Of a stretch of 64,000 nt of DNA, positions 1 through 64,000 are shown piece after piece (the stretch's first letter is position 1; each line of letters starts with the position of its first letter). The DNA lies in contig JAKSYS010000031.1 of NCBI GenBank assembly GCA_022925895.1, positions 1 to 64,000 of the forward strand. Reading direction: 5' to 3'. The position numbers were made by a program, and so were the translations under genes. This DNA comes from Fragilaria crotonensis (lineage: Eukaryota; Bacillariophyta; Fragilariophyceae; Fragilariales; Fragilariaceae). Under the pieces are notes generated by a model. The model searched no databases and was not told the origin of the DNA. It saw nothing but the letters and a program-made list of their open reading frames with translations.

Positions 1-25
1 CGCAAAACTTGTTGCCGATCACGCA

Positions 26-1789
26 ATGAACCAATTTCTCGTCGCCTTGTGCGTTCTCTTGTGCATTGCCACCGGCGCTGCTACAGCTACGGATCATACG
101 AGACTCGTCTTTGGCAATGACGCCGATGATGCTGCGGTTGTAAATGTCCAGTTGGATCCTACCGACATCGGTCATCGGGATCTTGCTTCAAGTTCATGCA
201 ATGTTTGCAGCAGTGCTACTACTGTCGTCCGGACTTTGGAGATTCGCTACGATTTGCCCTCGGCAACGTCTTCGTTGCAAGGCAAGAATGCCACATGTGT
301 TCAAGCAACCTATCCTGCGACTGCTGTTGTTCAACTTGCGGACTTTTCCGTCTCCGTGAAACAGGGAACAGGAATCACCATTAACGGTGCTATTCCCGGA
401 AAGCTTGAGTTTGACATTAGTGGTTTCGGGAAGTGCTACATTGACACATCGTGTTCCTCGCCGCTCGTTATCGGTGACAAGATTGGTCCATTCCTCGTTG
501 TCGCTGGCAATGATTGTCCAGCTCTTGCTCCCATGAGCAGCCCAACGAAGACGCCCACTAGCACGAAGCCAACGGCGGCGCCAACGAAGAAGCCAACTGA
601 GGCACCGACCAGGAAGCCAACTGAGGCACCGACCAGGAAGCCAACTGAGGCACCGACCAGGAAGCCAACTGAGGCACCGACCAGGAAGCCAACTGAGGCA
701 CCGACCAGGAAGCCAACTGAGGCACCGACCTTGAAGCCAACTGAGGCACCGACCAGGAAGCCAACTGAGGCACCGACCAGGAAGCCAACTGAGGCACCGA
801 CCAGGAAGCCAACTGAGGCACCGACCAGGAAGCCAACTGAGGCACCGACCTTGAAGCCAACTGAGGCACCGACCAGGAAGCCAACTGAGGCACCGACCGG
901 GAAGCCAACTGAGGCACCGACCAGGAAGCCAACTGAGGCACCGACCAGGAAGCCAACTGAGGCACCGACCAGGAAGCCAACTGAGGCACCGACCAGGAAG
1001 CCAGCTGAGGCACCGACCTTGAAGCCAACTGAGGCACCGACCAGGAAGCCAACTGAGGCACCGACCAGGAAGCCAACTGAGGCACCGACCAGGAAGCCAA
1101 CTGAGGCACCGACCAGGAAGCCAACTGAGGCACCGACCAGGAAGCCAACTGAGGCACCGACCAGGAAGCCAACTGAGGCACCGACCAGGAAGCCAACTGA
1201 GGCACCGACCAGGAAGCCAACTGAGGCACCGACCTTGAAGCCAACTGAGGCACCGACCAGGAAGCCAACTGAGGCACCGACCAGGAAGCCAACTGAGGCA
1301 CCGACCAGGAAGCCAACTGAGGCACCGACCAGGAAGCCAACTGAGGCACCGACCAGGAAGCCAACTGAGGCACCGACCAGGAAGCCAACTGAGGCACCGA
1401 CCTTGAAGCCAACTGAGGCACCGACCAGGAAGCCAACTGAGGCACCGACCAGGAAGCCAACTGAGGCACCGACCTTGAAGCCAACTGAGGCACCAACCAG
1501 GAAGCCAACTGAGGCACCGACCAGGAAGCCAACTGAGGCACCGACCAGGAAGCCAACTGAGGCACCGACCAGGAAGCCAACTGAGGCACCGACCCGTAAG
1601 CCAACTCAGACGCCAACGAGGAAGCCAACACCGACGCCAACCCGCGCTCCAACACCGGCGCCAACCCGCGCCCCAACACCGACGCCAACCCGCGCCCCAA
1701 CACCGACGCCAACCCGCGCCCCAACCCGGGCGCCAACCCGCGCCCCAACACAGAACACCAACCCGCGCCCCAACACAGACGCCAACTAG
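26..1789 (+). CDS. Secreted Thr/Pro-repeat protein, copy 1, C terminus frameshifted
   Basis: This encodes 587 residues. The ATG at 26 opens a good signal peptide (hydrophobic residues 4-20, then Ala-rich). The same frame is open upstream to the window edge, but the paralogue at 29356 supports this start. Residues about 22-165 form a Cys-containing globular domain resembling domains of other diatom secreted proteins. From residue about 170 the protein is Lys/Pro/Thr repeat: 42 units of KPTEAPTR, then APT-type repeats. Such a tract is likely extended, O-glycosylated and extracellular (cell wall, mucilage or adhesion); this is inferred. Compared with the paralogue, one extra A near 1754 shifts the frame, so the last 12 or so residues are off-register and stop at 1787-1789. 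Without it the frame would reach the TAG at about 1825, in the same SQPA ending as the paralogue. This may be a pseudogene step, an allele or an assembly error. Long antisense frames here are artefacts of the stop-free repeat. Confidence 0.8.
590..1597 (+). repeat. 42-copy, 24-bp coding tandem repeat (KPTEAPTR)
   Basis: There are 42 exact-length 24-bp units (1008 bp) with almost no synonymous variation. The eighth residue is Arg (AGG) in most units and Leu (TTG) in units 6, 11, 18, 27, 34 and 37. Single units carry Gly or a Thr-to-Ala change. The irregular spacing of the Leu units suggests expansion by unequal exchange of blocks. The paralogue at 29356-30339 lacks this array. Confidence 0.95.
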
Positions 1790-1825
1790 CGCCCCAACAC
1801 TGGCGCCAACCAGCCAGCCAGCATA

Positions 1826-2386
1826 GACGCCAACGACGAAGCCAACCACTACTAGGAGCCGTACAAGCACAACACTGCCTTGAGCGCTGAGCACACCTAG
1901 GTACCCCTCGATATGGACAGTTACTCTACTGTTGTAAGATTTGAATAGTGAAATAAGACAAGTTTGTTTAGTAGATAGCGAGCATTGCGTAAACTATATC
2001 TTTGTTCTTCACATTGCATCAATATGTCGAACTTCGGGTGTGACCTCCATAGCCCTTCCGTAGTGAACAAAGCTTTCTATTTACACTTTACACACCTGCA
2101 TCGAATAGTACAGCGTAGGGCATTGAAAAGAATTATACAGTAAGACAGTAAAACAATATGGAGGACTGTTCAATTGTATGATGGGCAAGACTATCACCAT
2201 CGCGACGCCGAGAAATCTACTAGAGTAGCTGGAAACAGGTATTACGTGTACTCAGCATCAAGTGCAATAACCTGCAAGTTCATTGGACGTAGGTTATCGT
2301 CTTCCTCAATTAAAGTAGTTCCAATAATGCTACGGCCCTCGTTCATTCGCGTGCGGACACCGTGATGGATCACGTTGAGAGTGCCA
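1826..2386. other. Intergenic spacer, duplicated
   Basis: No gene is visible. The sequence is a diverged copy of 30340-30904, the spacer between the repeat-protein gene and the convergent helicase, and belongs to the same duplicated block. Confidence 0.7.
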
Positions 2387-3530
2387 CTACCACGATCCCG
2401 ATCGTGGAGATGAACCGCTGGACCAGCTGCCGTAGTTCGCGGAGCACACGAGACTCTCATCACGCACAAGGTTCAAAGGCTTGTACCGCCTGTCATCGCC
2501 ACCTTCTCCTCGTCGACCAAAGTGATTTGTTTCTTCTAAAGCAACACCTGGCACCCTGTCCAGACCAGTTCGCCTCGCAAATTTAGCATTGATCGGTGGC
2601 GTTCTCGACAATCCCATGTGGGATGCCATGGAATTGCAAAACTCCACTAAACGTGGCAGCCCCGCGGTACCAACGCTCTTGAGTCTGCCGTTGTAGTACC
2701 CCAAGGCACATCGATAGGTGTCTTCCGCTGCTTTGACGAGGGAAGCGTTGCTGTTGGTTCGTATCGATTCCAGAACGGAGGTCAACTCGCGCCGAACCTT
2801 GGATACGGCATCATCATCGTTTGCGTCCACCAGTGCCTGCAACTTCTCGTGAACGGGTATTTGGATTCCCTCTTGCTGCAACGTTTCTGAAAATCCGGCC
2901 TCCTCTTCCGTCAAGACCAAAATCCCTTCTCCAGACGTACCCGCTCGTCCCGTACGCCCCAAGCGATGCACGTACGCCTCGGATGACATTGGCAATCCAA
3001 TTTGAATCACGTGAGTGACGTTGGGATAATCAACCCCACGGGCAGAAACGTCCGACGAAAACAGAGTTCCCTTCTGGAGGGTGCGGAATCGCTGACTGAC
3101 CGTAGTGCGATAGGCTTGGGTCTTTTTCGAATGAATTTCAAGAACGTAATGCCCACTGCCGCTCAGTCCGTAGTTAAAAAGCTTGGAATAGAATGATACC
3201 ATGGACGTGTTGGGGAAAAAGACCAGAATCTTGGGTGGCTGGGGAGCAGGAGTGTCGTCGTCGTTTTTCCTGGCAGGTTCGAGTTCCATGAAAATGCCGG
3301 ATGATTTCGACGGCACTCACCCCCATGTTCTTCTTCAAAATAACATGCGACTGACCGACAATCTTACTTGTTTGATCGGACTTGTCCACGCTGATACAAT
3401 CGATACGTTCAAAGTCAGTCTTCATAAAGTCGTGCAAAAACTTGAGGACAGATTCGGGGATTGTGGCAGAGAAGAGAAGCGTTTGCCGTTTCTCAGGGAG
3501 TGCGGATACATTCTCGGCAACATCAACCCC
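2387..3530 (-). pseudogene. Truncated DEAD-box RNA helicase (second copy)
   Basis: This is a near-identical copy of the C-terminal half of the helicase at 30905-32833. It holds the SAT motif, the ARGVD motif, the HRLGRTGR motif and the C-terminal extension ending in GSW. Homology stops abruptly near 3525, just before the SALPEKRQ segment, so the Q motif, the Walker A motif (TGTGKT) and the DEAD box are absent. An extra A near 3292 (a run of four A where the intact gene has three) shifts the frame between the two surviving parts. It is therefore a dead duplicate. It lies convergent to the repeat-protein gene, exactly as in the intact block. Confidence 0.9.
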
Positions 3531-5101
3531 TAATCTGATCACAACTAAAGCCCAAATCCACCCTGTTACTGCTCCCATTCATGCGCATCATCCGTTCATG
3601 GCGAATCAGCCACTTCAACCTTCGCCAATGCAGCGGCGCTGGATGACGAGAAGGTAACAAAGGATCTTATAACCCACGGGTTTTGTCTGATGCTATCTGA
3701 CAACCGTCGAAAGCTCCAATACGTCCGCTCCAGTAGAGGAATGCACAGTACACAGTACTGTATTCGAGCGGCACTGGAAGTAGTCCCAGCTCCCAGTGCC
3801 GGTACATGTACATCCTATGTATGTCCTTGTACAGTACAGTACCGGCATTATTTAGTGTAGAGTGTAGAGTGCGTTGCGTCCGTACGCAATTATTTTGGCC
3901 AATCAAATATTTTCCTGAAACTAAAACGCAGTACATCAGTTTTACTTAGAATGAGTTTGCTAATCAAACACAAGTCAGCTATTTTAATTACATGAGCAAA
4001 GGCCAATACTTACAAGTGAGGAATCCTTAAGTAAGCGACTAATTTAACCAATCAAATGTTTTTCTGAAACCGAAAGGCAGTACATTGATTTTACTTACAG
4101 TTGCAAATGCAAATACTTAAAGATGGGGCTCCTTAAGTTACCAATTGATTTGGCCAATCAAATAATTTTCTGAAACTCAAAGGAATTAAATCAAACCAAA
4201 TCTACTGCCCTTTTCTTAGATGCTTGAAATTTTATTTAGATTGACATTGGAAAATAATTAGTGACTGGAATACTTAAGTATGCCCCCTACTTAGATACGT
4301 GAAATTTTATTTAGATTGACATTGGAAATTACTTAGTGACTGGAATACTTAAGCATTCAATCGATTTGGCCAATCAAATAATTTGCACTCAAGCACCGTT
4401 CATCATGATGCATTTGACTCGGACCCGCATCATGCAGTACTATGATTATAGCACAACACTTTACTCATTGCAAATGACAACAAACAAAACAGCACTTTGT
4501 TCCTCATTGAAAAGAAGCAAAGGCATCACTTCGTCCCTGAACTATGTCCGGTTGCTTCTTGTAAGGTGATTTGTATGCGGTAGCAGTACAATCAGGCTTG
4601 GAGGATGTTGTGTCTGATTGGTGCGTGAAGCAACTTTCCTGCAAAAGTCAATTCTCAATTATATTGTCAAGGTGCGAGGATGATTTGCACGCATGACATT
4701 CACTTGCCTTTGCATTCATGTACGTACTCGTCTAATCTATCTTTTATCCAGGAGCATGGTGACCGGAGAGATAAGATATCAGTGAAGGGCATCAAAAATC
4801 CAAATTTTTTATTTCAAACTGCTCGCGGGAGCGCCAGTCAAGAATGTGTCATACTTTCCCAAGAGTTCTTTATTGGATTTGTAACCAGATTCTGATGCTC
4901 AATGGATAAATGAAGACTGGATTCAATCAAATCTTGTCCAAACATTCAAGAAGGAGACAACCATCATTAATCATTATGTATAGCAACGATATAACTTGAA
5001 TCAGTATTCAATACAACTCTTGCCCTGAAAATTAAATGCAAATCTTGCCCTCGTATGAGGTTGTACACTGTAGTCATCACCAAATCCCCCCTAATCTTCT
5101 C
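3531..5101. other. AT-rich gene-free region
   Basis: No convincing gene. The stretch 3700-3860 is rich in GTAC, CAGTAC and CCGGTAC words. From 3890 to 4395 it is a degenerate repeat (separate entry). The rest, to the end of the Crypton at 5102, is featureless AT-rich sequence. Confidence 0.6.
3890..4395. repeat. Degenerate AT-rich direct repeats
   Basis: The phrase GGCCAATCAAAT followed by TTTTCTGAAAC recurs near 3898, 4050, 4153 and 4368 (the last copy truncated). Between them a unit of about 78 bp built on TTTATTTAGATTGACATTGG and ending GACTGGAATACTTAAG occurs twice back to back (about 4218-4295 and 4296-4356). It looks like a small decayed satellite or the remains of a non-coding transposon. 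Confidence 0.7.
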
Positions 5102-7055
5102 TCAACGGTCATTCTTATTTGTAAGCTTTCCTACGGCCAGTGGCCAGGCACCAGCAAACAAATTGTCAGTTATCTCGGGTTGTGAATCGAGCACATCAGC
5201 AGTCATTCCATTGTTCTCATCAGCATCACTTCCGTGGACATGCTGAATTATGAATTTGCAAACTACCTTCATGTTAGACAACCGGCATCGGTCTGCATGT
5301 GTTCTCATGTCCTCATTGTCCAACAGTCGATATGGCCTTATCCTCAGGAGTTCATTGCCATGCAAGAATAGATCCCAGCACGGCTTTACTGTCAATGTCT
5401 GCGGGAATGCAAAGTCTGGGGGCACCTTGAAGAATTTACCACGATCGGGATGATACCAAGTGAGCCACTTCACAACTCTCCGAGTTGGAGCTTCAGAGGC
5501 ATTTGACCGTTCCTCCGATCCCTTTCCTGCTGCCTCTCTGAGTCGCTTTAAAAGCTGCTCTTGCATTGTCGTTAGCATAGACTGAACATTGGCAAATGTC
5601 ATGGGTAATGCACCGTTGACTTCAAATTGCTGCAGCAACTGCACGCGCACATTTTCTCAGGTACTTCAGCAATATCACCACGGATTTCTTGTACTTGTTG
5701 AATCAATGTCTCCTTTATCTGCTCTGTTGCAACAACTTGAACAATATGCGGTGGTACACCTGTTGCCGTCATTCCTGTTGCTTTACAGTGTCCGTTCCCG
5801 AGCAATACTTTCATTTGCAAGTTTGGCAGGTGTCTGGATGTCCACAACCTAGATGAGCGTAAGCGATCATGCTGACCAAGTGTCTGATCAAGGTAGTCAT
5901 AATGATATGCCAGTGTGGCTAGAAGACATGGCAGGCATCCCTGAAATTGCTCGGGATAGGCACCAACGTCTATTACAGAATTCAAGATGACCGAAATCTC
6001 AGCAACGGGCTGAAATGGGGTGGAAGGGTGGCAAATGATGCTGATTGAAAGTCAAGCCCTGACATTACCCAAGCCACAAATTGGTCATTTCCATTGTTAA
6101 CAGCTGTAATATACCGATCACGGACTCCACACAGTGACCAATCTGCACGTTGACAAATTGCATCGCGATCTGGGGCTCCGGGAAATGATGCACAATACGT
6201 TGCTCCAGCCTTGCGCCCAGAGTGCTTTCCAAGCTTGTTTCCGCTCACCTGAAGGTATTCTTGTGCCCTCTCAGATCGCACAGTATCAAAAAAGACTTCT
6301 CCAAATCGGTCATATGCATCTCGAGTGAAAACACTGCTGTACCTTGTTCGGCTGCCATCACTAAACACATGTCTCGCAAGTGATAAAACTGGACAAATAA
6401 CAGGATTGAAAGGATTTGCTGCAATATGCTTTCCTTCAACCCGTTCTCCTGCTTGGTCAGTTTTGCTTCGTGGCGGAAGGACCACAATCATGTCATTATC
6501 CATGTGAATGAAATCGTACTTCATATTTGCTACTGTGATCGCCCTTGCAATGAGATTCCATGTAAGGACAAAGAAAAGGTGTGCATAATTTGTCGCAGTT
6601 CCAAAATCCTCGAAAAAAAGTTTTGCAAGAAATACAAAGGCAGTGAATGAGTAACCGACTTTCCCTTCATGCTGGTCCATTGTTCCATCTGCCTTGAGGT
6701 TTGCAATCTTTCTCTTGTGCCCCTTATTGAACCGTGCAAGAAAAGTATCGAGGTCAGCAGACACCCTGACCACTGGCTCTTGTGTGCTGTACCACCATTT
6801 CAGTGCCGACACATTTTTTCTGAGTGTTGACGCAGTTCTGACTGAACCATCATCCTTCTGTTGGGACTGCATGCCCATGAATTCCTTGATAAACTCATCT
6901 GGGAGTGGTGGATCATCAAATATACCCTCACCCCAGTTCTCGTTTTGTTGTGCAAAATCTTTCATCCGTTTGATTATCCCTTGGTACGATTTGATTGTTT
7001 CGGGATGCCTGTCGTTGTTTGCTGTTGCCTCTGCTGCTTCTCTGTTTACATTCAT
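5102..7055 (-). mobile_element. Crypton-type DNA transposon, tyrosine recombinase with two frameshifts
   Basis: The first 357-residue frame (7055-5982) has a tyrosine recombinase catalytic set: Arg171 (NLIARAI), Lys198 (PPRSKTD), His278 and Arg281 (KHSGRK) and Tyr315 (VRDRYI), with an N-terminal SAM-like core-binding region. Two further frames continue it without loss of homology. A one-base change near 6013 moves PPHF into QPVAEISVIL, and one in an A run near 5655 moves VPE into NVRVQLLQQ. The last part (5650-5102) has the Trp-rich WYHP...PYRLL segment typical of the C-terminal DNA-binding region of Cryptons. The start at 7055 follows a stop-rich spacer. The element moves through a circular DNA by tyrosine-recombinase chemistry and needs no long terminal repeats; its exact ends were not found. 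Two frameshifts mean it is probably inactive. Confidence 0.82.
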
Positions 7056-8870
7056 GGTGATTCTGAATCAAAGCTTCCCTACTCAGCTTGCAAAGGAGAT
7101 GTGTGACTTAATTATTGTGATTTCGATGTTTGAGCAAGCAGTTTTGATTTTACGATACTAAGTTAGTCTGCCAGGTGTCAGGGTTGTCATAAAAAATCTG
7201 ACAGACCGGGAGAGGTCAAAGATCCCAATGCATTGTCTAGTACAACATCTACAGAGTTGCTACATGAAGGAGGATCAACGTGATCCCAAGGTTTTATCAA
7301 AATTCATCTGACAACCATCTGACAGTGCACTGGAAAACCGTATGTGCCATCTGACAAACCCTGGGGATCTAATAGACAAATAGTACAACAGAGTAGAGAA
7401 TTGACGTAGCACTTGAGAATTGATGGCACGACCAAGGCTAATTACGTCGTATGCATATTCATACAAGAACTAAGTATGTATTCTCAACGGAGGTAGTGAT
7501 TTAGTGTAGTACCAGGTACCGCTACCTATGATCTACGAGCTACTTGTACTCTAGCTCTATCTGCATATGAATAGCAGAGCGAACTATGAATTCCTCGCGC
7601 GCTTCCGGGTCCGCTGGGATGGGGTACAGGGTACACACTACACACTACACACTACACACTTGATTCCGTGCAATCCTTGGACGATGGCGATTGCCCGAAT
7701 CTTTTTTGTGCTTTTGCCCCAATTGCTCCTCTGTGTTTCTCACGACATCTCTCTGCTACTATGATTGATTCAAACATATACTCATGCTGACTTCACCAGT
7801 TTGTGGGACCACAACCATATATGTACTTCAACCATCTGTGGTTGCTCAAAATTTTGCATGTACCATTCTTTGTGGGGCCACAGTTGAGCCGCGGTGGCAT
7901 GTTCCGCTTGAGTATGGCCAAATGAGAACAACAAAGAAGAGCAAGTAGATGACAGGGTATATTCAACGTCTATTTCCGACCAAAGCATCAGCACCAGTGG
8001 TGAGGTTTCCCACCTGGCTTCTCATCCTTATGCTGGCTTGATCCAAAGAAAAGCGTAGCACTCATTCTTGTCCTAAATCAGCAAGTACCATTACCCGTCA
8101 TACTGGTACTCTGACTGGGCGAGAAACAATCTAATTGCACCTTTTGCAGTCCCATTGTAATCTCTTGAGAAGCTTCAAACTGAACCTGCTCAACATGATC
8201 AGAAGAATAAAGGTGAAAGGGATCAGCAGCAAAAGGCATTGTCTGTGGAGTTCAAGGCTGGCTGGTGTTAAAGAATTACTTGTCATGAAGAATGAGGAGT
8301 TGAAAGCTTTTGATTCAGAAATGTATTCGGAGTCAGAGAAAGAGTGTGTGTGTCAACAAGTCAAGAAAGTGCATACAAGGTGGAAGTCTCACCGCCAGTT
8401 CTGGAGTAGTATGGCAGGCAGTGTGGGTGACAATGAGGAACTGAGCACCAATGTAGTAATATGCCAGTAGTATTAACAAAATAATGCATCTATTATAATA
8501 TAATGCATCTTGTTATTCTAGTACATTTGTAACCCCACTTTGTGCAGTTCACATTGATACCCTTCAATGTTGCCAGGTAGAAGCCTCATGCCTTGCTGTT
8601 TAACTTAAGTATGAAATAGCATAGTATCATGAATTACGCTTGTATTGGCATAGTATTATATAGCTATTCTTCAGTGTGAGAGTGTTTCCAATCCAAATTG
8701 TGAGCAAGGAGGGGGGTTGGAATCAATATTACTTGCAAGAAGTGAGCCAGTGCCCACCATCTTCATTAATAAAGAAACTTTGCTGCCCCGCCCACAAGAC
8801 ATCAACATCTCACTTGACAGTAGAAAGGGGGAGGTTTGTAAGGATGCTGCCTGTAAGGTCTGCGACTTGT
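7056..8870. other. Gene-poor spacer
   Basis: No gene is supported. It contains a GTAC/TACC-rich stretch near 7500-7560, a 7-bp microsatellite at 7631-7661, GGGACCACAACC-type short inverted repeats at 7800-7890, and a 111-codon open frame on + at 8135-8470 whose charged composition could be a decayed coding relic but matches nothing I know. Another 69-codon frame (8717-8923, +) is equally unassigned. Confidence 0.5.
7631..7661. repeat. 7-bp microsatellite (ACACTAC-type)
   Basis: About four head-to-tail copies of a CACTACA heptamer lie directly after GGGTA. Confidence 0.85.
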
Positions 8871-8899
8871 TAGGTATCATTCAGACTGAATTGGCATCG

Positions 8900-9190
8900 C
8901 AACAATACAAGGGAATTTGCAGCTAACTTGTAAAAATTGTATGCATCTTTTGCTGGATCACTTCTATGACCACCTGTGAATGGGACCAATATCTTTCCCC
9001 CAGCCAAATCTGCAGTATTGCCACCAATGATGTAGTTACCATCAGGAAGTTGCTTGAACTACTCAAATAGCAGCATACTATGTTCAACATTTTCCAGGTG
9101 CAATGCATCACCCCATAGTAGAACATGAGATGACATTAGACATCGCATACCGCCTGCACATTCAAACCAAATACACCACCATGCATAGTG
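8900..9190 (-). pseudogene. PIF/Harbinger-like transposase relic (DDE domain fragment)
   Basis: Reading the minus strand from about 9180, one frame gives MHGGVFGLNVQAVCD, a typical block of DDE endonucleases of the PIF/Harbinger type. After a frame change it gives LPDGNYIIGGNTADLAG followed by LVPFTGGHRSDPAKDAYNFY, which matches the block around the conserved acidic residues and the (Y)N-F-Y-x-S motif of these transposases. The downstream SQLRI...FG..KWRI block is not recognisable and one in-frame stop lies between the blocks. It is a short decayed fragment of a cut-and-paste DNA transposon. Terminal inverted repeats were not found. Confidence 0.68.
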
Positions 9191-9589
9191 CAGTACACCG
9201 CACGTGCCCTTAGCGTAGTGCGATACAGTATACTATATTACTAGTATCCAGTACTACAATACAATGGCCATGTATAGTACTTGGATATACCGGTAGACTA
9301 GTAATACCATAGTACAGTGCAACAATAGAACACTGATCCTGTACAACAGTACAACCGTACAACAGTAGAATGAGAACTGTTTGACATCTCTTGGAGACTC
9401 ACTGAGTCTCCTAGATGAATGAAAGAGAACAGTCCAATCCCACCAAGGATGGGACTGCTCTCTTGCTTTTAAACTAGTCTCATAACTTTTAATAAGGTGC
9501 AACTATTAATCCTTTAAAACTAGCTACAAATTAGCCTCCAAAATAAAACTGATTACTTCGAGCGTAGGGCACATAGTCGTGACCAGAAT
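9191..9589. other. GTAC-rich spacer with short palindromes
   Basis: 9190-9380 is dense in AGTAC, GTACAACAGTAC and similar words. 9393-9411 is a perfect 9-bp-stem palindrome (GGAGACTCA/TGAGTCTCC, one-base loop). 9417-9470 can fold with GAACAGTCC against GGACTGCTC. No gene is seen. Confidence 0.6.
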
Positions 9590-10130
9590 GGTAGGATCTG
9601 GCTTAGCCCATAGGTTCCTTGATCATTGGATGTTTTGTTATTGCGTGAAACCCTTCAGTGCATCCAATGCATCATCATACCAAATTGGCAGTAGTACTCA
9701 CTGTGGCAAAGTCCTTGGCTCCTTTCTTGATGTTAAAGTGTGTTGTAGGCATGTTTGTATCCAATTTGGGACATTCATCCCTTAGACTGCCTTACAATCC
9801 AAACATTTGCTGCCACTGAGATATCACAGTCGCACTGCAACAATGATCAAGATTCACAAAAAAAATGTTTTTTTGCAGTACGCAAGATTCACCAACAAAA
9901 ATGTTTTTTGCAGTTCACATCTGAGCTTCTGATAGGTTCCCACTAGATGCGACAGTGATGCAACTTTGCTTCCCTTGTAACTTTCATCAAATCCCTGGTC
10001 AAAAATAAAATATAGGGAGTGCATGCTATCCCAGATATCAACCAAGGCATCGTTGCTATCATCGTCCGCAGCATCAATGCTGTCAATTGTTGCCACAGTG
10101 TGCGGCTATGATTTTGCTGGGCAACGTGAC
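9590..10130 (-). pseudogene. Unassigned coding relic
   Basis: Minus-strand frames have protein-like stretches separated by frame changes. The 5' part (10096 downward) reads as an acidic segment with DAADDDSNDALVDIWDSMHS, and a later part contains KLDTNMPTTHFNIKKGAKDF, followed in another frame by PIWYDDALDALKGF. Composition and charge suggest a real former protein, but I recognise no family. It sits on the same strand just upstream of the Harbinger-like relic and may be part of the same transposon (for example its second, DNA-binding gene); that link is inference. Confidence 0.4.
9848..9918. repeat. 35-bp imperfect tandem duplication
   Basis: CAAGATTCACAAAAA...TTTTTTGCAGT at 9848-9880 is repeated at 9883-9918 with small changes in the A and T runs. 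Confidence 0.8.
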
Positions 10131-10195
10131 AAGTGACAATCTGCATGACAAGCATCCTCTGTACTCGAGTACTTGTACTGTACTACAGTACATCG

Positions 10196-10795
10196 TGACA
10201 GTATTCGTGTGATCGGTACGCGAGTACTGGCCGACGGTAGACTTAAGGTTAGTAGGACCTAGAAGTCTGCCGTCGGACTTGACGGGAGAGGAAGCGAACG
10301 TGACGGATCGTCCAGCTTTGGGCGTGGGAGTCCTGAAGATGTGGACCATGATGGTAGATTTGTTGTTACAAATATGTAGAAGATGTAGAACTAAGTAGTA
10401 AAGGCCTTTACTGTTTTTGGTTTGTGGAAATTATAAGTTAAAATGTAGATGAAAAATGAAAGTGAGATCTCCAACATTAGTTGGAGTCTCACAAAAGTTA
10501 TGTTGCTTTAATCCCACTTGTTGAGTGGTGTTTGAGTTATGGATCCCATAGTAAAAGTTGTGTTGTCAATAAAATTGACAACACAACAGATTTGAATACT
10601 TAGGGAAACTCAGGGCAACATAATTTAAATTCCTTGCATGGTCGCGGGACCCAGAGTTCTGATTCGCAGAACTACTGGAACGGGTCACGGACAGGCTAAG
10701 AAAAATATAGGACTGTCTATCGTATTACCGTATGGTTTTTAACCTTACAGTAATTACGAGTAACAGTGTGACAGAGTGACAGTAGATCTTTAACA
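10196..10795 (-). repeat. 3' LTR of outer Ty1/copia element
   Basis: 600 bp, almost identical to 28038-28630. It carries a perfect 14-bp stem hairpin at 10557-10587 (GTTGTGTTGTCAAT, loop AAA) and a second smaller one (CTCCAAC/GTTGGAG) about 80 bp before it. Confidence 0.95.
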
Positions 10796-10799
10796 CCCC

Positions 10800-13700
10800 T
10801 CTTGGATCAGATCTCTGGTCCCGGTGATGAAAGCATGTGATCGGGGAGAACACAGAAGATCTTCGTGAGGTGAGGATCAATTTTGCCGGCGTGTTGTGTC
10901 TTGGTGAGGATATCGGCAAGTTGGGAGTCACAGGGAATCCAATGAAGTTGGTGGATGCCGTCTTGTTGGCCTTGACGGACGAAGTGGAAGCGGCGTTCAA
11001 TGTGGCGAGTCTTGCGAGTGAGTTTTCCATTCTTGGCGATTTGAACGGTGGCTTCATTGTCAATCATGAGGATGGCAGGAATAGAAGGGAGACGTTGAGT
11101 GGTTTCACGCCATTGTTTGGTACCAAGATAGAGCATATCATAGAGGAGCATTCGGATGTGAGCGGTGGCCATGGTTGCAGAACATGCAGCCATGTATTCT
11201 GCTTCAGAGGTAGACATAGCGACAGGAGTTGGCATGGTAGAATTGGCTTCAATAAGAGCACCATTGTAGAAGATCATGTATCCAACAGTAGATCGGCCAG
11301 TATCGGGGCAGTCTTGCCAGCTGGCATCAGAGAAGACAGTGAGGTCAGTGTATGGAATGCGATGATGGATGCAGATGTCATAGATGGGGTTTGAAGTGCC
11401 ATCGGGATAGAATTTGAGGGCATAGTAGGGGCGACGTCGGAGGTAGCCAATGAGCCAGGTGAGAGCTCGAAAATCAGGTATGCCAGGAGAGATGCATGCT
11501 TTAGCAAGTTTGCAGACAGCAAATAGGATGTCAGCTCTTGTGTTGTATGCTAGGTAGAGGAGAGTGCAGACAGCAGAGCGGAACGGAAGGCGTTGTTGCT
11601 TTTGTTCGACGAGAGTCAGGTCGGAGGCGGTTACGGGGCGGTTATCCTTGCTGAAAGTATAATCGGGAGGGAAGGGAGTATCTCGTTCTGGGAATTCGGA
11701 GTTTGGATCGTATCGTTGAAGAGTATTCAAAACATAGCGGTGCTGGTCGAGGGTGTAGCTTGAGTCGGAATGTTTGTGGATACGCATTTGTAGGAACCAT
11801 TGCGCAGGGCCGAGGAATTTGACATCAAAGCGATTGCGGACGGAATCTTCAAATTGTTTTTCGATGGAGTCGTTGCTTCCAGCGTAGAGCATATCGTCGA
11901 CGAAAAATAGTAGGCGGAGCCATTGATTGTGTTTGTCGTATCGGACAAAATAGGACGGTTCGGAAGGAGACTGGATAAAACCTTGGGAGTAGAGCCATTC
12001 CGAAAAATTCAATGTTCCAATATTTTCCGGAGTAGACAAGACCGTAGATTCCTTTGTTCAGTAACATTGGGGAGCCAAAGAATTTAGCGTATTCAGGGAA
12101 GTGATAGGCGTATTCCAATGGCAGTTTCACAAAGTGGCGGCCAATAACTTTGGCTTGGAGGTAGGCACCAATGAAGTCAGCACTCTTGACACTTCTTCTG
12201 GATGCACAAATGGTTGCAATGAATAGTTTGACCCCTCTTGCAGATGCACAGGGTGACCAGGTGTCTTCATACATGAGTGGTTCAACAGGTATAGGTTTTG
12301 GAGTGCCAGGTGAAGAGGTAGCAGATTCAGCAATTTCTTGACGTTGTTCAAGGAGTCGTTGTTGGTTGATGGCTTTAACTCTTTTCAGGAGACGTTTCTC
12401 CAGGTCGCCACGGGCGACAAGGCGAGCTTTTTAGTTTGTCAAGTTTTCCAGATGCAGTTTGTTTTGCTTTGAGCACAAGTTTTACTGGGATAATGAGTTC
12501 ATCTTTGTGTGGGGTTTGTCCAAGGATGAAAGTATCATGGTCAATGAGGTTCTTGATTTCCATTTTGATGGCATGTAACCAAGCATTGCGGACATCATCA
12601 TCAAGTTTGAGGACAGCTTTCAGAGATTGTGGTTCTGGAAGGTATTTGTCCACAGATTCCATGGGAGTTGCTTGTGGATTGGTGTTGGAAGGATTGTCAA
12701 TAGTCATCATGGCAGAATGAATGGGATCAATAGTTGGTAGATCTTCATTGCATTCTTGGAAGTAGATGGTCATCATCTTGTGGAGTTGGGAATGATGTTG
12801 TTGATGGGTGACAAAGTTGATTTGATGTGGTGTGGGTGGTGTTGGACCATGTTGGATGATTGCTTCATTGTTTTGGTCAGCATGGGTTGGGTTAGGCATG
12901 GTTCCAGGTGGTTGTTCATCAGTATTGTCATTAGTTGATTCAGGGATGGCAGTCAGGGAGGGCAGTGGATTTGTGTCATCAATGAAGGTTGATGGTGGAT
13001 TGCCAAGGTTGGCTGCAGATCCAGTTTGGTGAAAAGTAGATGGTTCAGAGTTTTCGGGAGTGTTGCAGAGTCCATTTGGGTTAAAATGGGAGCGGATGGG
13101 GACGGCTCCAGCGAAGGGTTTGGAATCAAAACATAGAGCTGAATTGAAGTCTTCATCAAAGTAGGCATCGCGGGTGATGACAAGGCTTTGGGGTTGGTCA
13201 GGGGAGTAGACTAGCCAGCCTGCGGAGTTGTCAGGGAAACCGAGGAAAATTCCGCGAGAGGCTCGTTGGAGTTGTTGCTTGTATGTGATAAGCTTGTTGC
13301 GGAAAGTTGGTTCATAGCGTTTGAAGAAGGTAGGACATCCAAAGACACGAAAGTTGGCAATGGAAGGCTTGCGTTGGAAGCTGTATTGATAGGGAGTTGT
13401 TGGGTTGCCATCTTGATCAATAACATTCTTGGCAGGGCAGACATTTAGGATTTGAACTGCATAGGCATGGGCATGATGGAAGAAGGCACCTCCAAGTCTT
13501 GCATTGTTGAGAAGAATGTTGGCAGTGTTGTGGACTTCACGCCATTTTGCTTCACAAATACCATTCTTTTCTTGATGTTCAGGGGCTGCAGCTTCAACTT
13601 TGATACCAAGTGAGGTGCATTCAGAGATGAATTTTGTTGATGTGAAAGCAGATCCAGCATCAGTGCGGATGAAACGGACGGATTGGGTGCGGCCAAGTAG

Positions 13701-14250
13701 TTCTGTATCAGTCAGCCATTGCTTCAGAGCAATAAGGATGGAAGTTGTGCTTTCAGTTGGAAGACCAATCCAACCTGTTAGTTTGCCTGGGGTTGTGACA
13801 ATAAACAGATAGGCTGAGTAGTTGGAATTGGTGGTGAGACCGTAGCGGAAAGGATTGCGCATAAGGTCAAGATGAAGGCGATGGAAGGGTTCTGTGCCTT
13901 GGCGTTGAGGCGTTTTGTTTCTGGCGCGTTTTTGACTGATGGAAATGCGGAGAGGCCAGGAGTTGTGGTCAACAGTAGGTGTGAGTACATGATCATTCCA
14001 TGTTTGGTGAAGGGATCCAACCATGAGATTTCGAAAATTGCGGTAAGCAAGTCGTCGATAAATCAGTTCCAAAGGTAAGGCAGTGATTGAGCGGCGTTGA
14101 TCAGTGTCAATGGGGGTTGTAGTGTCATCAAAGTGTTGCTCTTCTGGTTCAGAGTCAAGGTCAAAGGGAACTTTGGGGTTGGAAGTGGTTGAAAAGGCTT
14201 GGTGTGGATTTGGTGCTTCTCTGGTGATAATTGGCCAAGTGTAGGTGGAG
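10800..14250 (-). mobile_element. Outer element: integrase, reverse transcriptase, RNase H part (fossil)
   Basis: Integrase core features lie at about 13.4-14.0 kb (FIRTDAGSAF and NGICEAKWREVHNTA segments). The reverse transcriptase lies at about 11.4-12.3 kb, with FVDDMLYAG as the catalytic box. RNase H lies at about 10.8-11.5 kb, with SDASWQD, STSEAEYMA and ADILTK. All are Ty1/copia signatures. The region is broken in a few places. Confidence 0.9.
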
Positions 14251-14449
14251 CCATTTGGGAGTTGAATGGTGGTAGCTCTGTTCTTGATCAGTACACTGAA
14301 ATTTTGAGTGCATGATAGAGCAGTCAGGAGAGTAGTCTGTGACTTAGGCCTTCAACAAAGTAGACATCAGTGAGACCTAGGATGGATTTGAGGCCATCAT
14401 CAGTGGTGAAGTGACATTCAGTTGTGCCTTTGTGGGTAGACATCTTGGT

Positions 14450-14889
14450 GCTGCCATCAGCTAGGAGATTGGGACACTGCAGGGTTCAACATCACTGAGG
14501 TCGCTGAAAAGTGGTGTGTAATGACTGGTAGCACCACTGTCAGGTAGCCAGTTTGCAAGGAGTGGGGACCAAATCTTTGGTATGGTGATTGGGGGTCATC
14601 AGGGAAATAAGCTGTGGCTCCAGAGTTGGGAGGAGCATGGTTGGCAGTTGGAAGATAATCTCTGTCAAGTAGAGGTTGATTGATAGGCATCTGAGGTAGA
14701 TTGGGATTGGGCCATGGGATGTTGTCTTGTTGATCATCAAGTTGATCAAGGGAGGAAGCTTTGAAAGCTTGGTGATGGTATCTTGAATGATTTTGGGAGT
14801 CTTGACTAGAGTCAGTAACAAAGTAAGCGCGTTGTTGATTGCGAGGAGCAGCGTTTTCATTGTTGGTTGAACGTTGCGGGTTGGATGCG
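14450..14889 (-). mobile_element. Outer element: protease-side flank of the nested insertion (fossil)
   Basis: An Asn/Gln/Pro-rich stretch followed by a DSGAT aspartic-protease motif near 14.5 kb. It ends at the ATGCG target duplication (14885-14889) of the inner element. Confidence 0.75.
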
Positions 14890-15446
14890 TAAAGTTTTAT
14901 TCGCGGCGTTGAGGCTACGAACAAGGGCTCGACGAATTAGTAGATCGAAAACTTAGACTTGTAAGAATGAACTATTGATTAATTGTGAGACATGTAAAAT
15001 ATGCAAAAGAATGAAATGAGAACCATTGAATGAGAGCAGTGATCAAATGAGAGCTGTTCTTCTTGTTCTTTTGACATCATTCTTTGTTCTTTTGTTGTTC
15101 TTCAAATGTAGCTGTGTAGATTGAATGTAGAACATGTACCGAAACCATGTTAATGAATTCCGAATATATATCGTGTAATATGTAGATTTGGTGATGCACC
15201 CATTTTGTGTTCTCGTCGTAGCTCGGCTTACGATTGCGCTTCCCGACATTTTTCCACAGAACATTCGACAGTGTCCGAGGAACAATGACGCAAAACAATT
15301 ATGAGAAGGCGGACGCAAAGCGAACCGAACCGGTACCCAATGAGAACCGAAGCGTGACCCACGAAAACTTTGGTTGACGGACGGACGATTAGGAGACTTA
15401 GAGTATTGTCACGACGATAGGCGGCAGCACAGTAGCTTTTGTTTTA
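14890..15446 (-). repeat. 3' LTR of inner Ty1/copia element
   Basis: 557 bp, identical by eye to 21022-21578. Confidence 0.95.
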
Positions 15447-15479
15447 CTCCCTCACTCGTTCGACGTAGTCCTCTGGATC

Positions 15480-17700
15480 ACCAACCCATCAATTGCTTTC
15501 TCAACTTGGTGTGAATTTCCTCATTGCAAATCTTGGTCAGAATATCTGCAAGCATTTCCTCAGTTGAGACTTGATGAATTGAAATTGTACCATCTTGAAC
15601 CTTGCTTCTGAAATGATGATACTTTGTGTTGATGTGACGCGTGCGTGGGCGCATTTTCGGATTCTTGACGCTTGAAGCCAACTCAACTGCACCACTGTTG
15701 TCCTCAAAAACCCTGCAATGAAGATGAGGTGTTGTTGCTGTTAGGCCACATCCATGTTGTTGCATCTCTTGTACCAACTCCATCAATGGAAGCACTTCTC
15801 TGGTAGCTGCTGAAATTGCCAAATATTCACTCTCAGTTGTTGACAAGGCAATCTCTGACTGAAGCTTGGATGCCCAGATGACTGGACAATTGGCATAAAG
15901 AATCACATAACCAGTCCTTGACCTTGCTGTGTCTGAATCCCAATCTGCAACTGTTGGATCCCAATCTCCAGTGAAGGAAGCATCAACATAGACATCAAAG
16001 CTTTGGTTGCCTGGAGAATAGATCATTCCCTTGTCCTTTGAACCAACCAGGTACCTGCCCAGCCATTTCAATGCTTTGCCATGTTCAAGTCTTGGGTTAG
16101 AAACAAACCTTGCTCCTTGGTGAACTGCACAAGAGATGTCAAGCCTGGAACATTTTCGAGATAATTCATCTGTCCAATGACTCGGCGATAATTGAAATGA
16201 TCATCAAAGGGAGGAGACTCCAAATGCCTGCACAAAGTCTTGCTTGAGGCTCCAGTTGTTTTCTTGATAGCCACATTCTTCCCATCCAAGCGCAATTCCT
16301 TGATGACATCATTGATGAGGTGAGGCTGAGAAAGGTTGAAAGTGTTGTCATTGATTCTGTCAATTTGAACCCCAAGGAAGTCTGAGATGTCTCCTTCCAC
16401 AGTGAGCTTGAGTCCAACTGCTTCCATCTCTTTGACGATGTTATCCAATTCTTGAGGGTCTGGTCCAGCCAAAATGGAATCATCAGTGTAAAGAACAAAC
16501 ACTGACTTGCCTTTGTAGAATAGGCATTCATCAACTTGACTTGGAATGAACCCAACTTCCTTGAGCTTGTCCACCAGATGCTGGTTCCACACTCTGCCTG
16601 CTTGCTTCTGCCCAAAGAGATTCTTCTTGAGCTTGAGGACAAAGTCTTGAGCTTCACCTTCCACTTCAAAACCCTTTGGGATGGCCATGTAGAGTTCACA
16701 TTCCACATCTGCTTGAGTATAGGCCAACACAAAATCAATCTGCTTGGTGTACCAACCATGAATCAGGGTAGTGATGAGCACCATTCTGATGGCTGCCCAG
16801 GATGCCACAGGTGAGAATGTTTCCCAATAATTGACTCCTTCCTCTTGTTTGGATCCATCAATGTTGAGCCTGGCTTTCCACTTGTAGACTTCACGCTAGC
16901 AATTCGACGCTTGCGCTTCATTGCCCACACTGCTGGAAGGATCTTGGTTCCTTGAGGGACTGAGGACCTTGGTACCAACTCCCAGACTTGATTTTCGGTG
17001 TGACTCATGACTTCTTTCTCCATTGCCTTGATGAACTCGGCGCGATCCGGCTCCCTCATGGCCTCATGGTAGTACATCGTGTCGGGGTCCGCGGAGGCGG
17101 CATAAGCAAGCATGGGATGCAGCTCTCCCTCAATGTCCATCCACTCCTTGATGGTCTCAAAGGCCACATGATAAGGAAGCTGGTCCTCCAACTTGGCTTC
17201 CAGGTTGTACCAAACATCAAAACCTTGGACTCTGGCTTGTTGGAAGGTTCATCAGAGGTCTTGTTGAGTCTTGGAGATCTTCTGAGTTGAACTTGAGGTT
17301 CTTGATCCTGTTCTCCCTCAGAAACTGGAAGTGGGGTTTGAGATGCTTGTGCTTCTCCCTCATTGACCGATTCTCCAGGTTCCAGATCAAATTCCATGAA
17401 TGGGACACCCTGTTGCAGACCTTGAGCTTGAGCTGGTTGCTTGATGTCTTGAAGCCTGGAAGTGGATGAGGCTTTGAACCCACATAACTTCTGCCAATCT
17501 GAGGGTGGAGACAAGTTTCCCAATGAGTGCCTGACTGTTTCAAACTTGGGATCAAAGGTGACATGGAATTGAGGTGATACATGGCCTGTCTTGAGGTTGA
17601 GAACCAAAGCCACACTCCTTGCATGCTGCATGGACATTCCCAGGTAGACTCCCATCCTTGATCTGACTTCCCACTTGGGTAGCTTCTTTCCAGATTGCAT
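15480..17700 (-). mobile_element. Inner element: reverse transcriptase and RNase H part (fossil)
   Basis: Reverse transcriptase lies at about 16.1-17.1 kb with the box LYTDDSILAGPD and the FGQKQAGRVW segment. RNase H lies at about 15.5-16.1 kb with VDASFTGDW, STTESEYLA and ADILTKI. An acidic linker with QLRRSPRLNK lies at about 17.2-17.3 kb. A few breaks are present. Confidence 0.9.
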
Positions 17701-19660
17701 CTTGTTGTCAAGGACAAAGACAGGACATCAAAAGGCTGGAAGTGATTCAGATTTGGAGTGACTTCAGACTTGGCAAACAATTCGAACGGCGACTTGAGGT
17801 CTTCCTTCCCGAGGAAGCTGTAGAGTTGTGAACTTCATTGGCAACCCTGAGGGCATAGGGCCACAGATGAGCATCAATTGCCTTGGGCCACCTGTGTTGA
17901 GCATGGATGAGCATGGTCCTTGCTTGGTCTTGTAAAGTCCTGATCCTCCTTTCTGCCACTGCATTCTGGAAATGGGCATTGACCCCACAGAAAGTGATGG
18001 TTTGACCTGCCTCCTTGATGGCTGCCATGAACTTGTTCTCTGCAAACCTGCCATTGTCAGCTTGGTAACTCTTGATCTTGACATTGAACTTGGATGCATA
18101 CCTCTCAAATGCCAGCTTTGCTTCAAGAGTTTCATCTGCATTGGTTGACTTCTGAAGGTGGATGTAAGACAAACCACTGAAATGATCAACAAAGACTGTT
18201 GCCACCCTGTACCTTTTCTTGGTAAGCCAACCCTTGATTTGGGCAATGAGCCCTGGAGTTGTGGACTCCAACTGATCAACACTGATGCACTGTCCGGGCT
18301 CCCTAGCTGTCCTGAGCTTGCCACCTTGTTGTCCAAGTTTGGGCTTGGTTCTCCAGGGTCTCCTGGTGGCCTTCCCATACAAGCAACTGGTGCAAGTTGG
18401 GATTTGGCATGTTGCCAACTTCCTTGGGAGCAAACCACTCTTGGCCATGCTTTGCATCTTGGCTCCTGACATATGATTCAGCTTGTGATGCCAGCGAAGG
18501 AATTCTGCAGCAGGTTTCTCTTGGAAAGTAGCATCCTCTTCATCTTCAACGATTGCTGGCGAGTCAGGGTGGTTCTTGGCATCGAGGTCAAATGAGACTG
18601 GTGTATTTGGAGTTTGATTCCAATCCACCCCTTGAGTTGAGGTATCTGTTGCCTCTGGGAGATAAACTTGTTCATCACAGTCTTCATCATCAGGGATGAG
18701 ATGGGTGACCATTGAGATGATAGGATCATCCTCATCCAGTTCCACTTCACACATGTTGCAGAATGTGGAAAAGCCTTGTAGCTTGGGGAAGTGTACATGG
18801 TTGCAATGTTGCCACTGTCCCTACCCAACCTCACTGTCTTGGTGAACTTTCTTTGAGCCCACTGAAGCTGGATACAATCATGATATGTTGAACACCATGT
18901 GCCTCTTGGCAAAGGCTTGAAGTCTTGGGCAGTCTGGGCCCAATGCTGTGGAGATAACAGCTTTGAAGGTGAATCCTTGACATAGAGCCCATCTGGGATG
19001 ACCCAATCATGTGAAACTCCATCATCATCTTCAATTGACCATTTGATGGTCCCTGAGTATATGTCAGCCAATGTGCCACCCAACCCCTTTAGTTTCTTGT
19101 TGACCTTCTTGAGAGGGGTGATGAAGTCCTTCTTGTCGTTGGAGATGCAATAGGAAGCACAGTTGTCAATCCTGATTGCCCTGGCATCAGTGTCAAACCT
19201 TGCCACTTCATCTTGATGGGTCTGCTTGGCCTTCATTGCAATGATTGCAGTCAGGCATTCCAGTTGACTGAAGTGTTTCTTGCCCCTTGACCATCTTCCT
19301 TCTGAGGGAATCCATTGTCTCTTGTAGGGCTTGAAATTTCGTCCAGAGCTTTGCTTTCGCACGCGCGTTTGAGGGCGCCTCACGACTGGGCGATTGTTGA
19401 TCCATTGTACCTTGGTTCTTGACCTTGGGTGAGCCTCAGGGGTATCATGCATCCAAGACTTGACATACTCAGACACGGCGACTGGGAGTGCCCTCCAAGG
19501 ACTTGTCTTCACAGATTTCTTGCTTGGACATGGAGGGTCCCACACTTGTTGAACCACCTGGACAATGGTACTCATGAAGGTAAGGAGAAGGATGCACAGC
19601 TCTGCCATCCTCGTCTTCCACCATTGAAGAGTCCATGGCCCAATGAACACGCAGTCCATT
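17700..19660 (-). mobile_element. Inner element: protease and integrase part (fossil)
   Basis: The integrase zinc-binding HHCC segment (HHKLNHMSG ... CTSCLYGKA) is near 18.4-18.5 kb and the catalytic core (SYQADNGRFAENKF, then NAVAERRIRTLQ) near 17.9-18.1 kb. A protease-like DNCASYCIS motif is near 19.15 kb. Confidence 0.88.
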
Positions 19661-19669
19661 GGGCTTCCC

Positions 19670-20935
19670 CATCATTCGTCATCTTGAGAGATGGCGGCGA
19701 GCATGGAGAGTTTCATGTTGTGCTTGGCATCTGCAAACTTGTTGCCTTGATCCTTCTTGGGAGCTGCCACCTTGAAACCAATCCCTTTGCACTCAGAGGG
19801 CCTGTGCCTGGTCCATCTGTTGTGATTAGGGCACCAATGATAGTCCTTGCCTTCCACAGTCTTGTTCTGCTTCTCACCAACCTTGGGAGAGGTAGTCATC
19901 CATGCTGGAAAGTCACCTGCCCTTGGCTTGCCTTTACCCTTGCCTTTCTTGTTGAATCCCTGCTTGTAGTCCTTCTTTCCATCTCCATTGGACTTGCCTG
20001 CTGGATAGGTAGGTTTCTTCTGATGGACCATGAGATTATTGACTTGGGCCTGTAAGGCAATGATGGTTTCTTCTTCTGTAGTTCTCTGGCACCACTGCTC
20101 TGACTCCTTTCTGGTCTTGAACTTGTTGAGAGCCCAATCCATGAGTTGCTGGTAGTTGACTTCACCTCCTTCCTCATAAAGGTCTTCCTTCTTCTTGATG
20201 TAGTCCACAAACTCAGCATCCTTGCATGCCTTGTATCCTTTGAAAAGATTGACCAGGAGATCTTGAGTCTCTTGTCCTCTGGCGTGGAGCTTGCTGACCA
20301 AACCAAGAACATAGTCATTGAAGGCTTCAATATCAGAATCTTGTTCCCTCATTGCATAATCAAGACTGGAGAGTTTGGTCCTGACACTGGTGATGGTAGC
20401 TCTGGTATCCACATGTGACACCATGATGATGACCTTGAGGAGGAGGGGGCCTGAACCTTTTCCACCAAACATGAAGGGATGAACATTTCCTCTGGTTCTG
20501 ACTTGCTTCTGAGCGGCGTCGGTCAAAGAATTCATGAGGCAATGATAAAGCATGAAGGAATCTTGAGCCTCTCTTGAGTCCTCATTCATATAGGTGAGGG
20601 CATGAGCTTTGACATCTTCATAGGAAATTTCTCCATAGGATTCAATGAGGTCCTTGGACAATGCCACATCCCCTTGAATAGGAATGTTCAAGATGTTGAG
20701 CCAATCAAAGACAATGGACTTATCCCTTGCTTGATCCAAGAAGAGCTGGAGGTTTTCTGGCTTGCAGTCAAACTTGATGGACAAAGACTCAGTACCAGAC
20801 TTGAAGAGCTTGGCAGCAGCCTGCTCAGAGTAGTTGAGAACATCAGGGTTAGCAAAGGCTGGAGCCAATGCAAAATGGGGAGCTGGTTGAGCAGCCATGG
20901 TAGATCTTGCTGGGAGACCTAGTTGATGCAAACTT
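19670..20935 (-). mobile_element. Inner element: gag part (fossil)
   Basis: One open frame of about 419 residues. It is mostly helical, ends in a basic Lys/Gly-rich stretch (GKGKGKPRAG), and has a His/Cys-poor tail with HWCPNHNRWTRH instead of a standard CCHC knuckle. It looks whole. Confidence 0.85.
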
Positions 20936-21021
20936 TAAAGCACTTGACTTTGAAAAGCTTGAAGGTTAGTTTGATTGATCAAACAACAGCACTTGTCTTA
21001 TTACTTAGCGCAGAGGAAGCG

Positions 21022-21578
21022 TAAAGTTTTATTCGCGGCGTTGAGGCTACGAACAAGGGCTCGACGAATTAGTAGATCGAAAACTTAGACTTGTAAGAAT
21101 GAACTATTGATTAATTGTGAGACATGTAAAATATGCAAAAGAATGAAATGAGAACCATTGAATGAGAGCAGTGATCAAATGAGAGCTGTTCTTCTTGTTC
21201 TTTTGACATCATTCTTTGTTCTTTTGTTGTTCTTCAAATGTAGCTGTGTAGATTGAATGTAGAACATGTACCGAAACCATGTTAATGAATTCCGAATATA
21301 TATCGTGTAATATGTAGATTTGGTGATGCACCCATTTTGTGTTCTCGTCGTAGCTCGGCTTACGATTGCGCTTCCCGACATTTTTCCACAGAACATTCGA
21401 CAGTGTCCGAGGAACAATGACGCAAAACAATTATGAGAAGGCGGACGCAAAGCGAACCGAACCGGTACCCAATGAGAACCGAAGCGTGACCCACGAAAAC
21501 TTTGGTTGACGGACGGACGATTAGGAGACTTAGAGTATTGTCACGACGATAGGCGGCAGCACAGTAGCTTTTGTTTTA
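21022..21578 (-). repeat. 5' LTR of inner Ty1/copia element
   Basis: 557 bp, identical by eye to 14890-15446. Confidence 0.95.
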
Positions 21579-22700
21579 ATGCGCGATTGTTTTGGTTGGA
21601 TCTTGGGTTGGTACAGTTGCGCGAATAGTGGCCGAGGCGTCCGCAGTTATTGCAGACGATGGTACCTGCGTTGGATGCAGAGTTGCGCGATTGATTGATG
21701 TTAGATCCATTGGTTGATGGCCGTTGATTTGGATTCAACGTTGGTCGGAAAGGTGGTTGATTGTTCCGTTGGGGTTGGTTGGATGGGCAAGGCGAAGGAG
21801 GTGGTGGGCGACGTTGATTCGGGTTGTTGAAAGGTGGTCGCGAAGGATTTGTAGGAGGTCGGAACGGGCGCGAATGGTTTTGCGGTGGTCTCGGTGGATG
21901 ACTTCTGTTTTGATTGTTGCCATTAGGGTTTGAATATGGGCGAAGGATGGAGCTGAAAGCTTGTTGTTGACGTTGTGTGAAAACACGATGGGTAGTTTGG
22001 GGTTGGCGCGATTGAAAATGGTGAGATTGTTGACGGGTAGAATGTGCGTGCTGATTGTAGTTGCGTTGATTTTGAGACGGTAGTGTGAGACCACGGGATT
22101 CGTCAATGTTGAGGAGATGGCTCTCAAGTTCGGCGAATGGTGGCAGAGCTTCGTCGTTTAGTTCAGCTCGGCGGATATCGGCGTCGAAGCGTTGATAAGA
22201 TGCGGCGTAAAAGGAGTGATTGCTTCCACCACGAACGGTGCGTTTGATGAGTTCGGCGTCGGTGTTGGGGATTCCAGCATGATAGCAGTCGCGCGTAAGG
22301 ATGCGGATGCGGTTTAGGTAAGAGGTGGCGACTTCATGATGTGGTTGTTTGATGGAACAAAAGCTTCTCGAGTTCGCTCGACATGATCAGGAGTTAGCGG
22401 TGCACAATGGCGTCGTAGAGTAAGAATCGCGGTGCGGGCGTCTGGTGGGCCATCAATGATGTGTTTTTGGCAGGGTCGCAGACGTTTGTAAAGATCAGGT
22501 TGTAAAGTGCGGTGCCGACAAATGGGTGTGAATAAGAGACTTGTTTGGCCAAAGATCAAAGACTTGGCGCGTCCACGGGAAATGTTGCAAACAATTCGAA
22601 GGTTGTCGATGAAGGTGTTAAAATGGCGGCGGCGTGTGAAGATCGGTTGGGTAAGCCAATTTGCGAAGGTTTGCATTTTGGCGTACTTCAAAAGCGTCTT
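21579..22700 (-). mobile_element. Outer element: gag part with CCHC zinc knuckle (fossil)
   Basis: A Pro/Asn/Arg/Gln-rich nucleocapsid-like region with one zinc knuckle (CNNCGRLGHYSRNC) at about 21.6-21.7 kb and a helical gag-like segment up to about 22.7 kb. The inner element cuts it just after the knuckle. Some breaks are present. Confidence 0.8.
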
Positions 22701-25700
22701 GGTTAGATCTTCAATTGGGGATAAGTGAAGTCGGTTCGCGTGGATGATGTGAGTGCGTCAGGCGATGTCTGCTGGATGTGTTGTGGCTCTTGCTCTGAGT
22801 CATGATCGGTGTCGTCGTCAAAGAAGGTGTCGACAGTTGGTGGGTATGCAAAGGTGGCATGGGTCGCCTGGCGCGGAGTTGGGCGTGCGGGCGAGTTTTT
22901 GAGTTTCTGGAGGAGTTTGGTGATCATTTTCAGAATTGGCCGTTTTTGTGTAGATTTGGTAGGTTTCGTATTGGGAGGTTGAATAATTTTGCTTTGTTGA
23001 GTTTGGGGTTGCGAAAGATTTTGTGACGGATTTGGTGGTTGAGGGTTCGAATTCCGGGGTGGTAAGTTTTTGGAAGGTATAATTTTGGGCGTCGTCGAAA
23101 AAGTTGTTGAAATCGGAGGTTGTGGGTTCGAGTCGGTTGTGGCCGGATCGTGAGGTAATTTTACGTTTTTCGGCGTGAGAATGCCTGAAAATGCATCGGA
23201 AATGCGTTGAAGAGGGCCAGAAGTAGGTTTTGCAGTTGGAGGTGAATTCGAGGGTGTTTTGGCTTGTGAACTGCTTGTTTCGGGCAAGTTTGGTGGTGAA
23301 ATCGTGAGATTTTGTTGCGTTCCGGGTAGTTGTTGAGTTTCTTGTGTGTAATCGGTGTACGTGGTTTCTGCGTCGGAAATTAGCTGTTGGGAGTGAGTTT
23401 CCGTGCTGTTCGCATCGTTTTGCGTTGGATTTTCGCTGGTAGTGTCACTTTGTGTGGGATTTTCGCTGTCGGGGTCGTCGTGCGCGAAAACTGTAGTTTC
23501 AGGTTCGTTTGCTGCAAGATTTTCGTTTTGTGGGTCGTTTTGTGCAGAAATTTCGTGCTGGGGTCCGGGGTTCGAGTCGGATCGGAAAATAAAGCGGAAC
23601 GGCGAGTTTTTACAGCAAGACATGCAAAATGTGGTCCAGAAAATGTAGTTTTATCCTGTTGGAAGGTCATTATATGGTTACTTGCAACTAATTCCATCTG
23701 ATTGGGACAGCCTAGGCTATCACAGATAGAAAAAGGTAAGTAACCAGCATAACAACCAGGATAAGACAGACATTGTAGACTAGACTCACCATTGTAGCCA
23801 TTGGCTGAAAAGGGTGAATCAGGTCCCATTTGATCAATGAATGGAAACTCAGGATGAGACTCTTTCTCATTGTAATAATAAGAAAGATGATTGTTGAAAA
23901 GTTGGATCTCAGGGTCACGGAGGGCATCAATGAGATGTGGCAATGCCCAGGCTTGATAGATGGATTCCTCAAGTGGACCAGTTGTGAAAACTGGTATCAT
24001 GCGAATAGCCAAGGAAAAGGGGACCGTTTTGGGATCGCAAGCGACGTGATACTTACTGGAATCAGGGTGGCGACGCAGGTTAGCGGCGCTGGTTGGAATC
24101 CAGTCGGGGTCGCCAATGTGATAGGAAAGAATTGGTTTGGCAAGTTGGGCTTTGAACAAAGCTTGGACTGACAATCTGTTGTAGGGTTCTCCATCTCTGT
24201 TGCTGATGATTGGTTGTTGATCATGGTTGAAAGTGGTGGGGAAGATTCCTGGTCTTGCTGTAGGTTTAGCAATCTCAGTTGATGAACCATTAGAGTAGGA
24301 GTTGGACGCAAGTGGGGAGCCTTGGAACATGATAACGTGGGGAGGAGGATGGTTCCTGGGGAGAATGCCGGTCGGGTCCTTTGGATTCACAAGTTGCGCA
24401 ACTCGGTAGAGGATATACTCGAAGTGCGGAAGGAAGTCAATCGAGAAGTTGATGCCGTTGGTAGGGACTGGAGTGAGGTCAGAGTAGACATCCATGTAGT
24501 AGGTTTCCTCATTTGCTTCAGTTGGTTGCAGGGTAAACAGTTGGAGGAAGTCCAGAGGTTGGCAGACCACATAGTTGATTGCAAGTGTGTCATCATTGAC
24601 ATCATCAAGATCCAATTGAACAAGGGAGGGCCTGGTTATCATGGGGAAGCAGGTTGCAAAGTTGGACAAGAATAGATCTGCAGGTGGAAGGTTGCCAATA
24701 TGGAAGCGGTTGTTGGATAATTCTGGTTCCCTCGATCGTCGTCGCGTCTTGCGATTAATGAGACCATGTTCAAATAAGGCAAGGCGGATGATTGTCTGGG
24801 CGGTTCGCAAGGCAATCGATCGTTGTTCCTCGTCGTCCAATCGAAAAGAATTCGTGTATGCGACAAGATAGGGATTCGCGCGCGCGAAATTCAAGTCCAC
24901 GCGAAACATTTTCCGGTAGCGTTTCAATCCGCGATAAGGAATGCAAAAGGTAGGGAAAAGATCGGCTTCAAAGAAGGCATGGTTAGCAAAGCGGGGGAGC
25001 GTCCGAAAAGTAGTGGTATCAGGGAACAAACTTAGAGCGGCGGCGGTAGACTTGATATCTTTTGCGATCTGGAACAAGTGTTTCGGGTAGAGGTCGTGTT
25101 GGCGAAAACCGTGTCGGTGGTAGGTGCTGTGGCGGTGGTGGGTGATGTAGTAGAGTCGGAGCGCGTAGATGAGTCCGACAGCACATGTCGTTTCCATCGG
25201 GCAGTAGGGAGGGTTTTCGTAGAAGTCGCGGGTGATGTCGTAGTATTTATCCGGGATGCCGAAGGTCAAAAGGGAGCGTTGTTCGTCTGTGAAATGCTGG
25301 GTTAGCAAGTTGGTAGCGCGGTTCAGAGTGTGAATCATGCCGAGTAGGTAGAACTTGTCGTCGCGGGAATACAGAGGAGTTAGGACTTGGCATCTGGTGT
25401 CTGAGAGTGATGTGGCGCGATATAGGCTTCATGTCGGATGACGTGATGTCGCGAATGTGATGAACTTCCGGTGGAGCGAGAAAGTTGAGACAGAAAGCTG
25501 CGATAGTGGTGCTGATTTCGATGCAAAGCGGTAGGTCGCGTAGATGGATGGTACCGTTCAGTGGGTCGTCCAGCGTAGCTTCTGAGAACATCAAGGCCGA
25601 CGATGGATGGTGAGCTGGGTCCTGGAACATTGCATAAGGGGTGGTGAACTGGGGCAAGAGGATTCAAATGCCTTAGGGTGGTTCAGGAAAAAGTGGGGTA

Positions 25701-27840
25701 GCATCCGACTGGTTGTTGAGTTGCTGCTTTGGGTAGCTCATTAAGTGCCTCCAAAATTGGGTTAGTTGCTGTTTCTTCCACAAATTCCTCTTCAATGCTT
25801 TCAATGATCATGGGTTCTGGCATGATTTCAACTTCTGGTAAGACTTCAGGGTCAGGAACAGGGTCAGAAGCAGGGTAAAAGTTAACAGATGGCTTAGTTG
25901 GTGAATTATCACTGGGGGAGTAATAATTTTCACCAACATCAGCATAATCAGAGTCAGGGAAGAGGGGTAAATCTTCCAATTTGATAGGAACAGGATGCTG
26001 GACACTCAAGGAAGTGGAGGAAAGGCTGGGATCAGTGGGATTGTGGGCTCTGTAGGCACACTGGGGTGGACTGGATTGGATCGCCGTACCGTCCACGACA
26101 GTAAACTCGACAGTATCATCATCATCACAGTACGATTCCAAGGCCTTTTCTTCAGCAGTTAGGGGGCCGCGTGGTGCAAAGTGGACAAAAGGGTCGATAT
26201 CAAACGAGTCATCGGTAGGCGAAGCGGGCTGGGAAAATGGTCGAGTGGATGCGTCATCGGCAGAATGGTCATTGACGTTGGGACGCGGGGACGGTGTCTC
26301 AGGATAACACGGACTGTGAATACGGCGGTTGTCGGGGGACAGTGGCATTGACGCGAAGGGAGTTTGAACGGAATCTGGAGTTTCGGCACAAAAATTACGA
26401 GTCCCGAGTTCAGCGCTGCGGTCATGACACGTCATAGTTTTCGTTCGCGAGGCTGCAGAGTTGTCGACGTCCACCAATACGCGCGGGGGCGAGGGAAAAT
26501 TTTGAACAGTCATTTCTCGAGAACCATCTGTCGGAATTCGCTCAAATTTGGCCAGGATGTCGACCATACGGTGTGCTGGCGGCACGGAGTGTGAGTTTCG
26601 TTGCCCGATTACGCTGCGAACGAGGATGAGCAAATCAAGAATGGGCATCAACTGTTCATCTCCAGTCATCTTGATGGCAATTATGACAAGGTCTTCAAGG
26701 TCATCATGATGCTGTAGAAAGCCAGTGAACTCAGCAAGGGTTGGAGTATAACCAAAGGAAGCAATTCTGTGGGTAAAAGTGGCGATTTCTGACTCCAGGC
26801 CAGGATGACTGGGGTGGATGAGTGTGGGAGGTTCATTGGATTCTCCCTGGCACTGTTGTTGCTTTCTGGTTGAGGGAGGCTGATACTTTGATGGTGAAGG
26901 ATGGAAGGGAAGGTTAAAAAGATGAGCAAAGAGACAGTCATGGAGATCTTTGCAGGTCTTCTGAAGGGTGGAGAAGCCAGATGGATTCATGCACCCGGGA
27001 GCTTGAAAAATTGGATTGTGAGCAGGTTGGGCAAAGTTGGTCAAGGTGGTAACTTTTGCGGTAGGAATGCTTGGAGTGTTGGCTCTGGACTTGTAGGTGA
27101 GCGTGGGAGGCGAATTTGGAGCTTTCTGGGGCGTTTTCAAGTCGTTCGTATCATCGGTGAGATCGATTACGTTGTGTTTGTTGGGGTTAGTGCGGCGCTT
27201 GGCGGCAGTAGTAGTGTGCTCCTCTGTAGTAATAACATCAGTAGGTCCAATGTTATTGCTCATAACATTGGTAGATGCAGCAGGTAAGGTAGTTGGACCG
27301 TTTTTGTTTGTAGTTTCGCCCATTTTGTTGTAGGAGTTGCCCATGGTAGTTGTGGTTGTAGTGGTCTGCATCTTTGCAGCCTTCTTGGTGGTAGAAGTAG
27401 CCCTGTGGCTAACTTTAGTGTCCTGCTGTGGTGGAGCTGCAAAGCCTGCTGCTTGCGCTCGTCGGGGTGGAGGTTGCGATCCTCTTCAATAATATCATCG
27501 ATGTCGTCGGAGGTTAACTTGCAGACGTCAAAATAGGCGGGACCTTTCTCAGAGGTGCGCCTCTTCTTCTTGTTGTTTGGGAGGTCCTGATCGTCATCAG
27601 GGGTAGTGGTTGGAGAAGGGATGTAACGGACACGGGAGGGAGCTTGGATTTCTTCGGAGATCCATAGGCTAGGCACCTTTGTAGAGGGCGGGATGGGTGG
27701 GCGTGTCAGGAGGGACAGGAGATGCGCCGAGTTCGGCGGGGTAGTCGACGTTAGCGTCGAACGCGTCAGGTTAGCGCCTTTGGAGGCGGACCTAGAGGCG
27801 CGAGGGGCAAGGGAGGGCGGAGGTAAGTTCTGCATGGTGG
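22700..27840 (-). mobile_element. Outer element: long extra coding region upstream of gag (fossil)
   Basis: About 5 kb of largely open minus-strand frames lie between the 5' LTR and gag, a position where copia elements normally have a short leader. It comprises two large blocks of roughly 560 and 650 codons plus smaller ones. The first is Thr/Pro/Asp-rich and looks disordered. The second contains an aromatic and His-rich globular segment (IYALRLYYITHHRHSTYHRHG) and ends in a Lys/Thr/Pro-rich tail. None resembles a protease, integrase or reverse transcriptase, and I recognise no family. Confidence 0.7.
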
Positions 27841-28037
27841 ACTTAAAAGTTCTGTTGCCTTCAAGGGTGAGTTTAAATCCGTTGCTGGCGAATCCAAAAG
27901 GCGAGGGAAATTAATAGCAGTTAAGCGTAGGTTCTTAACGGCCGTAGGTAGATTCGACCAATGATCGGAGACATCATTGGTCGAGTATTTTTCCTCGACG
28001 GTAGAGCCTTGGACCGGTGGTACGAGGCGAGCAACCA

Positions 28038-28630
28038 TGACAGTATTCGTGTGATCGGTACGCGAGTACTGGCCGACGGTAGACTTAAGGTTAGTAGGAC
28101 CTAGAAGTCTGCCGTCGGACTTGACGGGAGAGGAAGCGAACGTGACGGATCGTCCAGCTTTGGGCGTGGGAGTCCTGAAGATGTGGACCATGATGGTAGA
28201 TTTGTTGTTACAAATATGTAGAAGATGTAGAACTAAGTAGTAAAGGCCTTTACTGTTTTTGGAAATTATAAGTTAAAATGTAGATGAAAAATGAAAGTGA
28301 GATCTCCAACATTAGTTGGAGTCTCACAAAAGTTATGTTGCTTTAATCCCACTTGTTGAGTGGTGTTTGAGTTATGGATCCCATAGTAAAAGTTGTGTTG
28401 TCAATAAAATTGACAACACAACAGATTTGAATACTTAGGGAAACTCAGGGCAACATAATTTAAATTCCTTGCGTGGTCGCGGGACCCAGAATTCTGATTC
28501 GCAGAACTACTGGAACGGGTCACGGACAGGCTAAGAAAAATATAGGACTGTCTATCGTATTACCGTATGGTTTTTAACCTTACAGTAATTACGAGTAACA
28601 GTGTGACAGAGTGACAGTAGATCTTTAACA
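28038..28630 (-). repeat. 5' LTR of outer Ty1/copia element
   Basis: 593 bp, near-identical to 10196-10795. Directly inside it the minus strand reads TGGTTGCTCGCC, a plausible primer-binding site start (TGG). A reading frame opens inside the LTR (28191) and continues past this site into the internal region. Confidence 0.95.
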
Positions 28631-28728
28631 CATCGAAGCATAGTCAATTCCTACCTACTCCGACTACTGGAGGTAGTTGCTACTAGGCATAGTAGCACTA
28701 TTCATACAGGCAAATGTAGGGTATCCAG

Positions 28729-29049
28729 CAGAGACGGGAATTTCAAACCCAGCCCACCCAAACCCACGGCCCACCCAAACCCATTGGGTTAAGGGTGGGT
28801 TTTGGGTGAGCTCAGGATTTCATGGGTGGGTCTGGGTGGGCCGGCAAATCATAGCAAAAAATGACTGTAGATGTTTGCTACCGGTAGTAGTAGAGCCATC
28901 TAGTCCAGTACTAACTACTGGGTTTGGGTGGGTTTGGGTAGGTCTTGGTAGATCGTATGGGTTCTGGGTGGGTTTGGGCTGGTACTTCCGTGAGCGTAGC
29001 TTTACGTGGGTACCCATGGGTTTGATATTTTCAGAAATTCCCGTCTCTG
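28729..29049. mobile_element. hAT-like MITE with 8-bp target duplication
   Basis: A 321-bp element starting CAGAGACGGGAATTTC and ending in its inverted copy GAAATTCCCGTCTCTG. It is flanked by a perfect 8-bp direct repeat GTATCCAG (28721-28728 and 29050-29057). The 8-bp duplication and CAG-type ends fit the hAT superfamily. The interior has no transposase. It is G-rich on + with many GGGTTTGGGTGGG words and their complements, so it can fold on itself and may form G-quadruplexes. Confidence 0.9.
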
Positions 29050-29355
29050 GTATCCAGTACTCCACTACTCTGCTTCTGGTACTAAAAAAGTAGTTCTCGT
29101 GGGACTAAAATCGCCTTATATCATACGTTACCGTAGGATTTATGATATCATGTGTATCGCGTGACACATGTTACTGATTCTCCGTTCCCCCCATAATATC
29201 TTTAGTGACGTCCTAAACCTGACCTGGAATGAACGTTGGAAGAGAGTCGTGCTTGTGGTGCGACTGGTGCGTGGTGCGTGGATATCCATCCATCCTAACT
29301 AATGGCACATATGCCCATACCTCCAAATCTCGCAAAACTTGTTAGCGATCACGCA

Positions 29356-30339
29356 ATGAACCGATTTCTCGTCGCCTTGTGCGTTCTCTTGTGCATTGCC
29401 ACTGGCGGTGCTACAGCTACGGATCATACGAGACTCGTCTTTGGCAATGACGCGGATGATGCTGCGGTGGTAAATGTCCAGTTGGATCCTACCGACATCG
29501 GTCATCGGGATCTCGCTTCAAGTTCATGCGATGTTTGCAGCAGTGCTACTACTGTCGTCCGGACTTTGAAGATTCGCTACGATTTGCCCTCGGCAACGTC
29601 TTCGTTGCAAGGCAAGAATGCCACTTGTGTTCAAGCGACCTATCCTGCGACTGCTGTTATTCAACTTGTGGGCTTTTCCGTCAACGTGAAACAGGGAACA
29701 GGAATCACCATTAACGGTAATATTCCCGGAAAGCTTGAGTTTACTATTAGTGGTTTCGGGAAGTGCTACATTGACGCATCTTGTTCCTCACCTCTCGTTG
29801 TCGGTGACAAGATTGGTCCATTCCTCGTTGTCTCTGGCAATGATTGCCCAGCACTTGCTCCCACGAGAAGCCCAACGAAGACGCCCACTACCAGGAAGCC
29901 AACACAGACGCTGACCAAGAAGCCAACTCAGACGCCAACGAGGAAGCCAATTCAGACTCCAACGAGGAAGCCAACACGGGCGCCAACCCGCGCTCCAACA
30001 CGGGCGCCAACCCGCGCTCCAACACTGACGCCAACCCGTGCCCCAACACGGGCGCCAACCCGCGCCCCAACGCAGGCGCCAACCCGTGCCCCAACACAGG
30101 CGCCTACTCGTGCCCCAACACAGGCGCCAACCCGTGCCCCAACACAGGCGCCAACCCGCGCCCCAACGCAGACTCCCACGAGCGCCCCAACACGGGCGCC
30201 AACCAGCGCACCAACACAGGCGCCAACCCGCGCCCCAACACAGACGCCAACCAGCGCACCAACACAGACGCCAACCCGCGCCCCAACACAGACTCCCACG
30301 AGCGCCCCAACACGGGCGCCAACCAGCCAGCCAGCATAG
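29356..30339 (+). CDS. Secreted Thr/Pro-repeat protein, copy 2
   Basis: This encodes 327 residues. The start at 29356 gives a clean signal peptide ([21 protein letters not shown]); the in-frame upstream ATG at 29302 would bury it and is less likely. Residues about 22-165 are nearly identical to copy 1 at 26 and hold the same Cys pattern (CDVCSS, NATC, KCYIDASC, NDC). The rest is a Thr/Pro tail of KPT, RAPT, QAPT and SAPT units ending TSQPA. It is shorter than in copy 1 and without the KPTEAPTR array. The tail is probably O-glycosylated and extended, so a cell-surface or extracellular-matrix role is inferred; the N-terminal domain may bind a wall component. It is convergent with the helicase, with a 565-bp spacer. 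Confidence 0.85.
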   Translation: MNRFLVALCVLLCIATGGATATDHTRLVFGNDADDAAVVNVQLDPTDIGHRDLASSSCDVCSSATTVVRTLKIRYDLPSATSSLQGKNATCVQATYPATAVIQLVGFSVNVKQGTGITINGNIPGKLEFTISGFGKCYIDASCSSPLVVGDKIGPFLVVSGNDCPALAPTRSPTKTPTTRKPTQTLTKKPTQTPTRKPIQTPTRKPTRAPTRAPTRAPTRAPTLTPTRAPTRAPTRAPTQAPTRAPTQAPTRAPTQAPTRAPTQAPTRAPTQTPTSAPTRAPTSAPTQAPTRAPTQTPTSAPTQTPTRAPTQTPTSAPTRAPTSQPA

Positions 30340-30904
30340 ACGCCAACGAAGAAGCCTACCACTACTAGGAGCCCTACAAGCACAACACTGACTTGAGCGC
30401 TGAGCACACCTAGGTGTCCCTCTATATGGACAGTTACTCTACTGTTGTAAGATTTGAATAGTGCAGTAAGACAAGTTTGTTTAGCAGATTGCGAGCATTG
30501 CGCATACTTTATCTTTATTCTTCACATTCCATCAACTCGACGAACTTCGGGTGTGACCTCCACTGCTCTTTCGTAGTGAAGAAGGCTCTTTCCCTTTACA
30601 CTTTACACATCTGTATCGAGTAGTACAGGGTAGGGAATTGAAAAAATTGTGCACTAAGACAGTAACACAACATGGAGGACTCGCAGCTGTTCAATTGTCA
30701 GATGCGCAAGACTATCACCATCGCGACTCCGAGAAATCTACTAGAGTAGCTGGAAACAGGTATTACGTGTGCTCAGTGTATCAAGTGCAATTACCTGCAA
30801 GCTCATTGGACGTAGTTTATCGTCTTCCACAATTCAACTAGGTCCACTAATGATTCGGCCCTCGTTCATTCGCATGCGAAAACAGTGATGGATTACGTTG
30901 ACCA
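30340..30904. other. Convergent intergenic spacer
   Basis: The shared 3' flank of the repeat-protein gene (+) and the helicase (-). A diverged copy lies at 1826-2386. No gene is seen. Confidence 0.6.
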
Positions 30905-32833
30905 CTACCACGATCCCGATCGTGGAGACGAACCGCTGGACCAGCTGCCGTAGTTCCCGGAGCCTACGAGACTCTCATCACGCACAAGGTTCAAAGGCTT
31001 GTACCGCCTGTCATCGCCACCTTCTCCTCGTCGACCAAAGTGATTTGTTTCTTCTAAAACAACACCTGGCACCCTGTCCAGACCAGTTTGCCTCGCAAAT
31101 TTAGCATTGATCGGTGGCGTTCTCGACAATCCCATGTGGGATGCCATGGAATTGCAAAACTCCACTAAACGTGGCAGCCCCGCGGTACCAACGCTCTTGA
31201 GTCTGCCGTTGTAGTACCCCAAGGCACTTCGATAGGTGTCTTCCGCTGCTTTGACGAGGGAAGCGTTGCTGTCGGTTCGTATAGATTCCAGAACAGAGGT
31301 CAACTCGCGCCGAACCTTGGATACGGCATCATCATCGTTTGCGTCCACCAGTGCCTGCAACTTCTCGTGAACGGGTATTTGGATTCCCTCTTGCTGCAAT
31401 GTTTCTAAAAATCCGGCCTCCTCTTCCGTCAAGACCAAAATCCCTTCTCCAGACGTACCCGCTCGTCCCGTACGCCCCAAGCGATGCACGTACGCCTCGG
31501 ATGACATTGGCAATCCAATTTGAATCACGTGAGTGACGTTGGGATAATCGACCCCGCGGGCAGACACGTCCGACGAAAACAGAGTTCCCTTCTGGAGGGT
31601 TCGGAATCGCTGGCTGACCGTAGTGCGATAGGCTTGGGTCTTTTTCGAATGAATTTCAAGAACGTAATGCCCACTGCCGCTCAGTCCGTAGTTAAAAAGC
31701 TTGGAATAGAATGATACCATGGACGTGGTGGGGAAGAAGACCAGAATTTTGGGCGGCTGGGGAGCAGAAGTGTCGTCGTCGTTTTTCCTGGCAGCTTCGA
31801 GTTCCATGAAATGTCGGATGATTTCGACGGCACCCACCACCATGTTCTTTTTCAAAATAACATGCGACTGACCGACAATCTTGCTTGTTTGATCAGATTT
31901 GTCCGCGCTGATGCAATCGATACGTTCAAAGTCTGGCTTCATAAAGTCGTGCAAAAACTTGAGGACAGATTCGGGGATTGTGGCAGAGAAGAGAAGCGTT
32001 TGCCGTTTCTCAGGGAGTGCGGATACAATCTCGGGCACATCATCACCCATATCAATGTATCGATCCGCTTCGTCAAGAATTAGAATATCAACATTCGAAA
32101 TCATGTCGCGGAAGGATTGACCATTGACAAACGTATTCCTCACGTGATCCGCGAGGCGGCCGGGCGTTGCCACTAATATAGACGGTAATCTTTGTTGCAT
32201 ACGATTGACGTCTTGATACTTAGGAATACCCCCAAACATGGTTTGATGAGAGAGAGGATGTTGGCTGGTTGCCTTCAAGAGTGCGTCGACCTGTGAGTCA
32301 ATCTGAAGCGCCAATTCTCTGGTGGGAGACAAGATTATTGCCTGAATCTTATTGTTGTGTTGGTGAGGATCCAGTTCCAATATCCTTTGAACGGCTGGTA
32401 TCAAAAAGGCAAATGTCTTTCCAGTTCCAGTGCGAGCTCGCCCCAACACATCTTTCCCCGCTGCAATGGGAGCATATGTTGCGGCTTGAATCGGAGTCAT
32501 GCGCGATATGCTCAAACTATCCATGGCAGCCAGCGTGCGCGGATCTAAACCAACAATATCCTTGAAATGTAGATCATTGACATCCTTTTCGTCAACGTTT
32601 GCATCCACGTTTTCCTTTTCTGTAGGATCTGAGTCTGAAAGGTCTACGAAATCATCATTGGTCGTGCTTGAAAACGACCTACGCGAGAAATGAAACTCCA
32701 TTCCTATGATTTGTCGCGTCGGTACAACCAACGACGATCCAGTTCTACATCCAATCTGCCGCGACGCGAGAAGAAACGATCGTGGCGCCGACGACGCGAC
32801 GCGGGGAACCAGACGAAGATACCGCCGCATCAT
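30905..32833 (-). CDS. DEAD-box ATP-dependent RNA helicase, probably mitochondrial
   Basis: This intact protein has 642 residues. In order: Q-motif region with TPIQ (113-116), Walker A ARTGTGKT (133-140), PTRELALQ (170-177), TPGRL (223-227), DEAD (254-257), SAT (283-285), ARGVDYP (425-431) and HRLGRTGR (450-457). Residues 460-642 are a C-terminal extension ending in a Ser/Gly/Arg-rich tail. The first 55 or so residues are Arg/Ser-rich, lack acidic residues and fit a mitochondrial presequence. A C-terminal extension plus presequence recalls the Mss116 group of mitochondrial helicases that remodel RNA structure and help splicing; that assignment is inference. The start at 32833 is the first ATG of the frame and supplies the presequence. 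Truncated copies lie at 2387-3530 and 63323-63719. Confidence 0.93.
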   Translation of the reverse strand: MMRRYLRLVPRVASSAPRSFLLASRQIGCRTGSSLVVPTRQIIGMEFHFSRRSFSSTTNDDFVDLSDSDPTEKENVDANVDEKDVNDLHFKDIVGLDPRTLAAMDSLSISRMTPIQAATYAPIAAGKDVLGRARTGTGKTFAFLIPAVQRILELDPHQHNNKIQAIILSPTRELALQIDSQVDALLKATSQHPLSHQTMFGGIPKYQDVNRMQQRLPSILVATPGRLADHVRNTFVNGQSFRDMISNVDILILDEADRYIDMGDDVPEIVSALPEKRQTLLFSATIPESVLKFLHDFMKPDFERIDCISADKSDQTSKIVGQSHVILKKNMVVGAVEIIRHFMELEAARKNDDDTSAPQPPKILVFFPTTSMVSFYSKLFNYGLSGSGHYVLEIHSKKTQAYRTTVSQRFRTLQKGTLFSSDVSARGVDYPNVTHVIQIGLPMSSEAYVHRLGRTGRAGTSGEGILVLTEEEAGFLETLQQEGIQIPVHEKLQALVDANDDDAVSKVRRELTSVLESIRTDSNASLVKAAEDTYRSALGYYNGRLKSVGTAGLPRLVEFCNSMASHMGLSRTPPINAKFARQTGLDRVPGVVLEETNHFGRRGEGGDDRRYKPLNLVRDESLVGSGNYGSWSSGSSPRSGSW

Positions 32834-33097
32834 GGCGAAATTGTTCTTTTACCAACCACCGACAGAGATGCGAAGGTCGAAGGACACAGGCCGTACTCCA
32901 GTGGTCCCCAGCATTGCGAGGTCTACAAATATGGATATTTTCATTTACAAGTATACCTCTACTGCGCATGTGTAGTAGTAGCGCAGCCAGCAGTACCGGT
33001 CTTGAAAGCACTATACTCAGGAAAAAATAAAATCTGAGATCTCGGCACTCAATCGGAACCGTGACAGCGATTCCGTATTGCATGATTGCATGTTACA

Positions 33098-35779
33098 TTA
33101 CCATCCCGGCATCTCCTCCAACCTATCTATGGCAAACCGCACTTCGTCCACAGTGTTGTAATGAGCCAACGAGAGTCGCACTACATGTTCGAACCCAAGT
33201 TCTGATTGGAGCTGCTCGGTTGAAAGAAAGCTCCCTTGTCGAACGGCAACTTTGTGTGCCGCTAGCTCCTTCACTATTTCTTCCGCGGAGATGCTTTCGT
33301 GACAAAATGCGACAATAGGAAGTCGGCGTGTGCAACCATGCGATGAAACTTTCGAGTTCAGAAGGCGCACCTTGTTCGAAGAGACACTTAATCGTCCTAT
33401 CAAGCATTCCACCAAGGAGTCCTCGACCATGGCAATACGACGATACGCTTGCAACACATGCTCACGTGTCATCATGTCGTTTGCCGACGAGAACGAGATC
33501 AGAGCAGCTTCACGTCGATCCTTGCGCTCGGTTTGACTCTGGCTTGCCGCCTGTTCTCCTTCCAAGGTGGCCAATCGCACGAAATACTCTGCCAAACCCA
33601 TGAGCCCAGCACACGATTCGTAGTTGACTGTCCCCACTTCGATACCTTCATAGGCAAGTGGACCACAAAGGATTCCCAAATGCGGTCCGAACAACTTATG
33701 ACAGGACACAACATACCAACACGAATCTAACCAGCTGGCAGCTGTTGTGTTGCTGCTGTTATTCGTTGGAATGTGCGGCACAGCAGCCACTCCATCCACC
33801 ACAATTTGGGCATGTGGACAACTCCGTCTAACGCGGGCAACAATGTCTTCGATGTCGCGAACTTGACCCAAAACGTTTGACGCGTGCGACAGAGCCACTA
33901 GTTTGACGCGATCAGAGAGGATTTCAACCAAGTTGGATCCGACCGGCCACCACTTGATGGTAACACCGACTTGCTCCGCCGCTTCAACCCATGGAGTAAT
34001 GTTGGCAAGGTGATTCTCAGTCGATAGGATAATCTCGTCACAAGATTGCCACGTTTGACTCAATTTTGGGGCTAACGATTGCAGCAGCGAGGTGGCATTC
34101 GCTCCAAAGTAGATACATTGCTGAGGGCCGCACCCAATCAGCGTCCTTGCCACAACGCGAGCGCTTTCCCGTTGACCGAACCCATTGACAGATCGATTTC
34201 GGCAAGAAAGAGACTCTTGCATGGCATCAATGACTGAGTAAGGAACTTGCGCACCGCCAGCGTTTTCCATGAAAATCAAGTGCTCGTTTGACGCATAATA
34301 CGGAAATTGGAGCCGAGCGTAGTTTGAAATGCAAGTTGGGGATAAATCCTTAGGCTCGATCTCGACCTTTTCAGGCGTAGCGTGCTCGATGACGTCACCC
34401 TCGTCTTCGTCTTGTTTCATTGCCTTGCGCTCAAAAATAGCCCATCGAATCTTGTTGAGAATGACAGCTTTCGACGGCAGAATGCCACTTTCCTCGCTTT
34501 TTCCGGAAAAGACGCAATTCCAACCTCCCACCTGTGACAGAGCTCCGGTTACCCGAGGCATCACCCAAAGTGAAATCAAATCCGAGATAACAGCATTGTG
34601 CAGATTCTCTGCGTGTGACAGACCCGTGGCGGTGTCTTGGGACGGTGGTGCATTCACTTCAAGCAAGTATGCCTTTCCTCCTTCTGACAAGATAAAATCC
34701 ATTCCTAGATATTCAAAACCACCATTCATCTCGCCTCCCTTGAGAAAGGGAAAGGAACGTTCTGCCAGAAGTGCTACCGATGCAACAATGGAATCATAAT
34801 AACGTGAAAGAGAAATAATCGGGCGGCCACAGTCAGTTTCGCTAGTTTCAGTCAAAACAAGGTCAGCACAGATTTCACCAGCGAATTTTTTCTTGTCGTG
34901 GGAATTGGCACAACAATTGGTAATGTGAACCGATGCTTCTTGGTAGTTTCCAGCGGTAAAGTCTTCATTGGCGACATGTAGAAAACATTTCCGATGAACA
35001 AATGCTTTGTGATCTGCAGTAAACAAGCCGTAGACTCGAACGTGACATTTTTTGCCTCCATACAAGACCGGCGGCCATGCATATTTCTGCGCTACATATC
35101 GATGTTCTTCTATCAAATTGCACCCTTCTGCAGTGAGAAATTGAGCGGCATTGTCGGGATTGACCATCCAAACCCCTCCAGCACCATTCGACATGGCGTC
35201 CTTGATGACCCATAGATTGGTGGGAGCTGGAGGATAGCTGCCAGGAATTGAGACGCCAACATCGAGCAAATCAGGAAAGTTACTCCGTGAGAAAGCTTCC
35301 TCTATTGGTTCCGGGTTTGGCGACTTGAACATGCCGACTTTATCACAAAATTGTTGAAATCCAGTTTTACCTCGAAAGCAATGACTTGGAAGTGCGCACC
35401 GATCGGTCTCCATTTCTCCGTCACGAAACAGTCGCGCTAGAGCCCATTTGCTATCCAAAACTGATAGTCCATTAGGAAGGTGAGAATAACACAACACCTG
35501 ATCCCTGTAGTCTCTGGTTTCCGGACGAGGCGCATTCTCCCACAAAAACAGGGGAGTTTGTTTCTCAGCGGCTGCAGCTGTTGTTGGGAGTAGTGTCAAT
35601 GTCGCTGTTGAATCGATCCATCCACAAGGAAGCAAAGGTTGAATGCGGGAATATGCCGCGCATCCAGTCACTTCAAAGTAAATGGTATCTTGTCGCCAAG
35701 AGTTGCCGTTTGCCTCCATCGTCGACTTGTTAGCATTCCTGCCCTCGAGACGTTTTTCAGCATTGGAGTGCAATGCCAT
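33098..35779 (-). CDS. Fusion of tubulin-tyrosine-ligase-like domain and class V aminotransferase-like domain
   Basis: One 893-residue frame. Residues about 185-410 have the TTL/ATP-grasp pattern: WVIKDAMSNGAGG (190-202), VAQKYAWPP (229-237), KKCHVRVYGL (243-252), HITN (285-288) and the metal/ATP-binding end YLLEVNAPPS (371-380). This class ligates amino acids to protein side chains using ATP. Residues about 495-893 are a PLP fold of the cysteine-desulfurase-like class: NAGGAQVP (506-513), NATSLL, TENHLANITPW, VDGVAAVPH with Asp662, the PLP-lysine motif SCHKLFGP (Lys695) and VRLSLAHYNT near the end. The loop that carries the sulfur-accepting Cys in true desulfurases reads RQGSFLSTE, without Cys, so desulfurase activity is doubtful. 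The start could also be Met21. No signal or membrane segment is seen. The joint role of the two domains is unknown. Confidence 0.88.
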   Translation of the reverse strand: MALHSNAEKRLEGRNANKSTMEANGNSWRQDTIYFEVTGCAAYSRIQPLLPCGWIDSTATLTLLPTTAAAAEKQTPLFLWENAPRPETRDYRDQVLCYSHLPNGLSVLDSKWALARLFRDGEMETDRCALPSHCFRGKTGFQQFCDKVGMFKSPNPEPIEEAFSRSNFPDLLDVGVSIPGSYPPAPTNLWVIKDAMSNGAGGVWMVNPDNAAQFLTAEGCNLIEEHRYVAQKYAWPPVLYGGKKCHVRVYGLFTADHKAFVHRKCFLHVANEDFTAGNYQEASVHITNCCANSHDKKKFAGEICADLVLTETSETDCGRPIISLSRYYDSIVASVALLAERSFPFLKGGEMNGGFEYLGMDFILSEGGKAYLLEVNAPPSQDTATGLSHAENLHNAVISDLISLWVMPRVTGALSQVGGWNCVFSGKSEESGILPSKAVILNKIRWAIFERKAMKQDEDEGDVIEHATPEKVEIEPKDLSPTCISNYARLQFPYYASNEHLIFMENAGGAQVPYSVIDAMQESLSCRNRSVNGFGQRESARVVARTLIGCGPQQCIYFGANATSLLQSLAPKLSQTWQSCDEIILSTENHLANITPWVEAAEQVGVTIKWWPVGSNLVEILSDRVKLVALSHASNVLGQVRDIEDIVARVRRSCPHAQIVVDGVAAVPHIPTNNSSNTTAASWLDSCWYVVSCHKLFGPHLGILCGPLAYEGIEVGTVNYESCAGLMGLAEYFVRLATLEGEQAASQSQTERKDRREAALISFSSANDMMTREHVLQAYRRIAMVEDSLVECLIGRLSVSSNKVRLLNSKVSSHGCTRRLPIVAFCHESISAEEIVKELAAHKVAVRQGSFLSTEQLQSELGFEHVVRLSLAHYNTVDEVRFAIDRLEEMPGW

Positions 35780-36081
35780 ATGCCGCTATGTCGCCATTCG
35801 AATCCGGGCTGTTTTTATGTAGTAGCTTCTACGTCTCGCTGTTACCAGGCATAGTGGCTACCACCGGTATGTAGAGGCTACTAGTAGGAGCTACGATCTT
35901 GGGACGGTCGCTGGCTTTTTGCCTGTACTGTAGTACCATGCTGAACAAGAGCGCCTACGACTGCACAGCGGACCGTGAAGTACATACATCTCTAAACACA
36001 AAACCATACTTTGCTCTTGTAGATCAAGCCTCATTGCTCATGTGTACCGTAGGTGAAACAAAGATGGGAAGTAGCATTTCA
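35780..36081. other. Intergenic spacer
   Basis: About 300 bp rich in TAGTAGC, GTAC and CCGGTA words. It holds the presumed promoter of the fusion gene and the 3' end of the LtrA gene. No gene is seen. Confidence 0.5.
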
Positions 36082-37389
36082 CTATGCTGTTGATTGGTAG
36101 GTAACTTCAGATGACTCACTCTTCAAATGCAGCAGTTCTGCAATTCTGGGGTTAGGAATCAAGTAAGGCTCCAAAATATGCGTAAACGTAGACTCGACGA
36201 GGCACACGCCAAACAGAAGGCCAGCATACATGGCAATCGAGGAAATCGGATTCTGAACTCTAAGCACAAGCCCAAGGAACGGCAAAAGGGCTGCTGCACC
36301 AATTAGAACCCACCAAATGTGCATTAGTCTCATGGCACTAGGTGGTTCGTTTCCAGTGGGAAAGACTCCGAGAAAATGTAGCATACGCATGACCACAAGT
36401 AGTGTGAAGGAACAACCAACACTGATTGACATGAGATTGATAGTAAAGTCAGTAAGATCTGTCCCTTTCACTATGGATTCAATCGTGAGTTTGACACAGA
36501 CTCCCACGGCCAAGACACTTGAGCACAGCAACTTGTGAACGATCATGAGAGAAACACCATGAATTCTGCTTCGTCGAAAAGCATGAAAGGTTGGAGGGGG
36601 CGTCATGGCAAAAAATAACAGTGTGTAAAAGAATACCAAGACGAGAGCCCAGAATAGAACCCAATAGTATTCCACTGCGAAATCAAGCGTCTCGGCACTC
36701 TCAACGACACGACGATGCTCAATGGTTGCAGAAATCACAGTCTCACCCAACATCACCAGCAGCAGAATTCCTAAACGATCCTTCGAATGCTCAATGTTGA
36801 TTGGAATTGTATCTTCTCGTTTCATAAAGGTCGACAAGATCGATTCCAGAAAGAGCTCGATCAGAGCGGAAAATGACAGAAGGAGAACGGCATGGTCGTT
36901 GAAGAACATCACCAGAGTGAAGATAATTATCTGAACAATGAGAGCCCCACCAAAAATTCTGCAAAACTTTCGAGCTCGCGGGATCGAAATGTAGACGGAC
37001 CATGTCATGAGTGCGATACTGAATCTCTGAAGCAACGCACCGGCAGCCAAGATGGTGGGTTTCTCAGCAATGCTCGCATTCACGATGCAGGTTGCAAAGC
37101 CGAATATGTAAAGGAACAAAATCAGGATATGAATAAACGTCCCATCCTCAAAGCGCGTTGTGATATGTGTATACAGTGTCGAACCATTGATGAAGAGGAG
37201 GATTAAAATCAAAAAATCGCGAACTCCCGAAAGTGTCGGATCTTCCTTGAGCCCGTCGGCGACTGCACTGGCGGCAGCCACCATCAAAAGATCCAAGAAT
37301 AACTCCCAGTACTTGGCAGCACCCTCTTCGGCTTCGCTATCCCAGTCTTGAAGCAAGATTGGGGCACCTACCAGCTTGCGGCCTGACAT
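36082..37389 (-). CDS. LtrA-family (low temperature requirement A) membrane protein
   Basis: 435 residues with about ten hydrophobic segments. The family's two hallmarks are present: KYWELFLDLLMVAAASAV (residues 26-43, the W-ELF-DL motif before helix 1) and NIEHSKDRLGILLLVMLGET (198-217, the H..ER-G...LGE motif). These proteins were named from Listeria mutants that cannot grow in the cold; the molecular role is unknown and they are frequent in algae. The acidic N terminus (DWDSEAEEG) precedes the first motif and there is no cleavable signal. The start at 37389 is the first ATG. The gene is single-exon. Confidence 0.88.
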   Translation of the reverse strand: MSGRKLVGAPILLQDWDSEAEEGAAKYWELFLDLLMVAAASAVADGLKEDPTLSGVRDFLILILLFINGSTLYTHITTRFEDGTFIHILILFLYIFGFATCIVNASIAEKPTILAAGALLQRFSIALMTWSVYISIPRARKFCRIFGGALIVQIIIFTLVMFFNDHAVLLLSFSALIELFLESILSTFMKREDTIPINIEHSKDRLGILLLVMLGETVISATIEHRRVVESAETLDFAVEYYWVLFWALVLVFFYTLLFFAMTPPPTFHAFRRSRIHGVSLMIVHKLLCSSVLAVGVCVKLTIESIVKGTDLTDFTINLMSISVGCSFTLLVVMRMLHFLGVFPTGNEPPSAMRLMHIWWVLIGAAALLPFLGLVLRVQNPISSIAMYAGLLFGVCLVESTFTHILEPYLIPNPRIAELLHLKSESSEVTYQSTA

Positions 37390-37696
37390 TGTGCTGTACG
37401 AGTGTGGCTGTTGACCTTCTCAATGTGATGAACGTGATCCGTTGGATTCTGATTGACGGTGTCGCCTAATGTGTGCAGTGTGCAATACGCAATTTGCCAT
37501 TAGACGGAAGGATTCAGTGTACCTGTATTTCTGTATACACAGATACACAGTGGTGTATGTTTGAACATTTTCCGGGGTATTATTAACTCGTACTCCTACC
37601 AGCTACAGTAGTTCTCAGAATTGCTATGCTGCATATGTGGGTTTCCCTGCTTTTGTCCGTCTCTGGAGAAAAGATTCGTTTCGGATCCGTCAGATT
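37390..37696. other. Intergenic spacer
   Basis: About 300 bp between the LtrA gene and the duplicated block. AT-rich, with short GTAC and TGTATACACAGATACACAG words. No gene is seen. Confidence 0.5.
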
Positions 37697-38638
37697 GATT
37701 CGCGATCTTGCAAACCGGATTATATGTCAAATTGTAGGAGACAAAACTATGGTTGCGCTCGATTCTGCTCGATGAGAATGGCAATGGGTCAGTTTGTACA
37801 ATCTACCAAGTACTCCAGTACAGCATTTAGCACTTCAACAAACGTAAAATTAGACATATAACATAAATCGTTATTGGGAAGTGAAAAGGGCGCAAGGCCC
37901 TGAAGAAGCTTGGTCGACTCATCGTGGACCTGTTCATCCTTCTCCCCGTCGTACTGGAACCACCAGGATGCTGGGCCACCCTGCCACACACTGTATGCTT
38001 CGATCACCTCGCCTGTCAATGCCAAGCTCTTCTCCAAAAGTTGCGAACCTTCTTCCATGTACACGCCCTGTTGGACCCGGGATCGTGTACGGAGCGTGCA
38101 GTCATTCTCCATGACAATCTTGACCAATTCGAAATTGCCTCGCGTGTTCAAGTGACTAACAATGGAAGCGCAATCCACAACGCAACGGGCACCCATGTAC
38201 AAAAGGTCGGGTTCAGCCACAAAAGGGTCGGCGTCGGCAGGGTAAAGGCAGCAGTCCTTGCCGATCGTGCCTCCGCTCCACCGAAAGTAGGCCGCCATGT
38301 ACGGTGTCCCCGAAAAGAAATCCAAAAAGTTTAAGCGAGAAAATTTTCGAAGCTTAGCAATCATTTGATGGATCTCCCATCGTTGAGCGTACGACGTGGT
38401 GTCGTAGTTGTACCGTCCCTCGACGCGCCTACCAATGAGCGTCCACGACTTGGCTGTAAGCTCAATGACAACCCACATCACAACTCAAAAAAAGTTTGCC
38501 AGTAGAAACATGCACAGAACAATAAAATAAATGAACAGAGGATGGTACACTTCGGTGTAGTCCCGACCAGTGAAGGACCACCCGTAGAGGAAAGCAGCGG
38601 CCCAGTGAAGCGCGGCCAAAAGAGGCATGGCATTAAAG
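37697..38638 (-). pseudogene. Duplicated 3' fragment of the NRPS-like gene
   Basis: Close copy of 56557-57523, the last coding part and 3' flank of the NRPS-like gene. The left edge is at GATTCGCGATCTTGC and the right edge at GGCATGGCAT. It encodes the ALHWAAAFLYGW membrane segment and the terminal beta-helix-like domain. Upstream domains are absent. A short insertion adds Ser (TAKSWTL versus TAKWTL), a frame change separates the membrane part (38485-38760) from the terminal part (38481-37789), and the C-terminal end differs. A run of unrelated retroelement gag sequence abuts it at 38640. No start or promoter is evident, so it is a dead copy. Confidence 0.88.
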
Positions 38639-38639
38639 G

Positions 38640-39330
38640 TTGAATTGCATGTGGAGGTTTGCAGCCTCCTTGTCCTTGAAACCAATGTCCAACAGTGCTT
38701 GCTCCAACTTCTGCTTGACAGACCTGAGTGGAAACCTGAAGTCTTCATTGCCTGAGCCACCAGCCAAAAGGAAGGTCATCAGCATTCCCAAAAGTGAGGT
38801 TGTGGTCATACTGGCCTGCCGTGGTCAACTCATTTGCATCCTTGCAAAAGTGCGCAGCCAATCGCTCAAGATTCTCCCCAGGATACTGACTTGGAAGCCT
38901 TGCCTAGATGGTTGCCTTGAGGTCTTCAAACCTCTCAATGGAAGTGGACTGCATTGACTTGAGGAACTGAAGCCAAACCACTGGGAATGAGTCTGCATCA
39001 TCCAACTTCTCTGCCACCTTGTTGCTCAACTCAGTGGCAAGGGGTGCCAACAAATAAGTCCTTGCTGCCATGTCATTGGTGCGATCAAACTTGTCGTAGA
39101 GAGGAACTTGAGCTTCTGCGAGAAGCTTGGCAGATTGAACCGTGTACCTGGCATGAGCCTTGACCACATTGGTCATCTTAGTGTCATCAGTTGGATCCCT
39201 GAGGTAGGCAATGGAGTCCATTCTAGTTTCCTTGAGATGCTCCCAAATGACATTCTGGAAGCTAATCAAATCATCAGCTGGCTTGAATGGAGTCTTGTGG
39301 CCAGATCTCCTGAAGTTGTAGCCTTTCTGG
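38640..39330 (-). mobile_element. Ty1/copia gag fossil fragment
   Basis: Minus-strand frames carry segments typical of diatom copia Gag: WLQFLKSMQSTSIERFEDL, ELTTAGQYDHNLTLGML, and FRFPLRSVKQKLEQALLDIG. No LTR or pol part is attached. It is broken and old-looking, with about two or three breaks. Confidence 0.72.
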
Positions 39331-39419
39331 GCCTAGGAGACATGGACAGGGCAAAGTTGGTTTGGGGATGTATGCTTCAGGAGAGCAAGCAACAGAAGCA
39401 TCCAAGCCTGTCTAGGTGG

Positions 39420-39600
39420 AGTTCACATGCCTGCAGGGGCTGCCGCTAACCAATCAGGCATGACTGCTTCCGTCGGCACGCGTACACCGGCCGTCACAAG
39501 TGAGAAGTGAGAATTGTCGACCTCTACTACAGGCATCTGGGTTGTGCGTATGTCACCCAGCAAGGCCATGCTGAGGTCGACCAACAAACAGGTCCTACGC
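39420..39600 (-). pseudogene. Fragment of an unknown 'GVRVP' module
   Basis: The minus strand reads LVDLSMALLGDI, then VVEVDNSHFSLVTAGVRVP and MPDWLAAAP. This matches, segment by segment, part of the GC-rich remnant at 54864-56175 (MVDLSMGLLGDV, VDNTQFSLIGAGVRVP, MPDLLAGAP). The family is unknown. It lies directly upstream of the gag fossil on the same strand and could belong to the same dead element. Confidence 0.6.
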
Positions 39601-39723
39601 AAGAGTCGAACTATACATAATTCACAATTAATGATAAACTTAACGCAATTTGAAATGCTACTTCCAACCTAATTTTCCAGGATGATTGCATCGTAATCCT
39701 TAAGCAACACTGCCAATTGAGTC

Positions 39724-40632
39724 TCAAGAGCCGATGCACGTGTATGTAAGGAATGCAATCGTGCTGTCTTCATTGTTCTCACTGATTCGGAACTGCCAAG
39801 CAACGACGTCAAGATCAGCCACGTGTGTAACTGTCTGTTGCTTCATTAAAACTATAACATTCGGTTGAATGGGGACAGAATCACTGGCAGTTACATTACG
39901 CGGGGAAATAGACAAGCTACCATCCAATTTTGCCAAAGCACGCATAATCAATACGCGAGAATGCTCCTGAATTAATTGCGCTTCAGATGATGTTGCAAAA
40001 GAACCCCAAACATTAATCTCTGCAATTGACCCATCATTTAACTTTGCATTGAATGAGAGTTTCGCGACATCATCCTCGTTCTCATGGTCTTTGTACATTG
40101 ATTTTGTTGTTGTCATCATTGGTTGTGTCACAACCTCAACAACTCCACAAGAAAGTCGTCCGACAGATGCATTTTGATGTATTAAGGGTGCAGTTAAGAA
40201 AGGAACAGCTGTACCTCCGATCATGATATCAGATTTGTACGATACCACCAAGTTGTTCTTACCGATTATTTCGTACGGCGACGAGGAAAAGTTAGGAACG
40301 AATGCCATAATGTTACCATATGCAGAAACTTCACAAAATCCCACTATATCACACACACTTCCAATACTTAATTCCAATCTCTTGAGAATAGAACACTCCC
40401 AACAGGTATACCGGCGCATTTCAACATCACCACTTGGTGTCAACAACATCCACGACGGCTTTTTGTCACCACGACTGCCTCCATACTCCTTAATGTGACT
40501 TATGACGACTCGAACAGCAACCAACGGATTGTCTTTCCATGCAGCCCATGTAGTATCCACAGAGGCTTTCGCTGCCACAGCCGTGCTTGCGCTGATCTTT
40601 CGTTTCTTCTTCAACAATCCAACCTCTGACAT
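39724..40632 (-). CDS. Unknown protein, possibly OB-fold, paralogue of the 41-42 kb gene
   Basis: 302 residues with a basic start (KKKRKIS) that could be a nuclear localisation signal. The core runs from TTWAAWKDNPLVAVRVVISHIKE through a Cys pair (CWEC, about residues 78-81) to beta-rich segments SVCDIVGFCEVSAYG, VGRLSCGVVEVVTQP and LSFNAKLNDGSIAEINVWG. The alternating beta strands with a central V-V-E-V and a final strand into INVWG resemble the OB folds of single-strand DNA-binding proteins; this is by eye only. A related gene lies head-to-head at 40990-42101, and most of these blocks are conserved in it. The start at 40632 is the only ATG before the core. No introns are seen. Confidence 0.6.
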   Translation of the reverse strand: MSEVGLLKKKRKISASTAVAAKASVDTTWAAWKDNPLVAVRVVISHIKEYGGSRGDKKPSWMLLTPSGDVEMRRYTCWECSILKRLELSIGSVCDIVGFCEVSAYGNIMAFVPNFSSSPYEIIGKNNLVVSYKSDIMIGGTAVPFLTAPLIHQNASVGRLSCGVVEVVTQPMMTTTKSMYKDHENEDDVAKLSFNAKLNDGSIAEINVWGSFATSSEAQLIQEHSRVLIMRALAKLDGSLSISPRNVTASDSVPIQPNVIVLMKQQTVTHVADLDVVAWQFRISENNEDSTIAFLTYTCIGS

Positions 40633-40989
40633 TTATAAATAAGTATTTGACTGTATGACTACAGTCTTCGCTCGTACATAACAAACAGTATATCTACGCG
40701 TTGAACTCCAAGATACAGCCAAACAATAAAAAACCAAGAGTGAGCTCTGTATGAAACGAGTATTGTACTGGAAACTAAGCACCAAGTAAGCATACTGTAT
40801 ACATGATGTGATGATATAAATTTCTTGCCTTCTCATCCTATTGACATCAGATATGACATTTCACGAATGAAGCGTTCATTTCCTACATCAATGTACTGAG
40901 CATAGATGACACCCTGCATTTCCAATACGAGAACGACATCCTCCCCCTTTCAAATCACAGGCATATCGAAGAGTTTTTACACATTTTGA
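40633..40989. other. Divergent spacer between the two paralogues
   Basis: About 350 bp of AT-rich sequence that should hold the promoter of the minus-strand gene. No convincing start codon for the plus-strand paralogue was found in it. Confidence 0.5.
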
Positions 40990-42101
40990 ATCGGGAAAAC
41001 AACAATTGCCTCACCTAAGAAATTAAAACATAGTCACGTCACGGCTATTACTTGTTCAGCTATTGAACACCCACCTCCTGCGAGTCCTGAACGTCTATCT
41101 ACATGCAAATCAAATGACAAGCTTCTACTCCCTGTCACAGTAAGACCTGGCCGTTCAAATCCTGACACAGCAATCGGAAAACACCTGCGCGATGCCACAA
41201 AAACTGTGCAGCAAACACTTGAAACCAAACCAATTATTCACAACACATGGTCTGCTTGGAGAGCAAGTAACCCAACCTTTCCAATTCGAGTTGTTATCAC
41301 GCACATTGTATTAGGAGGAGAAAAGAACGAAAAAAACCGTCCTGGATGTTATTGACACCTGTGAGCGATCTCCAAACTCGGCGATACATTTGCTGGGATT
41401 GCTGTGCCCCTTTTGTCAAGTTGAACCTGTCAGTCGGCCAAATCTGCGATATCAGCGGATTGCGTGAAGTGCATGCCTTCGAAAAGGGTACAACATTTGT
41501 CCCAAACTATGAATCCCCTTTCGAATATAATGGGACGTTAACAATCACGAATCAAAGTGACATCACTGCTGAATACACACCAATTCCGCCAATAACAGCA
41601 TCTCTCATCCATCAGAATGCTGGCGTGGGCCGTCTGTGCGGAATTGTTGAAGTCATGTCGACGCCTTCCATGGCATTACGCAAGTCATTCTACACAAACC
41701 ACGAAGACGACGACATTCCCTATCTGACATTTAACATTAAACTGAATGACGGTACGACTACAGAAGCATTCGTTTGGGGTGATCAAGCAACATCTCTCCA
41801 TGAACAATCAATTGCTATTCACACCCAGCTACTCTTGATTCGTGCATTCGCAAAACCTAACGGTGGTTTGTCTGTTTCGCCCAACAAGTCAGCAGAAAAC
41901 AAACAACCAATGATTACTGTGCTAAGTCCGCAACAATCCGCAGCACAGAATGATGCCGCTAGTATGGAAAGTCTCGAATTTGTCCCAGACACCATCGTGA
42001 TGAAAGCAGCACGCCATCACGCTCTCAAAACACGTGTTGCAGCTCTTCAAGGTGAAATCACTGCTATCTTCAAGTTATTTTACACCATTACTTCAGACTG
42101 A
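40990..42101 (+). pseudogene. Paralogue of the 39.7-40.6 kb protein, frameshifted, no visible start
   Basis: The downstream frame (ATG 41346 to stop 42101, 251 residues) aligns to the neighbour: MLLTPVSDLQTRRYICWDC, SVGQICDISGLREVHAF, ASLIHQNAGVGRLCGIVEV, LTFNIKLNDGTTTEAFVWG. The upstream part is in another frame, open from 40990, and includes TWSAWRASNPTFPIRVVITHI, which matches TTWAAWKDNPLVAVRVVISHI of the neighbour. A seven-A run at 41330-41336 is the likely site of a one-base frameshift. The upstream frame has no ATG, so either a 5' exon is missed or the gene is dead. The C terminus extends into a coiled-coil-like tail (MKAARHHALKTRVAALQGEITAI) not seen in the neighbour. Translation from 41346 would lose the first strand. 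Confidence 0.62.
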
Positions 42102-42691
42102 TTTTCTATATGTACACATGTATATAAATATTGATATTCTTCAACAAGCCCCGATGTCATGCACTGCGCTGGCCCGGCCAGACAATTGTGTTCACTGTTG
42201 TAATGACCTGTAGCGCCGAATGTTGTTGGCCGACGAAAGTGATGAAAGTTTTCCTCGAGGGACAGCGTAAGTAAAGTACGGTCGCGCTACCAGTACTATC
42301 GTAGCGGGCTTCTGATGTACAAATTCACATCATCACGCTTTTCACGCGTGTGATTTGCAAAAAGGGAGATACTCGAGTACTCCAGTACAAGGGAACAAGG
42401 TACTGCAATATATTGTTGAGTTTGGCAAGACTGTATTACATCTACTGTGCTACGGATACCTACGCAGCTTCAGGGTATCATCTACACTGTACTGAACTCG
42501 GAGGGCTACTAATAAATCATCAACTGAGATTTAACCGCCGTTTTCTTCTAGTTGAAACTTCGTACTGTAGCAGGCGTATGCATACACAACCAGACACCAG
42601 ACCCCCTCTACAACATACGCGGCCAACGGCCGTCCGTAAGACTGGTAAAACTTAAAGACCTCATTCCTTCGAACGTCACGACGCTTGCAAC
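42102..42691. other. Intergenic spacer
   Basis: No gene is supported. It includes GTAC/CAGTAC-rich patches (about 42275-42300 and 42370-42510). The 101-codon plus frame at 42350-42655 looks accidental. Confidence 0.5.
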
Positions 42692-43249
42692 TTGTTCACA
42701 GTGAACTCACTTTCTGAAATAGCCATGAGCAAATCAATCCCAACCATTGCAAAGGCGCTGCCCACGAGGATGAAGCTTCACCAGACTCGCAACCTTTACG
42801 GCTTGTCGACTTTCCATGAACCAAGGGCATCCCGCACGACGTCCTCCTTTAGTGAGCCTTCCCACTTTGTTTACAATGGGTGGCATCATAATTAACATCC
42901 CCAACACTTTCACAGTTCTTCTGTCTCACGAAGTGACTGCATGCAGCTTCCAGATTCGCGCGTCATGTCTCCCAAGTCTGAATGCCACCATCAAGTGACC
43001 TGGGATGAAGACTACGACGAATACAACTTGTACATTTCTCCCCATCAAGCCACCATCCGTTGTGAGCAAGTGCAACACAGTTTCGAATCTCTGGGACATA
43101 ACGATTTGTTGGACTTGCAACAGCAGCATCAATACAATGCGCAACACGTTGGGGATTATTCCTGGAAGACGGTGGGGTCAGTTTCCGACATTGTCCCTGT
43201 CGATGACGACGTTGAGTTTGACAATGGTGTGGGCGTGGCTGACTCTTAA
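42692..43249 (+). CDS. Small unknown protein, one possible 36-nt intron
   Basis: Two plus-strand open segments (42692-42892 and 42896-43249) share one frame and are separated by a single TAA at 42893. A candidate GT-AG intron at 42880-42915 (36 nt, a multiple of three) would remove the stop and keep the frame, giving about 173 residues. The second half is acidic and reads like real protein (DEDYDEYNLYISPHQATIRCEQVQHSFESL, quoted only in part below 20 residues elsewhere), with an acidic C terminus VDDDVEFDNG. Met12 (42725) is an alternative start. No family is recognised. The 5' splice site is weak, so a pseudogene with one stop is the alternative. Confidence 0.4.
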
Positions 43250-43492
43250 GGAAATGAGATACATGCTCTTCCTCTTCTACATACATACATGTGGATCATA
43301 GACCATTTGATGCATTTTGCATGAGCTACCAAGCTGACAAGGTTCGAGGGGTGGCGATGCACTGTACAGTTTCTTTCGATAATAGATTAGAGATGCAGGA
43401 ATAGATAATAAGACCTAATTTAAACGCAAGTATGTAACTTTTTAACTTCTCTATCATTTCTTATAACAAACACATACAGGACGTAAACATCA

Positions 43493-44333
43493 TTATCCCA
43501 ACTCGTACAGCACCATGTACGCCGTTGTTGCAGCGCCCATAGCGCTGTCCAATCGACTCATGTTATCGTCATTAAATCGTGTCCAAGCCCTTTCGCCCAT
43601 TCCATACAGACGATTGGCATCGGCTGTATAATGGCCGCAGGATGCCGATGACCCAATATGGTTGCAAATACTGCGAATTTGGTAGCATGACGTTTGCGTC
43701 GCTTGGGCGGGAATTGTGACATCGTCGGCAACAAACTCTCCGAGTACAGAGCGTACATCGAGACTGAGTGATGAAGGAAACTCCACGGCAGATTGATTCT
43801 TTCGGTACGTGATACTGCTGTAATCTGGACTGATATCGACGATGAATCGCTTGAAAATGAAAAATCAATGCTGGCGGGAGTTTGGTGATTTCCGTTGTTT
43901 GGGTGGCTGATTCACAAAAGCACTTCTCGCATTTCAGCTCGCGTTTTTCTGGAGCAAAGAACTTTCGCAAACCCTCTTCCACACTTGTACAAGACTAAAA
44001 CAATAAATTCGAACTGCTGGTATTATTACGCTATTCGCGGTGTTGCACCCACACCCAGTGGTTGTAGACTGAGAATAGCATTATAAAAGCAATACAACAT
44101 ATACCTTCATCTACAATGTAATCATCATCTGTTGGAACAGGAGGGAACGCAAAAAGTCCATCCACACTGAGGCGGTGAAACGATCGCACCCTGTTTCCGT
44201 CGATGCCGTCGCGAGCAAGAAGAAGAGGCAAATGAGCAGCGACGGCGTCAGTTGCATTTGCCTCACCCTCAAGAGACGATTCGGTTTTGATGCGCCGCGC
44301 ATGCCCTTGTTCCACACTGGCATCAAGATACAT
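43493..44333 (-). pseudogene. Ubiquitin-specific protease (USP), C-terminal remnant
   Basis: The remnant carries the USP zinc-finger-like Cys pairs (LKCEKCFCES), the LPPALIFHFKRF block, the catalytic His box SASCGHYTADA, and the closing WTRFNDD ... AYMVLYEL. Without the N-terminal Cys box (GxxNxGNTCY) it cannot be a deubiquitinase. A T-run near 43855 causes a one-base frameshift between HF and KRF. A likely 110-nt intron (GTATATG ... TTTTAG, 44104-43995) precedes the Cys pairs, but the flanking frames do not join cleanly. An acidic segment (44333-44105) lies upstream, and a stop separates it from the J-domain gene's 3' end. It is probably a gene truncated by rearrangement; an assembly error or unseen distant exons are alternatives. 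Confidence 0.78.
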
Positions 44334-44395
44334 GGGTTGAGACCCACTCCCATCACGTCACAAAATGGAAACCAAATATTCAAATACGCTTCCTC

Positions 44396-47300
44396 TCACT
44401 CGTATTTCCTGAAATCTTTTACTTGGTATTCTTCAATATCACCGACAGTCGTAGTAAAGATAGCTGTGCTGTGGTCTTGGCGGTTTATCGTGCGGGAACG
44501 GGCCGCTTCGGCTTGAGAAGGTTCCATTGTTTCCGCGAAGAACTTCTTCACCTTGGTAGTGTTGCGGCTCAATCCGAGTTGCGATTGATGACATACACGG
44601 GACGTTGGCGACACAAACCCCGGAGCAGGTGCGTACCGTTTTTCGTTGCGTGGAGAATGGATGTCTACCAAGGCAGCCCTCCACCGACCACGACAACGTA
44701 ATATGATCTTCTTTCGATCCTTCTTGATATACTTCTTCGCCAGCTGTTTGATGCTTTTCATGGTTTCGTTGCACATTTTGTCATCCAAAAAGTGTCTCCA
44801 CGCAGTCTCTAGTAACCCGACCGTTTCCGTCATGGCTCTTCTCACCCGGTGTTTTCGGCTCGCTGGATTCCACCAAGGGAACAAATCTTTCGAATTGGCG
44901 ACACATTTCAGGACTGCAACAATCGAGGTCAAATGCTCCGAAAGCCTCTTTTGTAGTTCATCCGAGTCATTCGCGAGAGCCTCTTCAATAATATCTCTCA
45001 TGGAACGGCTATCAAGTAGGGCCCTTACACAGAGGGACCGCTTGGCAGGATCTTTCACCTTCATTTTACCATGTGCGTAGTTCGAGACATCAAGATTGAA
45101 TTGCTTGAGTAAAGAATCTGTAACGACGGTAATCACGTCGTCGTTTTGACTGTTGTGTGGATCCATAGACAAGCCACGAATACTCGTGGCAAAGCATTTC
45201 ATCTTGACTTCAAAATCAAGAGCATCAACTACAGCGTAAAGCATGGGCAAGCTCGATACCGACTCTACAGTTGCAAATGCCTTTGTAGGACTGGCGGTGT
45301 CATCGACACATACCAGAGTGTTTTGAAAGCGTGGCGGTCCCGTGCTGACCCGAAGCTCTCCAACTTTCCAAGTCGACCGAACTCCCTTTTTATCGACCAG
45401 TATTGGACCCGAACCCAAAGACCACGGCTCCACGGTGTGTGGTCTGAGCTTATCCACTTGTAAGTGCTTCTTAAGGGCAGTACTGCGTCTCTCTAGAATC
45501 TTCTCGATCTTCTTCTGGCTTGGCTGCTTCTTGCCCAGCTGTTTGATCTTGATGGAAACAGTGTCACAGAACGGGATTTGCCTCCCGATCGAGAAGCCCG
45601 TTGATCGCTCCTTCTCTAGTGCGGAAGCAAAGTCCTGGCGATACGACTTCTGATTCACTTTCTCTGATCTGACTACCGGTAGTAGTTCGCTGTTTTGATT
45701 CACAACGGTACTGAAACCTGTCAACTGAGGTGAAAGATGTTGAACGGCCTTGCAATTACCGCCCACTACTAGGAATCGAGTGGACTCTTCAAAGTCAAAG
45801 ACACTGTTGAGAAGTCGGGAGGGTGTGCATTCTATTTTCCTGGCATCGCTATTGTTGGGTTGCAGGATACAATCATCGTTCAATATGACCACAAGGTTGG
45901 CTTTGAAAGCTTCTCCTATCAAAACACCTTCCGAAACTTGACCAGCATCGATGTGTCCATACCTTGAAAGTGAATAAACCTTTGGGGTAAGACGCAGCGT
46001 ATTCTTGACAACTGTCTCCCAGGCTTCGACTTGACGCGGATTCGAGGCGGTGCTTGTAACGATGATTACATCTGAATCTTTATGGGGCTGAAATTTTGGC
46101 TGGCAGCTGATGACAAACTTTCGCCTTTGAATGAGGCGCTTCTTTCCGTCCGCTTCGTGAGTGCCATCTGCCTTAAGTCTTGGAATCTTCTGAATGAAGA
46201 CGTCCATCTGTAAGGCAGCTCGTGCAGCAACTGGCACCTCCATTGATGCAAGCTTTAGCGACACTTGTAGGGTAGACTCGCGGTTTCCTGCAATGTATGG
46301 GACCTCCTCCCTATAGCCTTGCTTGCCGTTGTCAAGTCTTGCTGGATTGATATTGACCACATTGCCGCTCTCTCCGCGCACTTGTATCTTCTCGATTGAA
46401 ATGCCATGGATTCCGTCTTCGCCCGAGAAATAGAACTGAACGAAGACGATCCGCTCTGTAACAGACACCCTACCTAGGCTCTGATTCGATACATTTGACA
46501 ACGTCAGTCTGACAAATGTCGTTTCTTGTGGAGCCAACGAACGCAGTCCTCGTACCCCGTTCTGATTTTCAATTGGGTACCTGATTTTAAGCTCTTCCCC
46601 TGTGAGTACATCGTGGAAGTCGTCATACCTTTCTTCAAAATCCGAGAGGAGTGGTGAGTCAATCATGTTCTCAGGTCCAAGTTGATGTGCTTGATATCGA
46701 ATCCATGCTTTTTGACGAATAGGCTCAAAGTCCTCACCCTTCTCCATGACCATCGGATAAGGACAACTGAAACGTAGGTATCCTTCTTTGGCGGATCCTG
46801 TGCCTCCAGGAAAGATAGTGCTGCCACGCGCCAGAAATAGCCTGTCCGAGGACTCAGTCTCGACATATTGTGAAGCATAGAAGCGAACAAGAACCCGATG
46901 AGCAGGGCTTTCCATCTCGCCGGTGTTTTCAATCTGACAAGAGTTGATGATCACATGCTCGCCGAACTCGTACGTCTTCAAGTCCTTCATGTCGGACAGC
47001 TGATTTGTCTCAGTTTTTCGGAATTCAAGATTATACCGTGCATCGTGCATGGTGCTTGTCTTGTCTGCTGCTATCACTCGAATTACAAATGTCCCTTCTG
47101 AGCCTTCCTCGCCGTGATACAATGGAGAGCTTGGTGTACGTCCTGGCTTCCCACGATTGCCATTCCACCCTCCTTCATTACGGTGGTAGTCGGTTTTGGT
47201 TTGCTGGTCTCCATTTCTGTCCGTGTAGTATGAAGTTGTTGTCCAGCTATACGAGGAACCACCTCTTCCGCCAGCTCCACCAGCACCTCCTCGTCCATGT

Positions 47301-48319
47301 TGGCCTGCTTCACCGCGAGCACCACCAGCAATCCGCGATGTTGCTCTGGTTCTGGGGTGACAACCTTTGAGGCGCATCAAGAGATAGATGTCGCCTTTGT
47401 GGAGTTGGACTTCCACAAACCCACCTCGGCCGCCGTCACCTCCATTGGTACCCAGCCCTCCATCACCACCATCTCCTCCGGGCCCTCCATCAGTACCGAC
47501 ACTCCAACGAGTAGCATTATTTCCGTCTTTGCCACGATATCCATTGCCTCCGTTTCCTCCGCACCCGCCTCGCCCACCTCTCCCGCCGCATGCAGACCAG
47601 TCGACATATTGAAATGATTTGAGAGGTATTTTACGAAGAACATCCCTTCTTGGGTCTAGAAGTTCCCCTCCTAGAAGACCATCCACAACAACTTCAAAGT
47701 ACCCTTGAGTATGAATTACTGTCTTCATATAAATCTTCCAGTCTGTGCCTTGCCTGCCGTTGTCAGCAGGACCCGCGTTTGATCCTTTTCCCCCATCCAT
47801 GCCAAAGGAATATCCATTCCTTCCTGGATTTCCATGATCTGCATCTCTGCCATGTCCTCCGTTGCCTTCGTAGACAAATGCGTGAGCCTTAAACTGGCCT
47901 GTGTACGTGCTCCCGCCAATGTCACCAGGCTTGGCTTTTGGTTTGTCGTTGTGCTGACGACGGCCGTTCCGAGAATATTGACGACGACGCTCTTCGTCTG
48001 CATTGTATCGGTTCGAAAAGTCCTCCCTATTGTTGTAGGCTTTCCCCTGCTCTGATGCACGCTGCTGCTCTGCCTCTTTTCGGTTCTCTTTTCGAAGCCG
48101 ATCGTATTCCCTTCTTTTCTCAGCGTCCATCAAGGTTTCTTTCGCATCGTTGATTTGGAACATTTTCACCGTAAAGTCACGTTCTTCCTCTTCGCTCGTT
48201 GCCTTGTCAGGGTGAAATTTTCGGCACATTCTGAAGTATGCCTTCTTGATCTCACTCTCGGTGGCATCGGAGGCCACCCCCAACACCTCATAGTAGTCAA
48301 CGTCGGCAGTGTCGGTCAT
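44396..48319 (-). CDS. Large J-domain (DnaJ) protein with Gly-rich region
   Basis: One 1307-residue frame. A J domain lies at residues 8-75 with the HPD triad at 36-38 and YYEVLGV at its start, so it should stimulate an Hsp70 partner. A charged linker (75-130) follows. Residues 150-360 contain Gly-rich, collagen-like tracts (GGRGGRGGCGGNGGNG, GGPGGDGGDGG, GRGGAGGAGGRGG). The remaining 900 or so residues form beta-rich segments without motifs I recognise, followed by a basic C terminus. There is no signal peptide or zinc-finger DnaJ repeat, so it is a type III J protein, probably cytosolic. Similar long Gly-rich J proteins occur in diatoms and other protists; the client is unknown. The start at 48319 is the first ATG. 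The stop lies 62 bp from the USP remnant. Confidence 0.88.
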   Translation of the reverse strand: MTDTADVDYYEVLGVASDATESEIKKAYFRMCRKFHPDKATSEEEERDFTVKMFQINDAKETLMDAEKRREYDRLRKENRKEAEQQRASEQGKAYNNREDFSNRYNADEERRRQYSRNGRRQHNDKPKAKPGDIGGSTYTGQFKAHAFVYEGNGGHGRDADHGNPGRNGYSFGMDGGKGSNAGPADNGRQGTDWKIYMKTVIHTQGYFEVVVDGLLGGELLDPRRDVLRKIPLKSFQYVDWSACGGRGGRGGCGGNGGNGYRGKDGNNATRWSVGTDGGPGGDGGDGGLGTNGGDGGRGGFVEVQLHKGDIYLLMRLKGCHPRTRATSRIAGGARGEAGQHGRGGAGGAGGRGGSSYSWTTTSYYTDRNGDQQTKTDYHRNEGGWNGNRGKPGRTPSSPLYHGEEGSEGTFVIRVIAADKTSTMHDARYNLEFRKTETNQLSDMKDLKTYEFGEHVIINSCQIENTGEMESPAHRVLVRFYASQYVETESSDRLFLARGSTIFPGGTGSAKEGYLRFSCPYPMVMEKGEDFEPIRQKAWIRYQAHQLGPENMIDSPLLSDFEERYDDFHDVLTGEELKIRYPIENQNGVRGLRSLAPQETTFVRLTLSNVSNQSLGRVSVTERIVFVQFYFSGEDGIHGISIEKIQVRGESGNVVNINPARLDNGKQGYREEVPYIAGNRESTLQVSLKLASMEVPVAARAALQMDVFIQKIPRLKADGTHEADGKKRLIQRRKFVISCQPKFQPHKDSDVIIVTSTASNPRQVEAWETVVKNTLRLTPKVYSLSRYGHIDAGQVSEGVLIGEAFKANLVVILNDDCILQPNNSDARKIECTPSRLLNSVFDFEESTRFLVVGGNCKAVQHLSPQLTGFSTVVNQNSELLPVVRSEKVNQKSYRQDFASALEKERSTGFSIGRQIPFCDTVSIKIKQLGKKQPSQKKIEKILERRSTALKKHLQVDKLRPHTVEPWSLGSGPILVDKKGVRSTWKVGELRVSTGPPRFQNTLVCVDDTASPTKAFATVESVSSLPMLYAVVDALDFEVKMKCFATSIRGLSMDPHNSQNDDVITVVTDSLLKQFNLDVSNYAHGKMKVKDPAKRSLCVRALLDSRSMRDIIEEALANDSDELQKRLSEHLTSIVAVLKCVANSKDLFPWWNPASRKHRVRRAMTETVGLLETAWRHFLDDKMCNETMKSIKQLAKKYIKKDRKKIILRCRGRWRAALVDIHSPRNEKRYAPAPGFVSPTSRVCHQSQLGLSRNTTKVKKFFAETMEPSQAEAARSRTINRQDHSTAIFTTTVGDIEEYQVKDFRKYE

Positions 48320-49224
48320 GCTGCTTCTTTATACTTGTGAGGGCAGTCAGTGAGTACTCAGGGGATGATTTGGCGATGACAATGCATTACGTGAATCTGC
48401 GCGGAGATTGCCCGTCTCCTTGTGACTGGAGGAGGTTGCTTTTCTCATTTGACTGTGAACCCCCGGTCGTGTAGGACCCAGTTCAGGGCAGCAGTCCCAG
48501 ACCAACAATGCGATGGACAGGCCGAATCGACAAACAAACAACAAAGTTAAGAAGCGCTTCGAGACCCGGTGTGACTGCCACAAGAGAGACCGCAAAGGGA
48601 ACGACGAATGCATGGACCATGACGATGATCCTCAACTTCAAGGACAGGTTTCCCGTGTCAGATGAGCATTTTTGCATGCGTCGATGCGCATCGTCCTTCA
48701 ATGAACGAACCGAAGCTGGGCCATTGACGTACATTGTGTCTTGAGCGTGCTGGATGATCTGAAGGCAAGAAGAAGGTACGTGGTTGTTGCTGATGTGTGC
48801 TCTTCTGATTTGTGTGATGATTTTGCTATTCGTCAAACAATTCATGTTCTTTTCTTGGGGTTTTCAAGTGCTGTGGCTTGAAGAGATTTTTTCAGCAAAA
48901 TCTCGATAAATCAAGAGGCATTGAACACGATCCGGGTTTCAAGTGCTGTGACTTGAAGAGAATTTTCCAGCAATATAGCGTAAGGTCTACTCAATCCTAC
49001 TTGTCGGACAAAGTCATAGAATGAATCTTGGCGTCTTGATTCTGGATTCGCGTGTGGAGTTGCGGATGCAGGATATGTCATCCCCAACCCTAAACAGAAC
49101 AGTACGCAAATCGTGAAAGAGTGTTGTACGGCCTTTTTCGCACTGTCACACGAATGGCTTGAACCACGTGCAAAGACTGTGACAAACACGACAGTATTGA
49201 TAGCACAAAGTCGATCAATCAAAT
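48320..49224. other. Gene-free spacer with a direct repeat
   Basis: No gene is supported; short frames at 48347-48845 look accidental. A 45-bp direct repeat (TTTCAAGTGCTGTGGCTTGAAGAGA and its variant) lies at 48862-48906 and 48936-48980. Confidence 0.55.
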
Positions 49225-50100
49225 CTAAACTCTACTAGCTGGATTGTTTCGAGAGAATGAGCTCGAAACAATCTTATCCACAAGATGTTTCCTTGCCACG
49301 TCCATGTCGACGTGGCCGTTTTGTTCCTTCTTCCCGGTAACGAGTACAAAACCTTCATCGTCAACCCAACGAACCTTTTTTACGGTCTGTTCCTCGTCCG
49401 TCCCGGCGGTTTTCCTCGACGGGATGGTCGACGGGATCATGTAATCGAGGTCGGTGATCTTTAGTAGGCCTAGGACAAAATCCCTAAACTTTCGGAACAA
49501 TGCGCCATGGAGCGGCTTTGTAAAAAAATCCGCAAGCATCTTTAACGTGTGACAGTGTCGTATCTCGATACCCATCTGCTTCGTAATATCCTTGATCCAG
49601 AAGTACCGGATGTCGAGGTGTCTCCTCCTGATGTTCTCCCATTGGTCTCTAACTTGATGGCGCTCTCGTTGTCTTGTTCCAGGAAATTCTTTTCCGGTGG
49701 ATAGGCCTGCTCTGTCATAAATCGGGTTACCCATACCGTGTTCGGCAGATAGTCGCTGACACCAACCATTTCGGCGTGGGTGGAGCTCGTTGTGTTCATT
49801 TTGTGATTGGTCGACTTGCAGTTTATGCCTCCGTGACCATAAGACATGACGCCGCCAGTGTGAATACGCATATCTGGCTGGACTGCGAACGGCGGATTGC
49901 GACATACAACAGTTTCGCGGACACGCTGTGAAAAACCTCAGCTTCTGCATCGCCAAGACGTGGGAGTTTGGTGTCGACTTTGAACAGGGTACGTCGTGCG
50001 GGCGTTGCCGCTTTTCTTTTTAATCTCCATGCCCGACTCAGCGATCGCCTCTCGCAGATATTCCTTCATTGTGATGATGGCAGTGCGCTCAATCTAGTAA
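49225..50100 (-). mobile_element. Ty1/copia pol fossil fragment (RNase H end)
   Basis: Minus-strand frames carry STNHKMNTTSSTHAEMVGVS, FLEQDNESAIKLE, RHLDIRYFWIKD and LADFFTKPLHGALFRKFRD, all RNase H-region signatures of copia pol. Near 50.0 kb a segment upstream reads MKEYLREAIAESGMEIK, the usual connection region. No LTRs were recognised. It is broken by about three or four breaks and is a 5'-truncated remnant. Confidence 0.78.
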
Positions 50101-52130
50101 GGGGGGAGATATGAGGTAGAATCTTGAGTACTAGCAAATTTTCTGGTATACCTGACTAAAACCTCAGGAATGTGAGCAATTTTTCCAGGTTTACAAGTTT
50201 TACACTGTGGGTACCGTAGGCCCTCCATCAGGGGGCTTATGTATGGTGTTAAGTGGAGGTAATTATAAAAAAAGCGGAGAAGAAGGGAGAAAAATGAGAG
50301 AAAAATTGTACTGTGGACCAGATACTAGGAGCCATGTACTACTGCTAGTACGTCGTACGTCGTACACTACCTGGTGTTGGTGCTGTGCCATGACATTGGT
50401 GCTAAGGTTACCAAATACTACTACAAGCATTAATCCTTTTGTTTTGATCAAGCATGACTTTGTAAATGTGGTCATCACCTCAGTGAAGAGCATGTGGATG
50501 TGGATGAATTTATCAGGAGTAGTATTTTATAATGTGTGTTGCTAGAAATGTAAAATGGAAATGCTTTTGAAGTTGTCCAATAGCACACACAGCAGACAAT
50601 TGTAAATTCTATCTCTCTTCAAATGGCAAAAATTGTGAGACAAGTCACAGCAAGAGATATAATTTGACTTGCTCAGTGCATGTGTCTTGCTCATTCTGAT
50701 GCATGATGCCTGGGACTCTACCTCACATCGAAGTTGGTGCAAATGCAATGCAATATGAGTATTGATCTGCAGTTGATTATGTGTAGGATTCATCTTGGTA
50801 AGTTGGATGAAATCATGACAGAATGAGACATGCCATACAGTCACCCTTCAAGGAAATACAAAATGAATGCAATGTGTTTGACTGGGGTGCCACATCCAAT
50901 TGCCAATAAAATTTAAGCAAGGAAACTCTTAATGCCCTCATTATGCTTTTAGACAAATGCCTCCACAAAGGCCATTTAATTGAATGTTGGGAGAAATCTT
51001 AGCAGCATGAGCAAAATGCAACAACAATAAAGTTCTTTCTTGTTCTTCCTGTGCCCAGCAAATCAAATTGCAGCTGTCTGCAATGATCTCATTGACATAG
51101 TAGTATAAAGATGGGTTTCAGCAAAATACTGTGCTGAAGTTGGCTATCAGCAATCAACTGGCTGTGTTGTGATCCTTGACACAGTATGAAAGTCTTAACC
51201 AATAGTGCTGAAAGGATCTTGCTGTTGTCTTACGAGACTTGTTTTTGACATTCAAAACCTGTAAGTCCTTCATTTGCACAGGTCTAGATTTGAAATTTCA
51301 TTCAACTTTTGCTCTTGAGAAGTTCAAGCTTGGTGCCATGATTATGATGAAAAATGAATGGATAGTATCACTTGTCTAGAGCAACATGCATCATCCTACT
51401 GTCAGAAATGGATCACACTAAAGAAGTATGATTCAGTGGTTTAAAGTATGCAAATTTGAAACACCTAGCTAAGTGACACGCAATAGTGCAAATACAGGAA
51501 TGCATTTGATTAATCACACTAAAGAAGTATGATTCAGTGGTTTAAAGTATGCAAATTTGAAACACCTAGCTAGGTGACACGCAATAGTGCAAATACAGGA
51601 AGAATGCATTTGATTAAAGAGGTAATGTGGACAATCTTTAACAATTTTGAGACTTACATACATATTAGAACTATTATCGGGTTGTCACCGCCTTTGATCT
51701 TAAACAAGACCAAAGTGTGTAGGGCTCCTGGTTTTTATACACTGCAGAGTTACTACAAGACTCAAGTTTACCCTCAAAATGAGCAAGAAGGCCAGGAGCA
51801 GATACTGGTATTCTAGTGCATTAAGGTCTCACTGCAATTTCCCATCATGATGCTTCTGAATGTTTTGTCAGTAGCTTGGCCATCACAATCACATTTATCA
51901 AACATGCATGGCATGTTTGCTCCTTGGTGCTTGCATCTGCTCCTTGCTTGCATCTTGTTACTAGTATACTATGTTCAGAGTGAAATGTCAGGAAGTTTGA
52001 AGCTGAAACATACGTCCACAGCAGGATGGAAATGGCACAATAGTGAGACTGAGCAGAGTGGTGTTAGTGATTTGTGAGACTTTGCAGAGTGGTGTTGAAG
52101 ATTTTTATTCCTTTCGCGTATCTCCACGTA
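50101..52130. other. AT-rich gene-free region
   Basis: No gene. It includes GTACGTCGTACGTCGTAC near 50350, a 101-bp tandem duplication (separate entry) and, at 52040-52100, two copies of GCAGAGTGGTGTT. Confidence 0.55.
51412..51616. repeat. Tandem duplication, 101-bp period
   Basis: Two nearly identical copies (51412-51512 and 51513-51616). The second has a 3-bp addition and one or two changes. The unit starts ATCACACTAAAGAAGTATG and ends near TGCATTTGATT. Confidence 0.92.
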
Positions 52131-52616
52131 CAGGTTTAAACCATATAGTGGGACTAAAAAAAAGTATCGATACCAAAAAACCGGTCGTTAGAGACCGAAA
52201 GCACCTCAAAACGTTCAGAATTGTAGAGCGCACAAACTGGTCGAAGTAGAATGGCAAAAGGACGGATAGCAAGAAAGATATGTTTAGTCGGATTTTTTTT
52301 TTAGTCGATTTTTTTAACTGAGTAGTGGGACTGTCGTGCATTTATCGTGTTGCCAATTTTGAAAACAATTCCCGATTCACCTTGATCCACTTTCTGCCGC
52401 CAAAACATTTACTCGACTTTTGGGCATCATAACTTTTATGCGTACCAAGTATGCCATAACATCCAAGTGTAACCCCTGCTGAATAACTGTTCGCTACCGT
52501 TCTTAAGTAGCGCAATCTACAGCCTTCAGGGATGTATTAAGTGTGATAACGACCATTTTGGTTGGCGTCCCACTACTCTTTGAAAAAAACCCGTCCCACT
52601 ATATGGTTTATACTTG
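52131..52616. mobile_element. TA-flanked MITE, Tc1/mariner- or pogo-like ends
   Basis: A 486-bp element. It begins CAGGTTTAAACCATATAGTG and ends in the inverted CACTATATGGTTTATACTTG; the inverted repeats are about 24 bp with two or three differences. TA lies on both sides (52129-52130 and 52617-52618), as expected from Tc1/mariner/pogo insertion. AGTGGGAC/GTCCCACT recurs inside near 52320 and 52568. No transposase is present. Confidence 0.78.
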
Positions 52617-52735
52617 TACCACCCACAGGACGAACTGAACACTACAGTATTGCGTCGTACTGGAGTGCGGTCGTACCACCATACAAGTACTCTGAGTACT
52701 AGCACCGGTAGTACTCTGGCACTCTGGCAGGTTTC

Positions 52736-52888
52736 GATTAGAATGCAAGGAAATGACGTCAAGCCGTACCAATCAGTACCGAGCCCTGCATGTACAACCT
52801 ACGGTGATACAGTACTCCAGTAAGACAGTAGCATAGGGAGAGCATGCTGATTGGTACGGCTTGACGTCATTTCCTTGCATTCTAATCG
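52736..52888. repeat. Perfect 42-bp inverted repeat with 69-nt loop, TGACGTCA in each arm
   Basis: Arms 52736-52777 and 52847-52888 are exact reverse complements (start CGATTAGAATGCAAGGAAAT). Each arm contains the palindrome TGACGTCA (52755-52762 and 52862-52869), the classical bZIP/CREB-type site, and an inverted CCAAT box (ACCAATCAG/CTGATTGGT). The loop is GTAC-rich. Confidence 0.93.
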
Positions 52889-54331
52889 GATCCGACATAT
52901 TCCGAGTTTCCGAATGGCACGTACATGCTACTGCGTACACCAGAGTACTCGGAGTATGTACAGAGTTTTTGTGCTCCTAAAGCAGTACATATTGTACGCT
53001 GGGCTACGGCGGACTCAATGAGCTTTACGACGATATGATTGGTCGACGGCAATGGAGCAATAAGCTTTTCTACGATGTGATTGGTTGCTGCCGGCTGCGT
53101 TGTACCGAGAAAATCTCTGTACATATCACGTAGCTTGAAAGCTTATTGCTTCCACTATCACCAGGCATGAGCCCATCAGGGAGTCCATATATGTGGTTTA
53201 CTAGTCGTATCATACAAATAATTCCGTTGTGATTGCTTCACTCTAGGGAGTTCTGTATTGACGAAATATTTTCTGTACTGCCTAGAGATATTTTTCGTAC
53301 ATTTACGACTCCTTATCAATATTTTTTTGCTTTTCCTTTTTGATCTTACATACTTGTATCTGCCATCAAAAGCGTTTCTAAAAAGGTTGTCGATTGTAAA
53401 GAGGTTTAACTTATTTCCTCTGTATTTCTGCCAGATCTCGCCTCTCATTTGTTGTGTTGCCTTGATGTAGTACTACGTAGTGTGTGGTACAATTGGCATG
53501 TTTCCATATTATAGAGTTGTATAAGCAATTGTCACGATGCATTCGGCATCCTTTGTGATGGACAATTCTCTCTTTGTCACTGTCCTTTCAGGGTTTGACA
53601 GCAACTCGAACATGGAGGGGTCTTCCCCCTATTAGTTTTCCGAATCTTTTAATACTATAGGACAAGATTCACGTCTGAAATTGGTCGTTGTCCTTACAAG
53701 CGCTACTTATAAGGAAGAATACAATTTGAAGATGCAGCCATTGGCATCCAACAGTGAGATCGTTGGGGCATTGAGATATGGCATAGTATCTTTACACTGA
53801 TCCTCCATCAAAGTGATCTGGTTTTGCAAGAAGGAAAGTCTGAGTGTCATTTGAGGTCAAAAATTAGCTTTGAATTGTGTTCAATGGCTTCGGCGTTGGC
53901 AATCAAAGTCCCCACCGCAGCACCACATCTAAGGGGGCAAATCTGAGGTTTAATCCTATATCGGAGTTTTTGCATTCGGGATATACTAAGAAGATAAAAC
54001 AGATACATCCATTAAAAAACAGATTGACATATTGTTCAATGAACGAGGTCGGAGTTCGTATTCTGTCATTTTTATTCTGATTTCGGAAGTTCAACATTCT
54101 GATTTTGGATTAAAATTATTGAGGAATCCGTTTCAAAAGACATTCGATGGTGACATGTAACATGTCATCCTATCGGACACTGGTATAAGGAATTCTGATG
54201 TCGTGTATGTCTTTATCCATGGTGTTTTACTTCCTGTAATTGAAATGTTGTAATGAGGTATCTGAAGTTTTTTTAACCATATTAATAATCAAACTAATTA
54301 ATCATTTATATTGCAGTCACAGTGTATGATA
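52889..54331. other. Gene-free region
   Basis: Two more GATTGGT boxes sit in an imperfect 45-bp tandem repeat (about 53025-53095, TACGACGATATGATTGG and TACGATGTGATTGG). The rest is AT-rich and featureless; small frames are not supported. Confidence 0.5.
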
Positions 54332-54598
54332 TTAAAGTTGCATGCTTGGGTGAAACTCATGTGACACATTCATAGCAATCACATTTTCAAACAATGTATC
54401 GTAGAGTCCCATGTCATCCTTGGGGACAATTCTGCGCTTTTTGGCGTCTGGTTCACATGCTGGCTTGGCACTCTTTCGATCACGTCGGCATTCCACAAAT
54501 ACATTCAACAACTCATTGTTAAAGACGCCTCCACGTGAAACACGGTCTTCAACCACCAAATCATACAATTCATTGTACTTTGCCAAACCTTGCTCCAA
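54332..54598 (-). CDS. Unknown short coding segment, possibly a 3' exon
   Basis: About 90 codons on the minus strand with protein-like composition: EQGLAKYNELYDLVVEDR, GVFNNELLNVFVECRRDRKS and a basic KKRRIVPKD motif. The frame begins with TTG rather than ATG, and a stop lies a few codons upstream, so it is either a terminal exon or a relic. No family is recognised. Confidence 0.35.
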   Translation of the reverse strand: MEQGLAKYNELYDLVVEDRVSRGGVFNNELLNVFVECRRDRKSAKPACEPDAKKRRIVPKDDMGLYDTLFENVIAMNVSHEFHPSMQL

Positions 54599-54863
54599 CC
54601 ATCCAATACCGGTGTGTTAGGCAACCGTCTTGTTGTGTGTTACACCACAACGTTTTGTTTTTCTTGAAAACATAAACTTCCGCGCCTACGACAAATCAAA
54701 AATCGGTTGTAGGTGGCAAGTTTATAAACAACACATTGGTAATAACCACACTGATAATAAGAAACCTACCACAAGCGCACTTGGATTGTCTGTCTCCAAA
54801 CTGTGGCCCTGTTGAATGGCGTAAATCTTTTTTCACAAGACGCCTGTCATGAGCAATTGCATG

Positions 54864-56175
54864 CTATTGGGGGTACCCTGATCCAGCCATTGCCTCATTG
54901 AGGGCACCACGATAGTGGTCGTGCTGGCTATTGTACACCACGGCAAATGGTTGGCAGCCCCCTGTGAGATCATCGGGACCGTTGCCCGTAAAATTGAGGC
55001 TGGCGATCATCTGTTTGAGCCCTGTAGTGACGGCCAGGCAGTAAAGGTCGGGCGTAAGTCCTCGCTTGACACAGACGCTCGTGATCTCTTGTTGGATGAT
55101 CGACTGTTGCTCCCCTTTGGCACCCCTACCCAGGCGGTTCCATAGGGGTGCCAGCTCTTCGACTGTGGCTACCTGGCAGTAGGGTAAGAGGACAGGATAC
55201 GTTTTGCAGTAGGCTTCCACGACGCCTTTTGCTTCTCGGCCCCCGGCGCGCCCGCCGATTTCCACAACGTTGGCGGCAAGTTGCTGGACCGCATTCACCA
55301 CTTGATCCAAGCCCCCCGGCCGCGCCTCGACCCCTCGGTGGCGCCCGGGCAAGTCGGCAAATACTTTGGATGCGAAGTAGTCGCTAACGGCAGTCGGGAG
55401 GAGCAGCAACGGGAACGTCTGCGCCACTGCTGGTACGGCGGCGAGGTCCCCCGCTCCCCCTCGTGCCGTGCAAGCTACCCGAAGCCAGGCAAGGACATCT
55501 GCGCAGCCTTCGAGTACTCCGTCCGCTGCAAACATCCCAGACAGCTCCTGATATGCCACCGCGGGGGAGACGCCATCTCGGTGGATGAATGCGGCTGCAT
55601 ATCGGGTTGGTATGACCTGCGTGGTTCGTGGCCGGACTACCTCCGTGCCTGGGGTCTCGGCTCCGTATGGTCCAAGGTATGCGCCAGGGGGTGCACCCGC
55701 TAGAAGGTCGGGCATCGTCGCCGTCATTGGGACACGGACCCCCGCTCCAATGAGCGAGAACTGCGTGTTGTCGACTTTCACCACAGCCAGGCATTTGGGC
55801 GGCACAGACATCGCCCAGTAGCCCCATGCTGAGATCCACCATTCTCCCACCTTCCCCGGGGAGCTCAAAATATCGCATCATTCGATGAAGAACTCGTACT
55901 TCTACGCTGAAGTCGGCCTTACGTAGTAGGCATAGAAACGTCACGGGACGCCGCTCACTGAGGGCGAAGGTCTGCTCCTTCAAGCTTGCAGGCGTGTGGC
56001 ATTCACCCCCCCCCCCAGCCGCTTCGGTGAACCTGTAGCTGGCCACGAGCCTTGTGGGATCTGGTTCACCAACCTGATATCCCCCTGCCGAGTACAACTC
56101 GCGGTAGTCACGTGGAGGAATGGGTGCGTCGTTTAGTGATGGTTGCTGCACCATGACGAAGGTGCTCTCGCTCAC
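54864..56175 (-). pseudogene. GC-rich coding remnant, unknown 'GVRVP' family
   Basis: Two overlapping minus-strand open stretches of about 330 and 260 codons cover this region. The upstream one begins with an N-terminal segment (MSESTFVMVQQPSLNDAP, then DYRELYSAGGYQVGEPDP) and reaches MVDLSMGLLGDV; the downstream one continues with VDNTQFSLIGAGVRVP and an Ala/Gly/Val-rich helical part. About one break separates them. Base composition is visibly far more GC-rich than the flanks, which points to a separate origin, such as transfer, a different compositional domain or a mobile element. A shorter relative sits at 39420-39600 next to a copia gag fossil. I do not recognise the family. Confidence 0.55.
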
Positions 56176-56556
56176 CGAGGGCTGTGCCAGCTAGCAGAGT
56201 TATCAAAACTAGCTAGATTCTAGTGTCTCGCTCGTGCTCGTAGCTCTAACTCAGAGCCGCGCTACACTCGTAGACTGGTCGAGTTGAAACTTGGTCAACT
56301 CAATTAATGACTCTGTCGATTTTGGTGCGTTTCAAGGCCTGGGTGCGGATTCGGGAGCGTGTGTTCTGTCCGTTTGGCTGCTGCTCCGTCTGCCCTCCCG
56401 TCGTACAGTTACGTATGCATATCAGAAGTATCTTATAATTTTCACAAGTTGATCGTTCATATCGTTTCCTTTATTTTCTCCTTTCTTTGTAAGTAATTCA
56501 CCTGTTGTGACTTGTGACCACTTGAACTAAACAACCTGTAAAAGCGGAAATGTCCT
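56176..56556. other. Spacer
   Basis: GCTCG- and TAGCTC-rich sequence next to the GC-rich remnant, then AT-rich sequence. No gene is seen. Confidence 0.45.
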
Positions 56557-56758
56557 TTGATTCGCGATCTTGCAAACCGGATTTTATGTCAAATTGTAGG
56601 AGACAAAACTATGGTAGCGCTCGATTCTGCTCGATGAGAATGGCAAGGGGTCAGTTCGTACAATGTACCAAGTACAGCATTTAGCACTTCAACAAACGTA
56701 AAACTAGACATACTATAACATAAATCGTTCTTGGGAAGCGATAAGGGCGCGCCTGCTC

Positions 56759-59700
56759 TTAAACATTGTAATATGAGGCCTTTCCCTGAAGAAGCTTGGT
56801 CGACTCATCGTGGACCTGTTCATCCTTCTCCCCGTCGTACTGGAACCACCAGGATGCTGGGCCACCCTGCCACACACTGTACGCTTCGATCACCTCGCCT
56901 GTCAAAGCCAAGCTCTTCTCCAAAAGTTGCGAACCTTCTTCCATGTACACGCCCTGTTGCACCCGGGATCGTGTACGGAGCGTGCAGTCATTCTCCATGA
57001 CAATCTTGATCAATTCGAAATTGCCTCGCGTGTTCAAGTGACTAACAATAGAAGCGCAATCCACAACGCAACGGTCGCCCATGTACAAAAGGTCGGGTTC
57101 AGCCATAAAAGGGTCGGCGCCAGCAGGGTAAAGGCAGCAGTCCTTGCCGATCGTGCCTCCGTTCCACCGAAAGTAGGCCGCCATGTACGGTGTCCCCGAA
57201 AAGAAATCCAAAAAGTTTAAGCGAGAAAATTTTCGAAGCTTGGCAATCATTTGATAGATCTCCCATCGTTGAGCGTACGACGTGGTGTCGTAGTTGTACC
57301 GTCCCTCGACGCGCCTACCAATGAGCGTCCACTTGGCTGTAAGCTCAATGACAACCCACATCACAACTCGAAAAAAGTTTGCCAGTAGAAACATGCACAG
57401 AACAATAAAATAAATGAACAGAGGATGGTACACTTCGGTGTAGTCCCGACCAGTGAAGGACCACCCGTAGAGGAAAGCGGCGGCCCAGTGAAGCGCGGCC
57501 AAAAGAGGCATGGCATGAAAGGTGACGATAAACATCTTGATGTTGAAGGACGCACAAACGATCCATTCCAGAGGCCAGACAAAGTAGCTCGCTTTCTTCA
57601 AGTAAAAAGCTTTTCCAAAAGGGCGTAGAGTCGAGTCATCGCCTGCCATAGTGATCATGTCTTGCTTGACCTCAGACGCCATCATAGGAACAACGAGATC
57701 GACTTCCGCACCCTTGTCAAGACAACTCGGCTCGCCTCCTGAGGAACCAAGCCAGACGCTGCGCTCGGGGAGGTACCAGCCCTCGGGACAGACCGAATTA
57801 GAACCAAGGACTGCACTCTTGCCAACGATACTACCAGGAAGTACCACACAATTGTCAGCAACGTTGGATCCGGCACACAAAATCACTTTTTCGCATGAAT
57901 CTGTCGTCGTGAAGAAAATGGACGAACGAGATCCGAATACAACGTCGTCGCCAATCTCCAGCAGGTCGAATTCTCCGGAGAAGGTGGGCTGGTGGCCTGG
58001 CCAAAATACTCGTGATCCAACCTTGGCCCCAAGACAGCGATACAAGACACTTACAAGCTCGTAGTGGCGACCAATCAGGTCCGTAATGTCTTGGATTTTA
58101 GCTCGAGAAAAGAGAGTGGCGGCAAGCGCATGACGAACCAGCTGCCACTGGCTCAGAGTGTCTCTTGGGCCAGCTTTGAAATCGCCGATAATTGTTTTCT
58201 TAACGAAAAGTGCTGCAGCCATGTAAAAGAAAGGCGAAAACAAAGCGCGCGCAACACGTATACCAATGTAGTATCGGATACGTTGAGGATCGCACAACCA
58301 TCGCATCAAATCATTCCAAGTCGAGAAGCAATCGGAGTGATCGCCTTTGTACTTGAGCATGAGAAACAAAACAAAGAAAGGGGGAATCTGACTAACCACA
58401 TTCACAAGAAACGTTGTCGGCCCGATGACAAAAAGCTGACGCCACAAATCCGGTTCGGGAAGGCACTTCCGGTTAACACGAGCATGCTTGACATCCAAGG
58501 CATTTCCGACATCATAGCTCGACGTCCCGGGCCCAAGGTGGCTGTGGTCTGGAACAGACGTGTACGGAGCTACGACGGACTTGGCTCCCAGGCTTGCATA
58601 GTTACCAACCCTGACAGGGCCTAGCATCATGGCGCCATTGTCGACACCAAATCCTCTCAGGGTTGCATATTCGACGGCCGCCCCGTCTCCAACTTCTACA
58701 AGGTCGAATTCCGCAACGTCACATTCGAGACTGATGCGAGCGCCTTTACCAATCTTAGCCCCCAATAAGCGATAATAAGTATTCAGAGAAACCTCATTGC
58801 AACCCCAGATTCCTCGAAGAAAAAGTTTACGGCAGACATCCACAAACCACCAGCGCAAGTAGTAGGAGCCCCAGATAGAGTATCGGCCCGGTTTGTATCG
58901 ACCAATGACCGTCCACTTAATAATAACGAAGACCAAAGGGGTCACTGTGATCCAAATAGTGTGGAAAGCCAGGTATGCAAAAATGAACTTGCCGATATCT
59001 CTGTCGCCTGGAACATTGTCAATACTCCAGAGCAAGAGACAAAAGAAAAGAAGGTATCTGGTCACTTGCCAAATCGGAAAGATGAAAAACATCGGTACCA
59101 ACTGAAACAGTGCGCCACCCAACGAGTATTGCGGAGCCAGGCGATTTGTTTCAAATGGCGCTCCGTGGTCCGAAACGCTCTTGTTACTTAAACTCGTGCC
59201 ATCCTGAGACCCACTCGTGAGACTCGCAGACGAGGAGGCAGTGAATCCGTCACTGCGATGGCGAATGAGTTTGGCCATTTCATTCGAGCTGGAGTGCTGA
59301 AAGACCTCTGATCCGCTGCAGGCAATCGCAAAACGCGTTCGAATCTTGCTAGCAAACTGCGACGCCAACATTGAACTTCCACCGAGGTGGAAAAAACTTG
59401 CATCCGGAGCTGGGAGGTAGTCCAAATCAAGCATTTCGATAAACATGTGTTGGACCAGTTGTACAACCAAATCGACAGGTCCCGAGGCCTGCTCGCCTTG
59501 CAGAATCGAGGCAACAGCGTCCGTCATTTCGGGTGGCGGAAAGGTTCGGGAAACGTAAGCCACTTCCGACGTTTCCACAAAGTGAGATGGCACAAGATAA
59601 CGATCCATGCTTGCGATTGCAGTCTCGAGCGCCTTGGTACGATCAATGTTGACCAGATAGCAACAAAAGGCACCGGCTCGACTCGGATGAGGTACGACCG

Positions 59701-62004
59701 CCAGTCGCTCATGACCGCCGGGCTTGACCAAAAGGGGGGTCAACTTGCGTTCCATATCGCTCGCATCCACAGAAACGGCACGGGCTGGAATGGGCACATC
59801 AAGGCCGGTCCCCTGAGGAGGACATGTTGCCTCGAATGTGCGCTCTGTCGTATGCATGGCATCCGAAAGTTCCGGCAACTGAAAGCGACTGCCCAACTTG
59901 ACACGCAACAACTTGTTGGTATGACTTTTGGGCAGCCCTCCATCCATGAAGACCAAGCATTGCGGCCATTTCGGCGCCGCCAAACGCTCTCCCAAAAACT
60001 CGTGCAGACTTGGCAAATCTAGGCGAGGACGACCACCCTTCATTACGATCACGATACCAACCACTTCCTGCAAGACGGAATGCACTGCCGAAAAAGCGGC
60101 ACACGTCACGACGTCGGGATGACTCGTGACAGCTTCTTCGACTTCCATGGGGCTAATGATTTCACCTCCGCGATTTATGACTTCCTTGGATCGGCCGGTA
60201 ATAAAGAGATAACCATCCTGATCCATGTAACCCAAATCACCAGTGTTGAACCAACCCCCCTTCAAAAACGTGGCCTCGTTTGGTGACGACGTCTCAGTGG
60301 CAATTTTCCCGTAACCAAGGAAGCATGGAGTCCCGCGAATACAAATAGGGCCTTCCTCGTTTGGCTGAAGCGGCGTCACAGTCATGATGTTCAAAATGGC
60401 CACTTCGGGGCCAACGGGGACCCCCGATGTACCAGGCTTTTCCAACCGATACGTGGAGGGTGGAGACGAAATGGGCATACATTCCGTCATTCCATACGAA
60501 GGCAAAACCTGTCATAGATTCACAAGAACAAGTGCGTGTGTGTGAGTTTTTAATAAATCGCTGCACATTTTTGCATGCTGCTCGACAGTTTTCGCGTTTT
60601 TTTATTGATAATGAACGTACATTGGCGTCAAAAGCGCGCATCATTTCTTGCGCCAAACTTGGCAGAAGACCACCTGCTGCATTGGCAATCATCCGTAGCT
60701 TGTAGGGACAAGCACCAGTTTTTTCGCAAACATGTCCATCGTCGCGGCCTTGTTGCAAAATGAGCTGATGCATGGTCGGTGCCGCATAGTACCAGGTGAA
60801 GGCCGGCACAGTTGCAGTTAGTGGAAGTGGCGTCGTCTTGACTGTCGTGAGAAGTGACCAAAAAATGGACGGATCAAACGAGGGGCAGCAAATGACACAC
60901 CCACCCGAGAAAATGGGACTAAAGACTTGTCGAACAATTCCACCAACTGTAAAATAGGAATAAATTGTTTTGGGGTACGCGCGTATGTGAGAGTGAGCGA
61001 ATAAGAAGGGGGGAAGGCGCGCATGAATGCAAATCCAATGGACAATAGAAGAAAGCGACGCAACTGAACCACGTACCGTGGAAGAGGGGCATGAGGTTGA
61101 TATTCACATCACTTGGTGTCAAATCCCAACTGAGCGCAATTGTTGCCGCGGCTGTCATGATTTCACTCATGCAATGGGGAACCAATTTCTTGTTCCCTGT
61201 CGTACCAGACGTGAACAATACCAAAACCTCATCCTCGGCAGAGTTTGGTGTCATCGTAGCATGAGTCACAACGCCAACATCCACCTTCTTCGTAATCATG
61301 CCGTCCTCGATGTTCGTAATGTTGTGCTTGCTCGTCTGCTCTGCGTGGCATGGTGCTGTCGTTGTGGACAATGATGCTTGCAGGGCGAAAATTCCAGCTT
61401 CTGTTTCACTGGGAATCAAGGCAACGAACTGTATGCTCAACTGATTGGCAACATTGCGGATCATCTCCGCATCGTGTAATGCAATCACAACATCTGCTCC
61501 ACAGCGCTGTAAATCGGCACATAATTCCTCACAAGGAGATGATGCCGACAATGGCACAGCACACGCATAGTGTGACGTAGCGAGGATGGCCAGGGCCAAT
61601 TCCGGACCATTGGGTAAAACAAGGGCAATCCGTTGTCCTTTACCAAAACCACCGAGCACGGCATGGAGTGCCATCGCACTAAACTCGTCGCGGATGAACG
61701 ATCGGATCCGTGCATGATGAATAGGCTTGCGTCCATCGATCGATGCGAGGGCAGGATGGCCATGATTATCATCATCACCATCACAGTACACTGGAATTGC
61801 ATCGCACATGGTTGGGAAGAGGGTTAAAATCGTATCAGCAATCTCGCGTCCCACAATTCCACCATTTGGACGTAACAAGTGAAGGCATGATGCCAAAAGT
61901 GGAGCGACACGCCGATTTATAATGTCCGTCTCACCAATCGGACCATTCAACTGAAAGCTATCAACGCTACCACTCGGCAGGAGAGTCTTCACTTGAGGTG
62001 GCAT
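56759..62004 (-). CDS. NRPS-like adenylation/carrier protein with membrane beta-helix C-terminal region (Pls-like), three exons
   Basis: Proposed exons are 62004-61077, 60946-60621 and 60508-56759, with GT-AG introns of 130 nt and 112 nt (both start GTACGT). They join in phase to 1667 residues. An adenylation domain spans about 100-640: FTSGTTGNKK (264-273), SYGMTE (421-426), GGWFNTGDLGYMDQDGYLF (502-520) and KSHTNKLLR at its end. A carrier domain follows with FFHLGGSS (Ser797 the likely phosphopantetheine site). The remaining 840 or so residues alternate membrane segments with left-handed beta-helix (hexapeptide) stretches, as in the NRPS terminal domain of bacterial poly-lysine synthetase Pls. 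This architecture activates an amino acid and joins it at the membrane; product unknown. There is no condensation or thioesterase domain. A copy of the 3' end lies at 37697-38638. Confidence 0.88.
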
Positions 62005-63322
62005 CTTGTTCTTCTTTTCTTAAACTTCGTGCGAAAATCCAATCAAATGAGTTCTGATGAATAGGCAAACAGCAAGAAAAAGATGAGAAGAAAAAAACGC
62101 GGAGATCATGCAGTATATAGGAGCACCTACACGCATTGAAGTCTTCCAGATGGCGAACAAACAACAAGACTCATTCGGAACCTGTATTTTGCTTTCTTTC
62201 CGCGATCATACCACTCACACCTCACTCCGCGCACGTATGCATACCTGGTACTCCATGTACGCATTGCACCGATGGAGGCAGTATGTGGTTCATGCGAACC
62301 AAAAGCCACCGGAACGAAAGGAAACGCCTTCAACTTGAACGTTCGTACTGGATACTCGAAGTACGTTGCAAGTGAAATCGATTTTGGTGTATGGAGAAAA
62401 GTGGATACCATAAAATTGGTGAATAGACTCAAAATTTCACATAGACGACAAACGCACCTGAGAGCAGGCGGATGTAACTCACAGATCAGCCGAGACAGGT
62501 GAAAGAGGGCAGATGCAGATGCAACTCGGTTCTCAGAAGCCGTCGGAAGGAAGGAAAAAATTCCGTGAGTGCAGACGAGGAACGATTATGGAGGAACAAA
62601 AATCGGAATATAATAAACCAAAAGGATTCCGATTCGTGAGAAGATTCATGAAATAGGTTATGGGGTATGTTCGAAGATTCGCTCACCCATTCCTGGGGTC
62701 AAGGTTCATATCATATATTCATGTAGGTTATCATGACATATTAAAAAATACGCATCGAATATGGGAGCATATCCATATATTCATGATATTATTTGAGATG
62801 CTTGGGTTTTGTCCAAATGTTTTACTACGTGGTGGGCCTCCTCATTCACGACAAAATATTCTACCTGTCAACCCCTCGAAACACTCCATTTTGATGCCTC
62901 TTCTCTTGAGGTTGCCAAGCTCCCAAAAGGCCATAGAACAAAGTATTCTACTAGTGCGTCCTCCGTCGCTCAAGTCAGCAGTACCATTATCTATCACATG
63001 CAAAAAATTCAAATGGACATGCGTTTCATGAAGAATGAAACGGTTCAATCAATTAATTATGTTTGTCAGGATACTGAGCACCTGAACACGCTTCTGCTTT
63101 CAAGAAAGTGTGGATTTTGCAAATGCGTGTTTTTGGTTGTTTTACATTGGTGTATTATTAGAAATGCTGTGGTTCACATTCCACTTCACTTCATTGATAA
63201 GATAATCATCATTTGGCAGTCAATGTAGGAATATCAAACTACTGTACCCAATTTGATATTCCGTCTGGTGTCTATGCATCGTCGCAGCAGCGATGAAACT
63301 ACTCCTAGCAAGGAGGAAAAAT
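62005..63322. other. Gene-poor spacer
   Basis: It should hold the NRPS-like promoter. Beyond that it is AT-rich with TCATATATTCATG-type words at 62700-62790. A 139-codon plus frame (62809-63228) is protein-like in its middle (QVSSTIIYHMQKIQMDMRF) but unassigned and may be a relic. Confidence 0.45.
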
Positions 63323-63719
63323 TTAGCACCTCCTCCATCGCACCATTTTCGACTTGTGCAGCACTGGGAGCATATGTGGGAAGGCTTGAATCGGAGTCAT
63401 GCGCGATATGCTTACTTCCATGGCAGCCAGCGCGCACGGATCTAAACCAACGATATCCTTGAAATAGCCATCGTCGACATCGTTTTTGTCAACGCTTGCA
63501 TCCACGTTTTCATTTCAGTAGGATCTGAGTCTGAAAGGTCCGCGAAAACATCATTGCTCGTGCTTGAAAACGACCTACACGAGAAGTGAAACTCCGTTCG
63601 CAAGATTTTGCGCGCCTGTACAATAGACGACAATCCCGTTCTGCATCCAATCCGAGAAGACGCAATCGTGGCGCAGACGACGCAACGCGGGGAACCAGAC
63701 GAAGATCCCGCTGCATCAT
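63323..63719 (-). pseudogene. N-terminal fragment of the DEAD-box helicase (third copy)
   Basis: A diverged copy of the first 120 or so codons of the helicase at 30905-32833. MMQRDLRLVPRVASSAPR corresponds to its start, and DLSDSDPTE, YFKDIVGLDPCALAAM and ISRMTPIQA follow in shifted frames. Homology ends just after the Q motif, before the Walker A box. At least two frameshifts lie between the parts, so it is dead. It is more diverged than the copy at 2387-3530. Confidence 0.85.
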
Positions 63720-63819
63720 TACGAAATTGTTCTTCTGCCGACACGCTGTCCGAGCAGCGAAGGTCAAAAATCAACGGAAGAGTGATGGAATCAAGAAATT
63801 GAGCAGATGAAGGCTCTTC

Positions 63820-64000
63820 CTATTCTTCGCAAGGCAGGACATGGAGAATCATAAAGTGATTACCACTTTCATAGCCACATTCGACAAGTTCCACGCCCTT
63901 GATTTGAGCTGCGAGGCTTTCTAGTTCTCCCTGACGGTACAAGTGGCAGTACCGCTGAAAAATGACGAGCCCCTTGCGCTCGTTGTATTCGGCCCCTTTG
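63820..64000 (-). CDS. tRNA wobble-uridine methyltransferase, Trm9/ALKBH8-type, 3' end only
   Basis: The last 59 codons run off the right edge of the window. The C terminus reads FQRYCHLYRQGELESL, then VELVECGYESGNHFMIL and ends LPCEE. The RY-HLYR-GELE...V....Y..GN...I pattern is the ending of the Trm9/ALKBH8 methyltransferase family, which forms 5-methoxycarbonylmethyl-uridine at the wobble position of certain tRNAs, working with Trm112. The catalytic domain is outside the window. The stop is at 63822-63820. Confidence 0.75.
   Translation of the reverse strand, partial: KGAEYNERKGLVIFQRYCHLYRQGELESLAAQIKGVELVECGYESGNHFMILHVLPCEE

Follow-up and report, generated by a model that had tools for sequence, protein, structure and literature searches.

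Few homopoly(amino acid) synthetases have been characterised. The Asp/Glu pocket of these enzymes is described as well conserved, and in PosA both residues are reported to be essential for the diamino acid (PMC10522769). Epls of Epichloe (PMC7179176) is a fungal epsilon-poly-lysine synthetase that is 51% identical to Streptomyces Pls and has a conserved lysine pocket, so the family can occur in eukaryotes. Searches of open-licence papers turned up no diatom enzyme of this kind, and none was seen in passages of PMC4594904, PMC6562964, PMC7763478 and PMC7335047.

We analysed a gene on the minus strand of a 64-kb window (the whole stretch of DNA under analysis), which an earlier note had described as a complete Pls-like gene with three exons and two short introns in a diatom-like genome. 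The exons (62004-61077, 60946-60621 and 60508-56759; 928, 326 and 3,750 nt) join into a single frame of 1,667 codons plus a stop. Exon 1 (61077..62004) holds residues 1-309 plus the opening base of codon 310, which make up an N-terminal extension and the AMP-binding domain's first half, exon 2 (60621..60946) runs from the remainder of codon 310 through residue 418, and exon 3 (56759..60508) covers residues 419-1667 and the stop. The introns, of 130 nt (intron 1, 60947..61076, GTACGT...TTTTACAG, phase 1) and 112 nt (intron 2, 60509..60620, GTACGT...ATGACAG, phase 0), both begin with GTACGT and end with ACAG (GT-AG), and their lengths are not divisible by three. Both splice junctions, between PLFH and VGG and between FDAN and VLPSYGMTE, fall within aligned regions of the AMP-binding domain, and the claimed gene structure stands. 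The diatom host is likewise confirmed: the 62-Mb genome has 19 stretches of the silicon-transporter family, 18 of them above the cut-off (the same search matched 1 of 14 control genomes, below the cut-off), and a Copia-type (RVT_2) reverse transcriptase lies in the window. Bacterial contamination is ruled out by the two introns within the gene, the retroelement in the window and the diatom genome. A viral origin was also rejected, three viral-contig scans with single-protein queries, whose reach is close relatives only, having returned no relative.

The Pfam profiles AMP-binding, AMP-binding_C, PP-binding and Hexapep all scored above cut-off in the diatom protein, and the condensation domain (PF00668) gave no match at E 0.001. 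The adenylation domain (59867..61755, minus strand, approximately residues 84-632, with both introns inside) keeps the motifs TSGTTG, YGMTE and TGD and the A10 lysine, K617. Judged by best profile, nearest structure and tree position, it is of the FadD7/oxalyl-CoA-synthetase class. The best adenylation profile was NF004511 FadD7 (E 5e-69; 233.3 bits, below its curated cut-off of 650), and the closest solved structure was AtAAE3 (PDB, E 1.4e-58). The A region matched a free-standing FadD7-type protein with 246 bits, and four plasmid-borne Pls-type proteins with 21-27% identity (E 8e-6 to 0.002). The amino-acid pocket motif FDxS(V/L/I)E is present in 6 of 6 Pls rows, whereas the diatom protein reads PLFHVGGIVRQ, with PLFHVGG standing where FDxS is expected and without the Asp/Glu pair; in a 70-protein alignment, the conserved pocket Asp of the Pls proteins aligns to diatom H309. 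The signatures LFHxHG and R(S/N)xS, each found in 27 of 27 FadD7/oxalyl-CoA-synthetase rows, read LFHVGG and ANAA here. The adenylation half is not Pls-like. It seems unsuited to binding ordinary amino acids, and the product is therefore probably something other than poly-lysine. The sequence does not distinguish between beta-, gamma- or omega-amino acids and hydroxy acids as substrates, and an amino acid may be held in the pocket by some different binding mode.

The adenylation-linker-carrier unit is closely related to a cyanobacterial NRPS-PKS module. A protein from genome G223 (L131:3979-12021) aligned with diatom residues 63-812 (approximately 750 residues) at 31.8% identity (E 2e-87), and its module, linker and carrier included, scored 308 bits against the diatom protein; genome G1019 has a second copy of the module. 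Diatom, G223 and G1019 formed a clade in two A-domain trees (support 100/99), with the diatom row flagged by the tree tool for a long branch and unsure placement. The clade was unchanged in the second tree after seven rows were dropped (L034, which had a wrong open frame and a branch of 7.9, own_L005, L121, own_L006, L116, L122 and L120), and there the diatom domain fell outside the clade of AtAAE3 and yeast Pcs60. Row L123, a wrong slice, was left out of alignment A3; in alignment A2 (40 rows), row starts were hand-placed because residue 654 had mapped too near the carrier in the multiple alignment. Among 47 A-domain rows, the A5 motif TE(C/S)MPI(S/C)SP occurs only in the diatom, G223 and G1019. 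Duplication of the diatom's own acyl-CoA ligase was considered and rejected, the best other matches being 26 to 38% identical (best E 2e-11).

The linker (59468..59866, minus strand, approximately residues 633-765), in which the A10 lysine motif is absent, is probably a decayed second adenylation subdomain (A_sub), an assignment with moderate support. By profile the case is weak: cut out alone, the linker scored 4.1 bits (a value reached by 3 of 2,000 shuffles) and in the whole protein -0.4 bits; the cyanobacterial linker scored 21.1 and 14.4 bits, respectively. The Pfam profile AMP-binding_C had no match in the diatom linker even at E 10. Both Azospirillum proteins among the four plasmid Pls-type proteins aligned with the linker and the other two did not, and in 29 of 77 prokaryotic frames the terminal-domain alignment reached back across the linker to start at residue 654 or 655. 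The peptidyl carrier domain (59243..59467, minus strand, approximately residues 766-840) reads FFHLGGSSML, with S797 as the predicted phosphopantetheine serine, and the genome has a PPTase match (PF01648, E 7e-15), a candidate to arm it.

By profile and alignment, the back half of the protein is a true relation of the Pls/PosA terminal domain, although it has diverged very far. The terminal domain for which the earlier note had proposed a profile search was indeed found, as three stretches matching TIGR02353 (NCBIfam, E 6e-59), but at 200 bits, below the curated cut-off of 423.1; a planctomycete protein aligned with it at 23.6% over 891 aligned positions (E 9e-41). Its repeats, all on the minus strand, are C1 (58520..59002, approximately residues 921-1081; KPGRYSIWGSYYLRWW), C2 (57743..58240, approximately residues 1175-1340, with Pfam Hexapep at 1295-1324) and C3 (56813..57406, approximately residues 1453-1650), in which H1575 (57040-57038) is kept and EDRxMK is lost. 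All 70 prokaryotic rows and all 3 annotated plasmid controls have the C3 block HLxEDR, of which the diatom HLNTRG keeps HL only. Pls/PosA enzymes have six transmembrane helices in three pairs. From hydropathy only, which peaks at residues 879-912, 926-954, 1116-1137, 1406-1430 and 1441-1476 (the fourth helix has no peak over the threshold) and also twice inside the adenylation domain, where there are surely no membrane helices, we infer that the terminal domain is embedded in a membrane. Given its very high divergence and the loss of EDRxMK, the domain may be inactive or differently employed.

The claim of a complete Pls architecture therefore survives for the order adenylation, carrier, membrane/beta-helix and for the presence of the terminal domain, and fails for the adenylation half and for most of HLxEDR. 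These results bear on whether the gene encodes a true Pls/PosA poly(diamino acid) synthetase that has diverged in sequence and makes an isopeptide homopolymer. The identical domain order, the recognisable terminal domain and the existence of the fungal enzyme (PMC7179176) all speak for it, but the adenylation domain belongs to a different class, the pocket is without the Asp and Glu that are both essential in PosA (PMC10522769), EDR is gone though kept in all 70 prokaryotic relatives, and the TIGR02353 score is below cut-off, and we regard it as improbable. The suggested isopeptide or poly-amino-acid product is weakened by the same adenylation class, pocket and HLxEDR loss, and the suggested link to silica-binding polyamines or defence found no support.

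The terminal domain sits on a very long branch (6.6 changes per site), and a broken partial copy comprising the final 0.8 kb or so of the gene and its 3' flank lies close by (37695..38640, minus strand; 92.9% identity to 56557-57523), both of which could indicate that the gene is decaying or inactive. Against this, 5 kb of coding sequence is still open, the adenylation domain retains its catalytic motifs and K617, the carrier retains its serine, and the gene compared with the partial copy gave a dN/dS of 0.28, which, though from 16 changes only (8 silent and 8 replacing), fits a protein under constraint. We consider decay very improbable.

The explanation that we favour, with a probability of about 0.5, is that this nuclear gene of the diatom encodes an enzyme of acyl loading and acyl transfer that is a single chain anchored in a membrane and whose substrate is not a plain alpha-amino acid. 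The FadD7/oxalyl-CoA-synthetase-class domain would adenylate a carboxylic acid other than a plain alpha-amino acid, the acyl group would be shifted onto the phosphopantetheine arm at S797 of the fused carrier, and the three membrane beta-helix repeats, probably via H1575, would hand it, in one transfer or in several, to an acceptor that offers an amine or a hydroxyl. Presumably H1575 is the catalyst, by analogy with LpxA-type enzymes. A narrower form of this explanation, whose odds overlap with it and are not additive, puts a plain carboxylic acid on the carrier and lets the terminal domain acylate its target (a lipid, a polyamine or a protein) a single time, without a polymer. FadD7-class A-carrier units act as N-terminal loaders in the five bacterial proteins scanned (A-carrier-C in 4 of 5, A-carrier-thioesterase in 1 of 5), and the diatom has kept the His but not EDRxMK, which does not vary in the polymerase family. 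However, the closest relative is an assembly line in which a condensation domain precedes the unit; this suggests a substrate bearing its own nucleophile, and such single transfer is possible but rather doubtful. A long shot within the favoured acyl-transfer scheme is a chimera of this loader and a Pls membrane polymerase that makes a nylon-like polyamide from acids with no amino group at the alpha position, such as omega-amino acids (e.g., beta-alanine or GABA), or acylates long-chain polyamines; to our knowledge, such a product is made by neither Pls enzymes nor cyanobacterial assembly lines.

We found the same combination nowhere in the prokaryotic sequences compared. None of 77 Pls-type frames, of which 70 were full-length, joined the diatom type of adenylation domain to a Pls terminal domain, the best A-region score being 58.9 bits; these frames come from 80 of 336 relatives found, the other three loci having no plus-strand frame of >500 aa that passed the filter. 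Conversely, no fusion to a Pls terminal domain was seen in frames of the FadD7-type loci L115-L130, L134-L161 and L131-L133, which were sampled from matches across 292, 398, 294 and 386 genomes (the two cyanobacterial draws overlap); L162-L167 lay outside this comparison, and L163 entered the trees only. A eukaryotic version with a loader of another class would show that the Pls membrane terminal domain can pair with another loader. With this gene, work on an unknown diatom product also has a specific enzyme to test, and domain order alone is poor ground for naming such genes poly-lysine synthetases.

Compared with known systems, the diatom protein shares with Pls/PosA (TIGR02353) the order of adenylation domain, carrier and three beta-helix repeats (C1-C2-C3) with hydrophobic segments, the KPGxYxxWGxxYxRWW block and the HL of the C3 block, and differs in adenylation class, pocket, EDRxMK and profile score (200 versus a cut-off of 423 bits). 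Epls is likewise a eukaryotic gene with the order A-T-TM/C1-C2-C3, but only Epls has the lysine pocket conserved. AtAAE3 (PDB 5ie0) and Pcs60 (8aff), oxalyl-CoA synthetases, are of the same adenylation class and the nearest solved structures; their chains of 514 and 543 residues leave no room for a carrier and membrane part, unlike the 1,667 residues here, and the diatom protein has lost both of their signatures, HVHG and RSCS. The cyanobacterial modules of G223 and G1019 resemble the diatom unit in their FadD7-type adenylation domain, A_sub-like linker with an RTFxAT stretch and carrier, but they keep PLFHIHG and the linker motif GKIDRK, and in G223, the source of the known surroundings, the module has a condensation domain before it and a KS-AT-carrier-carrier module after it.

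On the minus strand at 56759..62004, three exons (62004-61077, 60946-60621 and 60508-56759) joined into a single open frame of 1667 codons. The introns measured 130 and 112 nt, both with GTACGT at the start and ACAG at the end; since neither length is divisible by three, the frame requires their removal, and both exon junctions lie inside AMP-binding sequence that aligns with relatives. The window is part of contig C252 of a 62-Mb genome in 881 contigs, in which the silicon-transporter family matched 19 stretches (18 over the cut-off), which identifies the genome as that of a diatom. The eukaryotic gene with two short introns described in the earlier note was borne out. Elsewhere in this genome (G000:C97:29749-33762; loci L009, L012 and L013), three tandem silicon-transporter units form one 1456-aa open frame, resembling the multi-SIT genes known from Synedra and other diatoms (available text of PMC6114903).

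Pfam placed AMP-binding at residues 110-484, AMP-binding_C at 540-617 and PP-binding at 770-833. The top NCBIfam profile for the front half was FadD7 (E 5e-69), at 233 bits and so below its cut-off of 650, and the top solved relatives were oxalyl-CoA synthetases (5ie0, 1.4e-58; 6qjz, 5.5e-58; 8aff, 4.2e-47). The adenylation (A) region was 34% identical (E 2e-73) to a stand-alone FadD7-type protein encoded on a Methylobacterium plasmid, versus 21-27% (E 8e-6 to 0.002) for four plasmid Pls-type proteins. We read the diatom pocket in an alignment with 27 same-class rows, six Pls A domains and eight acyl-activating rows of other kinds. K617, TSGTTG, YGMTE and TGD are retained. The second His of LFHxHG and the motif R(S/N)xS, which we take to be oxalate contacts, occur in 27/27 same-class rows; the diatom lacks that His and reads ANAA for the latter, and their loss makes an oxalyl-CoA synthetase unlikely on sequence grounds. 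Where each of the six Pls rows has FDxS(V/L/I)E, the diatom reads PLFHVGGIVRQ. The Pls-like adenylation half proposed earlier gives way to the FadD7/oxalyl-CoA-synthetase class. According to the available text of PMC10522769, PosA is inactive once Asp217 or Glu221 is removed.

Searches of cyanobacterial genomes (292 and 386, overlapping draws) and of the phyla of Methylobacterium (398) and Schlesneria (294) returned one outstanding relative, a 2681-aa NRPS-PKS in the cyanobacterial genome G223 (TubC_N, condensation, A, carrier, KS, AT, carriers), matching residues 63-812 of the diatom protein at 31.8% (E 2e-87) and sharing TE(C/S)MPI(S/C)SP. A second copy of its module, 79% identical to the first, occurs in G1019. 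Two maximum-likelihood trees joined the diatom with these two copies in a clade (100/99) apart from AAE3/Pcs60 and distant from Pls A domains, with a long diatom branch (1.6 and 2.1) whose placement is unsure according to the tool's warning. The G223 protein (L131:3979-12021) has an additional A_sub-like stretch between condensation and A, scoring 19.4 bits when excised and 13.7 within the full protein, so that its FadD7-type A seems to have been inserted among A_sub remnants.

The match to G223 includes the linker between A and carrier (ERTFEAT against PRTFVAT), where the cyanobacterial protein retains GKIDRK, whereas the diatom lacks the A10 lysine motif. For two Pls-type proteins of Azospirillum, a single alignment pairs residues 654-735 with their A_sub region and continues into the terminal domain, and the two others compared gave no such match; in 29/77 genome frames the terminal-domain alignment begins at residue 654 or 655. 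A profile of 68 A_sub regions gave the diatom linker alone 4.1 bits (equalled or exceeded by 3/2000 shuffles; -0.4 in the whole protein) and the cyanobacterial linker 21.1, and a Pfam search of the diatom linker found no match. The reading of this linker as a decayed A_sub has moderate support.

The Pls-type terminal domain claimed earlier is supported, in divergent form: TIGR02353 matched the back half in three stretches, at 200 bits against a cut-off of 423.1. A prokaryotic genome scan gave 336 relatives; the top one among the 80 kept (one labelled archaeal) was from Schlesneria (23.6% over 891 positions, E 9e-41). Among 202 columns at least 93% conserved in 70 full-length prokaryotic relatives, the diatom retains 42/95 in A, 7/15 in the carrier, and 15/22, 14/31 and 19/39 in terminal repeats C1, C2 and C3; three annotated controls outside the set retain 88-95, 14-15, 16-22, 29-31 and 37-39. 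In the C3 block, 70/70 relatives have both HL and EDR; the diatom reads HLNTRGNFEL. A read error behind the lost EDR is unlikely, because a partial copy 19 kb off likewise reads SHLNTRGNFEL. In a 43-row tree (midpoint root, no outgroup) the diatom was placed outside the 42 remaining rows, with a branch length of 6.6. Two records labelled Acinetobacter phage (CAKLQH020000021.1 and CAKLQF020000019.1), possibly bacterial DNA, contain a relative of the terminal domain, at 22%, under the annotation entF_2.

The partial copy is broken and duplicates the gene's final ~0.8 kb and 3' flank (37695-38640 versus 56557-57523, 92.9% identity; dN/dS 0.28 from 16 changes), just upstream of an LtrA-family gene on the same, minus strand (36082-37419). 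A segmental duplication (1376-3525/29890-32042, 89.6%) holds a PT-repeat protein end and part of a DEAD-box helicase, with a third partial helicase copy (32460-32881/63358-63768, 82.4%) adjoining the synthetase gene. Region 10196-28631 contains RVT_2 and near-identical pairs (10196-10796/28038-28631, 98.5%; 14883-15446/21015-21578, 99.8%), and looks like a young LTR element nested in another. At 33098-35785, tubulin-tyrosine-ligase and class-V aminotransferase domains share a single frame, a pairing of which we know no other case.

The most economical reading of the diatom protein is a putative membrane acyltransferase supplied by an acyl carrier of its own, which may transfer a single time or build up a polymer; because the closest loader follows a condensation domain, the substrate might bear a free amino or hydroxyl group at a position other than alpha. 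Similar chimeras may already stand in diatom or fungal annotation under different names, and fungal proteins with similar domain lists may exist. The acyltransferase reading rests on a comparison with known Pls-type enzymes, which, in the available text of PMC10522769, PMC4668381 and PMC8117764, are loaded with a diamino acid that they polymerise via three C-terminal domains arranged in tandem and modelled as beta-helices. In the diatom protein, the loader belongs to a different class and has no amino-acid pocket, and the terminal domain lacks the invariant block but retains the His (H1575).
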